A stretch of 64,000 nucleotides of DNA, taken from contig NC_092644.1 of the NCBI RefSeq assembly GCF_039555335.1, forward strand, positions 49,055,281-49,119,280, given 5' to 3'. Source of the DNA: Amphiura filiformis. Its lineage: Eukaryota; Echinodermata; Ophiuroidea; Amphilepidida; Amphiuridae. The notes beneath the pieces are model-generated. The model saw nothing but the letters and a program-made list of their open reading frames with translations, did no database searches and was not told the origin of the DNA. Numbering within the stretch: position 1 is the stretch's first letter; each line of letters starts with the position of its first letter. Shown here one piece after another: positions 1-64,000 of the stretch. The translations under genes and the position numbers were made by a program.

Positions 1-185
1 CAGTGGCACTCACACCTATGTGTTGTCATCCTCGAGCAGAAATTTGTACGAAAGGGTAGGGATTTCACCCAACATCACATACAGTTTAGGTCCCAATGTG
101 TTTAGGGCATCAATTTCAGGCTGCTTTGCTAAACAATATGCTAAAAACTAATATAGGGTAGGAATTTCTACGATTGATTGGATTA
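1..185. other. no feature recognised
   Basis: Unique-looking AT-rich sequence before the first repeat. I see no splice-framed coding segment or RNA gene. Confidence 0.5.
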
Positions 186-529
186 CCGAATTTCCTCAAA
201 TAGTCGCCCCCTTCAAATAAACGCCCCACCACTTTTTTCAACCAAAATGTTTAAAAAATGCTGATATTTCCATGCTATCTTTTGGTAGTAAGCTTACCAA
301 GGTATCAGTAGCTGGCAAAAATCTTATCGTAAATCCGAAATTGAACCGGAGGTCATCGTTCCCAAGTTCATAGTTCATCATTTCAGTGTGAGTTTTAAGC
401 TTACCTAATGATTTTAACATGAATTATCATTCTAAAAATTTTGGGCAATTCCATGTTACTCGCGTTACATTTTTGATCAAATCAGCACATTCAATGTCAT
501 ATAAATACAATTGAACAAGGAGTTGGTTT

Positions 530-940
530 ATTCATCTTCTCTCCACATGTACTTACTGACCCAATGTATCAAATCACGTAAACTTTAATTTTGTAAATAA
601 CTAGATGAAACATTTATAGCAAAAAATGTGATTGTGACTCGCGTTAAGAAAAATTACACCTTCAAAATTAGGCTTTTACTTGTTCAATATTTCTCCTCAA
701 ACAAACAGCTGCAGACAAAAGTTTATACCACTAAGTAATTACCTTATATCTCAGCTGTATTACAGAAACAAATACCAAGTATATTTGAGATTGGTATTTT
801 TAAAATGGCCAACTTTCGCTAAATTGGTGCGTGACTCGCGTTCACGTGACTCGGCGTTACGCTCACTATTTTGATTACATGGTCCCACTTTGAAAGCTTT
901 AAACACGCTCACTTTCATTTCCATTGTGGTCAGTTTTACT
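530..940 (+). repeat. direct repeat, copy 1 (partner at 1857-2210)
   Basis: The block starting TTATTCATCTTCTCT and running through ATTTCTCCTCAAACAA, AAATGGCCAACTT and GTGACTCGCGTT recurs in the same order about 1.3 kb downstream, with many small differences. The two copies flank the nested foldback element. Confidence 0.7.
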
Positions 941-1133
941 TTAGCACTATAAAAATACTGTAATTCAGCATTAAAAAGGACCCTCTCCTCTGGGGTAGGG
1001 TGGTGGTGTGGTGTGGTGGGGTGGTACGGGGGCTAATGATGGAAATTTAAAAAAAATGGCAATTTGAATAAGAATATAATTTTCATATACATTTATTACA
1101 TAAAATGCATTGAAAAACTGTATGGAAACATTC

Positions 1134-1635
1134 ATATACACCAGGCACAAAAAGAAACTTGTCAGTTATACTAGTCATCGTTGCTGTTTAACAACCTGAT
1201 CATTTTGGATTATTCTGATATATACATTTTGTTAATTGGACTTTGCTTTCTCACTTGACACCCTGTTCGTAAAAATTGAACAAGAATTGACCACGACATA
1301 CGCCTCCAAACTCTCAAACCCCAAAATTAAAAGTTGCAATTTCAACGATTTTCAATGGGATGCATCGTTGTGTTGTACACAAGCACCACGGGCCGATCAA
1401 TAAAAGCACACAGTGTAACAGGCACAATTGAATCGTTAAAATTGCAACTTTCGATTTTGGGATTTGGAGGCACATATCTTGGTCAATTTTTGCTCGATTT
1501 TCATGAACAGGATGTCAAACGAGAAAGCAAAATCCAATTAACAAAATGTATATTTCAGAATAATGCAAAATTATCAAGTTGTTGAACAGCAAGGGTGACT
1601 ATAACTGATGAGTTTCTTTTGAGCCTGGTGTATAT
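1134..1635. repeat. foldback (long inverted repeat) element
   Basis: Arms of about 210 bp face each other. The left arm begins TATACACCAGGC and the right arm ends GCCTGGTGTATA; matching internal blocks include TTTTGTTAATTGGA and its complement, and AGTTGCAATTT and its complement. The centre is a short spacer of about 80 bp. No transposase is present, so it would be a non-autonomous foldback/MITE. Confidence 0.75.
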
Positions 1636-1856
1636 ATGCTAAAACTGATTTAGACCATTTATGGTTTGCAAAATGGGTTCCTAAAAATTTTCCATATTTA
1701 TGTGCAAAGAGGGGTAAGGATTTTTTGGCAGGCTGAGAAGAGGATCAAGCAATTGATGGCAGGCTGAGAGGGGAGGTCAGCTTATTGCAGAGCCCCTAGT
1801 AGCAAAATATAAAAGGCTGCCGCTGATCAATGTGGAACACATTCCTCAGACTTGAT

Positions 1857-2210
1857 TTATTCATCTTCTCTTTACATGTATCAAATCACGTAAACTTGTA
1901 ATTTGTGAATAACTCTATGTAACGATGTAACATTTATTGGCAAAAATGTGGTTGTGACTTTTGTTACAAATTACCCCTTCCAAATTTAGCTTTTACTTTT
2001 TCAATATTTCTCCTCAAACAAGAAGCACACAGTTTACCTTTTTCTTCAGCTATACTACAGAAGCAAACATTGAGTACATTTGAGTTTGGTATTTTAAAAA
2101 TGGCCAACTTAGTGCGTGACTCGCGTTATGTGACTGTTACACTCACTATTTGATAACACAGCTCAATTTGAAAGCTCTAAACATGCTCTATTTAATTTAT
2201 ATTGTGGAAT
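1857..2210 (+). repeat. direct repeat, copy 2 (partner at 530-940)
   Basis: Second copy of the block described at 530-940, including the ATTTCTCCTCAAACAA and TGGCCAACTTAGTGCGTGAC segments, slightly shorter through small gaps. Confidence 0.7.
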
Positions 2211-3136
2211 TCAACTTTAAACATGACCTTCTGTTCTGGGGTTAGGTGGAGAAACTGGGGTGGAATGGTGGCAGTGGGTGTTTATAATGGGTGTTTGTAA
2301 TGGAAAGTCAAATTGTAAATTTGAATTCACAGATGGGGACAAAAACAATTTCCAGTCCTGCAATTTGTTAAGTGATGTACAATAATTATGAGTCCTGGGG
2401 AGGGTAAAAGTGGGAGGGATAAGTTTTAGTGATTATTTATGGATTATTTTCTAGCCCTTCTGTATAGAGAGCTGTATAATATGTGTGACTCGCGTTACAA
2501 TATCGTGACTCGCGTTACATTGTGACTTCAGCGTTACCATTTTGAATAGTCTGCCTCTGGTGGTACAATTGTAGCAAACCAAAAACCTTATGAAATAATT
2601 ATGAGTTATGACCCAAACCAGGAGGAAAATGAAAGGGAACATTTATAACCCTTTAGATTTTTTACTGCATTAAAAAGTTGTTCTTTTTGTGACTCGCGTT
2701 ACATGCTTAACATTATACAATTTGCCGTGCCATCCTGACCATTACCAACACAGCTTCCTAATTTTTTATTTTTTATTTTGACAAATTATGTATCAAACAA
2801 CACTATCACAAAAAAGAATTGTTTTTGTTCCATATATTAATGAGAAAAAAAATTAATTACATTTGACTATCTGCTATTAACAAGATGTAGGAAAATACAG
2901 TAAATCCTTCAAATCAATGAAAAAAAAATACTGCAGCTGATATTCATTTGAAAATTTCTTTTATGTTAACTTTAAAGGGTGTATAATCAAAATATATCAT
3001 CAATCATTGCCAATTGCAAAGTTCATATTTTTGAAAAAATGTCATTTTAACATGGAATTGCCATATGACTTTTAATAAATGTTCCCCTTTTGGAAATGCA
3101 ATGCCCCGGGAGCGACTATTGAAGGAAATACAGCAT

Positions 3137-3715
3137 ATTAAACTCTTCCTGGCTATTACACCCCAAATTTACACACAGACCAACAGTGGTCAGTGAAATG
3201 GGAGTTTCAAGGGTTGGTATTTTCACAGAAAGTTCAGTGTGTTTAGGTGGGCTATGTGATTGATGTCCTGTTCATGGATAACAACACATGATAATATGCG
3301 AGAGTGATCACTTCACAATAAGAGAAGCCATCCTCTATCTTCTAATCTAAACTCTAATCCTATTCTAAACACATATATCCTGCTAATCTTCATCCTAATC
3401 CTATACCTTAGTAATCTCCATCCCTAAATCCTAACCCTAATTCTGCTGATGTCATCAGATGGCAACTCTCACATATGCTTACAAGCAGGTGCTTGTTGCA
3501 TGCAATACATACATGGCAGCAGTCATTAATAACATTGTAATTATGTATACTGATGAATAACTGACATATTCCTACAAACCATCCCCATAAGACCTGCAAA
3601 GTGCCTATCATGATTTCCAAGTGCAGGAAATGACAAAAGAAATAACTTTCTCTGCAAAGCAAAATTGATAACATTTCCCCCAGAGCCCTATATAATAGAA
3701 CTCTTTTTGCTCCTA
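3137..3715. other. intergenic; degenerate TAATCCTAA repeats
   Basis: No gene seen. About 3340-3440 carries irregular CTAATCCTA and CCTAACCCTAA units that resemble decayed telomeric repeat. Confidence 0.45.
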
Positions 3716-4012
3716 TATGTGACCTGCTACCACGAAATCAGCGAAAAGTTGCCGCGACTTTATGCTCATTTTGTTAAGCTTGTAGTTTCGAGATATTTGG
3801 TCTGACTAAGTTGATGTTCTTTGTTTGCCGCCACCTGTACAAGCCAGTAGTATTATCCTTCGTGAATGGCCCATTGTGCCCCCATTCACAAAGGACATAC
3901 AGACATACTTAGTGGCTTTAAAAGGTGAGTGAACACCAACGCAGTAGCCAGGGTGTTTTGAGTGACTAACACCTTGCGACTTTACACTGATTTCGTGGTA
4001 GCAGGTCACATA
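3716..4012. mobile_element. MITE, Tc1/mariner-like (TA target)
   Basis: Perfect terminal inverted repeats TATGTGACCTGCTACCACGA at the left and its complement at the right, continuing into CTGATTTCGTGG. A TA dinucleotide sits on each side. At 297 bp with no coding capacity, it is a non-autonomous DNA element. Confidence 0.8.
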
Positions 4013-4026
4013 TATTCATTTACACA

Positions 4027-4215
4027 ATGGGCTATGCCAGTTGAAATCCATACACTCCCTAATGAAGACATGACCTTAATCTCCCACACAGGGGGTGTAG
4101 ATATCAAATGAAGTCACCCATTCAGGAACTCAATTTAAAATCTACACCCCCTGTGTGGAAGATTAAGGTCATGTCTTTCATAGGGGGTGTATGGATTTCA
4201 TCTAGAATAGCACAA
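4027..4215. mobile_element. MITE of the GGGCTATTCCAGTTGAAATC family, copy 1
   Basis: Both ends carry versions of GGGCTATTCCAGTTGAAATC in inverse orientation. Inside, CTTCCACACAGGGGGTGTAG-type blocks pair with their complement, so the whole element can fold. This is the commonest repeat in the window; further copies lie near 4734, 4956, 12975, 13398, 25730, 32476 and 32916, with fragments near 15264 and 28963. Confidence 0.75.
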
Positions 4216-4733
4216 TGGGCCTGGTTTATAGTCATCTTGGATTCGTCAGTTTGCGATAATCACAACAATACAAATTATTATGTTTTATTTTTAAAAATTG
4301 GGTGAAATAATAATGGTTATATTATATCAAAATATTGGTGTGAAAAATTGGATATACTAGACCTACTATGTGAAATTTCAGCGAAAAGAAATATATAAAA
4401 TAAAGAATATTTTTTATACAATTTAGTAAAAGTTATTTTACTCTACATTTTGAAACATGCAAATGGGAATTCTGCAATGCTGTGGGTGGAATTTGAAGTA
4501 AAATGATTATATTTTATGATAAGAACAAAATTGAGGTAAAGGCAGCAGCAGTATGGTTGTCTTGAAAATGAAATGGTGGAACATGTAATGCATATGCTTA
4601 TTTTGTTCAAGGTAGAATATTTACTTGCTGCACCTAATTTGGGACCCACGTACTATAAATGGTTCCTATGTAAAACACATCCACTTTTTTAGTGTGTAGA
4701 GAATTCCCTTGAGGTGGGGTTATAATCATATGC
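4216..4733. other. no feature recognised
   Basis: AT-rich intergenic sequence without a supported gene or terminal repeat. Confidence 0.4.
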
Positions 4734-4880
4734 ATTGGGCTATTCCAGTTGAAATCCATACACCCCTACGGAAGAAATGGAGCCACCCCATTTAGGTAAA
4801 TCATTTGAAATTAACACTCCCTGTGAGGAAGATTAAGGTCTTGTCTTCCATAGGTGTATGGATTTCAACTGATAGAGCTC
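4734..4880. mobile_element. GGGCTATTCCAG-family MITE, copy 2
   Basis: Left end matches GGGCTATTCCAGTTGAAATC; the right half carries the inverse GTATGGATTTCAACTG. About 145 bp, internally shortened. Confidence 0.7.
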
Positions 4881-4955
4881 ATTCCTCCGCTTTGACATTT
4901 GTGCTTGCTTGCAAAGACTGGTCTGACTCTCAATAGGGTGAGAGTTACAGTTGGG

Positions 4956-5116
4956 ATTGGGCCATTCCAGATGAAATCCATGTACCCTCTATGGAAGAGC
5001 GTTACCTTTTACAAAGGGAGCGTGAATTCTATTTGAAATCTACACCCCCCTGTGTGGGAAATTAAGGTCCTGTCTTCCATAGAGGGTAGTGTGGATTGTA
5101 AATGGAATAGCCCATT
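4956..5116. mobile_element. GGGCTATTCCAG-family MITE, copy 3
   Basis: Begins GGGCCATTCCAGATGAAATC and ends with the inverse GGAATAGCCCA. The central CCTGTGTGGGAAATTAAGG block is shared with the other copies. Confidence 0.7.
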
Positions 5117-5247
5117 GCAGCAGTAAGGTTAAAGTTTACCGCCAAGTGAATGCCAACATGTTGGGATGCCAAAAAATGTAATTTAGTATCGTACGAAACC
5201 CAAAATAACCTCCCACTGACTTGTACAGCCAACAGGTATCATCTTAA

Positions 5248-5478
5248 CCCACTGGGCACTACCGGACAAATTATCAGCCTCTAAGAACTATTTTCATTGG
5301 CTACAAAGAGAGCTATATCATCTAATGAGCCAATCAGAGATATGGTAGGATTGGTTAATTGGGATCAAGCTTAAAATTGCCGAGAGCTCTAAAAGCTCTA
5401 ATTTGATTGGTTGATCAGATGATTATACCATGTAATTAACCAATCAGGGGCTTCGGTATAAAGGCAGTAGTGCTCACA
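5248..5478. mobile_element. probable foldback MITE
   Basis: The ends GGGCACTACC and GGCAGTAGTGCTC are imperfect inverses, and inner blocks around ATTGGCTAC and GAGCCAATCAG pair with GATTGGTT and AACCAATCAG on the other side. Divergence is high, so the limits are approximate. Confidence 0.45.
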
Positions 5479-6380
5479 TGGTACCTTTAGTACTTCATCT
5501 TGATATAAGCCATTTTACAAATAATGACTGCATGTAAATTTTGCAAGCAAAACACAAATATTGTGACTTATATATGACAGGCAGTTAAAAATATATTTAG
5601 GCAATAGAACCAAATTAGTTTGATCTTTTGATTGACCATTGATACATGGTTGATCCTTATTACTCATGAAATCAATTCATCAGCAATTGTTAATTATGAT
5701 TACATACAAATCTTTGCATGGAATGATATTCACCAGTACAAATTTACCATTAATTCCGATTAATTAGTTGATAGTTCCAACAACAAAAAAGCACGGAAGC
5801 AGTATCAACGATCAAACAAATGTGGCTGTGGTGCCTTAAATTCAGCAATATAATCATGATTATTGGCTGTGCAGTCAAGCTGATATTTTGATGCATTATT
5901 TATCAAACTGTAACAAGGATTTGTTCCTCAAAACTTGCTTCTCTACAAACGTTTTCAGTTGCAATAATCAGGGCACTACTATTTTTGCAGGAACTAACCT
6001 CTAGTCCTAAGCTTCGCTAGTCTGAAAAAGAATTTCCTATTCTGAAAAATAAAAAGGCTTTAGGGTTGAGGTATAAGACCTTTGACCTTGGATGTACAAC
6101 AGCATGTTACGATCTAATGGGAAACTGTACACATCAATAAACACCATTTCTATCAAAACGGCAATGGCTGATTTAAATCCACATAAATGACTAGAGTTGG
6201 TTCCTCTCTTGGATTTGGATAAAGCTTTAGAATATCTACTGTTGCGTTTTGTAATAAATTTATCACCCATTGTAAACGATATGGCACATGTACTGGATAC
6301 ATGTGCACACCTTGGCTGACTTTGAATTTCCTGGTCCAGGCAGCGTAATTTCTTTTTGCATGGGCCAAAATACCACTAAA
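5479..6380. other. intergenic, no feature recognised
   Basis: No splice-framed homology, RNA gene or clear terminal repeat was seen in this AT-rich stretch. Confidence 0.4.
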
Positions 6381-6425
6381 CTTTAGGGTTAGGGTTACAG
6401 GTTAGGGTTAGGGTTTAGGGTTAGC
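6381..6425 (+). repeat. telomere-like TTAGGG tract
   Basis: About six units of TTAGGG or close variants (GGTTAGGGTTAGGGTTTAGG). Interstitial and degenerate. Confidence 0.65.
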
Positions 6426-6867
6426 ATATTATGGCCCATTATGGATTATGGTTGCAGGTTAGCTGCATAGGGAGATGATGAGATTAACTCAGTGTAGCCA
6501 TTGTCATTGCAGGGTATTATGAAAAAATGCAGTACTCATGTTCCATATTTGGCACTCTCTTTGACCGACTAGCAAACCTTAGGACTAGCAGATGTAGAAG
6601 TAATCTGTCATGATTTACACAAGTTGGAATATAGCCTGTCAAAATATCATATTGTAACATTGGCAGTCTTAAGTCATATTTCAGCCAAGCTGATATTTAC
6701 TGTTGTGAAAACATGATTTTAAAATAATAGATATCTACTGTGAAGGTTTATTGCAAATAAAATGTGGCTCTTGCAAGCAGTTTTTTTGGATCATATTAAG
6801 ATCAATGACATATCACATACCCAGATAAAAAACTCTGCAAAAGTAAATTATACAAATATTAACTGTC

Positions 6868-7492
6868 TATGAGTGTAATGGTAGAAATATAATCACCATG
6901 TGAAAGATGGATTGTTGCGATATGGCGAGTGAATGAAATAATCCATCTTTCACTAAGTGATTATACTTCATTCATAACCTCCACGTATCACGCCACATGT
7001 GCGTCCCAATTAAATTGCTCGTTAGATGATATACGCAGACCTCCGCGTATGCTTACACGGTACAATGACTTCCGCGTAGTGCGCATCTGTTGTGCCGGAA
7101 CTCTACACGTGCACGCAACTACCATATTTGCACATGGCGTGATTGCGCATTGCTGTAATGGGTAAGTCCGTTTTAGCCTGTTCGACTTTTCGAAGGGCGA
7201 AATATAAGTTTTGATAAAAATTAACAAATTTCGGAGAATAAAATCTTGAGATTTGGTTGAGAGATGAGTTAAAAGTGACGGTTATGAATTCGGTTAATAA
7301 CTTTGCATCAGTTTATATGTCAGGCATTGTGAAAAATCTAAACATTTTGCTTTGGACCTCTGGATATTCCTCGGTTCCAAAGGCAAAATGTTTAGATTTT
7401 TCACAATGCCCTCCAAATAACTAATGCGTAGTTATTAACCTATAAACCATTACCTATTTAAGTCTGATAATATTTGTTTTATATCACTCATA
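6868..7492. mobile_element. repeat element with TATGAGTG-type ends and an internal hairpin
   Basis: The segment from TATGAGTGTAATGGTAGAAA to the inverse near ATATCACTCATA matches, at both ends, a second copy at about 27979-28803. Within it, GGCATTGTGAAAAATCTAAA (7322 onward) and its exact complement (to 7411) form a roughly 28-bp stem. CG dinucleotides are unusually frequent in 6970-7150. No coding region was recognised. Confidence 0.5.
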
Positions 7493-8460
7493 CATAATTC
7501 TATTTCTTTTCAAGAATATTTCATACTCATTTGACAACACATTACACATTGTTTTGTTTTTGTTGTTACATAATTCATATTACCAATAATTTACCCACAA
7601 TTAAATCAACGAGTCTAAAGAGACAATGCATGTGCAAGTCATGCTAGCATGTACATGACATGCATACTACGTCTGGCTAAGGTGCGAAGGGTCATAATGT
7701 ATGGTAAGCACCGTTTAGATGGTAAAAACTATCAAACTTTATTGGTTGATGGTAAAAATATTGTATTGTATCAACCAATGAGCTGTCTAAGATTTATGTA
7801 AGAGTGATATTTATTTATTAGGATTGCTTGACAATATAGGCTTACATCTATAGTATCCCTCCATTATAAGACAGATAAGCATCTGCATACTTATCAATGC
7901 TGAATATGTTATTGATTTTCATTTCCGTCTGCAAGATTCACATTTTTATCATGTGTACATATCTATAGACCTAAAGAGTACCAACTCAAAACTGCCCTGT
8001 GTGAATGCTATGGGGAATCTGCCAATTTGATTTGTTGACCATGGAGGGCAAATAGCGTACCTCTGGCATTTATCAGCTAAAGCCTGAAATGAAATGATTG
8101 CCGTAATTATCTAAGGAATTTTAAGCATGAGCATTACAAAAGTTTGTGAATGAAGTGCTTGGCATGTTTTTGGCATCACATGTTACTCGCAAAATGCAAA
8201 CAACCCTGCACTTCAAGTCCAAGTTATTAGTTTGTTGGGCGCATGGCGAAATAATCTGGAGGTTCACTATTTTGCACTCTGTGAGCACCAGGCAAACATA
8301 GCAGAGTAGGTACTCTTTGGATCTACATTATAAATCATACCCCAAATCTTACACACACAGCTATAGCAAAGCAAATCATGGACTAAAAATAATATGATTC
8401 TTAGGTTGAGTTCTGATTGTTGGCAGGAGGGAGGATGTCTCCTTGACAACGGTACCTGCA
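7493..8460. other. intergenic / WDR45B 3' untranslated region
   Basis: Downstream of the WDR45B stop codon on the minus strand. A minus-strand AATAAA (TTTATT on plus, near 7812) is a possible poly(A) signal but would give a 650-bp 3' UTR. Nothing else is supported. Confidence 0.35.
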
Positions 8461-11400
8461 TCACATCTTCTCATCAGTCATCTCAAGGAACTGCATGTAA
8501 TTATCACGACTGCACTCCCCTTTCTGGTTGAAGACAAATTTGTAATAGCTACCGTCTGCACATATCGCTGTAAAGGAAACAAATCGAGGAAATCACATTA
8601 TTGCTGATAAGAATGACAGAGGTTCACAACATGACTGGTCAACCAATTAATCTGGCCCTTCAAATTAGGGGTTTAGGTAGATCCTTCATGTAATTATTTT
8701 ATGTGAGCTAATCCTAATCCTAACCCTAACCCTATTCCTAATCCTAATCCTAAATTAACCCTAACCTTAACCCTAATTCCATGTATTATTACATGAAGGA
8801 GTAACCAGGGTTGGGGTTGAGCAAGAAAGTCCTATCTGCAATAGCTGCCAGGTCTCATGTGTACAATATATAATGCAGTAATGGCCAATATGATGGGTCC
8901 TTTGCAATGATACAAGATCTTTCCAACTCTACCATAACATCAGATGCAAGCGAGATGAGTGTACGGGCCTGGTACTCAAGATTTATGGGGGATAGGGGTA
9001 CAGGACTTCCAAAAGTGGACCTTTTTTTAAGGAAAAGTGCACTTGTGCAGATATTTTGTTAAAAAAATGGATCTAAGCCCCCTGATAATTGTGCGTTTTT
9101 TTTTTTTTTTTTGACTTTTGAATGCCTTATCACCCAAAAGTGGACCTTTTGTCAATTTTTCTTCCATTTTTGGACCTTTTTATTGAAAAAAAAAATTGGA
9201 CCTTTGTGGATTTTTGGGTTGTGCTCCCCTTGCATACAGGACTGGCTATGCCTGACTCAAGAAGTTGTGAGAAATTGGTTAAGGGTATACGATGTATTGT
9301 TGGTCGAAGCAGCAAAAAAATGTAATTCACAGCATTTTGCGAATGGTAGAGACCTTTAGCAAAAATTGCATTGCTCAATTCATAGCGAGCGTGTAGAAGA
9401 ATTCAAATATCACAGATATACTTTTGTAGGTCCTGTGGTTATGCTGTAAAGAGGGCTGAAACAACAAAACTTTTGTAAAACGTACATAACTCATTAACAA
9501 CAATAAATTAAGCAAGTTTTCAAAGTATATGATTTGTAGAAAGAACTTTTGCAAAACACCTAAGTGTTATTTTTCAATAATATATTGATTCAGATAATGA
9601 AAATCTTTTTTTTTGGCTGCTTCGACCAACAATACCACGTATACCCTTCAAATCTCCTTTAAATCACATACCGTATTTCGTCAAATAGTCGCCCCCCTCA
9701 AATAAATGCCCCCCACCATTTTTTTCAACCAAGATGTTTCAAAAATGCCGATATTTCCATGCTATCTGTGTAGTAAGCTTACCAAGTTCCCCACGTGGTC
9801 AATAATACCGGCACTTTTTGGCGAAAATCTGGATTGGAAACCCGAAAGTGAACCAGAAGTCAGTTCATAGTTCGTCATTTTAGCATGAGTTTTAAGTTTA
9901 CCTAATGATTTTAATGGGAATGATCGTTCTAAAATTGACCTTGAATAAACGCCCCCCTTTGGGAAAATGTTACGCACCCCGGGGGCGTTTATTTGACGAA
10001 ATACGGTATTCTTGTTTTCACCTTGTCATCATCTTACCTACTACTGAGTTGGCATCTGCACCAAATGCACAAATACACTGTGCATTGCCTGGCACTTGAA
10101 ACTTGGAGAAACTCCACTTGGAACTGAAATACTTGGGCAGGAAGCTGGCCTGTGCGAGTCTGAAATATAATATGCAATCAAAAAAAAGGGTTCAATATAT
10201 CAATCACAAGCAAAGGTAATGTTCAGGTCCTTGCTGACAGCAGGCAAACGGAAATGAAAACAACTCTGTATCGAATCTAATGATAAATATTCAAGTGCCG
10301 CTGCTACCATGCAACTTTGAGTTGCACCATAGTCATTTCAAATTGCACCTATGGCCGATGAGTATCACACACAAGCTTGTCAAGCGACCCCTGATTCTCC
10401 TACTCTACTTCTTTGTGTTTGGTTTTGTTTCATTCCATTAATTTCATCATTCATCAGAGCATGAATAATTGCCAACTAGCAATTCCCCTATTGATGCCCA
10501 TATTAACCATGACTTTATAACTGGTGAATCTGACTTACGTTGATTGTTTATTTCTTTTTGGATCTTCTGCTGCAAACACATGTACTGTGCCATGATCACT
10601 GGACACACACAGTAAGGAAGAATCCTGGTTAAAATTAATGCTGTCAAAAAAAACATAACAGAAGTATGTTAATTAATCCAAAGGTTTAAGAAAAACTAAC
10701 AAAGAGGAAATACCACCATGCAAGTTCACAGAAGGTACTGTGTATAATAAAAAGCAAATTTATGCACTTCACTTCGGGTCTAAGCATGGTGACACTAAGC
10801 ATTTTGAAGCTTTGGAGGGCTCCAACTCAACAGCCTTCCTCTGGAATCCCCAAATATTTTTTATGGAAGTATCCTCTTATGAAAAAGGTAATACTTTCAT
10901 AATACATTAGGAAAAAAGAACGCAACATACATTTGTAAAGGAGGATTACATCAGTGGAAGGCCTGTCTTCTGGTATATGATTGGAATGTAAAACAGTACT
11001 TTAACACCAGAAACCCATATTCAGGCATCAACATTGGGGGGAGGGGTGATTGTATGGACCATCTCCCCTGGCAAAATATTGAGGAATTTATCCCCCATTC
11101 CCCGGGATCTACACCTATGGCATAAAGTATGGTGACCCAGATCCAAAAATGTATTCAGTCAATTGTCAACAGTCGCTGCAAGACAGCCAATTATAGCATG
11201 TTTTTAATATTGAGTGGCAAGTGATGTTAAACACAACATTTCAAGATTTTTGTACCTATAGCTTGTAGCAATTTAACAAATAAATCAATAAGACTCAAGT
11301 TCCTGTAGACCTATACACAATGTTTCTAACCCTAACCCATCAGCTTAAGCTTTCTGATTAAAGCTGGGTTTTTTTTTGGGGGGGGGTGGGAGATTCCAGT

Positions 11401-14400
11401 TGTTATAGTTAGTTTGGGTTATAATTGGCAAAAGCTGTACTACTGCTGAAGCCCCCTGCCATTCTTACTTATTCCCTGGCCAGGTACTCACCAGTATATT
11501 TGGGCACTTCCTGATCCTCTTCGTAACTCTTGTAGTTGTTGTCCATTCGTTGTATCAAATACTCTTATCAATGTGCCCTATATATCAAAGGAAAGGAATC
11601 AATAAGTGTCGAAATAAAATGTTACTCATGTAATAAACATCACCAATATCTTCAGGCAGTCAAGATGGCACTGGTGTTGTGAGGCAACAAGTTTGTTTGA
11701 TTTACAATTCATTCAAAAATACAACGATGTGCTAAATATACACTGTCAATATCGCATTGATTTGGGCAATCATATGAACAGATTTTGATGTCATTTCAAG
11801 TCTGAGATGCTTAATTTAACCCCCTGGCTCAGATTTACGAACACTTTACTGGCTTAGATATAGAAACACTTTACTGGCTCGGATATAGAAACACTTTACT
11901 GGCTCACATATAGAAACACTTTACTGGCTCAGATACTTGATACTAACAGGGTTGCCAAACCCGCGATTTGGTAGCCCAATTGGGCGACTTTTGAAGATTT
12001 TTCCCGCGACTTCTGACAATTTCCTGTCCCATAGAAACCAATGCTTAAGAAAAAAATTGGGCGACTTTTCAACTTTGGCTCCCGCGACTTTCGATAGTTT
12101 CCTGCCCCATAGAAACCAATGGTAAAGAGAAAAATTGGGCGACTTTTCGATTAATTGACCCGCGATTCGGGCTGAAATCTTTTGGCAACCCTGGATACTA
12201 ACCAATCACAAGCTGTGGGAAGTTGATCATCAGATGCAAACTAGTCTTTTTAATTACAGATTAATATAAATAATGCTTACCTTTTCTGATGCAGTGGCAA
12301 GCTTTGTGCCCTGATGATTCAGGGTAATACAAGTTAACACACCCTCGTGTGCCATAATATCTAAAGGCGCTTTCTCTGTATTGGCAAGATCAACAATTTG
12401 CACCTGACCTGTCCGCCTCCCAGGGAATGCAAGAAGTGAGTTATTACTATTCGGACAAAGTACACATAGACCTGAAATGGTGAAAGAAAGAATGTGAGGA
12501 GCTGCTATCAAAATAATATCGTGATATTTATTGACTTAGTTGATTTATAATAATCATTGCACATAGATTATTGCCTGCTTCACACACTATCTCAAAAGGC
12601 TGCCTTTTGTATTATTGACATCTAATTGTGAAGAGATACATTGTAAAATTAACATTTTATATTAATTTTGTGTCACAATATTACAATCTCACAACCATTC
12701 ATAAAAGAAAGAAGCATGCTGAAATATGATAATACATTTTTTTGGCATACAGCAGTATGTGATGCAGATGACGAAATATGTCTGCGCTGAAAAGGACTTC
12801 CCTAGGGAAAGATTAAATCTTACTCATGAATGTTTACCGACCTAGAGTACCAAGTAATTTCAAATCATATGTATGCGCTTGTTTGAGTGGTCATATTCTT
12901 TCACCTATAGCTTAAATATCAAAAGTACACAGTAATAAAATTGACATGAATGGATGGAGTATTGGGGCTTTAGCCGCTTTTCCATTTGAAATCCATTAAG
13001 GTAACCCCAAATGAAATTCACACTCCCTGTGTGGAAGATTAAGGTCATGTCTTCCAAAGGGGTGTATGAATTTCAAATGGAATAACCAGGGGTGTAGCAA
13101 AAGCCTTAAGGTCCCATGGACAAGGAGCAGTGCAGGCCCTTTTAACATCTCCTTTATCAGCTCTATTTCATTTTCCCTTTTCCTTGGGGCCCCTGGACTT
13201 CGTCCACCTTGTCTACCGCTCACTACGCCCCCAGGAATATTTCATTTTGATCCTTCACTTATCATGAGTATGAATGCTACATATTAAATCTTTAGGAATG
13301 AAGGAATAGTTGAATGTTAACAGAATATGGCTTGATTGGCTTTACCTATATCTACCACAACTGGAGTGAGTATTTTAAATGGAAGTTATCCAATTGTCTA
13401 TTCTATTTGAAATCCATACTCCCTCTGTGGAAGACTTTAGCTAAATCTTCCATAGGGGAGTGTAGATTTCAAAAGGAATAGCCCATGATTTAGCAGTATG
13501 TCTCTTACCTTTTGGGTTGGGGCATGTTTCAAAAACATGAAGTTGCTGTGGGTTTTGTGTGAAGGTGTACACTTTGATCATTGTGTCTAACACTACAACT
13601 ATCCTGTTGGTGAGGGAAAAAAACAACAAAGCAAAACATTGTGAAAATTATGTGTACTTATACTTTACCTTGTCATACATGCCATTCCCAACTAATACTA
13701 CAGCACACATACACCCCCAGATGCACAAAGACATATATAGAATTATCTTCCATACATTAGGTATGGATAGATACGAACCCTCAATTTTGTGGCATTCAAC
13801 TTTTGCCAAATCATTAAATTTCCTTCAAAAGGATTCCAATTTCATAAATCCACAACATTCACTTGTATTACAAGTGAATGTTGTGGATTTGTGAAATTGG
13901 AATCCTAAGTTGTAACATCTGGCCTATATTCACACACATGCAAATTACAGAAGATAGTGTGACAATAAAGTGTGATAAATCAAAGTTGGCCTCGCATAGC
14001 AAAATTATCACAAGCCAAAGGTACATCATATGATACATAAACATGGTGGCACGTTGGGCAGCAGTCATAATCACGAACTAGCTCAAGGTGGTGGGTTCGA
14101 GTCCCAGCAGTGTAAATGTGTTGTGCACTTGTGCAAGGCTCTTCACCCCTATTACCTCCCTCATCCAGATGTGCAAATGGGTACTGGCTTTAGTTAATGC
14201 TGGGAAGGTTACAAGACTCATTGTGGAGGTTACTCCAGCCTGTGAACACAGATAGATTCCCTTTAATTTTGTTTCCACAAACATGGCAGAGTCTGTTTTC
14301 CCTAAAATTTGGTTCATCTCAAGTTTGGTAGCAATGTGTGAATTTTACTGGTCGCAGTATCGAACCGCACATGTAAAGTTAATCATGCAGAGGGTAGATG

Positions 14401-17400
14401 CATGCCTATAAGGGTGGTTTGTTGGCACAATTGTGGTGCAATCTCGAAAAAGCATTGACATCACTACCAAACTTGGGGTGATTCAAAACATAGTCTACCC
14501 TATTTGATACCTACCTATCCCTACGTAACCTGACTGCCCGCACTTCACTTGTAAATTCTAATTCTATGACAGGTTTCTTCTTCAAATCATCCCAAATCAT
14601 CACTGCAAAGAAATACAACATCACAAATTTTCAGATTTGTTTGAACTAGGATTCCATTTTCCTGGACAGTTTGATCAAAAAGATGCCAGTATTTTGATTT
14701 TTCTAGAGGCTACAAAACAATGCATTTCAAGGGGGAGCAATGTGAACAAAAAAAGCATAAAAAACATGATTTGTTTGCTCCCTTCACTTACAAAACTTTT
14801 GCGTATGGGCCAGAGCGGATGCAATTTACACTGGCAATATACAGAATCAATCCATAGCCACTTTTTTCTTCAACCTATCCACATTTGTGAGGCTGCCTCA
14901 AAATTTTATGGTATTACTATCTTTTTACAGAGCTGACATTTTATACATTGTGCATTTAAACGCTTTGTTAGAGGGCATTCCAGCTTGATTATGACATTTT
15001 AGTCCAGCAATTCAGATCCACAGCACTGCCTAATATAAGCTTTAAAAACAACTTTGGGAGCATCATTGCAATAAAACTCCCCAAAATGCCGACAGATATT
15101 CATTATGAGAATTAAGGACTCAATGCACCAGACCACAACCTAGACTCAAACAGACCAGGTCATAATAACTTATACAGTTCTATGGGCTCAAAATACTTTT
15201 TTGACTATTCAATGGGCTATTTTCAACAGATTCCATGAAATTGGATAATAACTTAAGGAATACATGGACTATTCCATTTAAAATCCACACCCTCTGTGGA
15301 AGATTTCGCTGCCATCTCCAGTTGCATCTTAAGGTCAATCCAGCTGGAAAATCTTGCTAGTTTTACTTGAAATTCCAGCTGCAAATTGTTGAAATTTGTG
15401 AAATTCCAGCTGAAAATGGATGAAATTGATATAAAATCCAGTTGCATTTTACACAATTTACCCTATAAATAAACAATTTTGTTTGAAATTCAAAAAGCTT
15501 CCACATCTTTTCCACTTTAAGAATGAAAATGTTTGGATCTGGAATAGCCTAATTGCCCTGCCCTTAGACCCCAACTTTATTTGACTAGGACTCATGTTAC
15601 ATGTTGTTATCTTACCTTTATTCGGAGGGTAGTTGGGAGTTTTGCCGCCTCCAACCAGGGCCAGATAGTTACATCTAAACAACATCTCTACATGACCAAT
15701 GCCACCATCAGTAAAATCTAAGAGGATGAAAGTTTGTCATCAAAATAAAACTGTAAGTTTTAAACAGTTAAAATATCAATTATTAGTATCAATTGAAAAG
15801 TTAATTTGTGATGTGATGATACACCCAAGAGGAATTTTGGCATGAAATTTCGAACCACAAAGACTCCCATAAAAAGTTGATACTCCTAAATAGTCTTTTG
15901 CAGCTGACATTAAAAATGCCACAAATAATCAATAATTGGCCAATAAATGGAGAAAAATCCAAATTGCAGGCACTTTTAAAACTTAAAGATACATGTAGAT
16001 GATGTCATCAAGGGGGCACACTTCATTACTAATTCATTTTCGTCTGCTCAGTTGCCCCTGCATTATACATCCTGTGTCGTGGAGATTATCCAGTATTTAC
16101 CATAAGCAGAATCTTTTGACTTAAGAATATCAAAAGTACCACTCATTCTGCGTCTTTACACTGAGCACTCTGTATTTTTACCTGGTATTACCTGGTAACC
16201 CACAATCCGATTCAGGCAACAACCAGCACGTTTCTACTGATGCTTAAAATAAGGGTTGTGGGGAGTACCGGAAGTACTGAAAATATTTTCCTGACCCTGA
16301 GCTGCTTTTAAGGTCACGATATGATACATAAAATGTACATAATAGAAGTTCAACACCCAGCAACCGTTAACCGTTGTGTTTCCACTGACAGAAATACCGG
16401 GTGTCACACCACATGGTCTACCTCATGTGGATCACGTTTGCCGGGTGTCCACATCGCATCACTATGAACCGATCTGTTTCCACTGAGCACATTAACCTGT
16501 AACACTCTAAACTAAACCACATTACCCGCCAACCGTTCCCCAGTAGAAACACACAGATTGTGAATAGACTTACCTTGCCTCTCTTTCTCTCTCAATGGAT
16601 CTGCATTGTACACACGGAAACCATTCTCCATACCACAAGCAAAACAACCTGTCAATTACAAAATAACACAGAATTACAACTTACATGTACATATAGGACA
16701 TGGGCATCAAAACAATTGCCCAATAATATAGAATGGAACATTTGCTGTCAACTTGTTTTGTTCCAATTCTACAAGAACATTTGCACGCCAAGCATGAAAA
16801 AATTCAATTTCAGACTATTTTAGCCCAAAATGTAGGACGAATTATGCAATTTGAAGGGTCGGTGCGCGCGTAGCGTGTTGTGGTAGCTCCCAAGGAAAAA
16901 TACGGAGGCCCAAAACAAAACCCAACAATTTCACACAATGAACTTAAAATAGATGGGGCAAAGTTATTATTGTCATTCATTACCATTGTCTCTGATATTT
17001 TGAACAAATCAAAATGGCATTTTATGTCATTTTATCATGGACGAAGAATAGAGCACGAAGTGCGATGGACTTGCAACTCTGTTCGTCGATGTGAGGTCAG
17101 CGACGTCAACACTTGGAACATGTGGACGTAGGTGGCAGCAGCATTTTTCTGTAATTAGCATATTCATGACATCATGTTAACGTAAGTCTCCACAGCACTA
17201 CACATATTTTTTTAGGTAGCTTTTAGTACTATCGTGGTGGCAGCAGCATTTTTCTTTACTTTTCCAATATGGCGCCGCCCGTGAATCAATTTGGTGCCTG
17301 TTGGTGACGCCATCGGACGCCATTTCAGTGCAGGGTAATACACAGGGAAAGCCGACGCTGTCGCCACCTTGTTGTATTGCGCTAGTATATGAGTTGCAAC

Positions 17401-20400
17401 GGCCTGATTTTATGTCATATTTAACGCTGTTAAATATAACTAGTTTTAAATATTGTTATTACCTACATGTATTTCATGCCGACAAGAGCTACCAATCACG
17501 CGTAGTCGTGTGTGTTGCCATGTAACGCTCTTAGCGTATAGTCATATACACGCACGCGCGTGCACGCAGAAGTCATTGTATTAAACGCGTCAGGAGTCAT
17601 TGTGAGTATTTATGACCATGCAATTAGTGCGCCAATAGGCAATCAATACATTTTGATTGGATTGCACTACCCTGAGTAAAGATAAACACTTGTGCTGAGC
17701 ATGAAATTGGTCACTTATTGCTCACTGTTCAAAATGTGACATCTACACCAATTACAGTCCCCGAAACTGTCTACTTTTTGGCCGACCGCAATTCGAAACA
17801 TTTAGTGATAGTTAAAAATCGATCCCCAACCCTTTGGTTACCTTTGGGACGAATTTGCAGAAATCTCCATGAGTCTTCGTGTCTGAAATTCCCGGTACAA
17901 ACATCGAAAATGTTGCATTTCTCAGTCCCTGTGATGATACTATATCCGCATCGCAGTTTTCATGCTTGTTTGAGTGATAGTAGGATACGGGATGTAGGCT
18001 AGTCCCCTGTGTTTGACCTGCTCCGACGTCTGAATTCACACGGAATTATTCGTACCTGCTTACCAGACAGCAATACTGCGTATTGCTGTATGGAACCAGA
18101 CATAGAATTGCACTTGCTGTGTATATTATTAAGGTTATGAATGTTGCTCATCGGAAATCACACATCATCTGTACTGGCCTAACTGGGTTCGATTAAACTT
18201 GTGCCATGGAGCAAAATGCTCCCCATTTTGGACAACGTATGGTTTTAGAGGAGTAACATCTAAATGGTTTTCAAATTATCTTTCTGAGAGAAAACAATAT
18301 GTGTCATACAATTCGAAGTATCATCTTATGAACCGATTTTATGTGGCGTTCCACAAGGATCAATATTGGGTCCTCTGCTTTTCATCATCTATATGAATGA
18401 CATCGCTCACACATCTGAATTACTATCATTTATTTTATTCGCTGATGATACCACTGTTTTCTACTCACATGAAAATATTAATGAACTCTGTAATGTAATT
18501 AATAATGAGCTGAGGGAGGTAATTAACTGGTTCAAAGCTAACAAACTTTCACTCAATGCAAAAAAGACAAATCTCATGTTTTTGGGTACTGTGTCCAAAA
18601 CCAAGGAAATCAATGACAATAATATTGTAATATCTTTAGATGGTTGTAAACTGGCGCGTGTTAAAGAAGCCAAATTCCTGGGTCTAACTATTGATGAAAA
18701 TCTTTCTTGGAAGAAACAGATTGTTAATATTTGTAATGTGTCTTCTCGAAATATTGGCGTTTTGAACAAGGTGAAGCATTATTTACCCGAACAAACTTTG
18801 TATTATAACCTTTACTGTTCATTAGTTGTACCCTATTTTAATTACGGTATTTTACTTTGGGGAAATGAAAACAAGGCATATCTTAACAAATTATTTAAGC
18901 TACAAAAAAGAGCTTTAAGAATAATATCTCATAGTCCGTATTTAAGCCATTAAAGACCACTTTTTGATAAATACAATGTTCTTGATATATTTGATATGTA
19001 CAAGAAAGAGTTGTCTATTTTTATGTATAAGTATACCCAAGGTATCATTTAGGTATGTTACCAAAATCATTTGATGCTATGTTTAAGAGTCTTAAGGATA
19101 TTCACAGTTATAATACTAGAAATAAGCATTTTACCAACTGCACAAAACAATTAAGTACTGTTGTCTCCAATGGTCCAAAAATTTGGAATCAAATACCTTA
19201 TGAGATTAGACAGGCTACCAACATTTCTCTCTTTAAGAGAGGAGTACATGCCTTACTGAATGACAAGTAGATCCAAGCATGTTTTGCTTCATTATTATAG
19301 TGTGATATTTCTGTTAATCATTCTACTAAATCATTGCCTCCACTTAATATGTCATCTCAAAGTTGTTTATCATTGCTTTTATTAGGGTGGTCACATGAAA
19401 ATTTCAAACCCACCCCTGGAATTACTTTTTCTGTCACGATTGTTCCTGCTGCAAAATGATTTAAAAAACCTCTTGAATCAACTCAATCAGACAATCCGTT
19501 GCGAAGATACAGCCTTTTAAAGATTCACAAAATTGGCCATTTTTACCCCATTTTTAGGAAAATCCTGATTTTGTCATAAATTTGCATATTCACGGAGCGA
19601 GAATTGTGGGAATAAAGCCAAAGAAGGCATTAGATGTATTGTTTTTGTTTATTTAATGTTCATTTATGCAAATATTAAAAATCCAGGGTCATAATTGCTA
19701 TATTTGCTTCTTTACAACATTTTTAAAATGGCTGAAATGACAAAAATAACTCTTTTGCCAGGACTTTTAAGGTAAATATATGTGATTTTCACCATTGAGG
19801 GCACTATTATGTGCCTATTTTGACCTTCAAAGGCCTGTATTTCCTAAACTACACAACCAAATTGTCTGATTTTTGCACAGGATTTTGCTCTGAGGGTCTA
19901 GATTGTAAAACTGAATATAGCATAATTGTACATCTTTGGGAAAATAGTTTTATTTGATGACAAAAAATTATTTTGTGCGTAACTTTTTTATGCGTGACCG
20001 TACAAAAATGCTATATTCACCTTCATTACAAGCAGAATATTTTCTATCTAATTAGGTAGTCGGGTTTGCACAGAAGTTACTAGGAGACAAATTATATGGA
20101 ATTCAAAATGCCCAAAAGTTTTCCAACTGCTGCAGAATCTGTTAAATTTTCACCATACATTTGTGTATGTAGGCAGGGGTACACACAATAGCTAGCATTG
20201 TGGCCACCCTACTTTTATGCTTTATATCAGTGGTTGTAATTTACTCTATGTTAATGTTAAATACTCATGATTATAGTACAATATTATATTTAAATTGATT
20301 GATTCATGAATTATATTTGTGTTTAAATTTTTTTGGCTACAGATCCTCGTTTTGTTTTTGTTCTGTTTTAATTTGTGTAATTTAATTATACAGTGGGTGC

Positions 20401-21048
20401 AGCATTTACAGGCTTCGCTTATCGTTGTACCTCCTCCATCGTGTTGTTCTTTTTATAATTATTGTATTTTGTTGTAATTTTTGATGGAAATAAAATAAAT
20501 CTGATTGATTGATTGACTGAACCTGCTACACAAATATCAGCTTGATAGCAATATTTTACAATGTAAACATATGCTATTATTATAAGAACATCATCACCTA
20601 AATGATATTTTTGTTTAAAATTGCTACGCAAGTTTTTCAAAGTTTAAAATCGAACCCTGATCATGCTGATTTTATTATACCACACCCTGAATAAAATCAT
20701 TACAATATAATATTACTAGTAATATATAGACCTATTGTGGCTAGAGTCTATAAACATGTATTCATGATTCGTGTAATTGTATATGCCTATAACCTGAGAC
20801 GAATATATCTAAAGGTATATTCGTCTCAGCTATAACTTACAGTTGAAGTTACAAGTACAACATCATGAACATCATCATGGAAATCATTAATCCATGTCCA
20901 TGAATTGGGCAATTTGATCATTCGTGTAGCATGCATGTTTATGTTATCTTTTCTTTCATGATTAATGAAACAAATACTTACCATGGTCTTGATTGAAACC
21001 TGCATAAAGCAGTTTGTTATTAAAAGGGTTTTCTGGTCCTAGATTCAT
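8461..21048 (-). CDS. WDR45B: WD repeat phosphoinositide-interacting protein 3 (WDR45B/WIPI3), ten exons
   Basis: Coding exons, 5' to 3' on the minus strand: 21048-20982, 16648-16574, 15717-15616, 14602-14515, 13603-13509, 12471-12281, 11577-11492, 10640-10539, 10159-10038 and 8567-8461. They sum to 1,035 nt, giving 344 residues plus stop, the same length as the human protein as I recall it. Every intron is GT-AG and the phases join cleanly. The protein starts [18 protein letters not shown] and ends [14 protein letters not shown]3 hallmarks include [26 protein letters not shown] and the LRRG motif at residues 224-227, which in PROPPINs binds PI3P/PI(3,5)P2. The family is a seven-bladed beta-propeller that acts at the forming autophagosome. 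WDR45 (WIPI4) is the nearest alternative, but the sequence reads closer to WDR45B. The first intron is 4.3 kb and repeat-laden. Confidence 0.95.
8683..8800. mobile_element. short inverted-repeat element enclosing telomere-like units
   Basis: TCCTTCATGTAATTATT on the left pairs with TATTATTACATGAAGGA on the right. Between them lie about 70 bp of CCTAACCCTAACC-like units. It lies in the last intron of WDR45B. Confidence 0.6.
8960..9262. repeat. low-complexity repeat with AAAGTGGACCTTTTT units
   Basis: AAAAGTGGACCTTTT or a close variant occurs several times, with long A and T runs. Probably part of an unclassified repeat in WDR45B intron 9. Confidence 0.35.
9281..9648. mobile_element. MITE with AAGGGTATACG ends
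   Basis: Left end AAGGGTATACGATGTATTGT then TGGTCGAAGCAGC; right end the inverse GCTGCTTCGACCAACAATAC then CACGTATACCCTT. 368 bp, no coding capacity, in WDR45B intron 9. Confidence 0.75.
9669..10008. mobile_element. MITE of the CGTATTTCGTCAAATAG family
   Basis: Terminal inverted repeats TACCGTATTTCGTCAAATAG continue into GTCGCCCCC, and the right end is the inverse. 340 bp. Its right end stops 29 bp short of WDR45B exon 9, just beyond that exon's donor site. It shares ends and the TTTCCATGCTATCT block with the large element at 186-3136. Confidence 0.85.
11838..11935 (+). repeat. 31-bp tandem repeat, about 3-4 units
   Basis: Units of AAACACTTTACTGGCTCNNA type plus TATAG recur head to tail directly beside the hAT-like MITE. 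Confidence 0.7.
11947..12193. mobile_element. hAT-like MITE with 8-bp target duplication
   Basis: Ends CAGGGTTGCCAAA and TTTGGCAACCCTG are perfect inverses, and GATACTAA is duplicated exactly on both sides (11939-11946 and 12194-12201). CAGGG ends and 8-bp target duplications fit the hAT superfamily. Internally it carries repeated TCCCATAGAAACCAATG blocks. In WDR45B intron 6. Confidence 0.88.
12975..13090. mobile_element. GGGCTATTCCAG-family MITE, copy 4
   Basis: Shortened copy with CATTTGAAATCCATT on the left, the conserved TGTGTGGAAGATTAAGGTCA core, and ATTTCAAATGGAATAAC on the right. Confidence 0.65.
13398..13490. mobile_element. GGGCTATTCCAG-family MITE, copy 5
   Basis: Compact 93-bp version: CTATTTGAAATCCATACTCC pairs with GTAGATTTCAAAAGGAATAG. 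Confidence 0.65.
13828..13906. repeat. near-perfect palindrome of about 79 bp
   Basis: AGGATTCCAATTTCATAAAT runs into CCACAACATTCACTTGTA, and the complement follows after almost no loop, with one mismatch visible. It could extrude as a cruciform; probably a tiny foldback transposon in WDR45B intron 4. Confidence 0.8.
14040..14236 (+). mobile_element. tRNA-derived SINE
   Basis: GGTGGGTTCGAGTCCCAGCA is a good RNA polymerase III B box with its T-arm stem. A weaker A-box-like region precedes it. The body (CACTTGTGCAAGGCTC and CCTATTACCTCCCTCATCC) resembles tRNA-derived SINE bodies. It lies in WDR45B intron 4, opposite to the gene. I did not find a clear tail or target duplication. Confidence 0.65.
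15264..15450. repeat. partial GGGCTATTCCAG-family copy plus CCAGCTG-rich repeat
   Basis: GGACTATTCCATTTAAAATC and CCTCTGTGGAAGATTT match one end of the MITE family. They are followed by several AATTCCAGCTGNAAAT units, locally repetitive. Confidence 0.4.
16135..16560. repeat. unclassified repeat with GTTTCCACTGA motifs
   Basis: GTTTCCACTGA or GTTTCTACTGA recurs at least three times and its complement CAGTAGAAAC once near the end, suggesting a degraded inverted-repeat element just downstream of the exon 2 donor of WDR45B. No other content seen. Confidence 0.3.
18199..20516 (+). mobile_element. LINE (non-LTR retrotransposon) remnant with reverse transcriptase
   Basis: 5'-truncated element in WDR45B intron 1, opposite to the gene. 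An upstream segment (18199-18396) reads [20 protein letters not shown], the block that precedes the reverse transcriptase palm. A 195-codon segment (18366-18953) has [13 protein letters not shown], the catalytic FADDT and [17 protein letters not shown] third (19055-19270) has [10 protein letters not shown] and [15 protein letters not shown], the typical LINE C-terminus. At least one frameshift joins the first two, and stop codons at 18951 and near 19049 break the rest, so it is dead. The 3' end, after AATAAAATAAATCTGATTGA, is a (GATT)n tail, as in CR1/L2-like lineages. Exact family uncertain. Confidence 0.88.
19383..20211. mobile_element. 829-bp non-autonomous DNA element nested in the LINE
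   Basis: Ends TAGGGTGGTCAC and GTGGCCACCCTA are inverse with one mismatch, flanked by an exact 7-bp duplication CTTTTAT (19376-19382, 20212-20218). It separates the LINE's last coding codons from its 3' tail, so it is younger than the LINE. No transposase seen; superfamily not assigned. Confidence 0.82.
20794..20829. mobile_element. 36-bp hairpin micro-insertion with 7-bp duplication
   Basis: A 36-bp sequence begins CTGAGACGAATATA and ends TATATTCGTCTCAG, an inverted pair around a short loop. CTATAAC is repeated exactly on both sides (20787-20793 and 20830-20836). A second, slightly diverged copy lies at 23527-23560. Confidence 0.8.
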
Positions 21049-21595
21049 TGTGAATTCCAAGAAATCTGTTCTTTTGTAGGCGTTCACTCTCAGAAAAGTC
21101 AACAGATTGCATCCATTTTGGGTCCTGACCTCCGGCCTTGGAGTCGTTCAATCTTATTAGGCGGCTTTTGAAAACTATAGAATTTTTTTTTCTTTGACAA
21201 GTTTACCAAAAACAAAAATTAAAAGTTTATCAACATCAACTTAGTAGTAAATATTATTTTTGTTACAATTTCATTAAAATTTTAAGAATTATAATGCTTT
21301 AATATATTTTCTTAAATGGCGAAAATCAGTGAATTAACAAAATTCTCCCTACATTAAAATAATGGAATAGTCTTTTTGCTAAAGGTCAATTAAAGGTTGC
21401 AAGTTCCTAAACTGGACGGAGTTCGTGTTTGTTAGACTTTGCTCCATGCTTCGTAAGTTTGTGATGACACTGCTCTCACTGTTCCAGCTTGCGACAAGAC
21501 TACAAAATCCGTGAAAACGATCCAGTGATCCAGTCAATCAGTGTTGTTTGTTCAACGTGTGTGTCCTGTAGATTGTGTGAAATTCTGCAAAAGAG
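21049..21595. promoter_or_regulatory. probable divergent promoter between WDR45B and ECHS1
   Basis: The two start codons face away from each other across 547 bp, and both 5' UTRs and transcription starts must lie here unless non-coding first exons exist. A very short upstream reading frame (ATGGATGCAATC, then stop) precedes the WDR45B start. AAAGGTCAATTAAAGGTTGC near 21381 resembles spaced nuclear-receptor half-sites; this is weak. No TATA box is clearly placed. Confidence 0.6.
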
Positions 21596-24500
21596 ATGGC
21601 TTTCCGTGTTTCAAAATGCCTGTCAGTATGCGGCAAAGCATTGATGACAGCCAGTGTTAACCATGCTGCTTTGACGCCGGCAATGACGGGGAGGTACGCT
21701 CTGACAAGATGCATGTCTTCAGCAGGTAAGCTTATTTAAAAAGTTATTAATTACACAGTCACAGCTCAGTTGCACTGTGCAGTGATGCACATGACTCAGC
21801 ATCCCAGTCCGGGGGGCGGGGCATTCATTCCTCGAGAAGTCTCTGGTCTGAGACTCTGCTGCATGTATGTGTGCCTTCAAAGTCGCCACAATGTCAAATT
21901 TCAGCATTAACAGAATAAATAATCTCTGGTGCAAAAAATTGCAGCAGCTAGCAGCGCTGTCCGACCGAAAAAAAATGCACTCTAGCATCGAATGCGTATA
22001 AAACTATCGTGTGCAAATTCGAAGCTAGAGTTCTCAAGTAAGGTTGATATTGCCATCGTACACTATGTTGGTATTGTTTATTTGTAAAGTGTTGTATTGT
22101 TTATCTGTAAAGTGTGCTGAGGCTTGTGGATCAACGTCTAGGCGTTGTGCCTGTGCGTAGCGCACTATAAATGACTGCGCTTTTTTTTTTTTTTTGTACC
22201 GTAATGTAAATTTATGTAAAAGCTGAATTAACAGATCTATGCAACGAGTGAGATACCGGTAGTGACTACCATTTTGCAAAGATCTTTTGCATTGCCTGAT
22301 TTGGCGCAGTGTACATAGGCGTTCAAACAAGTCGGGTTCCTGAACAAAAGGTACCATTTGATGAATAGTGGGAAAATCAAATCGATCGGTACTACAATGT
22401 AAGTAACTCCATTTTGAGTTCGCATATTAAAAACATGATATTATTATTTTTCATCAGGTGGATACAAAAATATCTTGGTAGACACAAAAGGAGAGAAAGC
22501 AAACGTAGGGTTCATTCAGCTCAACCGACCCAAGGCATTGAATGCATTGTGTGATGAATTGATGCTGGAAGTAGAACAGGCTCTCAATGACTTTGAAGCT
22601 GATAAAACTATTGGCTGTGTTGTACTCACTGGCAGTGAAAAGGCATTTGCAGGTAAGAAACAATGTAGTTAACTGTCTTTGTTAAAGTGTCCCTGATTGG
22701 CTAACTTTCAACCTCAGGATATAATCAAAAGAGCTTTAGATATGGTCATTTTCACAGTAAAGGGTGTAACTTTGGATTGTTAACATTTTGATCCGTAGTG
22801 GTCTAATAAAGCTACAGAATTCCATGATTTTTGGCCGCATAAGTCATCTAGGTAGCAGCTACCTTTTTCAGAGGAGGCAAAGGGGAGGGGGACAGTGAAG
22901 GGGCGTGTGTCGGGTCTTAGCTAGGATTTTACAAGTGCCTGTCATTTTCACCCAAACTGCCTGTTAACAATTAACCCTGAAAACATAAACCAGTACTCTG
23001 CCCCTTCTGGGTTTTTAGTCAGTTCAAATACATGTAGCTATTGCTATAGTCTATAGCCTCGATTTATTATTACTAGTCTGGCCTTGTTTTGAGTTCACAG
23101 AACTTATTCAAGTATTACTTTGAAGCTTAAAAGCATATATCACAGGCGTTAATTTTGCCTGTCTCTGGACCAAACTATGGGTGTTATGGAGGGCAAAATT
23201 ATTTGATTTTAAGTGAGGACTTGTTTGCATTCTGCACATAATGCATGCACATATTTTGGGGGGCTTTGAGGCGCCAGCCCGGGGGTCAAAGGCAGGTGCA
23301 AAAAACAAAGGCGGCGGAAGAAGAAGGCGGCAAAAGAAGGGCGGCAGAAGAAGAAGGGGCGGCAAAAACAATTAGGAAAGTAAAAAAGGCGGAAAATTTG
23401 AAAAAGCAAAAAAATTGTGAAAAAATTATACATTTTAGGGCGCTAGCTGCGTGTTTTTTTTTTTTTTGCTCTTCACTTTTCAAACCACGGAAAAAAAATT
23501 GGGTTAACCTTTTCGGGCTGTTGAGGCTGAGAAGAATACACCTAAGTATATTCGTCTCAGGTTGAGGAAGGGGCGGCAAAATTAAATTTTCTTCAGCCCC
23601 CCGGGGAAGGAGCGGCCACGTTACGCCACTGTAATGTGTACATGAAATGCAATGTAAACCTTTGTAATGCTCAAGCCTAAAGATATATATGCAAATTGCC
23701 ATTCTATTTCAAGCTTGTTGCTGAAGGTATACTTTTGCTCTCTGTGTATTATGTCTCAGGACTCAGGTCTAATCTCTCTGTATCAGGTAACAAGTTTCGA
23801 CGCTATTTTCCCTTTGCTTACAGCTGGTGCAGACATTAAAGAAATGCAGAACAAATCTTTCCAAGAGGTTTATAGCGGTAGCTTCTTAGCACATTGGGAC
23901 AGGCTCAAGCGCACCAAGAAACCAACTATTGCTGTTGTAAATGGTTTTGCTGTAAGTAATTTGAATTATAATCTAGGCAGTTCATCTTGAAATATTGTCT
24001 GCTGACTTTTGCTTTTAGAAAATTGAGTGCTGCTATATCCCACCTTGCCATGTGTAAATCAGCAACTTACTACTATTGGGTATGGCACAAAAAGTACTAT
24101 ATTTTGCAGTAAACCTTTGATGAGAGTGTACATGTATTTTAAGCGTACATCACGCATCTACTGTTTTGAAACGTACTTGCCTCTGATTGGCTGCTGAGGC
24201 GACCTGCTGTTGCCGAGTGGAAATTTATGAATGAACTTGCACCGTACGTGTTGTTAGCACTGACTTTGCAACATCACGGTAGTATGCGCTCATCAAAGTT
24301 TTACTGCAAAATATTATAGCAGGACACAACTTAATTTATCATTCATCCATTCAACATTCATTCATTCATTCATATTTTATTTTCATCAATCATCAACATA
24401 TACAAGTGATACTAATAGCTCAACAAAGTAATAAAATTAAATGTAAACAAGAGTCATTGGTATATAAATAAATCTCAATACATTTAGGCAGTAACAATTA

Positions 24501-27500
24501 AATCAATATAATTAAATTAGAATAACATTACTATGTATGATTGACCAAAATACACTTTAAATGCATAATGATATTACGAGCGTGCTTGTACTAGTTTATC
24601 ACGGAAATACCACACTGCAATGGCAATTGATCTTGAAGTACTTCTACAGTGATAAGCGCCTAACAACTGATAAGCTGGCTCTCTACAAACACGCTCAGTG
24701 AATAATACATACATGTACTATCAAAATATAACATACATGTAGTAATACATGACAGCAAATATAAAATTTTTAATGTTTTTAATATAATATTATAAGAACA
24801 TAATAATGTAATGATAATATAATAATATTATAATATAATAATATAATAACATAATGACAAAATAGTATAATAACAATATTTCTAATTCTCTTATAGTGAT
24901 GGCAGAGTACATTTTAAATGTTTGATATGATGGATGCATAATATACTGCATAGTAATGCATGATAAGAATCATAAGTATGATACAATAGATATTTTTACA
25001 AAATACATAAATGACCATTGATACAATGGATAATAATGTTAATGAGTCAATCTCTGCATACTTTACAGTGAGAGGGGCTATACATGATGACAGAGATTAT
25101 ATTTTAGAATATTGTACAATTTGATGTACTGTACCCTTGATCTGTAAAAGGGAAATTTTCAAGGGGGTTTAATTTCGTGATTGGAGCTCCAACCGCGAAA
25201 ATAACACCTCACAAATATATGCAACAATGTAGTTCAAGTATAGGGCAGGACTTGGCAATCGCGAAAATAACATTTGTGAAAATGTCTCTCTTTGTACTCT
25301 AAATCATGAACTGCTAGCGAAAATATCCCGTTTTATAGCACATGTATTTTCCAGTAGCGACTACTGACTGTACAGGCTGTATCAAGGTAATTGCTAGTAT
25401 GTTACCAATCACTTTTGGTTTGGTGTATATTAAAAAGCCGGCTTCTTCCAAAATGGAACAGTGGGTTTCTTGAAATGACCATAATTTATTGTTTTGATCA
25501 TGACATTTATCAACAAATTATTTGGATCCTGCATTGCATTTTGATGTGGCAGTCATGTCCATAATCACTGGAAACTGATGGGTATCAATAATATTTTTTG
25601 TTGATGCAGCCTGTATGAGTGAGATTTGGATTTGCAAATAAGTACCATATTAATTGAATGGTGTAGAAAAAAGGTGGGGAAAAGAAAGAAATTAAGAAGG
25701 TTTTACATGTAGTTCACTGATGATCAGCACTGGGCTATTCCAGTTGAAATCCATATCCGTATGGAAGACATCCACACAATTTCAAATGGGGTTACCTTAA
25801 TGGGCTACTCCATTTGAAATCTACACTCCTTGTGAAGAAGATTTAAAATGTCATGTCATGCACAGGGGGGTATTTTGGTCAATTGGAATGGCACAGCAAA
25901 CATGTAAGTAGTATTTGTTAAACTTTTATTGGTCTATGTGTAGTGCTGTTCAAATTATTGATAACTGAAATCATCTTTTTTTCCAGTTGGGTGGTGGATG
26001 TGAAATGGCCATGATGTGTGATATTATTTATGCAGGTGAAAAAGCACAGTTTGGACAACCTGAAATACTACTAGGAACTATACCGGGTAAGTTCATCACA
26101 ATGACAAACATCCAGGAAGGTACGAAAATGCAAAAAAAAAGGCAGAACTTAATTAGAAGCAGAGCATGACCTAAGACATTGGCATGTTTTAGTTGTATAT
26201 GGTTTTCAAGGGTCAAGTGATGCCTTTGGCATTGCAAGAACTGCTATATGTAACCTCCAAATGGTATAGCATTCTGTTTACAATGTGTACCATAACATTT
26301 TGCTATATGATGCCAGCTAAAATATGTATGCCCTGCCCATGGCCAATAGGTGGAAATGGAAGTGGTCATACTGTTACTGAAAATTTAGTTTATTTCCCTA
26401 GCTTCAGAATTTTTGCACCTCTGCATTAAACTTTGCCCTGTCCTCATTGGTGTGCAGAAACCAATGTTTAAGTTCAATGCCCCCCCCCCCCCAGGATCAC
26501 ACCCTGGTGCTTGCCCGGGTGCATGCAGCACTTAGTGGCACAATGCGTTACATGCAGAAGCAAACGACAATGCACTTTAAATCAGTGTTTGTCGGGTGTG
26601 TGGCCAAATAATCTGGATACACTATTTTGTCCTCTATGAGCAAACATGGCTTGGGATTTAATCTCTATGGTTTATACAGAAGTAATGTATGCAGATAATA
26701 CCCTGGGGATAATACATGTGCATTTTGAATAATTATATAATGAATCTATTCCAATCCAGGTGCTGGTGGAACCCAGAGACTGACACACGCTATTGGCAAA
26801 TCAAAAGCCATGGAGATGGTACTAACTGGGGACAGAATGAATGCACAAGATGCTAAAGAAGCAGGTAGGCATAGGTATACCCACACACAACTGCCCCTAC
26901 CCCCACCCACACACCCAGGCTATTGGCAAATGTAAAGCCATGGAGATGGTACTAACAGGGGACAGAATGAATGCACAAGATGCTAAAGAAGCAGGTAGGC
27001 ATAGGTATACCCACATACCCACCACACCACACACACCCACCCCTCCCCCCGTACACACCCAGGTGATTGGCAAATCCAAAGCCATGGAGATGGTACTAAC
27101 AGGGGACAGAATGAATGCACAAGATGCTAAAGAAGCAGGTAGGCATAGGTATACCCACATACCCCAACCACGCCCACACACCCAGGTGATTGGCAAATCC
27201 AAAGCCATGGAGTTGCCACATCATATAAAAGATAATAACCATCACAAAATAAGTGGAAGTACAAGGTCTCCATCAAAAACACAAGAATTATTTACAGATA
27301 TAAAATTAAACATGTCATATGTATGTACATTTAGGCCATTCATGAATAAGTGTCAACTTCATAATTGTAATTACTTGCTTGAGTTAATTATTTCTGTTCT
27401 TAATGTCCAAGCGCGCTTGATATAACTTTTACTGAATTTATCAAAAATGTAACCTAACGTTCTATCAACAATATATATGTTTTCCATCTAGTAGAAAATA

Positions 27501-30500
27501 TTTAACATCGTAATTATCATTACTTTGAAAGTAGAACCATTGCCAGAAAGAAGAAAAGTTGTGCGTGCTAAGGGCGGAAAAATTTGATAAAGCCTACAAA
27601 ATTTTGAAAAAATGGTACTTTACATCAAAAAGTGCTGCTTTTAGGGCGCTAGCGCCTGAAAAGCCTTTTTTTTTCTTTTTTTTTTTTTTTTTTTTCCTCT
27701 TCACTTTTTCAAACGATCGAGAAAAAAAATTGGGTCAACATTTTCGGGCTGTTGAGGAAGGGGCGGCAAAATTGAATTTTCTTCAGCCCCCCCGGGGTTG
27801 GGGCGGCCACGGTACGCCACTGGAATGCATAAGATGCTAAAGACCGGGCTTAAAGAAGCAGGTAGGCATATTTACACCCACACCACCACCCTCCCTACAG
27901 GATGGCCTTTTTGTTTTAGTGTTTCAGGCCTTTGGGCCCATATGGGGCTGTATCCATGTTACACAAATATTCATTGTCTATAAGTGTGATGGTTGAAATA
28001 TAATCCCAGGGTGAAAGATGGATTGTACCATTCCATGAGCCGGAACGTCACATGGAATGAACCAATGCATTTTTCTCTGAGTGATTATAAACTGCTCAAA
28101 TAAAGAAAGTCCGCAGTCATGTAACCTGTCCTACACCAAAACCTAATCTTGTTATGACAATTTGATTGAAACGATCGTGTTCAAAATCTTGTTAGCTGCA
28201 ATTTGATACCAAATTTGCTGCCAAAAACGCTAAATTCACAGAGATTGATACCAGTATATGAGATTTGGTGCATTTTCAAAAGTTGCAAATTAAAAACGGA
28301 TCAGGCAGACCTGTAGAGGAGAATGGCAGAGCGCAACCATTAACATAGCCCGAAACAACCGCTAGGTCATATCGATCGCATTGTGCCCTAGTATTCATCA
28401 GTAAAGCATTGTAGCAATCCATGCGTTTTAAATTAACAATTGAATAAAGCGCGCACTTGGGACAGTCGACATGGGCCCATCGTGGGCAAGCAAGCTTGAC
28501 CATATTGCCACGCCAAGCAATTTCGACTGCGTGCTTCATTTTGATTTGCAACTTTTGAAAATGCACCAAATGCCATAAACTGGCATCAATCTTTGTCACC
28601 TTTGAGTGTTTGGTAGCAAATTTGGTATCAGAATGGAGCTAACAAGATTCTGCACACGACCGTATCAATCAAATTGTCATAACAAGCTCAGGTTTTGGTG
28701 TTGGACGGGTTATATGACTGCGGACTTTCTTTATTTGAGCAGTTTATGTTGACCAAATGTTACATAAATTTAAGACAGTTAATATTTGTTTTATGTCAGT
28801 CATACATAAATTCTATAAAAATACTATTTAAGGTAGGAAATACATTTTTACATCAACATAATATGTTTTGCCATGATACACTTCACATTTTGGGCTCCAC
28901 CCCATAATTTATGGCCCTTATAACTTACGGTCGGCCTTTTGTTGTAGCATTCGGGGCTGAGGATTTCAACTGGAATAGCCCAATGCTAGATTGATATAAA
29001 TTAGTTGTTCTTAATAGTTTCAAATAATAGGTTTCCAATTAATATGTTCTATTATATTGGTTTTTGGATGTATTTTCTAGTCTCGTTCATTTGCATTTTT
29101 GCAATTTTTCCCATACTGTGCAATATCCATTAGCCTTTTTGAGATATGGTGGACACAATAGGATGGCACTGCACGAAATGGGCAAAGTCTTTTTCAGTGA
29201 ATTTGCAGGGTTTTACCCATATTGCAGACTGCCCTCCTATTGTGTATGCTATATCTCGAAAAGGCTTATTGGATGTTTCTCAAACTTTGAACTTTCTGAT
29301 TATAATATAATGCTCTTTATAGCAATAAATTATTGTTATTAATGATGTTTGTATTTCATCTGCTTCCAGGTTTGGTAAGCAAGGTATTGCCAATAGATCA
29401 AGTTGTTGATAACATTTGTATTTCATCTGCTTCCAGGTTTGGTTAGCAAGGTATTGCCAATAGATCAAGTTGTTGATAATGTTTGTATTTCATCTGCTTC
29501 CAGGTTTGGTTAGCAAGGTATTCCCAGCAGATCAAGTTGTGGATGAAGCCATCAAACTTGCAGAGAAAATCAGCGGCAATTCCAAGATAGTTGTGCAGAT
29601 GGCAAAGGAGGCAGTCAACACAGCATATGAGGTCTCACTTACAGAAGGACTCAACAATGAGAAGAGGTTATTCTATGCATCATTTGCAACGGTAAGTACA
29701 TGTCACTTAATAAAGACATTGCGATTTCAGAACATAGCATCGAACGTACATGGAATGTATTCAAAATCCCGTCACAGGAGAGTGATTTTGAATTGATTCC
29801 ATGTACGTTCGATATGTACGTTTGGAAATCGCAATCTCTCTATTATTCTTAAAGGGGAGAGTGTTGTGTAATATTGAGGATGCTTGTAAGCGTTGCCAAA
29901 ATATTTTAGCTCATCAGGGGTCAAATAATTGTTAAGTCACACACTTTTTCTCTTAACCATTGCTTATTATGGGACAGGAAGATACAGAAAGTAGATGGAT
30001 GTTTAAAATTATGTTATCCTTGATTTATGCCAATAAATTGTTTAAAACATTGGGAAAAGAATAGGTGGTCCCCGGTTTTAAACTGGGGCGACAAAATCAG
30101 GATTTTAGAAGTCTAGCGCTCTAACCACTGCACCATGTGAAAGTGAAATATTTAATATGCTGTTGTCGGGAAAGAATAAAAGAATTGCATAAACTTTTGG
30201 CAAATGGAGTTCAGAATTTGTATATAGGGTATCTCAGAATATGCTGGATATAAGTATTAATATTTATTTTCAAATAATTTTGGCTATGAAATACCAGGTG
30301 AAATGAAATGGGAATGTTTATACATTATCTAACAATGATTGACTGTAGGATTTAATAGTGTCACCTTTTGAATTAATGAGTTGTTAAAATATTAAATTTG
30401 GGACAGTAAATAACATTTAGCATGGTTTTAGATATTTTTTTTGTTCCTAGCAAAAAACACCATGAAACAATAGAACTCAATTTATTTATTTATTCGTTAT

Positions 30501-31450
30501 TTATTTAGGAAATTCCATCAATACAAATGTACTGGTCTCCCTGGAAGACCTGATTTTTACATAAACATGATAATAAGAATATAACAAATATATATTTTAC
30601 AAAATGAAGGAATTAAACATGATACAAAACAATATGCAACAATGTATAGCTCAGATTATTATACAAGTGCTTTAATGTTGTGTGTAAATATAGTCCTGTA
30701 ACTTATGCAAGTGTATCCGGGGGGACACTCCCACATCAGAGGTGACGCGTATGTAGGGCTGTTAAAGACCCCCTTTTTTAGCGTTGCTGTCACCCAAAGA
30801 CCCCATATTTGTTTACGAACACCTGCTCTGTCAACCGAAGACCCACTATTTTTCAATTTGATCTGTCACCCAAAGACCCTTATTTTTCAATTTGAACAGC
30901 AACTTTCCATTTATCATTGATTTTGTTACTTATTTTGAAAAAAACAAAGAAATTTGAAGCCATTTAGAACTAGAAATTCAATGTTTAAAATTTCTGCCAT
31001 TTCTGTGGCACTGTTTTGGCTGTTTCCATTTTAAAGAGAAAGGTGATGTTCTCACCCAATGACCCCATATATTTTTTACACTTTGCTCTCACTGAATGCC
31101 AAAAATTATGCTCTCACCCAATGACCCCATATTTTTTACATTTTGCTCTCACCGAATGCCACTTGTTGTGAAAGTGTCAGCCCTACACCTATATCCATTC
31201 AATATTGAAGTGCCGCCCCCCACCGGATGTGTACGCCAGCGCTTTGAGCAAATGAAAATGAAATTCGCACCGACTCGCCATTGAAGGTTATAAATTACAC
31301 ACTTCCTATCAAATCTTGTCATATTTTCTTTTCTCATTTTAACAGGATGATCGTAAAGAAGGCATGACAGCATTTGTAGAAAAACGATCCAGCCAACTTT
31401 ACCGACCAATAAATGCAGCAGCTTATGGAAATGACCAGACCAGGAGATGA
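21596..31450 (+). CDS. ECHS1: mitochondrial short-chain enoyl-CoA hydratase (ECHS1), seven exons
   Basis: Coding exons: 21596-21725, 22458-22652, 23824-23951, 25987-26086, 26760-26864, 29504-29691 and 31346-31450, totalling 951 nt, 316 residues plus stop. It hydrates trans-2-enoyl-CoA to L-3-hydroxyacyl-CoA in mitochondrial beta-oxidation and in valine breakdown. The first 45 or so residues are basic, Ser/Ala-rich and lack acids, fitting a transit peptide. Crotonase signatures follow: [25 protein letters not shown] (CoA pocket and oxyanion hole), and [20 protein letters not shown] followed by FGQPE. The catalytic glutamates are residues 157 and 177, with the family's 20-residue spacing. The C-terminus is about ten residues longer than in mammals. 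All introns are GT-AG. Intron 5 carries duplicated splice junctions at both ends. Confidence 0.96.
23210..23631 (-). mobile_element. element with CAGTGGCGTAACGTGGCC end, copy 1
   Basis: Read on the minus strand it starts CAGTGGCGTAACGTGGCCGC and includes GGGGCTGAAGAAAATTTAAT and a TTTTTTTTTCCGTGG block. About 260 bp of it match 27565-27822. The far end is AAG/GGC-rich simple sequence and its limit is unclear. In ECHS1 intron 2. It hosts the 34-bp micro-insertion. Confidence 0.6.
23527..23560. mobile_element. 34-bp hairpin micro-insertion with 7-bp duplication, second copy
   Basis: Begins CTGAGAAGAATA and ends TATTCGTCTCAG, the same termini as the insertion at 20794-20829. GTTGAGG is repeated exactly on both sides (23520-23526, 23561-23567). 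The related element at 27565-27822 reads CTGTTGAGGAAGGGGCGG at this spot, an uninterrupted empty site. Confidence 0.85.
24335..24480 (-). mobile_element. 3' tail of a LINE-like element (minus strand)
   Basis: On the minus strand, TTGATGATTGATGAAAATAA is followed by AATATGAATGAATGAATGAA, the short A-rich end plus tetranucleotide tail seen in CR1/L2-type LINEs. No coding part remains. In ECHS1 intron 3. Confidence 0.45.
24770..24870. repeat. AT-rich TAATATAATAA low-complexity tract
   Basis: Almost pure A/T run of short TAATA units in ECHS1 intron 3. The rest of that intron from 23952 to 25986 shows no other recognisable feature. Confidence 0.7.
25730..25895. mobile_element. GGGCTATTCCAG-family MITE, copy 6
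   Basis: Starts GGGCTATTCCAGTTGAAATC, contains the TTTCAAATGGGGTTACCTTA block and ends with the inverse AATTGGAATGGC. In ECHS1 intron 3, 92 bp before exon 4. Confidence 0.7.
26919..27138 (+). repeat. two extra tandem copies of the ECHS1 exon 5 3' end with donor site
   Basis: After the true exon 5, 76-nt segments at 26919-26994 and 27063-27138 repeat the last three quarters of the exon (encoding [15 protein letters not shown], then NAQDAKEA) and the GCAG/GTAGGC donor, separated by CA/CC-rich spacers ending CCCAG. Each copy therefore has an acceptor-like and a donor-like end. At 76 nt neither is a multiple of three, so inclusion would shift the frame. Confidence 0.92.
27185..27864 (+). repeat. 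fourth exon 5 copy, split by an insertion
   Basis: 27185-27211 repeats the start of the unit (ATTGGCAAATCCAAAGCCAT then GGAG), and 27823-27864 repeats its end (AAGATGCTAAAG, a 10-bp interruption, then AAGCAGGTAGGCAT). Between them lies 611 bp that ends in the CAGTGGCGTA-type element. The middle of the unit is missing. Confidence 0.8.
27565..27822 (-). mobile_element. element with CAGTGGCGTACCGTGGCC end, copy 2
   Basis: Matches the element ending at 23631: GGGCTGTTGAGGAAGGGGCG, AATTTTCTTCAGCCCCCC and the poly-T/GGGCGCTAGCG portion. It lies inside the split exon 5 copy. Confidence 0.65.
27979..28803. mobile_element. second TATAAGTG-type element, containing a foldback
   Basis: Shares TATAATCNCNNGGTGAAAGATGGATTGT at the left and TTAATATTTGTTTTATGTCA at the right with the element at 6868-7492. 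Its middle is replaced by the long inverted repeat listed next. Confidence 0.5.
28092..28742. repeat. 651-bp foldback element
   Basis: The left arm begins TGCTCAAATAAAGAAAGTCC and the right arm ends in its complement. Further paired blocks are TTGTTATGACAATTTGAT with its complement and GCATTTTCAAAAGTTGCAAA with its complement. Arms are about 200 bp and the centre about 230 bp. Non-coding, in ECHS1 intron 5. Confidence 0.8.
28963..28985. repeat. GGGCTATTCCAG-family fragment
   Basis: Only one terminus remains (ATTTCAACTGGAATAGCCCA). Confidence 0.55.
29343..29503 (+). repeat. two decoy copies of the ECHS1 intron 5 acceptor and exon 6 start
   Basis: A 67-bp unit, comprising the intron end TTTGTATTTCATCTGCTTCC AG and the first roughly 45 bp of exon 6, is repeated head to tail. 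Acceptors fall before 29370, 29437 and 29504. Only the last gives the conserved frame; 67 is not a multiple of three, so use of either decoy would shift the frame. The first decoy also reads TTTGGTAAGC, a donor-like site one base different from the others. Confidence 0.93.
29708..29846. mobile_element. foldback MITE
   Basis: ATAAAGACATTGCGATTTC and ATCGAACGTACATGGA on the left pair with TCCATGTACGTTCGAT and GAAATCGCAATCTCTCTAT on the right. 139 bp, in ECHS1 intron 6. Confidence 0.75.
30062..30138 (-). tRNA. tRNA-like sequence (pseudo-tRNA or SINE head)
   Basis: On the minus strand TGGTGCAGTGGTTAGAGC is a good A box with D-arm and GCTAGACTTCTAAAATC mimics an anticodon arm with TCT in the loop. 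However, the B-box region AGTTTAAAACC departs from GGTTCGANNCC, and the acceptor ends do not pair well. Most likely a decayed tRNA gene or a SINE fragment. Confidence 0.45.
30480..30560 (-). mobile_element. LINE-like 3' tail fragment
   Basis: A TTTATTTATTTATTCGTTAT tract beside AAATTCCATCAATACAAATG, read on minus, looks like a truncated non-LTR 3' end followed by its simple-repeat tail. Family not assigned. Confidence 0.3.
30714..31215. mobile_element. GGGGGGCACT-ended repeat element, copy 1
   Basis: The left end GTATCCGGGGGGACACTCCC and right end GAAGTGCCGCCCCCCACCGG are imperfect inverses. Inside are repeated TCACCCAATGACCCCATAT and TCACCCAAAGACCCCATAT units. An inverted copy lies at 46874-47395. 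In ECHS1 intron 6, upstream of exon 7. Confidence 0.65.
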
Positions 31451-32471
31451 TGTATTCATACCATATGGCTTTGATGACTAAATTTGAAAAGGTTTCAGCA
31501 GTTGGGCTGTCATGTAAGATGTAACAAGAAAGTGATCCGCAAAAGAATTCAAACCATTAGCCTTCAAGCTAACAAGACTTGCATCTGACTCATTTTAGCC
31601 ACAAGAGTTTGAGCTCATATGGTTCATGTGCAGTATCATAAACCTGAGTTAGAATCATGCAGCTGGGCAGGATCACTTTTCCTGGTTTCTTCTTGACAGT
31701 CAATTGAAATGTGATGAAATTTAAATTTGGAAAATACATCATGTGACAACATACTTAGAATTGATTAAAATGTGAATCATGCTGCTTTGTACTGAATACA
31801 TTTAAGGACATTCTTTCAGCCTTTGCATGTATTTGAAACTGCTTTGAACCGACATTTGATTCCATGATCAATGAATTAAAAAAATCCACCATATTGGATT
31901 GTCATACATGATGCAATCAAGCAATGAATCAATTATCATTATTTCAATGTTCTTGATCAATTACAACATAGAAGTACACTTTTGAATCACATGGAAATGT
32001 TTATAGAACATTGTTAAAGAATGTTGCGATTATAATGTATTTTCTTTTTAACTGAATGATGCTCATTAATTTGATTCAATTGAAATGATGGTTATCTTCC
32101 GGGGTTATCTTCTGAGAAAGTTTGAGAGGTTATTATGACTTGACTAAAAAACAAAACTTTATATCTTTATATAAAATCTTTATATTTTATAGAGGTCATG
32201 TGGATATCTCTATGCACAAAGATCTTTGGCAAGTATGGCTATCCGTTCTGCTTGAATGCCTTCATCATACCCTAGCAATTGTTGAATGTAGGCTACCTAA
32301 GAGGTGTGTGGATGTCCCAGTCTTTTGTCATTAGTTGGTAAAGAGCATAATCCTCTAGCAGGCTCCTCATGTGGAAGACAAAATATTGACTTCATATAGC
32401 AACAATTTATTTTAATATTATACCTATAGCTCGAGGTTATCATATATTATTTAATTGACACCTTGAATAAA
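31451..32471 (+). other. ECHS1 3' untranslated region (probable)
   Basis: Begins after the TGA. AATAAA at 32466-32471 is the first good poly(A) signal I see, giving a UTR of about 1 kb just before a MITE. No other coding feature in this stretch. Confidence 0.5.
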
Positions 32472-32475
32472 AACC

Positions 32476-32673
32476 ATGGCTATTCCAGTTGATACCATTA
32501 AACCTCTTATGGAAGACATGACCTTAAACTTCCATATAGGAAGTGTGAATTCCATATGGGGTTACCTGAAAGCTGTGTCCTGAATAGGTGACTCAATTTA
32601 AAATCTACCCCATGTGTGCAAGATTAAGGTCATGTGTTCCACATGCATACAGAGAATTTTATCACAGAATAGC
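32476..32673. mobile_element. GGGCTATTCCAG-family MITE, copy 7
   Basis: Full-length-looking copy, GGCTATTCCAGTTGATACCA at the left and ATCACAGAATAGCCCA at the right, with both conserved inner blocks. Confidence 0.75.
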
Positions 32674-32915
32674 CCAATCTGTTTACAGTGCTGGTATTTT
32701 ACTTGACAAAAATGATTTAGATTTACATATAGACTTCAGACTTTATTTTTGATAATGGTGTTTGTTTCCATTCTAAACTAAACATCTGCTAACAGGGTAA
32801 ACAGTGGCTTAATTTTTGCGGTCATAAACTTTACAAAAATTCCCGAGTCATTGTTAATGTATCAAAGACTACATTTAAGATAATAATGGTAGTGATCTGT
32901 ATTTATTGCAATCAC

Positions 32916-33250
32916 AATGGGCTATTCCAGTTGAAACCCATACACCCCTTATGGAAGACATGACCTTTAGGCCTCGTATCCATAGGCTGTTCCCTTGTGG
33001 CATGTGCCCTTGTTCCGTGTTCACATGTGACCTGCCACACAGACAACGAACCTTAGTGGCCACTAAGCAAAACAAAGGTTCGTTGTCTGTGTGGCAAGTC
33101 ACATGGGAACAAGTGAACACGGAACAAGGGCACACACCACAAGGGAACAGCCTATGGATACAGGGCCTTATTGTCAACACAGGGATGTAGATTGTGTGGT
33201 CAACCATGCATACCCCATTTGAAATTCGCACTCCTTGTGTGGAAGATCAG
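32916..33250. mobile_element. GGGCTATTCCAG-family MITE, copy 8, interrupted
   Basis: Starts GGGCTATTCCAGTTGAAACC and resumes after the nested palindrome with CCATTTGAAATTCGCACTCC and TGTGTGGAAGAT. The right terminus is lost. Confidence 0.65.
32967..33170. mobile_element. 204-bp palindromic element nested in a MITE
   Basis: CCATAGGCTGTTCCCTTGTG, TTCCGTGTTCAC and ACACAGACAACGAACCTT on the left each meet their complement on the right, around a spacer of about 20 bp. Arms of about 90 bp are nearly identical, so the insertion is probably young. Confidence 0.85.
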
Positions 33251-33717
33251 GCAATACTTGCTAAAAAAGAAGTGGCATTTTCTGTGGTTTTGCATTATGA
33301 TTAATGGGAATTGTTGGGAATGTCACCATTGTGGTTCATGATGGTTTGAGAAAAAGTTAAAACATATTGGTCAGAATATATTCTTAGTCAGTGGGAGTGG
33401 TCTAGTTCGTAGACACATTTCTGATTGGACAATCGCATGATTTTGGGTGCCGTCTATCAGGCCGTAGACGACCCCACGTCATCATGCGTCTTGATAATCC
33501 GTAACGCCGCGTGTAGAGATGCGGCGTATGTATCACGCTGGATGCGTAGACTAGTGCGAATACGCCAACGCGCTTAGCAGTACGCGCAACAGAATACTTA
33601 AAGTTGTAAACAAGTTTCGTTCATTTTATAATAAGGGGAGTTTTTATGACGGTAACTTAGTTTTTGCTTTAAAAAATTGTTTACAGTTATTAAAATAATA
33701 TTTAACTGACTAAGAAT
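33251..33717. other. intergenic, CG-rich patch
   Basis: No gene recognised. 33460-33600 is richer in CG dinucleotides than its surroundings, with ATGCGGCGTATG-like and GCGTAGACTAGTGCG words; possibly an unclassified repeat. Confidence 0.3.
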
Positions 33718-33904
33718 GAGAATAAACGATAGGAATTTTAATTTTGCCTATCCTCTACCTATGATGAGCGACAGGCAGGTCCAATATTTTTATCGTAGTG
33801 GATACGGCTGCGCCGGCATCCACTACTCAAAATATTGGACCTGCCTGTCGCTCTATCACACGGATAGAGGATAGGCAAAATAAAAAATTCTATCGCTTAT
33901 TCTC
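33718..33904. mobile_element. 187-bp foldback element
   Basis: AGAATAAACGATAGGAATTT, TTGCCTATCCTCTA and GCGACAGGCAGGTCCAATAT pair with their complements across a short GC-rich loop (GATACGGCTGCGCCGGCATC). Confidence 0.85.
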
Positions 33905-34081
33905 TAAATGAACCATTTGTTTTTACTTTTGACCACAATTCAGGCTTACTTTGCTGTATTTGGATATCTCATAAAAGATGCTGTGGTGCACTTGTGTATA
34001 AAAGTTGAAGAAACTTTAAAAAAAAATGCATTGCATTGATGTGACCAATGTTATGTGCCAATTACATTGATGTGCCCTAAG

Positions 34082-34187
34082 GGACCGTTCACAAACACTT
34101 GTTAGAGACTTAGAGGGGTCAAAAATTTTAAGGGCCCACCTTTTTGCATCAGCCCCGCCCCGTAACAAGTGTTTGTGAACGGTCCGT
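34082..34187. mobile_element. short MITE with GGACCGTTCACAAACACTTG ends
   Basis: GGACCGTTCACAAACACTTG then TTA at the left, and TAACAAGTGTTTGTGAACGG then TCC at the right, are perfect inverses. About 106 bp; TAAG occurs on both sides. Confidence 0.85.
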
Positions 34188-35510
34188 AAGTTGTGAAAAT
34201 GAAATATTCCGTATTTTTGATTTCTTTTAAGAAAATTATCCTGAGAATAATGATCATGTAACTTTTTTTGAGATTGTAAATCTGAATATAAAAATGTAGA
34301 TAAATAAGATATTTGGAAAATTATGGTAGAAATAAAACTTACATGATTATCTCATAATGTGTTTTTTCATGAATGTATTTTGTGTGTCTGCAGGTGTGTA
34401 TAGAGCACTTATTAATGCCTAGCTAACAGGGACATGAATGAGACAAACATGCCAGTAATCAGTGATACAGTCAAATGGGGATATACACAAGGTCTGTAAT
34501 TGCTGGAGCACACAGGTAGGGGTGTGTATATGAAGAGCTTTGTTTCAAAAGCCCTTACATCCACTTTTGGCTGAAATTGAGTTATTGATATGACATTATA
34601 GTGTGGGTAAAAATACACATTTTGGTGGTTGTTTGACCTTCATACCACTTTCCCTTCTGGAGATATGGTATATTTCCGTTTGGGAAATCTTAGGGAATTT
34701 CCGGAAATCTGAACATAAAATTAATATAGAATTGTTTTGCTTTAATTTTTTGATGTATACTAGTAGCATGGAATGTTCTTTACCTATTAAAACCAAAGGG
34801 ATCATTTTAATTAACAAAAGGTGTGGTTTTGGAAATACTCAAAAAATGCCATTTTCCCGAATTTAATTAAAAATTCATAATTAAAAAAGTAAATGAGATA
34901 TTTCAATTTTTCTTTTTGAATTGGAAAGCATTAGTCAAGTTACATAAAGCAGTGCAAACAAATGGGCTCAAATATGATTGCATAGGTGGTTTCTAGGAAA
35001 GGGGTAAATTTGTTTTGTTGCAAAAGCCCTTACATCCACAAAAGACGTGATATAAAATATATAATAAAATAAATAGGAAGGCTTCAAAATTGTACCAAAC
35101 CTATTCTTTTAGTTTCTATTCATCAACACTTTATCCAAACCCAAATTGAATACTTGCACAATTAAAAAAAGCTGTTTTTCTCAAAAAGTCAAAAGTGGAT
35201 GTCTAAACTTACCTAGCTAGTTTATTATACAATAGGGGTCTCTGCCCTTTTAATGTTATTAAAGACTAAAATTAAAAAATATTTACCCACAGAAAAAAGA
35301 ATCCATCCACAGAGAGTCTTGTTATGCTCTTACAAACATGGTAAAAATCAAACATTTTGATGAAAAAATAAGCCACACTTAATGCTGTCCTATTCAAAAG
35401 TACAGGAAGACCACCCACAGCGTACATGGAGGTCAGCTTTCCAGACATCCTGCCTGCAAGCAGTAATGGATGCTACCAGTGCTAAAATCAATGAATTGTT
35501 AAAAATAAAT
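34188..35510. other. intergenic, no gene recognised
   Basis: AT-rich. CAAAAGCCCTTACATCCAC occurs twice (near 34547 and 35020), suggesting a diverged repeat. Nothing else is supported. Confidence 0.4.
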
Positions 35511-37361
<1,851 letters not shown>

Positions 37362-40300
37362 CCCTCCCCCTTAAAAGAAGAAAGTTCAAATGTAATGAAA
37401 ACTTTCTTAAATGTTTTCTTCTTTTACATCAACTTCAACATATTATCAACTTTGAGTATTTAACTCATCATACCCAGTGACTACTTGTCACACAAGTTCC
37501 CTTTTAAAAGGAATTTTTGTTTATCAGCCCTTTTATGCAATTCTGGACAGGGCATCAGCCATTACATTGTCTTTTCCCTTAATATGTTTGATGTCCAGAT
37601 TGTACTCTTGCAAGGTTAAACTCCACCTCACCAGTCTTTGGTTTTGTTCTTCATCCTGTTGATGAAGGTGAGGGATTGTGATCTGTGAAAACAAGCACAG
37701 GGTATACTGTGGTACCCAAATACACATCAAAATGTAGCAATGCTAATAGCAATGCTAGACACTCCTTCTCAATTGTGGAGTAATTTCTCTGGTGCTTGTT
37801 GAATTTCCTTGAAAAGTAACAAATGGGGTGATCTATTTGATCTTCACCCTCTTGCATCACAACACCTCCACAGCCTATGTCACTGGCATCAACAGTCAAC
37901 TTGAACTGCTTCTGAAAATCAGGTGCAGTAAGTACTGGTGAACTCATGAGTATTGATTTGACTTTGTGAAAAGCATTTTCACACTGTTCTGACCAAATGA
38001 ATTTTGCATCTTTCTTCAACAAATCAGTCAAAGGACTTGCTATCTCTGAAAAGTTTGGACAGAACTTTCTATAATAGCCAACCATTCCTAGAAATCTCAT
38101 GAGTGCCTTCTTGTTTACAGGTGTGGGGTATTGCTCAATTGCTTCAACTTTGGCTTTGATAGGTTTCACCTGACCTTGACCTACAACATATCCCAAGTAT
38201 GTGACTGTGGCATGGCAAAACTCACTTTTACCAGGTTGACTGTCAATTGTACTTCTGACAGCTTCTTAAACAATTGATGGAGTTGTTCCATGTGTTGTTC
38301 CCAAGTTTGACTGTAAACAATCAAATCATCTACATACGCTTCACATCCCTCTATGTCTGCCACAATTTGGTTCACCATTCTCTGAAATGTTGCTGGGGCA
38401 TTTTTCAACCCGAATGGCATAACTTTGTATTGGTAAAGACCAAATGGTGTACAAAAAGCAGAAATCTCTTTGGCACGGTCTGTGAGTGGAACCTGCCAGT
38501 ACCCTTTCAAAAGATCAAATTTGCTAACAAATTTTGCATTCCCAATTTTGTCTATGCAATCATCAATTCTTGGAATTGGGTACGAGTCTGTCTATGAATG
38601 AACATTTGCAGCTCTCATGTCTCGACCAATCGGTATGAACCATCAGGCTTGGGAACAAGAATGCATGGTGAACTCCACTCATAACTACTACTTGGTTCTA
38701 TGATATCATTGTCTAGCATGTAATTGATCTCATTTTTGAGATGTTCCATTTTCAATGGATTGACTCTGTAAGGATGCTGCTTAATTGGTTTAGTATCACC
38801 AACATCTACATCATGAAATGCAGCATTTGTTCTACTTGGAGTATCAGGAAATATATTGTCAAATTTGTGAATCAAATTTGCAATTTGACTTTGTTGATCT
38901 TGAGAAAGATGACCTAACTTTGAGTCCAAATTAGTGAGCACATCAGAATTGTTCAATTTTACATTATACTCTTTGTGCTCCAGCTCTTTATCCTGGTCAA
39001 ATGTGACATCAGAATTGTCATCTTTACTCTTGTCTACATTGGCAATTTTGTCTACATCGGCATGTTTGTCTACATTATCAGCATGTTTTACTGTACACAC
39101 AGGTTTTGGAATGCCACTGTCACTTCTTTCAACATACTCTTTGAGCATATTTATGTGGCATAACTGCCTGCTCTTGCGTCTACCAGGAGTCTTGATAATA
39201 TAATCTACTTCACCCACTTTTGACTCTACCTCACATGGACCATGATATCTGGCTTGTAATGGGTGTCCTGGAATTGGAAACAGTACTAGAACTTTGTCAC
39301 CTGGTTTGAACACTCTCTCTTTGGCATGTTTATCATACCATTGTTTCATTTTGGCCTGACCCTGTTTCAAGTTCTCTTTGGCGATATCAGTTACTCTGTT
39401 AAGCCTATGCTTAAAATTGGAGACATAATCCAATAAATTGATATCTGATTTCTCATTGAGCCACTTTTCTTTCAACAACTTTAAGGGCCCAGCACTGTGT
39501 GTCCAAATACTAACTCAAAAGGACTAAATCCTAAAGTTTCCTGAACAGCTTCCCTAGCAGCAAACAACAACAAGTGTACTCCTCATCCCAGTCCCTCTGA
39601 AATTCCAAACAGTATGTCCTGATCATGTTTTTCAATGTTTGGTGGAACCTTTCTAGTGCACCTTGTGATTCTGGATGGTAAGCACTTGAGGTATACTGTT
39701 CTATACCTAATTGATACATGACCTGCTGAAATACTCCAGAAGTAAAGTTTGATCCTTGGTCTGACTGTATGGACTTGGGGAGCGCCCACAAATGTGAAGA
39801 ACTTGGTTAAAGCTTTCACTATGGTCACTGCTTTAATATTTCTCAATGGTATGGCTTCAGGAAAGCGTGTTGACGCCAAGCACATAATTGTCAGAAGGTA
39901 TTGATTACCTGACTTAGTCTTTGGTAGGGGGCCTACACAATCAATAATAACCCTACTAAATGGTTCATCAAAGGCTGGAATTGGCTTTAATGGAGCAGGA
40001 AGTATTTTCTGATTTGGCTTCCCTACTACTTGGCATATGTGACATGTTTTGCAATATTCAGAAACATCTTTTCTGAGAGTGGGCCACCAGAAATGTCTCA
40101 GAATTCTTTCATGAGTTTTCTTAACACCCAAATGCCCTGCCATGGGACTATCATGTGCTATGTTAATAACTTCAGTGTGGTAGACTTTTGGTACCACAAT
40201 TTGGTGCACTACCTTCCACTCTTCATCGGCAGGTGCATCAAGGGGCGCCATTTTCTCATTAGCACATCATCTTGTTTGTAAAAACAGACAGAATTTTGTT

Positions 40301-42549
40301 CTGCTTCTTCTAGGGTCAATGCCCTTTGATTGATCTCTTTGAGTTCTGGGTCATTTTGTTGCTCCAGAATTAGCTTGTCATGACTTAATGGGTCTTTCAT
40401 GGTTTCCTCAATTTGTTCATGCTCAGAGGCTGTGTCATTTTGAGGGGTCTTTTTATCCCCTGGAGAAGGAAGTTTATCTTCTTTCTCATTCAACTTTGAC
40501 ACAAAAGTGTCTTCCAAATTGTAGCCTATGTCATCAATTTGGTTGTCCTCAATTGTTTCTAATGAGGCCTTCTTACTCATTGCCCGTGTCACTGCACATG
40601 CAGGAAATATCTCCTCTTCCTCACTATTATCATCCTGTATACAGGGCTTATCTGTGACTATTGGGTCAGCAAAAACCTTCCCCCCTGCCAAATCATTTCC
40701 TAGCAACATGGACACTCCTTTGACTGGCAATTCATGTCTAACTCCTATGGTAACAGGACCAGAAACCAAGTCAGATGTCAAGTTAATTTTGTGGAGAGGT
40801 ACACTAATTATTTCCATCCCAATACCCTGGATCAAAGCATTACCTGCTGAACTAGCCTCATTAAAGGGCAAAGTTCCTTCCAGAATCATAGACCGTGCAC
40901 AACACGTATCTCGCACAATCTTGATGGGCTTTGGACTACCATTCTCACCAAGTGATACTACTCCCTCTAACACAAATGGTTCAAATTCTTCACACACCTT
41001 GTCTGTCTCACCTCCCTTTTGTGGGAATTCTTGTTTCTTGATTTGACTGACTTTTTTTCTTTGACTCAAGTGACACTGCACATCCCACAGTATTACTAGC
41101 AGTTTGCTGCTGTTTTTGTGCGTCTTGTCTGCCTTTTAAGAAATAACACTGGGTCATCGATGCCCTGGTCTCTTACAATGAGTACAAGTTACTTTGGCTT
41201 TAAATTCAGTCCCAAATTTTGCTCTGTTACCTGAACTCCCTGGGGTCCCTCTACCACCAGCACTATGCTGTGAATTAGACTGAGGTTTCACTTCTTGTGT
41301 ACCACCCTGATTTGTTCTAGGTTGATTATGGCTGAACCTGTTTGAATAACTTCTGTTATGACCAAATCTACTCCCATTCAATTTGTGAGTTAAGCCATAG
41401 TCGTCCGCCATTGTTGCCGCCTCATTTAGCGTCTTAATTTTGCTAGCGCTTTCATCCAAATGGGTTTCAATGTCAACGTGGACACATTTCTTGAACTCTT
41501 CTATAAGAACCAATTGCTTAAGTTGGCGAAATCATCTTTGACTTCTTTTGAACCAAGCCACCTGTCAAACATTTGTTCTTTCACTCTAGCAAATTCTACA
41601 TGGGTTTGATCTGCTTGCTTTCTTGAATCTCTGAACTTTTGTCTGTATGCTTCAGGCACCAGCTCATAGGCCTTAAGGACTGCCTGTTAGGCTCCTGTTT
41701 GACTTCTTCATAATTATTACACTTCTCTATTGGTAGAGCTGAGTAAGTTTCCCTGGCCTTCCCCACAAAACTACTTTGTAACAGTAGGGTCCAATGCTCT
41801 GGAGGCCATTTCAAATTTGTAGCTACCTTTTCAAAATGTTGAAAGTACTCATCAACTTCTTTCTCTTTGAATTTAGGCACAAGCTTTACATACTTTGTAA
41901 CATCAAAGCCTGACTTTGACTTTGAGGAGAAACTTGATGAGTATTTGTCACCTAGCTTAGCCAACTTCTCTTGTTCAAACTCAATTTCTTTTTTTTCTTT
42001 CAAATGTGCTTCCAGCGCCATCTTTTCATGCGCGCTTTGTCTTCCATTGCCATTTTCTGTTTCTCAAGTTCCAATTTTGCCACCTTTTCCTTTTCTTCAA
42101 TAAACATTTTCTGTTTTTCCATATCTAGCCTTTCTTGTTTTTTCTTTATTTTCATTCTCTAACTTGATCATTTCCAGTTTTTCTTTTTTGGTCCATTTCT
42201 ATTTTCCTCAGTTCTAATTGAATTTCCAACTCTTTCAATTTAACTGCAGAGTCCCCACCGATTTCAGTTTCGACTCCTCTTTTCTCTTGCCCAAAATGGA
42301 TTCATCAAAATACTCTTCATCAACTAAAACCTCAATCAAGACATTTTTGATTATTTGTCTTCTTGTAGTTTGCTTTACTTTCAAGTCATAATGTTTGGCA
42401 AGTGCTAATAAATCAGGCTTCTTCAACTTATCAAATTTCTCCCAATCTATAGTTTCAAGAAACTCTTCTGCTTTGAACTCTGTCATACTGTACTTTCACT
42501 TTTAAGACTCAGTAAATGAATGTCAACTTTTTTACAGTGTATTTTCCCG

Positions 42550-42568
42550 GACGCGAGCCCCCAATTTC
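42550..42568 (-). other. primer binding site
   Basis: Directly inside the 5' LTR, the minus strand reads TGGGGGCTCG, then CGTCCGGGA, resembling the complement of a tRNA-Pro 3' end, the primer used by several retroviruses. Confidence 0.6.
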
Positions 42569-43625
42569 TGTTACGAGTCGTACTTGACTCAAGGCCAAAA
42601 TCACCTTTTACCCAAATTCACACGAATGCACAACACAAATACACTGTTTGATTTTAAGCTAACAAATCTAAGTCTTTAATTGAAAATAGAGTATGCTTGG
42701 TACATATAACAACAATTACAATAAAATCACACAATCATTTTTATTATATCGGTACTTAACCAGCGGTCTTCTTGTTGGTGATTCTAGAGTTCTTGCAATG
42801 TTCTGGACGACTGATGTAATATATCCTTATTCACTTGTTCTGCTAAAATCAGTGAAGTCCATCGTACACTTGCATTTATAAATCCTTGCACATAAAATCC
42901 TCATACGAAAATGATGATGCTTCCTCCAATCTCCTTTGCGCTGCTATCTCCACAAATATATCTCCTTGCGCTGCTTTCTCCAAAAATGGTGTTTCTTTCA
43001 CCAACCACTCTTTTTCCAGGGAACAGGTTTCTTTAACACAGCTCCACTGTTTTTTTTGACAGATGCGTTGCCTTCACAAACCCAGCAAACTCCAGCAATT
43101 TGACAGAAGAACTTTTAATCCTTTGATGAGGAAGAGCACTTTTGTGTGCTCGCTGTCTTCTTCGTTGCTGTATTAAAATTAGCTCAATTATTGGCTATAT
43201 AAACTGGTTAAAATGTACTTCTTTTTTGAAGCACGAAGACCATCACACACATGTGGAGTTTTCAATCTCACATGACATTCTGTAAAGTCCCAACAAAAGC
43301 CTTCAGCTTTTTATATCAGTACTCATGCAAAAACCCATCATCTATTAATAAACCATTACTTCAATCACATTTTCACAACATTGCTGCAATCTTGGGATTT
43401 CCCAAGATTAATTATACACATTCACATTACATTACTTCCTGGGGGGTTTTCCTGATGGTGCAATAATGAACTGGGGCTTTCCAAGTTCTAAACATAGCTC
43501 TGACTTTGTTTACAATAATTTGGGGAATTCCAAAATACAAGGGGTTTCCCATCTCATGAAATACTTTCAGCTTGTAAACAAAGTTAAATAATTAAATTAA
43601 ATCAAATTACTCAGTGCACATCACA
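42569..43625 (-). repeat. long terminal repeat (5' LTR), 1,057 bp
   Basis: Same TG...CA boundaries as the 3' LTR and nearly identical sequence throughout. It is shared between the main element and the partial internal segment to its right. Confidence 0.95.
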
Positions 43626-44166
43626 CCCTCCCCCTTAAAAGAAGAAAGTTCAAATGTAATGAAAACTTTCTTAAATGTTTTCTTCTTTTACATCAACTTC
43701 AACATATTATCAACTTTGAGTATTTAACTCATCATACCCAGTGACTACTTGTCACACAAGTTCCCTTTTAAAAGGAATTTTTGTTTATCAGCCCTTTTTT
43801 TGTATTTTTGGACAGGGCATCAGCCATTACATTGTCTTTTCCCTTAATATGTTTGATGTCCAGATTGTACTCTTGCAAGGTTAAACTCCACCTCACCAGT
43901 CTTTGGTTTTGTTCTTCATCCTGTTGATGAAGGTGAGGGGATTGTGATCTGTGAAAACAAGCACAGGGGACATACTGTGGTACCCACACACACATCAAAA
44001 AGTAGCAATGCTAATAGCAATGCTAGACACTCCTTCTCAATTGTGGAGTAATTTCTCTGGTGCTTGTTGAATTTCCTTGAAAAGTAACAAATGGGGTGAT
44101 CTATTTGATCTTCACCCTCTTGCATCACAACACCTCCACAGCCTATGTCACTGGCATCAACAGTCA
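43626..44166 (-). mobile_element. partial second internal region of the same retroelement
   Basis: Begins with the polypurine tract and repeats the RNase H end of the polymerase region (matching 37362-37893). The order LTR-internal-LTR-internal is typical of tandem elements formed by recombination through LTRs or multimeric DNA, here followed by loss of the rest. Fossil. Confidence 0.85.
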
Positions 44167-44173
44167 CATCACA

Positions 44174-44594
<421 letters not shown>

Positions 44595-45740
44595 TCACCA
44601 GTGTGAACTATTGCGTCGCCGTGTCAAATTTGACTTCTGTCTAAAACACTTGCCACATTTCATGCACTGAAATGGTTTTTCACCATTGTGAACTATTGTG
44701 TGTCGTGTCAAATGTGATTTCTTTGCATAGCACTTATCACACTCTGTGCATTGAAATGGTTTATCACCAGTGTGAATGCGTGTGTGATTTGTCAAATCTG
44801 ATTTAAATGCAAAACATCTGTCACACTCTGTACATTGAAATGGTTTACATGTATCACCAGTGTGAACAAGTGTGTGTCGTGTCAATTCTGTCTTCGATCT
44901 AAAACACTTGCCACATTCCATGCACCGGAATGGTTTTTCACCAGTGTGAATTCTTGTGTGTTGTGTCAAATGAGACTCCTGTCTAAAACACTTGCCACAA
45001 TACATGCACTGGAATGGTTTATCACCACTGTGAATGCGTTTGTGAAGTGTCAACTGTGATTTAAATGCAAAACAATTGCCACACTCTGTACAATTAAATG
45101 GTTTCTCTCCGGAGTGATCGTGCATGTGTTTTGTCAAATGTGTCTTCGCAACAAAACATTTCCCACTCTGAGTGCACTGAATTGGTTTATCACCAGTGTG
45201 AAGTGTGTGTCGTGTCAATTCTGTCTTCGATCTAAAACACTTGCCACATTCCATGCACTGGAATGGTTTTTCACCAGTGTGAATTCTTGTGTGTTGTGTC
45301 AAATGAGACTTCTGTCTAAAACACTTGCCACAATACATGCATTGGAATGGTTTATCACCAGTGTGAATGAGTGTGTGTTGTGTCAACCGTGATTTAAATG
45401 CAAAGCAATTGCCACACTCTGTACAATTAAATGGTTTCTCTCCGGAGTGATCGTGCATGTGTTTTGTCAAATGTGTCTTTGCAACAAAACATTTCTCACT
45501 CTGAGTGCACTGAATTGGTTTATCACCAGTGGTTTGTTGTATCTGCATAGGAAATATTCCATGATGCTTGTGCATTGGCTTGCTTTTCTGTATCTGAATA
45601 GGAAGTGTCCCCTGATGTATCCCGTGACGCATACGCCTTGTCTGGTGTCTTCTTTTGTGTTTTCTGTACTGATCAAAACAGTGCCACCATCGTTTGCAGT
45701 AATGACAGCAGAAAGTCTGTAACTCAGAAGTTGTCTCCAT
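44595..45740 (-). CDS. C2H2 zinc-finger protein ZNF-A, 381 aa, probably truncated by frameshift
   Basis: A putative DNA-binding nuclear protein. The start METTSELQTFCCHYC follows a good acceptor (TTTGCTTTAG) after an in-frame stop, so this is a last exon carrying its own start. Residues 10-32 form an unusual finger (FCCHYCKRWWHCFDQYRKH). Ten Kruppel-like units linked by HTG(E/D)KP follow, of which two (beginning IQCTQS) have lost the second zinc cysteine and one is a residue short (RHTLHTGDK). A twelfth finger breaks off: an extra base changes NLTRH to NLTRRRNSSHW and ends the frame, while more fingers lie beyond. A four-finger block is duplicated in tandem with a 111-codon period. No KRAB or BTB domain seen. 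Confidence 0.8.
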   Translation of the reverse strand: METTSELQTFCCHYCKRWWHCFDQYRKHKRRHQTRRMRHGIHQGTLPIQIQKSKPMHKHHGIFPMQIQQTTGDKPIQCTQSEKCFVAKTHLTKHMHDHSGEKPFNCTECGNCFAFKSRLTQHTLIHTGDKPFQCMYCGKCFRQKSHLTQHTRIHTGEKPFQCMECGKCFRSKTELTRHTLHTGDKPIQCTQSGKCFVAKTHLTKHMHDHSGEKPFNCTECGNCFAFKSQLTLHKRIHSGDKPFQCMYCGKCFRQESHLTQHTRIHTGEKPFRCMECGKCFRSKTELTRHTLVHTGDTCKPFQCTECDRCFAFKSDLTNHTRIHTGDKPFQCTECDKCYAKKSHLTRHTIVHNGEKPFQCMKCGKCFRQKSNLTRRRNSSHW

Positions 45741-45812
45741 TGCAAGTGTTGTGATGTCTTATCTAAAGCAAATATAAAGAAATAAATACTTATCTTAGCA
45801 AGGTGTAAGAAC

Positions 45813-45974
45813 AGTGGCATAGTGTGGGTCATCATATTGGGGGGCACCGGCCATGATTGGGGGCACCGGATCTGATGGGGGGGGGGGCACAAGCAATTTT
45901 TCTGCAATTTTCCTATGGGATTTTTAAAAATTTCAGATCAACATGGCATTGGCCCCCATGACGCTACGGCACTG
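45813..45974. mobile_element. hAT-like MITE
   Basis: Ends CAGTGGCATAGTGTGGGTCA and ATGACGCTACGGCACTG are imperfect inverses. The flanks TGTAAGAA and TGTGAAGG agree at six of eight bases, fitting an old 8-bp target duplication. 162 bp, just upstream of ZNF-A. Confidence 0.65.
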
Positions 45975-46009
45975 TGTGAAGGGTATGATTCAAGGCTTTG
46001 GGCTGGGGG

Positions 46010-46240
46010 CTTTCTCTGGGATATACATGTACCAGGGTTTAATGTGCATCCCCCCAGGACTTTACCAAACCAACTTTTTTGCTTCCTTTTTATATGGACC
46101 TATAACACATTCAAGATGTTAAACAAAAAATAATTCCTGGCACCTCAGCCCTATTCAAGGTCAAAGGGCAGCACAGTGGTCAAATTTGAAAGTAGTTTAA
46201 ATCTTGGTAACACACCAAATTATTCCTCTCATTTCAAGGA
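46010..46240 (-). repeat. inverted copy of the spacer segment near 49060-49245
   Basis: ACCAGGGTTTAATGTGCATC, CCAAACCAACTTTTTTGC and ATATGGACCTATAACA correspond, reversed, to the ZNF spacer sequence at 49147-49245. Confidence 0.7.
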
Positions 46241-46873
46241 TTCAAAAAAGGTATAGTTTGATTTACCTGCGACATACCGTTCTTGAGTTAAAGTCATAAT
46301 GTATGATCTTATAATATGAATTTGGTTAATTTTTTTCAAACCTGATTTTTTGGCATATTTGTAATGTTTGCACATGTCACAAGTTGCACCCAAATGGAAT
46401 CAGCCAAATTTGTTGTGTTTGTAGGTAAACAGAGTAAAGTTCTATAGAACTGTGTGTTAAACGGCCAAAATTACAAGCAGTGTTTACCTTGTTATTTCAG
46501 CTCAAAATGGACAGAAACCATTCCCAATGATTATTACTAGACTAGTATTATTTCAGCATTTTGAGTATAAAATGACAAATTTAAAATTTGAAGGAAATCA
46601 TACATTAAGCCTTTAAGCAAAAAGGTCAAATCTTGGGGGTGGTCCGTTTTTAGCCACACTGGGGCCAAACATTACAAATGCTCCAATTTCAAAGAAAATG
46701 GTCTCAAATAAATTGCTTGTGTAAAAACAAGTCAAATAAGGCATAGTTATAACCATGTAGGATGTTTTGTTACCCAGGAAACATCAAAAAATAGGTTGTG
46801 GTCAATATACATGTATAGGCTGTAATGGGGTTGACCTTTACTGCCCAATTTTGTCAATAACAAAGCACTTGCA
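46241..46873. other. intergenic, no gene recognised
   Basis: AT-rich sequence between the inverted spacer copy and the next repeat element, without terminal repeats or coding homology. Confidence 0.35.
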
Positions 46874-47395
46874 ACCCGGGGGGGGGGGCACTTCAATTTG
46901 AAATGGATATAGGTGTAGGGCTGGTGCTTTCGCACTAAGGGGCATTCGGTGAGAGCAACATGTAAAAAAATATGTGGTCATTGGGTGAGAGCATGATTTT
47001 TGGCATTCGGTGAGAGCAAAATGTAAAAAATATGGGGTCATTGGGTGAGAACATGACCTTTTTTTTAAATGGAATCTTTGGGTGAGAACAAAACAGCGCC
47101 ACAAAAACCTCGAAAATCGAATTTCTAGTTCTAAATGGCTTCAAATTTCTTTATTTTTTCAAAATAAGTGACAAAATCACTGATAAATGAAAGTTGCTGT
47201 TCAAATTGAACTTGTAAGGGTCTTTGGGTGACAGATCAAATGGAAAAATATGGGGTCTTCGGGTGACAGAGCTGGAGCGAAAGCATGTGTTCAGTAAAAA
47301 AATATGGGGTCTTTGGGTGACAGCGATGCTGAAAAGGGGGTCTTAACAGCCCTACATACGCGTCATCTCCAAAGTTGGAGTGCCCCCCCGGGCTT
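46874..47395. mobile_element. GGGGGGCACT-ended repeat element, copy 2 (inverted)
   Basis: Reverse orientation of 30714-31215: GGGGGGGGCACTTCAATTTG at one end and AGTGCCCCCCCGGG at the other, with internal TGGGGTCATTGGGTGAGAGC and TGGGGTCTTTGGGTGACAG units in tandem. Confidence 0.7.
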
Positions 47396-47547
47396 GCAAC
47401 AGTGCAAAAGATTCCTTCTTTGACAATTGTTTTTATAACAAGCAATTTGAGACCATTTGCTTTGAAATCAGAGCACAAAAAACTGCCCCCCCCAGATTTG
47501 TCCTTTTGCTTACACTTCAAGAATGGTATGCCACAGGTAGATCAAAC

Positions 47548-50500
47548 TGCACTTTTTCTGAATCCTTGATATGAAAGAAATAATTTAATGTGCCTTTTAA
47601 AAGGGCATTTCGTGATTCACAGCCTCATCCCCCACTTTTCTCCAAAAAAAAGTTGAGATTTTTATGTCACTGGAAACCTCTGGCTACATAATGTTTATGT
47701 ACAATATTGGGAATAGGCTTTTTTTCGTGGATATGTACTGAAAAATGTCATTAAAAGAGGATGCTAGAATCACAAAATACTCCTAAAAGGGCAGGTCTAT
47801 AGCAAAAACAAGTTTATCTCTATGCGAAGAGAATAATTATCACATTACAAGTTGACACTTGTTGCAATTTTTGTGCGTGTTCTCCTGAAAAAGGAGAAAT
47901 TGTGTGGGTAAAGTTCAGCCTCGTACGTGTGCTTCCCCCCGTTTGAAGCATACGTGTTCTCCCCGTTTGACTGATGACATAGGTAAATGAAGCGGACACT
48001 TTATCGTGCTCTCATCATACAATCACAATCACTTTGACAAGTTTGACATTAGCAACAATGAGTTGTACTATCACTTACCATAACAATTACATTACATACA
48101 AGGCATTTATAGGGCGCCATTTCATAAAGACCACGGCGCCAAGATGGAACACAAAATATTTGAAAGGCAAAATAAAACTGCAAAACTGAAACAAAGCCAC
48201 CAGATTATTGTGGGAACAGGAAGGTTTTGAGGCCTTTCTTGAAACTTGGCAGAGAAGCAGCAGTACGGACGTTCAGATGGAAGTGAGTTCCAGAGTGCAG
48301 GTGCGGTGAGAGAAAAACTCTTGTCGAAAGCTGATTGCAGGCCTTTAGGGTTGAAATTTGGTACAGAGAGACGTGTAGTGTCTGTTGCAGAACGCAAGCC
48401 GAGACGAGTTTGGTTGTACAATGAAATTGATTCGATGAGATAATTTGAGATAACAATGCTGCATAACAATATGCACGGTATTGTTCTCTTTCGGGAACAA
48501 AGCCCACACAGTAATTGTTACTATGCGTTTGCTTTGTAATATTTCATCCAACTGAAACTATATAGCATTGCAATATACAGGGAAATCAGATACATGAATT
48601 TGTGGACTAACACGGTTTATATATAGTCTCAGATGAAAATCTAAGCTTAAATTATGTATTTATTTTTTAGGCCTAATATTTCTCATGATATTGATATACA
48701 TATGAATTGTAATATCACAATTGTCTAATATATAACAAAGAAGCGGCTGATTTTATCCATATGTTTAAAAACCACAAAATTTGTAATACTTAATTTGGAA
48801 TTTTTTTCTGTGAATAGTATACGTTCTGTCCATTGAGAGCATTTATAGTCCCTTTTCTCACAGTGGGCACATCTCATTTCATGACGTCACCGGTTTTCTA
48901 GTCCAAATCTGTCTCGTTCGAAGGAACTCACCACTTAAGTTTTTTTTTTTTCGGAATATTAATTTTAAATGTCTTATTTTTTCAAAAAAGGAGTCATTTT
49001 CATTGTCCTCATAATATTAGCTTGCCAATGATATGATGTTGTTTTTGCTATAGACCTGCCCTTTAATAAGATTTGAGCAACTTTGAAATTTGACCAGTGT
49101 AGACCTTTGACCTTGAATATATGGCGGAGTGCGGGTAATTATATTTTGTTCATAACATCTTGAATATGTTATAGGACCATATAAAAGGATGCAAAAAAAG
49201 TTGGTTTGGTAGAGCTGGGGGGATGAACATTAAACCCTGGTATATACTGGACTATTCTTTTTTGATGTTGATACTGTACATGTAGGATAGGATTCCCATT
49301 ATTTATTGTTACATCTGGGAATAAGCACAGACAGAACCCAACAATAATGCTCAAAGATTGCTAAATTAAAGGGTGGTGAATTTTAGGGGGGGGGGGCAAA
49401 GATTTTTTGGCAGACCAAAAGGATCGGGGCAAATATTTTTGGGCAGTCGAAAAGGGGGGGGGGGGGATCAAGCGATTTTTGGAAGTCAAGGACTGTTTCT
49501 ATATATATATTACGCCCTAAAAAGTAAAAAGGTCGACTGCATATTTGAAGATCTAAATTATATTTTGTATGGTATTTAAAGGGTGATCAGTTTTAATCGC
49601 AATGACTCCATCTTGGTTTGATATCAAAACATTGACTTGTACATGTATGTGGAGCTGAAAAAAGTTTACAAATTACATGGGTAGAAGTTAGTGAGTGTAG
49701 CGATTGCTGAATTGGTGATGCGGGGAATTGCAAGTTCTTAGGTCAACAGGACATCTAATCTGAAAATGATGAATAGAAGTCATTTTGGTGCAATGAATTC
49801 AAAACCCACCCAAGTCCATTGGAAGTGATTTTGAGAAAAAAAATCTGTTTATCATTTTAATTCCTTCAGTTAGATTTACCTGATCAATATGGTAAGTTTT
49901 ACGTGCAAATGAGTAGGTTAAACTGTATTAGGTATGACGATTAGCATTTCAGGGACTTTGTGGGGTTCATTTTAAATGCTGGACTTGGGTGGGTTTTTTA
50001 ATCATATTCAAAGACGACAATGTTGGAATGAGATTACCACTAGTAAGATAATACAAAATAAAGCACACAGGTATGTATAATGTTGATAAACATACTGCCA
50101 TGTAATATAAACCACACACTTTCTTTTTGTTTTCAAAAGTCATTCTCCAGCAATGAATGTGTTACAAGTAGACCTTTATACATACTGTACTGGATTTCAA
50201 TCAATGTGTTGCACAGACTCAAATCCTGGACTTCATACATATGACAGGCCTGTGTAAGTACGTATGTATAGCAACAATTTCCCATGCTTAACTCAATTTG
50301 GCCAAAGTATGGACTTGGGTGGGTTTTGTATTTATATATTCAATTACACAATATGTGTTATGGCTATATAAGTTGTGCGGAATTCAAATTTTACTTCTTG
50401 TTAACAGGAGTTTGTGTTCTCCAGTTCTATACATGTGAAATGTATGCTTGGGAATGTAAAACATACTTCTTGTGATAGTATTGTTTTTAAAAAAAACCCG

Positions 50501-51439
50501 ACTGCTCTACATATGGCCCCTAGCTAAAATACAGCAAGATAATGTTAGATACATGTAAAATATAAATGTAAACCTGTATTTTATTTTAGATAGGGTATCT
50601 CGAGCTAACCCATACTGTGGAACTCAGTCTTCAATGTGTGAATATATTTGTTTTGTCAAATCTGATTTCCTTGCAACACAGGTACTCTCTTCGGTCTCTA
50701 TTTTCACTTGTCAAATGTTTTTTTACCAACGTACATAAACATCTCAAAAAAATAACTAACCTCCCTTAAGGGATGGTGTATGAACGTTTGGACAGTATTT
50801 ATTATATTAAATTTTACTTCGATGACAAACATTATATATCAAAAATGTGGAAAATATCAAATTTTAATAATTTGTCATAAAATTTGTATTATATCGTGAA
50901 TTTCAAAAAAATGAAAATTATTTGATATCAGAAAGACATTCTTCGTATTCAGAATGCAATTCGACATGTCTGATGTGCTCTCATGTCCCACAAAAAATAC
51001 TATCGAAACGCTCAAAACGCTCATTCCAGATCCCTTAAATAATGACCATTATTCAAAAATGGGTAATTGTATTACAAATCTGAAAAATTAGAGCAATTGA
51101 CTAAATATTGACATCACAGCGTACATTTAAATCAATGTAACCCAAGATTTGAAAGTTGCAGTAAATTTTATTGATTTTGTATTCAGTGTAATGGAAGGAA
51201 ATCTGTGTAATGATATCTGCATGAGTGTTTTTGTATTGTAAAACTTTGTATAGTGCAACTTTTAAATCTGGACCTCACTACATTAAATTGACCGGCGTTT
51301 TATTGTTTTCTGGGCTATCGTATCAAATGAGGTGTTAAAATGCGCAGAAATAAATTCTGCTTCCAACGCATTTTACAGATTTGAAATACAATAACCCTTT
51401 TTGAATAATGGTCATTATTTAAGGGGGGGTTAGTTACTT

Positions 51440-51440
<1 letters not shown>
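47548..51440 (+). repeat. ZNF spacer duplication, copy D1
   Basis: Long direct repeat of 54846-63127. Shared landmarks in order: TGCACTTTTTCTGAATCCTT, GTGTGGGTAAAGTTCAGCCT, GATGACATAGGTAAATGAAG, TCATTTCATGACGTCACCGG, ATATAAAAGGATGCAAAAAA, GATCAAGCGATTTTTGGAAG and GGTACTCTCTTCGGTCT. D1 has a LINE insertion that D2 lacks and lacks four insertions present in D2. 49940-50640 is D1-specific and shows only GGACTTGGGTGGGTTTT words (also near 49804, inverted). 50640-51440 precedes a zinc-finger 3' end. Confidence 0.9.
48088..48449 (-). mobile_element. 5'-truncated LINE with 8-bp target duplication
   Basis: ATAACAAT flanks it exactly (48080-48087, 48450-48457), and D2 has the empty site (CATAACAATGCTGCATAAC, near 58082). 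On the minus strand it encodes the end of a LINE reverse transcriptase protein (RLGLRSATDTTRLSVP and SFSLTAPALWNSLPSE). Its 3' end reads GGGCGCCATTT/CTATAAATGCCTTGTATG, then TAATG repeats, as in CR1/L2-like LINEs. A frame change lies within the coding end. Confidence 0.85.
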
Positions 51441-53215
<1,775 letters not shown>

Positions 53216-53520
53216 ACTAAATATTGACATCACAATAAATCAATGTAACCCAAGATTTGAAAGTTGCAGTTATTGATTTTGTATTCAGTGTAATGGAAGG
53301 AAATCTGTGTAATGATATCTTAGTATTTTTGTATTGTAAAAATTTGTATAGTACAACTTTCAAATCTGGACCTCACTACATTAAATTGACCGGTGTTTTA
53401 TTGTTTTCTGGGCTATCGTATCAAATGAGGTGTTAAAATGCGCAGAATTAATTCTGCTTCCAATGCATTTTACAGATTTGAAATACAATAACCCTTTTGA
53501 ATAATGGCCATTATTTAAGG
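53216..53520 (+). repeat. partial spacer copy (third copy of the ZNF 3' flank)
   Basis: Matches the last 330 bp of D1 (AATTGACTAAATATTGACAT to TTTTTTGAGATGTTTACATT). It forms the 3' flank and probable 3' UTR of ZNF-B. Confidence 0.88.
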
Positions 53521-54602
53521 GGGTTAGTTACTTTTTTGAGATGTTTACATTTGTGTTGTGTCAAATTTGATTTATATACAAAAGACTTGTCACAATTTAT
53601 ACAATGAAATGGTTTTTCACCAGTGTGAATGAGTTTGTGACGTGTCAAATCTGCTTTCCTTGCAAAATACTTGCCACACTCTGTGCATTTAAATGGTTTT
53701 TCACCAGTGTGAATGACTTTGTGTTGTGTCAAATCTACTTTCCTTGCAAAACACTTGCCACATTCCATGCACTGGAATGGTCTATCACCAGTGTGAATGA
53801 ATTTATGCTTTGTCAAATCTGATTTCCTTATAAAACACTTGCCACACTCCATGCATTTATCACAAGTGTAAAGTATTGTATGTCGTGTCAAATAAGACTT
53901 CAATCTAAAACACTTGCCACATTTCATGCACTGAAATGGTTTACCACCAGTGTGAATGCGTCTGTGATGTGTCAAATGTGATTTCCTTGCAAAACACTTG
54001 CCACACTCTGGACATTGAAATGGTTTATCACCAGTGTGAACTACTGCGTGTCGTGTCAAATGACACTTCAATCTAAAACACTTGCCACATTCCATGCACT
54101 GAAATGGTTTATCACCAGTGTGAATGAGTTTGTGTTGTTTCAAAACTCTTTTCCTTGTAAAACACTTGCCACACTCCATGCATTGAAATTGTTTATCACC
54201 AGTGTGAACTATCGTGTGTTGTGCCAACTGATCCTTCAATCTAAAACACTTGCCACATTCCATGCACTGGAATGGTTTATCACCAGTGTGAATGCGTTTG
54301 TGTTGTGTCAATTGTGATTTAAATGCAAAACACCTGTCACACTCTGTACAATGAAATGGTCTCTCTCCAGAGTAAACGTGTATTTGTTTTGCCAAATGTG
54401 TCTTTGCAACAATTCCTTTCCTACTCCGAGTGCACTGAATTCGTTTATGACCAGCGGTTTGTTGTATCTGCACAGGAAATATCCCCCGATGCATACGCCT
54501 TGTCTGATGTCTTCTTTTGTGTTTTCTGTACTGATCAAAACAGTGCCACCATCGGTTGCAGTAATGACAGCAGAAAGTCTGTAACTTGGAAGTCGTCTTC
54601 AT
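53511..54602 (-). CDS. C2H2 zinc-finger protein ZNF-B, 363 aa, intact reading frame
   Basis: Putative nuclear DNA-binding protein. The start MKTTSKLQTFCCHYC lies in a last exon preceded by a plausible acceptor (TTTGTTTATAG). An unusual N-terminal finger (residues 10-32) is followed by a finger relic (IQCTRSRKGIVAKTH) without its zinc ligands. Ten Kruppel-type units follow, nine with full C2H2 ligands; one ([14 protein letters not shown]) has tyrosine for the last histidine, and the next begins directly at CMECGKC after a shortened linker. Linkers are HTG(E/D)KPF. The C-terminus is KCKHLKKVTNPLK. Finger helix positions differ between units, as expected of a DNA-reading array. No KRAB, SCAN or BTB domain is visible. 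It is a paralogue of ZNF-A and ZNF-C. Confidence 0.88.
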   Translation of the reverse strand: MKTTSKLQTFCCHYCNRWWHCFDQYRKHKRRHQTRRMHRGIFPVQIQQTAGHKRIQCTRSRKGIVAKTHLAKQIHVYSGERPFHCTECDRCFAFKSQLTQHKRIHTGDKPFQCMECGKCFRLKDQLAQHTIVHTGDKQFQCMECGKCFTRKRVLKQHKLIHTGDKPFQCMECGKCFRLKCHLTRHAVVHTGDKPFQCPECGKCFARKSHLTHHRRIHTGGKPFQCMKCGKCFRLKSYLTRHTILYTCDKCMECGKCFIRKSDLTKHKFIHTGDRPFQCMECGKCFARKVDLTQHKVIHTGEKPFKCTECGKYFARKADLTRHKLIHTGEKPFHCINCDKSFVYKSNLTQHKCKHLKKVTNPLK

Positions 54603-55239
54603 TTCAAATGATGTGATATCTTATCTATAAACAAATACAAGAAATAAATACTATCTTAGCAAGGTATTGTAATAAACCTCCATATATAATAAGAAGTACC
54701 TGGATTGACAGTTCAGATACAGTTCAGATTAGAAGGAAATTGGTGTGTCGACAATTATTTAGACTCTGGATAATTCCAGTATAGCCCACGTGTTCTTTCA
54801 GTATACTGCCCTCTCCTAAGAAACATATGCCATTTAAAAGTAGGATGCACTTTTTCTGAATCCTTGAAATGAAAGAAATAATTTATTGTGCCTTTTAAAA
54901 GGGCATTTCGGGATCCACAACCTCATCCCCCACTTTTCTCAAAAAAAAGTTGAGATTTTTATGTCACTGAAAAAGGAGAAATTGTGTGGGGTAAAGTTCA
55001 GCCTTGTACGTATTCTTCCCCCGTTTGAAGCGTACACCCTGGCTGAAATTTGATACACTTTTGATACACCACTTTTGATACGTATGAAAAATGTATGAAA
55101 TAAAAGGCTTTGAATTGGAACCCTCATTTCATACACTTTTATGTATCAAAACTGTATCAAATTAACATTGCATACACATTTTATACATATCAAAAGTGTA
55201 TCAAATGCCAAGATAATGTATCAAAAAAGTATCAAATGA

Positions 55240-56370
55240 AATGTATCCTTTCATTTCATACATATTTGATACATAATTATATCAAAAGTGTATCAAATAA
55301 GTAACTGTATCAAATCAGGGTTCCAATTTAAACTGTATCAAATTAGCGTTCAAATTTTTATCCTTTCATTTCATACACATTTCATACATAATTTATATCA
55401 AAAGTGTATCAAATATGTTACTGTATCAAATGAGGGTTCCAATTTAAACTGTATCAAATTAGCATTGAAATTTTATCCTTTCATTTCATACACATTTCAT
55501 TCATAATTTATATCAAAAGTGTATTGAATATGTTACTGTATCAAATCAGGGTTCCAATTTAAACTGTATCAAATTAGCGTTCAAATTTTTATCCTTTCAT
55601 TTCATACACATTTCATACATCATTTATATCAAAAGTGTATCGAATATGTTACTGTATCAAATGAGGGTTCCAATTTAAACTGTATCAAATTTATGCTCAA
55701 ATTTTTATCCTTTCATTTCATACACATTTCATACATAATTTATATCAAAAGTGTATCGAATATGTTACTGTATCAAATCAGGGTTCCAATTTAAACTGTA
55801 TCAAATTAGCGTTCAAATTTTTATCCTTTCATTTCATACACATTTCATACATAATTTATATCAAAAGTGTATCGAATATGTTACTGTATCAAATGAGGGT
55901 TCCAATTTAAACTGTATCAAATTAGCGTTGAAATTTTTATCCTTTCATTTCATACACATTTCATACATAATTATATCAAAAGTGTATGAAATATGTAACT
56001 GTATCAAATCAGGGTTCCAATTTAAACTGTATCAAATTAGCGTTGACATTTTTATCCTTTCATTTCATACACATTTCATACATAATTTATATCAAAAGTG
56101 TATCGAATATGTTACTGTATCAAATCAGCGTTCCAATTTAAACTGTATCAAATTAGCGTTGAAATTTTGATCCTTTCATTTCATACACATTTCATACATA
56201 ATTATATCAAAAGTGTATCAAATATGTCACTGTATGAAATCAGCATGCCAATTTTAAACTGTATCAAATTAGCATTGAAATTCTTATCCTTTCATTTTAT
56301 ACACATTTTATACATAATTATATCAAAAGTGTATCAAATATGTCACTGTATCAAATCAGCGTTCCAATTC
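55240..56370 (+). repeat. tandem array, unit about 116 bp, 9-10 copies
   Basis: Each unit contains CCTTTCATTTCATACACATT, TCATACATAATTTATATCAA, AAGTGTATC(G/A)AATATG and GGGTTCCAATTTAAACTG. Adjacent units alternate small differences (CAGGG against GAGGG), hinting at a dimeric repeat. Confidence 0.9.
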
Positions 56371-56394
56371 TAATGCTGGCCAGCTGGACCGCCC

Positions 56395-56590
56395 TATTTT
56401 TGATACATGCCATTTGATACACCTTTGATATAGTTTTTTGATACACTTTTGATACAGTTTTTTATACACTTTTGATAGTTTTTTGATACACTTTTGATAG
56501 TTTTTTGATACACTTTTGATACAGTTTTTGATACACTTTTGATACAGTTTTGATACACTTTTGATACAGTTTTTTATACACTTTTGATAG
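56395..56590 (-). repeat. short tandem TTTTGATACACTTTTGATAC array
   Basis: Eight or so units of about 20-24 bp, opposite in orientation to the preceding array. Confidence 0.85.
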
Positions 56591-57293
56591 TTTTTCAAAT
56601 TTCAAAATTGGTCCAATCAAGCTCAAATTCAACAAGAATTATCCGTACATGATCTAAACATATTTGCAAACATTAATGACCCCAAAGTGAAGGGGTCAAA
56701 GGTCAAATTTTGAAATTAGTCTAATCAAGCTCAAATTCAACACTGCCCTCTACTGCTAATGCTGACCTCTAGCACTTTCCCCATCACGGAGCAGCTCAAT
56801 GCACTTTCCCTATCAACGCTCAAAATTACAATAATAGGATAAATGTGTGAGAAAGACTTGCAAAAAAGAAGCAAAACCCAACCAAAATGGAACATACATA
56901 TATCAGAAGGCCTGCTTGGAATGCAGTGCTTGTCACTGAAGTTGTTACCCTCAATAAAGAGACAAAAAGGCTACCAATAACATCTACTATACAGGCATGT
57001 GCTATATTCATGCTTAATACATATACATTGAGGCCCTATATATAATATATAGTAAGCTTACCTTATCAGAACAAAGTCAGATATTTCCTCTTTAATCACA
57101 GTCCCTGATTACAACTACATTGTAACCTAATGTGCAGTCTACAAGCATGTTTGTATCGTCATCATGATAAATAAAACACCATAATTTGCTCTAAAATACA
57201 GTACATTTCCAAATGCAAATCCTGGTGTTAACTGCATACATGCCACATGGGCAAATTTGAAAATGATGAGTCATTATCTAGACATGTGATCAG

Positions 57294-57955
57294 TTATTGA
57301 TACAGTTTTGATACACTACAAAAGGTCAGTTTATGAAAGCCCAATTTGATACACTTTTGATATACCTCTAGCCACCCAAAATAAACTAAGTCCAATTTAA
57401 TACGCTTTTGATACACTAAAAAACAGGCAAAGTCCAATTTAATACACTTTTGATACACTGTATGCAGCCAGAATTTGACTAAGTCCAATTTGATACACTT
57501 TTGATATACCTCTAGACACCAAAAATTAACTAAGTTCAATTTGATACACTTTACATACACTAAAAAACAGGCAAAGTCCAATTTAATACACTTTTGATAC
57601 ACTGTATGCAGCCAGAATTTGACTAAGTCCAATTTGATACACTTTTGATATACATCTAGCACCAAAAAGTTCACTTTGATACACTTTACATACACTGAAA
57701 AACTGCAAAGTTCAATTTGATACACTTTTGATACACCACAAGCATGGCCAAAATTAACTAAGTTCAAATTTGATACACTTTTGATACATTTTTGATACAG
57801 TTAGGTGGTATTTGATACAGTTTTGATACCTTATATTTTCAGTTGATACATTTTCAATACACCCTTTGTATATCAAAACTGTATTAAATTGCTGTTTGAT
57901 GCAGTTTTAATACACTTTGATACACTTTTGATACACTTCTTGCTGTATAGAATTT
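57294..57955 (-). repeat. tandem array with GTCCAATTTGATACACTTTT units
   Basis: Units alternate with fragments such as TGTATGCAGCCAGAATTTGA and CTCTAGACACC; higher-order period of roughly 120-180 bp. The strand is inverse to the left array, so the element's halves can pair. Confidence 0.85.
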
Positions 57956-58350
57956 CTGCTAGGGCATGTTCTCCCCCGTTTGACTGATGACGTAGGTAAA
58001 TGAAGCGGCCACTCTCATCATACAATCACAATCACTTTGACAAGTTTGACATTAGCAAAAATGAGTTGTACTATCACTTACCATAACAATGCTGCATAAC
58101 AATATGCACGCTATTGTTCTCTTTCGGGAACATGCCCACACAGTAATTGTTACTATGCGTTTGCTTCATCCAACTGAAACTATAGCATTGCAATATACAG
58201 GGAAATCAGATACATGAGTTTGTGGACTAACACGCGTATGCTAGTCTCAGATGAAATTCTAAGCTTAAATTATGTATTTATTTTTTAGGCCTAATATTTC
58301 TCATGATATTGATATACATATGAATTGTATAATATCACAATTGTCTAATA

Positions 58351-58761
58351 CAGTAAGCAAAAAAATTCAGGTACCATGTTATGTTCACCTGTTGTATATC
58401 CAAAAAACAAAGACAGATAAGCCCTCATTCGTTGAAATTGTTCAAGAAATAAAGACACGGCGACCCCAAAACCCAAGGAAGATACCAATGTAAAAGTTGC
58501 AGTTTGCTGCGTTAAATGCCCTATTGATTTGTAAACAAAGCGTTCGTGAACAAGAGAACTAGCGCAGCGCTTCCATTGATTAGCACGTTAAAACCAGCGT
58601 TGTGCTTTCATTGATTAGAACACAAAAGTGCAACAAGTAAGGTCTTAAATCAGAGCTAAAGAGTACAGGTCTTGGCTGCTAGTTTTAATTTGGACATATT
58701 TGTCTTTATTTATGATATACAGGGGTGAACATAACTGGTACCTTAATTTTTTGGCTTACTG
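58351..58761. mobile_element. Tc1/mariner-like non-autonomous element, 411 bp
   Basis: Ends CAGTAAGCAAAAAAATTCAG then GTACCA, and inverse TGGTACCTTAATTTTTTGGC then TTACTG, flanked by TA. D1 has the empty site (GTCTAATATATAAC). CAGT ends and a TA target fit Tc1/mariner. Confidence 0.88.
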
Positions 58762-59313
58762 TATATAAAAAAGAAGCGGCTGATTTTATCCATATGTTTA
58801 AAAACCATGAAATTTGTAATATTTAATTTGGAATTTTTTTCTGTGAACAGCAACAGTATACGTTCTGTCCATTGAGAGCGTTTATAGTCCCTTTTCTCAC
58901 AGCGGGCACATCTCATTTCATGACGTCACCGGTTTATAGGCCAAATCTGTCTCGTTTTATGAACTCACCGCTTAAGTTGGTTTTTTGCGGAATATCAATT
59001 TTAAACGCCTTATTTTCTCAAAAAGGAGTCATTTTCATTGTCCTCATAATATTTATATCTTGCCAATGATATGATGTTGTTTTTGCTATAGACCTGCCCT
59101 TTAATAAGATTTGAGCAACTTTGAAATTTGACCAGTGTTGACCTTTGACCTTGAATATATGGCGAGTGCGGGTAATTATATTTTGTTCATAACATCTTGA
59201 ATATGTTATAGGACCATATAAAAGGATGCAAAAAAAGTTGGTTTGGTAGAGCTGGGGGGATGAACATTAAACCCTGGTATATACTGGACTTCTTTTTTGA
59301 TGTTGATACTGTA

Positions 59314-59350
59314 CCCCGGTCCCCGCACTCAGTGCATCCGCGGGTATTCC
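59314..59350. mobile_element. 37-bp GC-rich micro-insertion with 7-bp duplication
   Basis: TACTGTA is repeated exactly around 37 bp that begin CCCCGGTCCCC, contain GCACTCAGTGC and end GGGTATTCC. D1 reads GTTGATACTGTACATGTAGG without the insertion (near 49266). Confidence 0.82.
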
Positions 59351-59672
59351 TACTGTAGATGTAGGATAATTAGGATTCCCATTATTTATTGTTACATCTG
59401 GGAATAAGCACAGACAGAACCCAACAATAATGCTCAAAGATTGCTAAATTAAAGGGTGGTGAATTTTAGGGGGGGCAGAGATTTTTTGGCAGACCAAAAG
59501 GAGGGGGCAAATATTTTTGGGAGGTCGAAAGAGGGGGGGATCAAGCGATTTTTGGAAGTCAAAAAGGGAGGGACAAGTGATTTTTGGCACAGATATTAGG
59601 GCACTGTTTCTATATATTACGCCCTAAAAAGTAAAAAGGTCGACTGCATATTTGAAGACTTAAATTATGCAG

Positions 59673-61481
59673 TCAACTATAACTCTAAATATTCAGTTGA
59701 CTACTTATGATTTCCATCAACACCGAAAAAGTTGAAATACATGTTCTAATACATATTCTAAATCCAAACGGTTTTGATATGGCAGCTATCAATTGTTCGA
59801 TCGGCTTCTAATTGGAATTGTACAGGGGTCAACAAACTTTACTACATAGGAACACACATTGTAACTTTAGGCTCTCGGTGGCCCATCAGGACGACCTCCG
59901 AATTAATTCAAACTTGGCACATGTTAGTTTTGTGACAATAGGAACATTTTAAGACTAGGGACAGATGAATCCATTGACATGAGGGGCATCTGATGCGGTT
60001 ACGGTTCGCTATCTCTAAGGTTCGCTATCTCAAAGGTTCGCTATCTCTAAGGTTCGTTATCACTAATTACGAAAAAGGTCCGCTATACCTAAGGTTCGAT
60101 ATCACTAATTTTGAAAAAGGTTCGGTATTTCTAAGGTTCGATATCACTAATTTTAAATAAGGTTCGCTATCTCTAATTTTAAATAAGGTCCGCTATCACT
60201 AATTTATTGAAGGTTCAAGCTATCTCTAAGGTTCGCTATCACTAATTTAAAATAAGGTCCGCTATCTCTAATTTTAACAATCCCGGTATCCCTAAGGTTC
60301 GCTATCTCTAATTTTAAATAAGGTCCGCTATCTCTAAGGTTCGCTATCTCTAAGGTTCGCTATCTCTAAGGTTCGCTATCACTAATTTCAAATAAGGTTT
60401 GCTATCTCTAATTTTAAATAAGGTTCGCTATCTCAAATTTTAAATAAGGTTCGCTATCTCTAATTTTAAATAAGGTTCGCTATAGCGGTCCTTATTTAAA
60501 ATTAGAGATAGCGGACCTTATTTGAAATTAGAGATAGCGGACCTTATTTAAAATTAGAGATAGTGGACCTTATTTAAGATTTATAGTGATAACGAACCTT
60601 AGGTATAGCGAACCTTAAATCGAAATTAGTGATAACGAACCTTAGAGATAGCGAACCTTAATTAATTAGGGATAGCGAACCTGAAACAAAATTAGTGATA
60701 GCGAACCTTAGGTATAGCGGACCTTTATTGGAATTAGTGATAACGAACCTTAGAGATAGCGAACCTTCAATAAATTAGTGATAGCGGACCTTATTCAAAA
60801 TTAGTGATAGCGAACCTTAATTTAAATTAGTGATAGCGAACCTTATTTAAAATTAGTGATATCAAACCTTTAATAGAACTAGCGAACCTTATTCTAAATT
60901 AGTGATATCGAACCTTAGAAGTAGCGGACCTCTTTTTAGGTATAGCGAACCTTTTTCTCTATTAGAGATAGCGGGATTCTGATCTCCATAGACTTTACAC
61001 GTTAGTGATAGCGAACCTTAGAGATAGCGAACCTTAGAGATAGCGGACCTTAGAGATAGCGGGATGTCACCTCTGCTCTGATGCACCCTAGTATTCACTA
61101 TATTTGAAAGTGTTGCCCTGCATTTAACATTTTAAGCAGGAGGAACTCTTTTCAAAGACACTAAATGATGAGTGATTATAACATGATGTAAAACTCCAGG
61201 TCTTTATGATGATCAATGTGCATTTCAGTGGAACGACATAACTTCTAGTGCAGGGCAAGTACACTAAAATACTGCATATTTTGCCTTCCATAGAACTGCA
61301 TATACCCGGTACTTTGAAATTGTCTTTGACAACTTGTTTTCCTATGCTCGACTACATATGACTGCATAATTTAACAGCAACTGCCTATTTGAAATGTCTC
61401 CGACTGCTTTTTATATTCATTCAAAGACATAACTGCATTAAGTAGTCGTTTGTCTTTGACTGCATAAAGATGTCTCTGCAT
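59673..61481. mobile_element. 1.8-kb insertion carrying a palindromic GGTTCGCTATCTCTAA array
   Basis: Absent from D1 (AAATTATATTTTGTATGG). ATTATGCAG occurs on both sides (59664-59672, 61482-61490), a possible 9-bp target duplication. Outside the array the flanks are rich in TGACTGCAT and ATGCAGT words. No coding region recognised. Confidence 0.7.
60000..61062. repeat. palindromic tandem array of GGTTCGCTATCTCTAA
   Basis: Left half (to about 60483) repeats AAGGTTCGCTATCTCTAA, often with a TTTTAAATAA spacer; the right half repeats the complement TTAGAGATAGCGAACCTT and variants. The turn is at GGTTCGCTATAGCGGTCC. Roughly two dozen units per side. Confidence 0.93.
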
Positions 61482-61876
61482 ATTATGCAGTTTTGTATGG
61501 TAAGGGTGATCAGTTTTAATCGCAATGACGCCATCTTGGTTTGATATCAAAACATTGACTTGTATGTATGTATGTGGAGCTGAAAAAACTTCACAAATTA
61601 CATGGGTAGAAGTTAGTGTAGCGATTGCTGAATTGGTGATGCGGGGAATTGCAAGTTCTTAGGTCAACAGGACATCTAATCTGAAAATGATGAATGAAGT
61701 AATTTTGGTGCAATGAATTCAAAACCCACCCAAGTCCATGGGAAGTGATTTTGAGAAAAAAATCTGTTTATCATTTTAATTCCTTCAGTTAGATTTACCT
61801 GGTCAATATGGTAAGTTTTAAGCTGGGGGCAAGCTGCCCCGGACACAAAAAAACTGGGAAGAAGAGAAAAAAAATT

Positions 61877-62003
61877 GGGAAGGGGAAAAGGGGGGAAGGA
61901 GAGAAAAAGAGGGAAGAAAAAAGGGGAAGGAGAAGAGAAAAAAGGGGAAAAAGAGGGAAGAAGAGAAAGGGGAAAGAAGAAAAGAAAAAGAGGGAAGAAA
62001 AAA
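61877..62003 (+). repeat. 127-nt uninterrupted homopurine tract
   Basis: Only A and G for 127 bases (GGGAAGAAGAGAAAA-like words), within a D2-specific stretch that begins after GGTAAGTTTTAAGCTGGGGG. Confidence 0.95.
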
Positions 62004-62269
62004 TAACGCTAATAAAATCATTTGGGTTGATCAAGCAATCGCTTTTTATGATTTTCAAGGCAATATGCATAAATGATGAATCTGCATGTACATAATTTTT
62101 CACTTCAGTAAGCTCGTCTTTTGACCAACGTTCATTATTGATCACAGGTTATTGTGCGATTGATCAAAGAACCACATGTGTATGAGCTTGTGCATTGAAT
62201 TGAATTACACAATCGTTATTCAGGTTATTGATCGCTAGATGGAAGCAAGCATGATACATATTACGTAGG

Positions 62270-62350
62270 ATTCCATGCCTCTGCTGGGATTTGAACCCCA
62301 GCGACCAGAACTATGAACACTTAGAAGCGTTAGAACCTTGCAGGGCCGTG
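62270..62350 (-). tRNA. tRNA-like fragment (T-arm only convincing)
   Basis: Minus strand GCTGGGGTTCAAATCCCAGC forms a perfect T-arm with a B box. The expected A box and an acceptor partner for the 3' strand CAGAGGCA are not convincing. Probably a SINE or tRNA relic. The surrounding 62004-62352 is D2-specific with nothing else recognised. Confidence 0.4.
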
Positions 62351-63113
62351 ACAGGTACTCTCTTCGGTCTGTATTTTCACTTGTCAAATGTTTTTTTTAC
62401 CAACGTACATAAACATCTCAAAAAAATAACTAACCTCCCTTAAGGGATGGGGTATGAACGTTTGGATAGTATTTAATGTATTAAATTTTACTTGAGGACT
62501 GTTATACAATGTATATCAAAAATGTGGAAAATATCAAATTTTAATAATTTGTCATAAAATTTGTATTATATTGTGAATTTCAAAAATGAAAATTATTTGA
62601 TATCAGAAAGACATATCAGATTCAGAATGCAATTCGATATGTCTGATGTGCTCTCATGTCCCACAAAAATACTATCGAAATGCTCAAAACGCTCATTCCA
62701 GATCCCTTAAATAAATGACCATTATTCAAAAATGGGTAATTGTATTACAAATCTGAAAAATTATAGCAATTGACTAAATATTGACGTCACAGCGTACATT
62801 TAAATCAATGTAACCCAAGATTTGAAAGTTGCAGTAAATTTTATTGATTTTGTATTCATGCAGTGTAATGGAAGGAAATCTGTGTAATGATATCTGAGTG
62901 TTTTTGTATTGTAAAAATTTGTATGTAAAGTGCAACTTCCAAATCTGGACCTGACTACATTAAATTGACCATCAGTGTTTTATTGTTTTCTGGGCTATCG
63001 TATCAAATGAAGTGTTAAAATGCGCAGAAATAAATTCTGCTTCCAACGCATTTTACAGATTTGAAATACAATAGCCCCTTTTTGAATAATGGCCATTATT
63101 TAAGGGGGGTTAG

Positions 63114-64000
63114 TTACTTTTTTTTGAGATGTTTACATTTGTGTTGTGTCAAATTTGATTTAAATACAAAAGACTTGCCACAATTTATACAATGAAATGG
63201 TTTTTCACCAGTGTGAATGTGTTTGTGTTGTGTCAACTCTGATTTCCTTGCAAAATACTTGCCACACTCTGTGCATTGAAATGGTTTTTCACCAGTGTGA
63301 ATGAGTTTGTGTTGTGTCAAATCTCCTTTCCTTGCAAAACACTTGCTACATTCCATGCACTGGAATGGTTTATCACCGGTGTGAATGAGTTTGTGTTGTG
63401 TCAAATGTGATTTCCTTGTAAAACACTTGCCACACTCCATGCATTTATCACATTCACCAGTGTGAAGTATTGTATGTCGTGTGAAATGAGACTTCTCTCT
63501 AAAACACTTGCCACAATCCATGCACTGAAATGGTTTATCACCAGTGTGAATGCGTTTGTGTTGTGTGAGATTTGATTTCAAAGCAAAACACTTGTCACAC
63601 TCTGTGCATTGAAATGATTTATCACCAGTGTGAACTACTGTGTGTCGTGTCAAATGACACTTCAATCTAAAACACTTGCCACATTGCATGCACTGAAATG
63701 GTTTATCACCAGTGTGAATGAGTTTGTGTTGTTTCAAAACTCTTTTCCTTGTAAAACACTTGCTACACTCCATGCATTGAAATTGTTTATCACCAGTGTG
63801 AACTATCGTGTGTTGTGCCAACTGATCCTTCAATCTAAAACACTTGCCACATTCCATGCACTGGAATGGTTTATCACCAGTGTGAATGCGTTTGTGTTGT
63901 GTCAATTGTGATTTAAATGCAAAACACCTGTCACACTCTGTACAATGAAATGGTCTCTCTCCGGAGTAAACGTGTATTTGTTTTGCCAAATGTGTCTTCA
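63114..64000 (-). CDS. C2H2 zinc-finger protein ZNF-C, partial at window edge
   Basis: The reading frame is still open at the window's right edge (KTHLAKQIHVYSGERPFHC), so the 5' part lies outside; the methionine at 63989 is not the real start, judging by ZNF-B. Ten fingers are visible, all with C2H2 ligands, including FQCMDCGKCFREKSHFTRH followed by TILHTGE, where ZNF-B has lost its last histidine. As in ZNF-B one finger begins at CMECGKC with an altered linker (GECDK). The C-terminus is KCKHLKKK. The first three fingers are nearly identical to those of ZNF-B; the middle differs more. Confidence 0.9.
   Translation of the reverse strand, partial: KTHLAKQIHVYSGERPFHCTECDRCFAFKSQLTQHKRIHTGDKPFQCMECGKCFRLKDQLAQHTIVHTGDKQFQCMECSKCFTRKRVLKQHKLIHTGDKPFQCMQCGKCFRLKCHLTRHTVVHTGDKSFQCTECDKCFALKSNLTQHKRIHTGDKPFQCMDCGKCFREKSHFTRHTILHTGECDKCMECGKCFTRKSHLTQHKLIHTGDKPFQCMECSKCFARKGDLTQHKLIHTGEKPFQCTECGKYFARKSELTQHKHIHTGEKPFHCINCGKSFVFKSNLTQHKCKHLKKK

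Follow-up and report, generated by a model that had tools for sequence, protein, structure and literature searches.

The cut made by Drosophila P transposase lies 17 nt within the ends of the element, a stagger that the excerpted source calls unusual and atypically long, and the P element has a target-site duplication (TSD) of 8 bp (PMC7776569). In Galileo, a Drosophila element of the P superfamily, the TSDs are mostly 7 bp long with the consensus GTANTAC, according to extracts of two papers (PMC4168063, PMC2775673). In an assay of P excision, the deletions next to repaired sites were small with the fly enzyme and larger with its zebrafish relative THAP9; the section on that assay describes no 34-bp palindromes (PMC10983969). 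Among echinoderms, a sea cucumber has THAP9-like genes that encode a P transposase domain, and the wider class with transposase domains is known from other species, as stated in part of a preprint (PMC13228809). The genome of Amphiura filiformis has a size of 1.57 Gb, consists of 59.3% repeats and carries the trace of a recent burst of mostly DNA transposons; the stem "palindrom" is absent from the main text of the genome paper as retrieved (PMC11310086).

We analyzed a window of this genome, the whole 64-kb stretch of DNA discussed here. Its G+C content was 36.5%, in agreement with the 36.67% given in the retrieved text of the genome paper (PMC11310086). The initial annotation, made from the letters of the window, had described a 34-bp hairpin flanked by GTTGAGG, with the same CTGAGA and TCTCAG ends as a hairpin at 20794, and had added that a related repeat reads straight through with a single GTTGAGG. 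Both statements were borne out, that on the hairpin with its coordinates. The hairpin unit, called B, extends from 23520 to 23567 and reads GTTGAGG, the 34-bp palindrome CTGAGAAGAATACACCTAAGTATATTCGTCTCAG and again GTTGAGG. It is located in intron 2 of ECHS1, the gene for mitochondrial enoyl-CoA hydratase, about 260 bp upstream of exon 3. When the exons in the window were spliced by hand, all 296 aa of the product agreed with the A. filiformis enoyl-CoA hydratase P0001 (100% identity).

22653..23823, plus strand: ECHS1 intron 2, containing palindrome B (GT/AG borders)
23520..23526, plus strand: left TSD of B, GTTGAGG (window sequence and hairpin/repeat scan)
23527..23560, no strand: palindrome B, 34 bp (sequence, scan, arm comparison and fold)
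23561..23567, plus strand: right TSD of B, GTTGAGG (window sequence and scan)

Palindrome B is made up of two 17-nt halves with mismatches between the arms at 3 of 17 positions and is thus an imperfect hairpin; folded as DNA, it gave -7.3 kcal/mol (z -5.2). The hairpin at 20794, called A, precedes the ECHS1 ATG by about 760 bp. It has 36 bp, arranged as 17 + AA + 17, with a mismatch at 1 of 17 positions and a folding energy of -12.1 kcal/mol as DNA (z -8.3).

20787..20793, plus strand: left TSD of A, CTATAAC (window sequence and scan)
20794..20829, no strand: palindrome A, 36 bp, same family as B (scan, self-BLAST, arm comparison and fold)
20830..20836, plus strand: right TSD of A, CTATAAC (window sequence and scan)

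A and B thus have common CTGAGA/TCTCAG ends and different perfect 7-bp flanks, CTATAAC and GTTGAGG, respectively. The four 17-nt arms of A and B (CTGAGACGAATATATCT, CTGAGACGAATATACCT, CTGAGAAGAATACACCT and CTGAGACGAATATACTT) gave the consensus CTGAGACGAATATACCT, with 1, 0, 2 and 1 private differences, respectively, and no shared derived changes. The 17-nt ends of each palindrome are inverted repeats, with the paired-end form CTGAGACGAATATACCT ... AGGTATATTCGTCTCAG. The only difference in length between A and B was found at the center (AA versus nothing), and outside the two ends there was no other sequence. A 34-bp palindrome has 17-bp arms by definition, so the value of 17 is a single length fact and not two. 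Read in one orientation, both TSDs start with GT (GTTGAGG and GTTATAG); from the composition of the window, a GT start is expected with a frequency of 0.11 for each and 0.012 for both, a figure calculated post hoc. Half of a GT...AC target motif was present at both sites, and the full motif at neither.

The related repeat allowed a filled copy of the host sequence to be compared with an empty one.

23385..23636, plus strand: host repeat, filled copy with palindrome B (aligned with the empty copy by BLAST over 23385-23426 and 23454-23636)
27570..27827, plus strand: host repeat, empty copy (BLAST pieces 27570-27613 and 27682-27827)

The empty copy has one GTTGAGG, at 27751-27757, and no palindrome. 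Its alignment with the filled copy showed a clean gap of 41 bp (34 + 7), with matching sequence on both sides of the palindrome. These were the two copies of the host repeat found within the window, and the direction of insertion for B is based on this one filled and one empty copy. Because the empty copy has a single GTTGAGG and lacks the palindrome, the 34 bp appear to have entered an existing repeat. Judged from this comparison, the 34 bp were almost certainly inserted, with duplication of 7 bp of the target.

The empty copy lies in a region with duplicated coding sequence. Here, two near-complete copies of an ECHS1 exon and a split fragment come after the exon itself; the two pieces of the fragment are about 607 bp apart, with the empty copy of the host repeat in the interval.

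26760-26860: ECHS1 exon
26913-26990: near-complete copy of the exon (94% over 78 bp)
27066-27134: near-complete copy of the exon (97% over 69 bp)
27189-27215 and 27823-27843: split fragment of the exon

To assess A and B against chance, the window was scanned, without the sequence put forward by the initial annotation, for arms of at least 12 nt with up to 2 mismatches, a loop of up to 12 nt and an abutting exact repeat of at least 6 bp. Three structures were retrieved in this way: A, B and, at 60471, a case with a 6-bp repeat. An exact 7-bp repeat adjoined 2 of the 211 hairpin boundaries in the window, namely, those of A and B, and none of 150 first-order Markov random windows had any such 7-bp case. 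A control with flanks displaced by 1 to 50 bp gave 47 matches, of which 2 were independent, 8 were the A and B duplications themselves, reached via inner hairpin boundaries, and 37 fell in arrays that were tandem, palindromic or AT rich. When the scan was relaxed, 3 extra matches appeared with an arm of 8 nt and 1 mismatch (9177, 24823 and 60656), 1 with an arm of 7 nt (24826), and 7 with an arm of 12 nt when 3 mismatches and repeats as short as 5 bp were allowed; the random counts were 0, 0 and 0 to 2, respectively (8 sequences per setting). The real window therefore exceeds the random model in loose hits. Most of these extra matches were AT rich or lay in repeat arrays, and none contained the arms of A and B.

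The motif CTGAGA N10-40 TCTCAG occurred 3 times in the window, compared with 0.04 expected. The third pair, at 40073-40101, lies within a retrotransposon-like stretch, has neither a 7-bp duplication nor long arms, and is probably due to chance. For A and B, chance is a poor explanation, because identical arms are found at two places. Among 15 other palindromes in the window, none had identical 7-bp flanks at its printed ends, and several had shorter or offset direct repeats close by. Longer palindromes of unrelated sequence were seen at 4025-4217, 13830-13906, 33003-33126 and 60384-60581, also without identical 7-bp flanks at their printed ends.

Other repeated features were recorded in the window. 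The stretch around the third pair, 36306-44166 on the minus strand, has an LTR-retrotransposon-like interior between 1.6-kb direct repeats (36306-37898 and 42569-44166) that are 98.7% identical. On the minus strand, its integrase domains (39586-40266 and 38618-39514) are encoded ahead of RNase H (37651-38262), the order of Gmr1-like gypsy elements. Related C2H2 zinc-finger arrays were found on the minus strand at 35617-36307, 44229-45758, 53514-54620 and 63137-64000, the second and third by Pfam and the other two by DNA similarity. Tandem repeats at 55141-56373 and 57297-57786 keep one open frame over long stretches. A reverse-transcriptase fragment on the plus strand, at 18288-18953 (PF00078, E 5e-17), probably comes from a non-LTR element.

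The initial annotation had regarded the hairpin as a micro-insertion. The part of this claim that concerns an insertion with a 7-bp duplication, later than the copying of the host repeat, is upheld by the empty copy and by a second locus that has the same arms and its own duplication. The part in which the hairpin itself was the inserted unit did not hold up as well, because the excision scar of a larger transposon fits at least equally well the lengths of 2 x 17 and 2 x 17 + 2, the 7-bp duplications and the change in length at the center. We therefore favor the reading that A and B are scars, or footprints, left by the excision of a cut-and-paste DNA transposon with a long-stagger cut, and we give it an even chance of being correct. 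The terminal inverted repeats of this transposon would start with CTGAGACGAATATACCT.

In this scenario, something with these ends first inserted at two places and duplicated 7 bp of the target, as the sequence shows. The transposon would then have departed through a P-element-type transposase that cut one strand at the boundary and its partner about 17 nt further in, and a 17-nt tail of the transposon end would have been kept on either side of the donor site. Closure of the gap by end joining would give TSD + 17 bp + (0-2 bp) + 17 bp + TSD. A 34-bp palindrome would thus be predicted from the P cut geometry together with end joining, and the hairpin would be a by-product without a function of its own. 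If excision were frequent relative to the time in which neutral insertions become fixed, scars rather than full elements would be fixed.

Several observations are consistent with the scar reading. The lengths of 34 and 36 bp, known from two copies only, fit 17+17 and 17+2+17, and the different centers of A and B fit a scar because end joining would vary there. Members of the P superfamily have TSDs of 7 to 8 bp, and those of A and B were 7 bp long and perfect. As in the footprints of P and its THAP9 relatives, a target duplication would surround the ends of a departed transposon, and a 17-nt internal cut would give 17 bp per end. The THAP9-like genes of echinoderms (PMC13228809) and the recent burst of mostly DNA transposons in A. 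filiformis (PMC11310086) also speak for this reading. Galileo shares with A and B the mostly 7-bp duplications and a target motif starting with GT; however, Galileo elements are hundreds to thousands of base pairs long with long repeats, and the full GTANTAC motif was absent at A and B. The primary papers on P footprints are reportedly those of Beall and Rio (1997) and of Staveley and others (1995).

Other observations set A and B apart from P/THAP9 footprints. The ends start with CT and not with CA, a start common to the P-type ends compared here but perhaps not a defining feature; Drosophila P ends start with CA, as does a zebrafish P-like end, CATACCTGTCAAC. The TSD is 7 rather than 8 bp long, no transposase is linked to either site, and the repaired sites described for P excision (PMC10983969) show deletions. 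Under the scar reading, A and B would both have kept both tails whole, unlike the deletions in the P/THAP9 assay. No longer element of up to 15 kb with these ends and a 7-bp duplication was found within the window, and lone copies of the end were no commoner there than by chance (14 versus 14.4 expected). Two protein searches for a P transposase gave no named echinoderm among the matches listed (119 of 119, and the best 120 of 595; most were unnamed). We have not filed A and B as products of the P superfamily, because the ends differ and no transposase is linked to them. If they are scars, they would resemble P-type footprints in the way they arose and would add a new case to an already known type of event.

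A rather doubtful alternative is that the 34- to 36-bp palindrome is itself mobile, a self-contained element that relies on a transposase supplied in trans from another locus and that may move as an extruded hairpin or with the ends of two copies paired. The independent duplications of A and B, with nothing separating the ends, agree with this, as does the lack of a longer relative within the window. Against it, the ends of a 34-bp duplex would be hard to join on one transposase complex, such a molecule would be a poor substrate for ordinary cut-and-paste transposition, and the length of the center differs between A and B. We also found no matching eukaryotic nuclear family in searches of an open-access library. 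Among the matches listed there, no tiny dispersed nuclear hairpins of animals surfaced, no title on very small transposons concerned a eukaryotic element of this kind, and the letters of the end sequence retrieved no title about such an element. Small dispersed hairpins do exist as bacterial REP palindromes (PMC3733652) and as repetitive hairpin-forming elements of sponge mitochondria (PMC2800124), both as described in excerpts of the sources, whereas A and B are nuclear, lie in an animal genome and have 7-bp target duplications and an empty site. The paired ends had no match in viral_contigs or genome_contigs, and a 27-base stretch of the host repeat had none in viral_contigs. The bare 17-mer matched 4 viral contigs once each; since these matches were single and had no inverted partner in the stretch examined, they are not evidence of a relative.

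It is unlikely that A and B are relics of another kind, either of a miniature inverted-repeat transposable element (MITE) whose middle was deleted once it had inserted or of excision by a transposase that cuts differently, such as that of hAT7. Palindromes are prone to central deletion, and A and B share inverted ends and target duplications with MITEs. However, two independent deletions would have had to end symmetrically at lengths no more than 2 bp apart, and A and B have no internal region, their 17-nt ends being separated by 2 and 0 bp, respectively. Known MITEs are longer than 34 to 36 bp. As for a hAT scar, hAT excision is not known to keep 17 bp of each end. Duplications of 7 bp are also found in fungal hAT7 families, according to an excerpt (PMC12730594), but when hAT elements excise, the flanking ends are turned into hairpins and the footprints vary, as described in part of another source (PMC3878927).

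Two further transposon groups were rejected as the source. Dada transposons likewise make 6- to 7-bp duplications but have no terminal inverted repeats and target small-RNA genes, whereas here the ends are inverted and B lies in a dispersed repeat. Kyakuja has a 7-bp TSD, yet it lacks terminal repeats in the description available in part. A functional stem-loop or small RNA was also dismissed, as the palindromes appear too short and their contexts unrelated. Chance palindromes, template-switch mutation or an assembly artifact are very improbable, for although the window has other hairpins (211 boundaries) and template switching yields short quasi-palindromes, two loci have common arms but perfect 7-bp duplications that differ, 0 of 150 random windows had a hairpin abutting such a repeat, and the ends are presumably unlike both the Tn5 mosaic end and the SMRTbell adapter.

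If A and B are scars, their lengths would preserve the way in which a perhaps vanished transposase cut its ends and would bear on whether the 17-nt stagger described for Drosophila P transposase applies to an echinoderm lineage as well; such scars would also testify to past departures of transposons without a full element left to annotate. If they are not, they would be mobile elements shorter than ordinary cut-and-paste models allow. A palindromic family of 34 to 36 bp that transposes by itself in an animal nuclear genome with 7-bp duplications, which we consider a tentative possibility, would be among the smallest eukaryotic mobile DNAs, below the length usual in repeat annotation.
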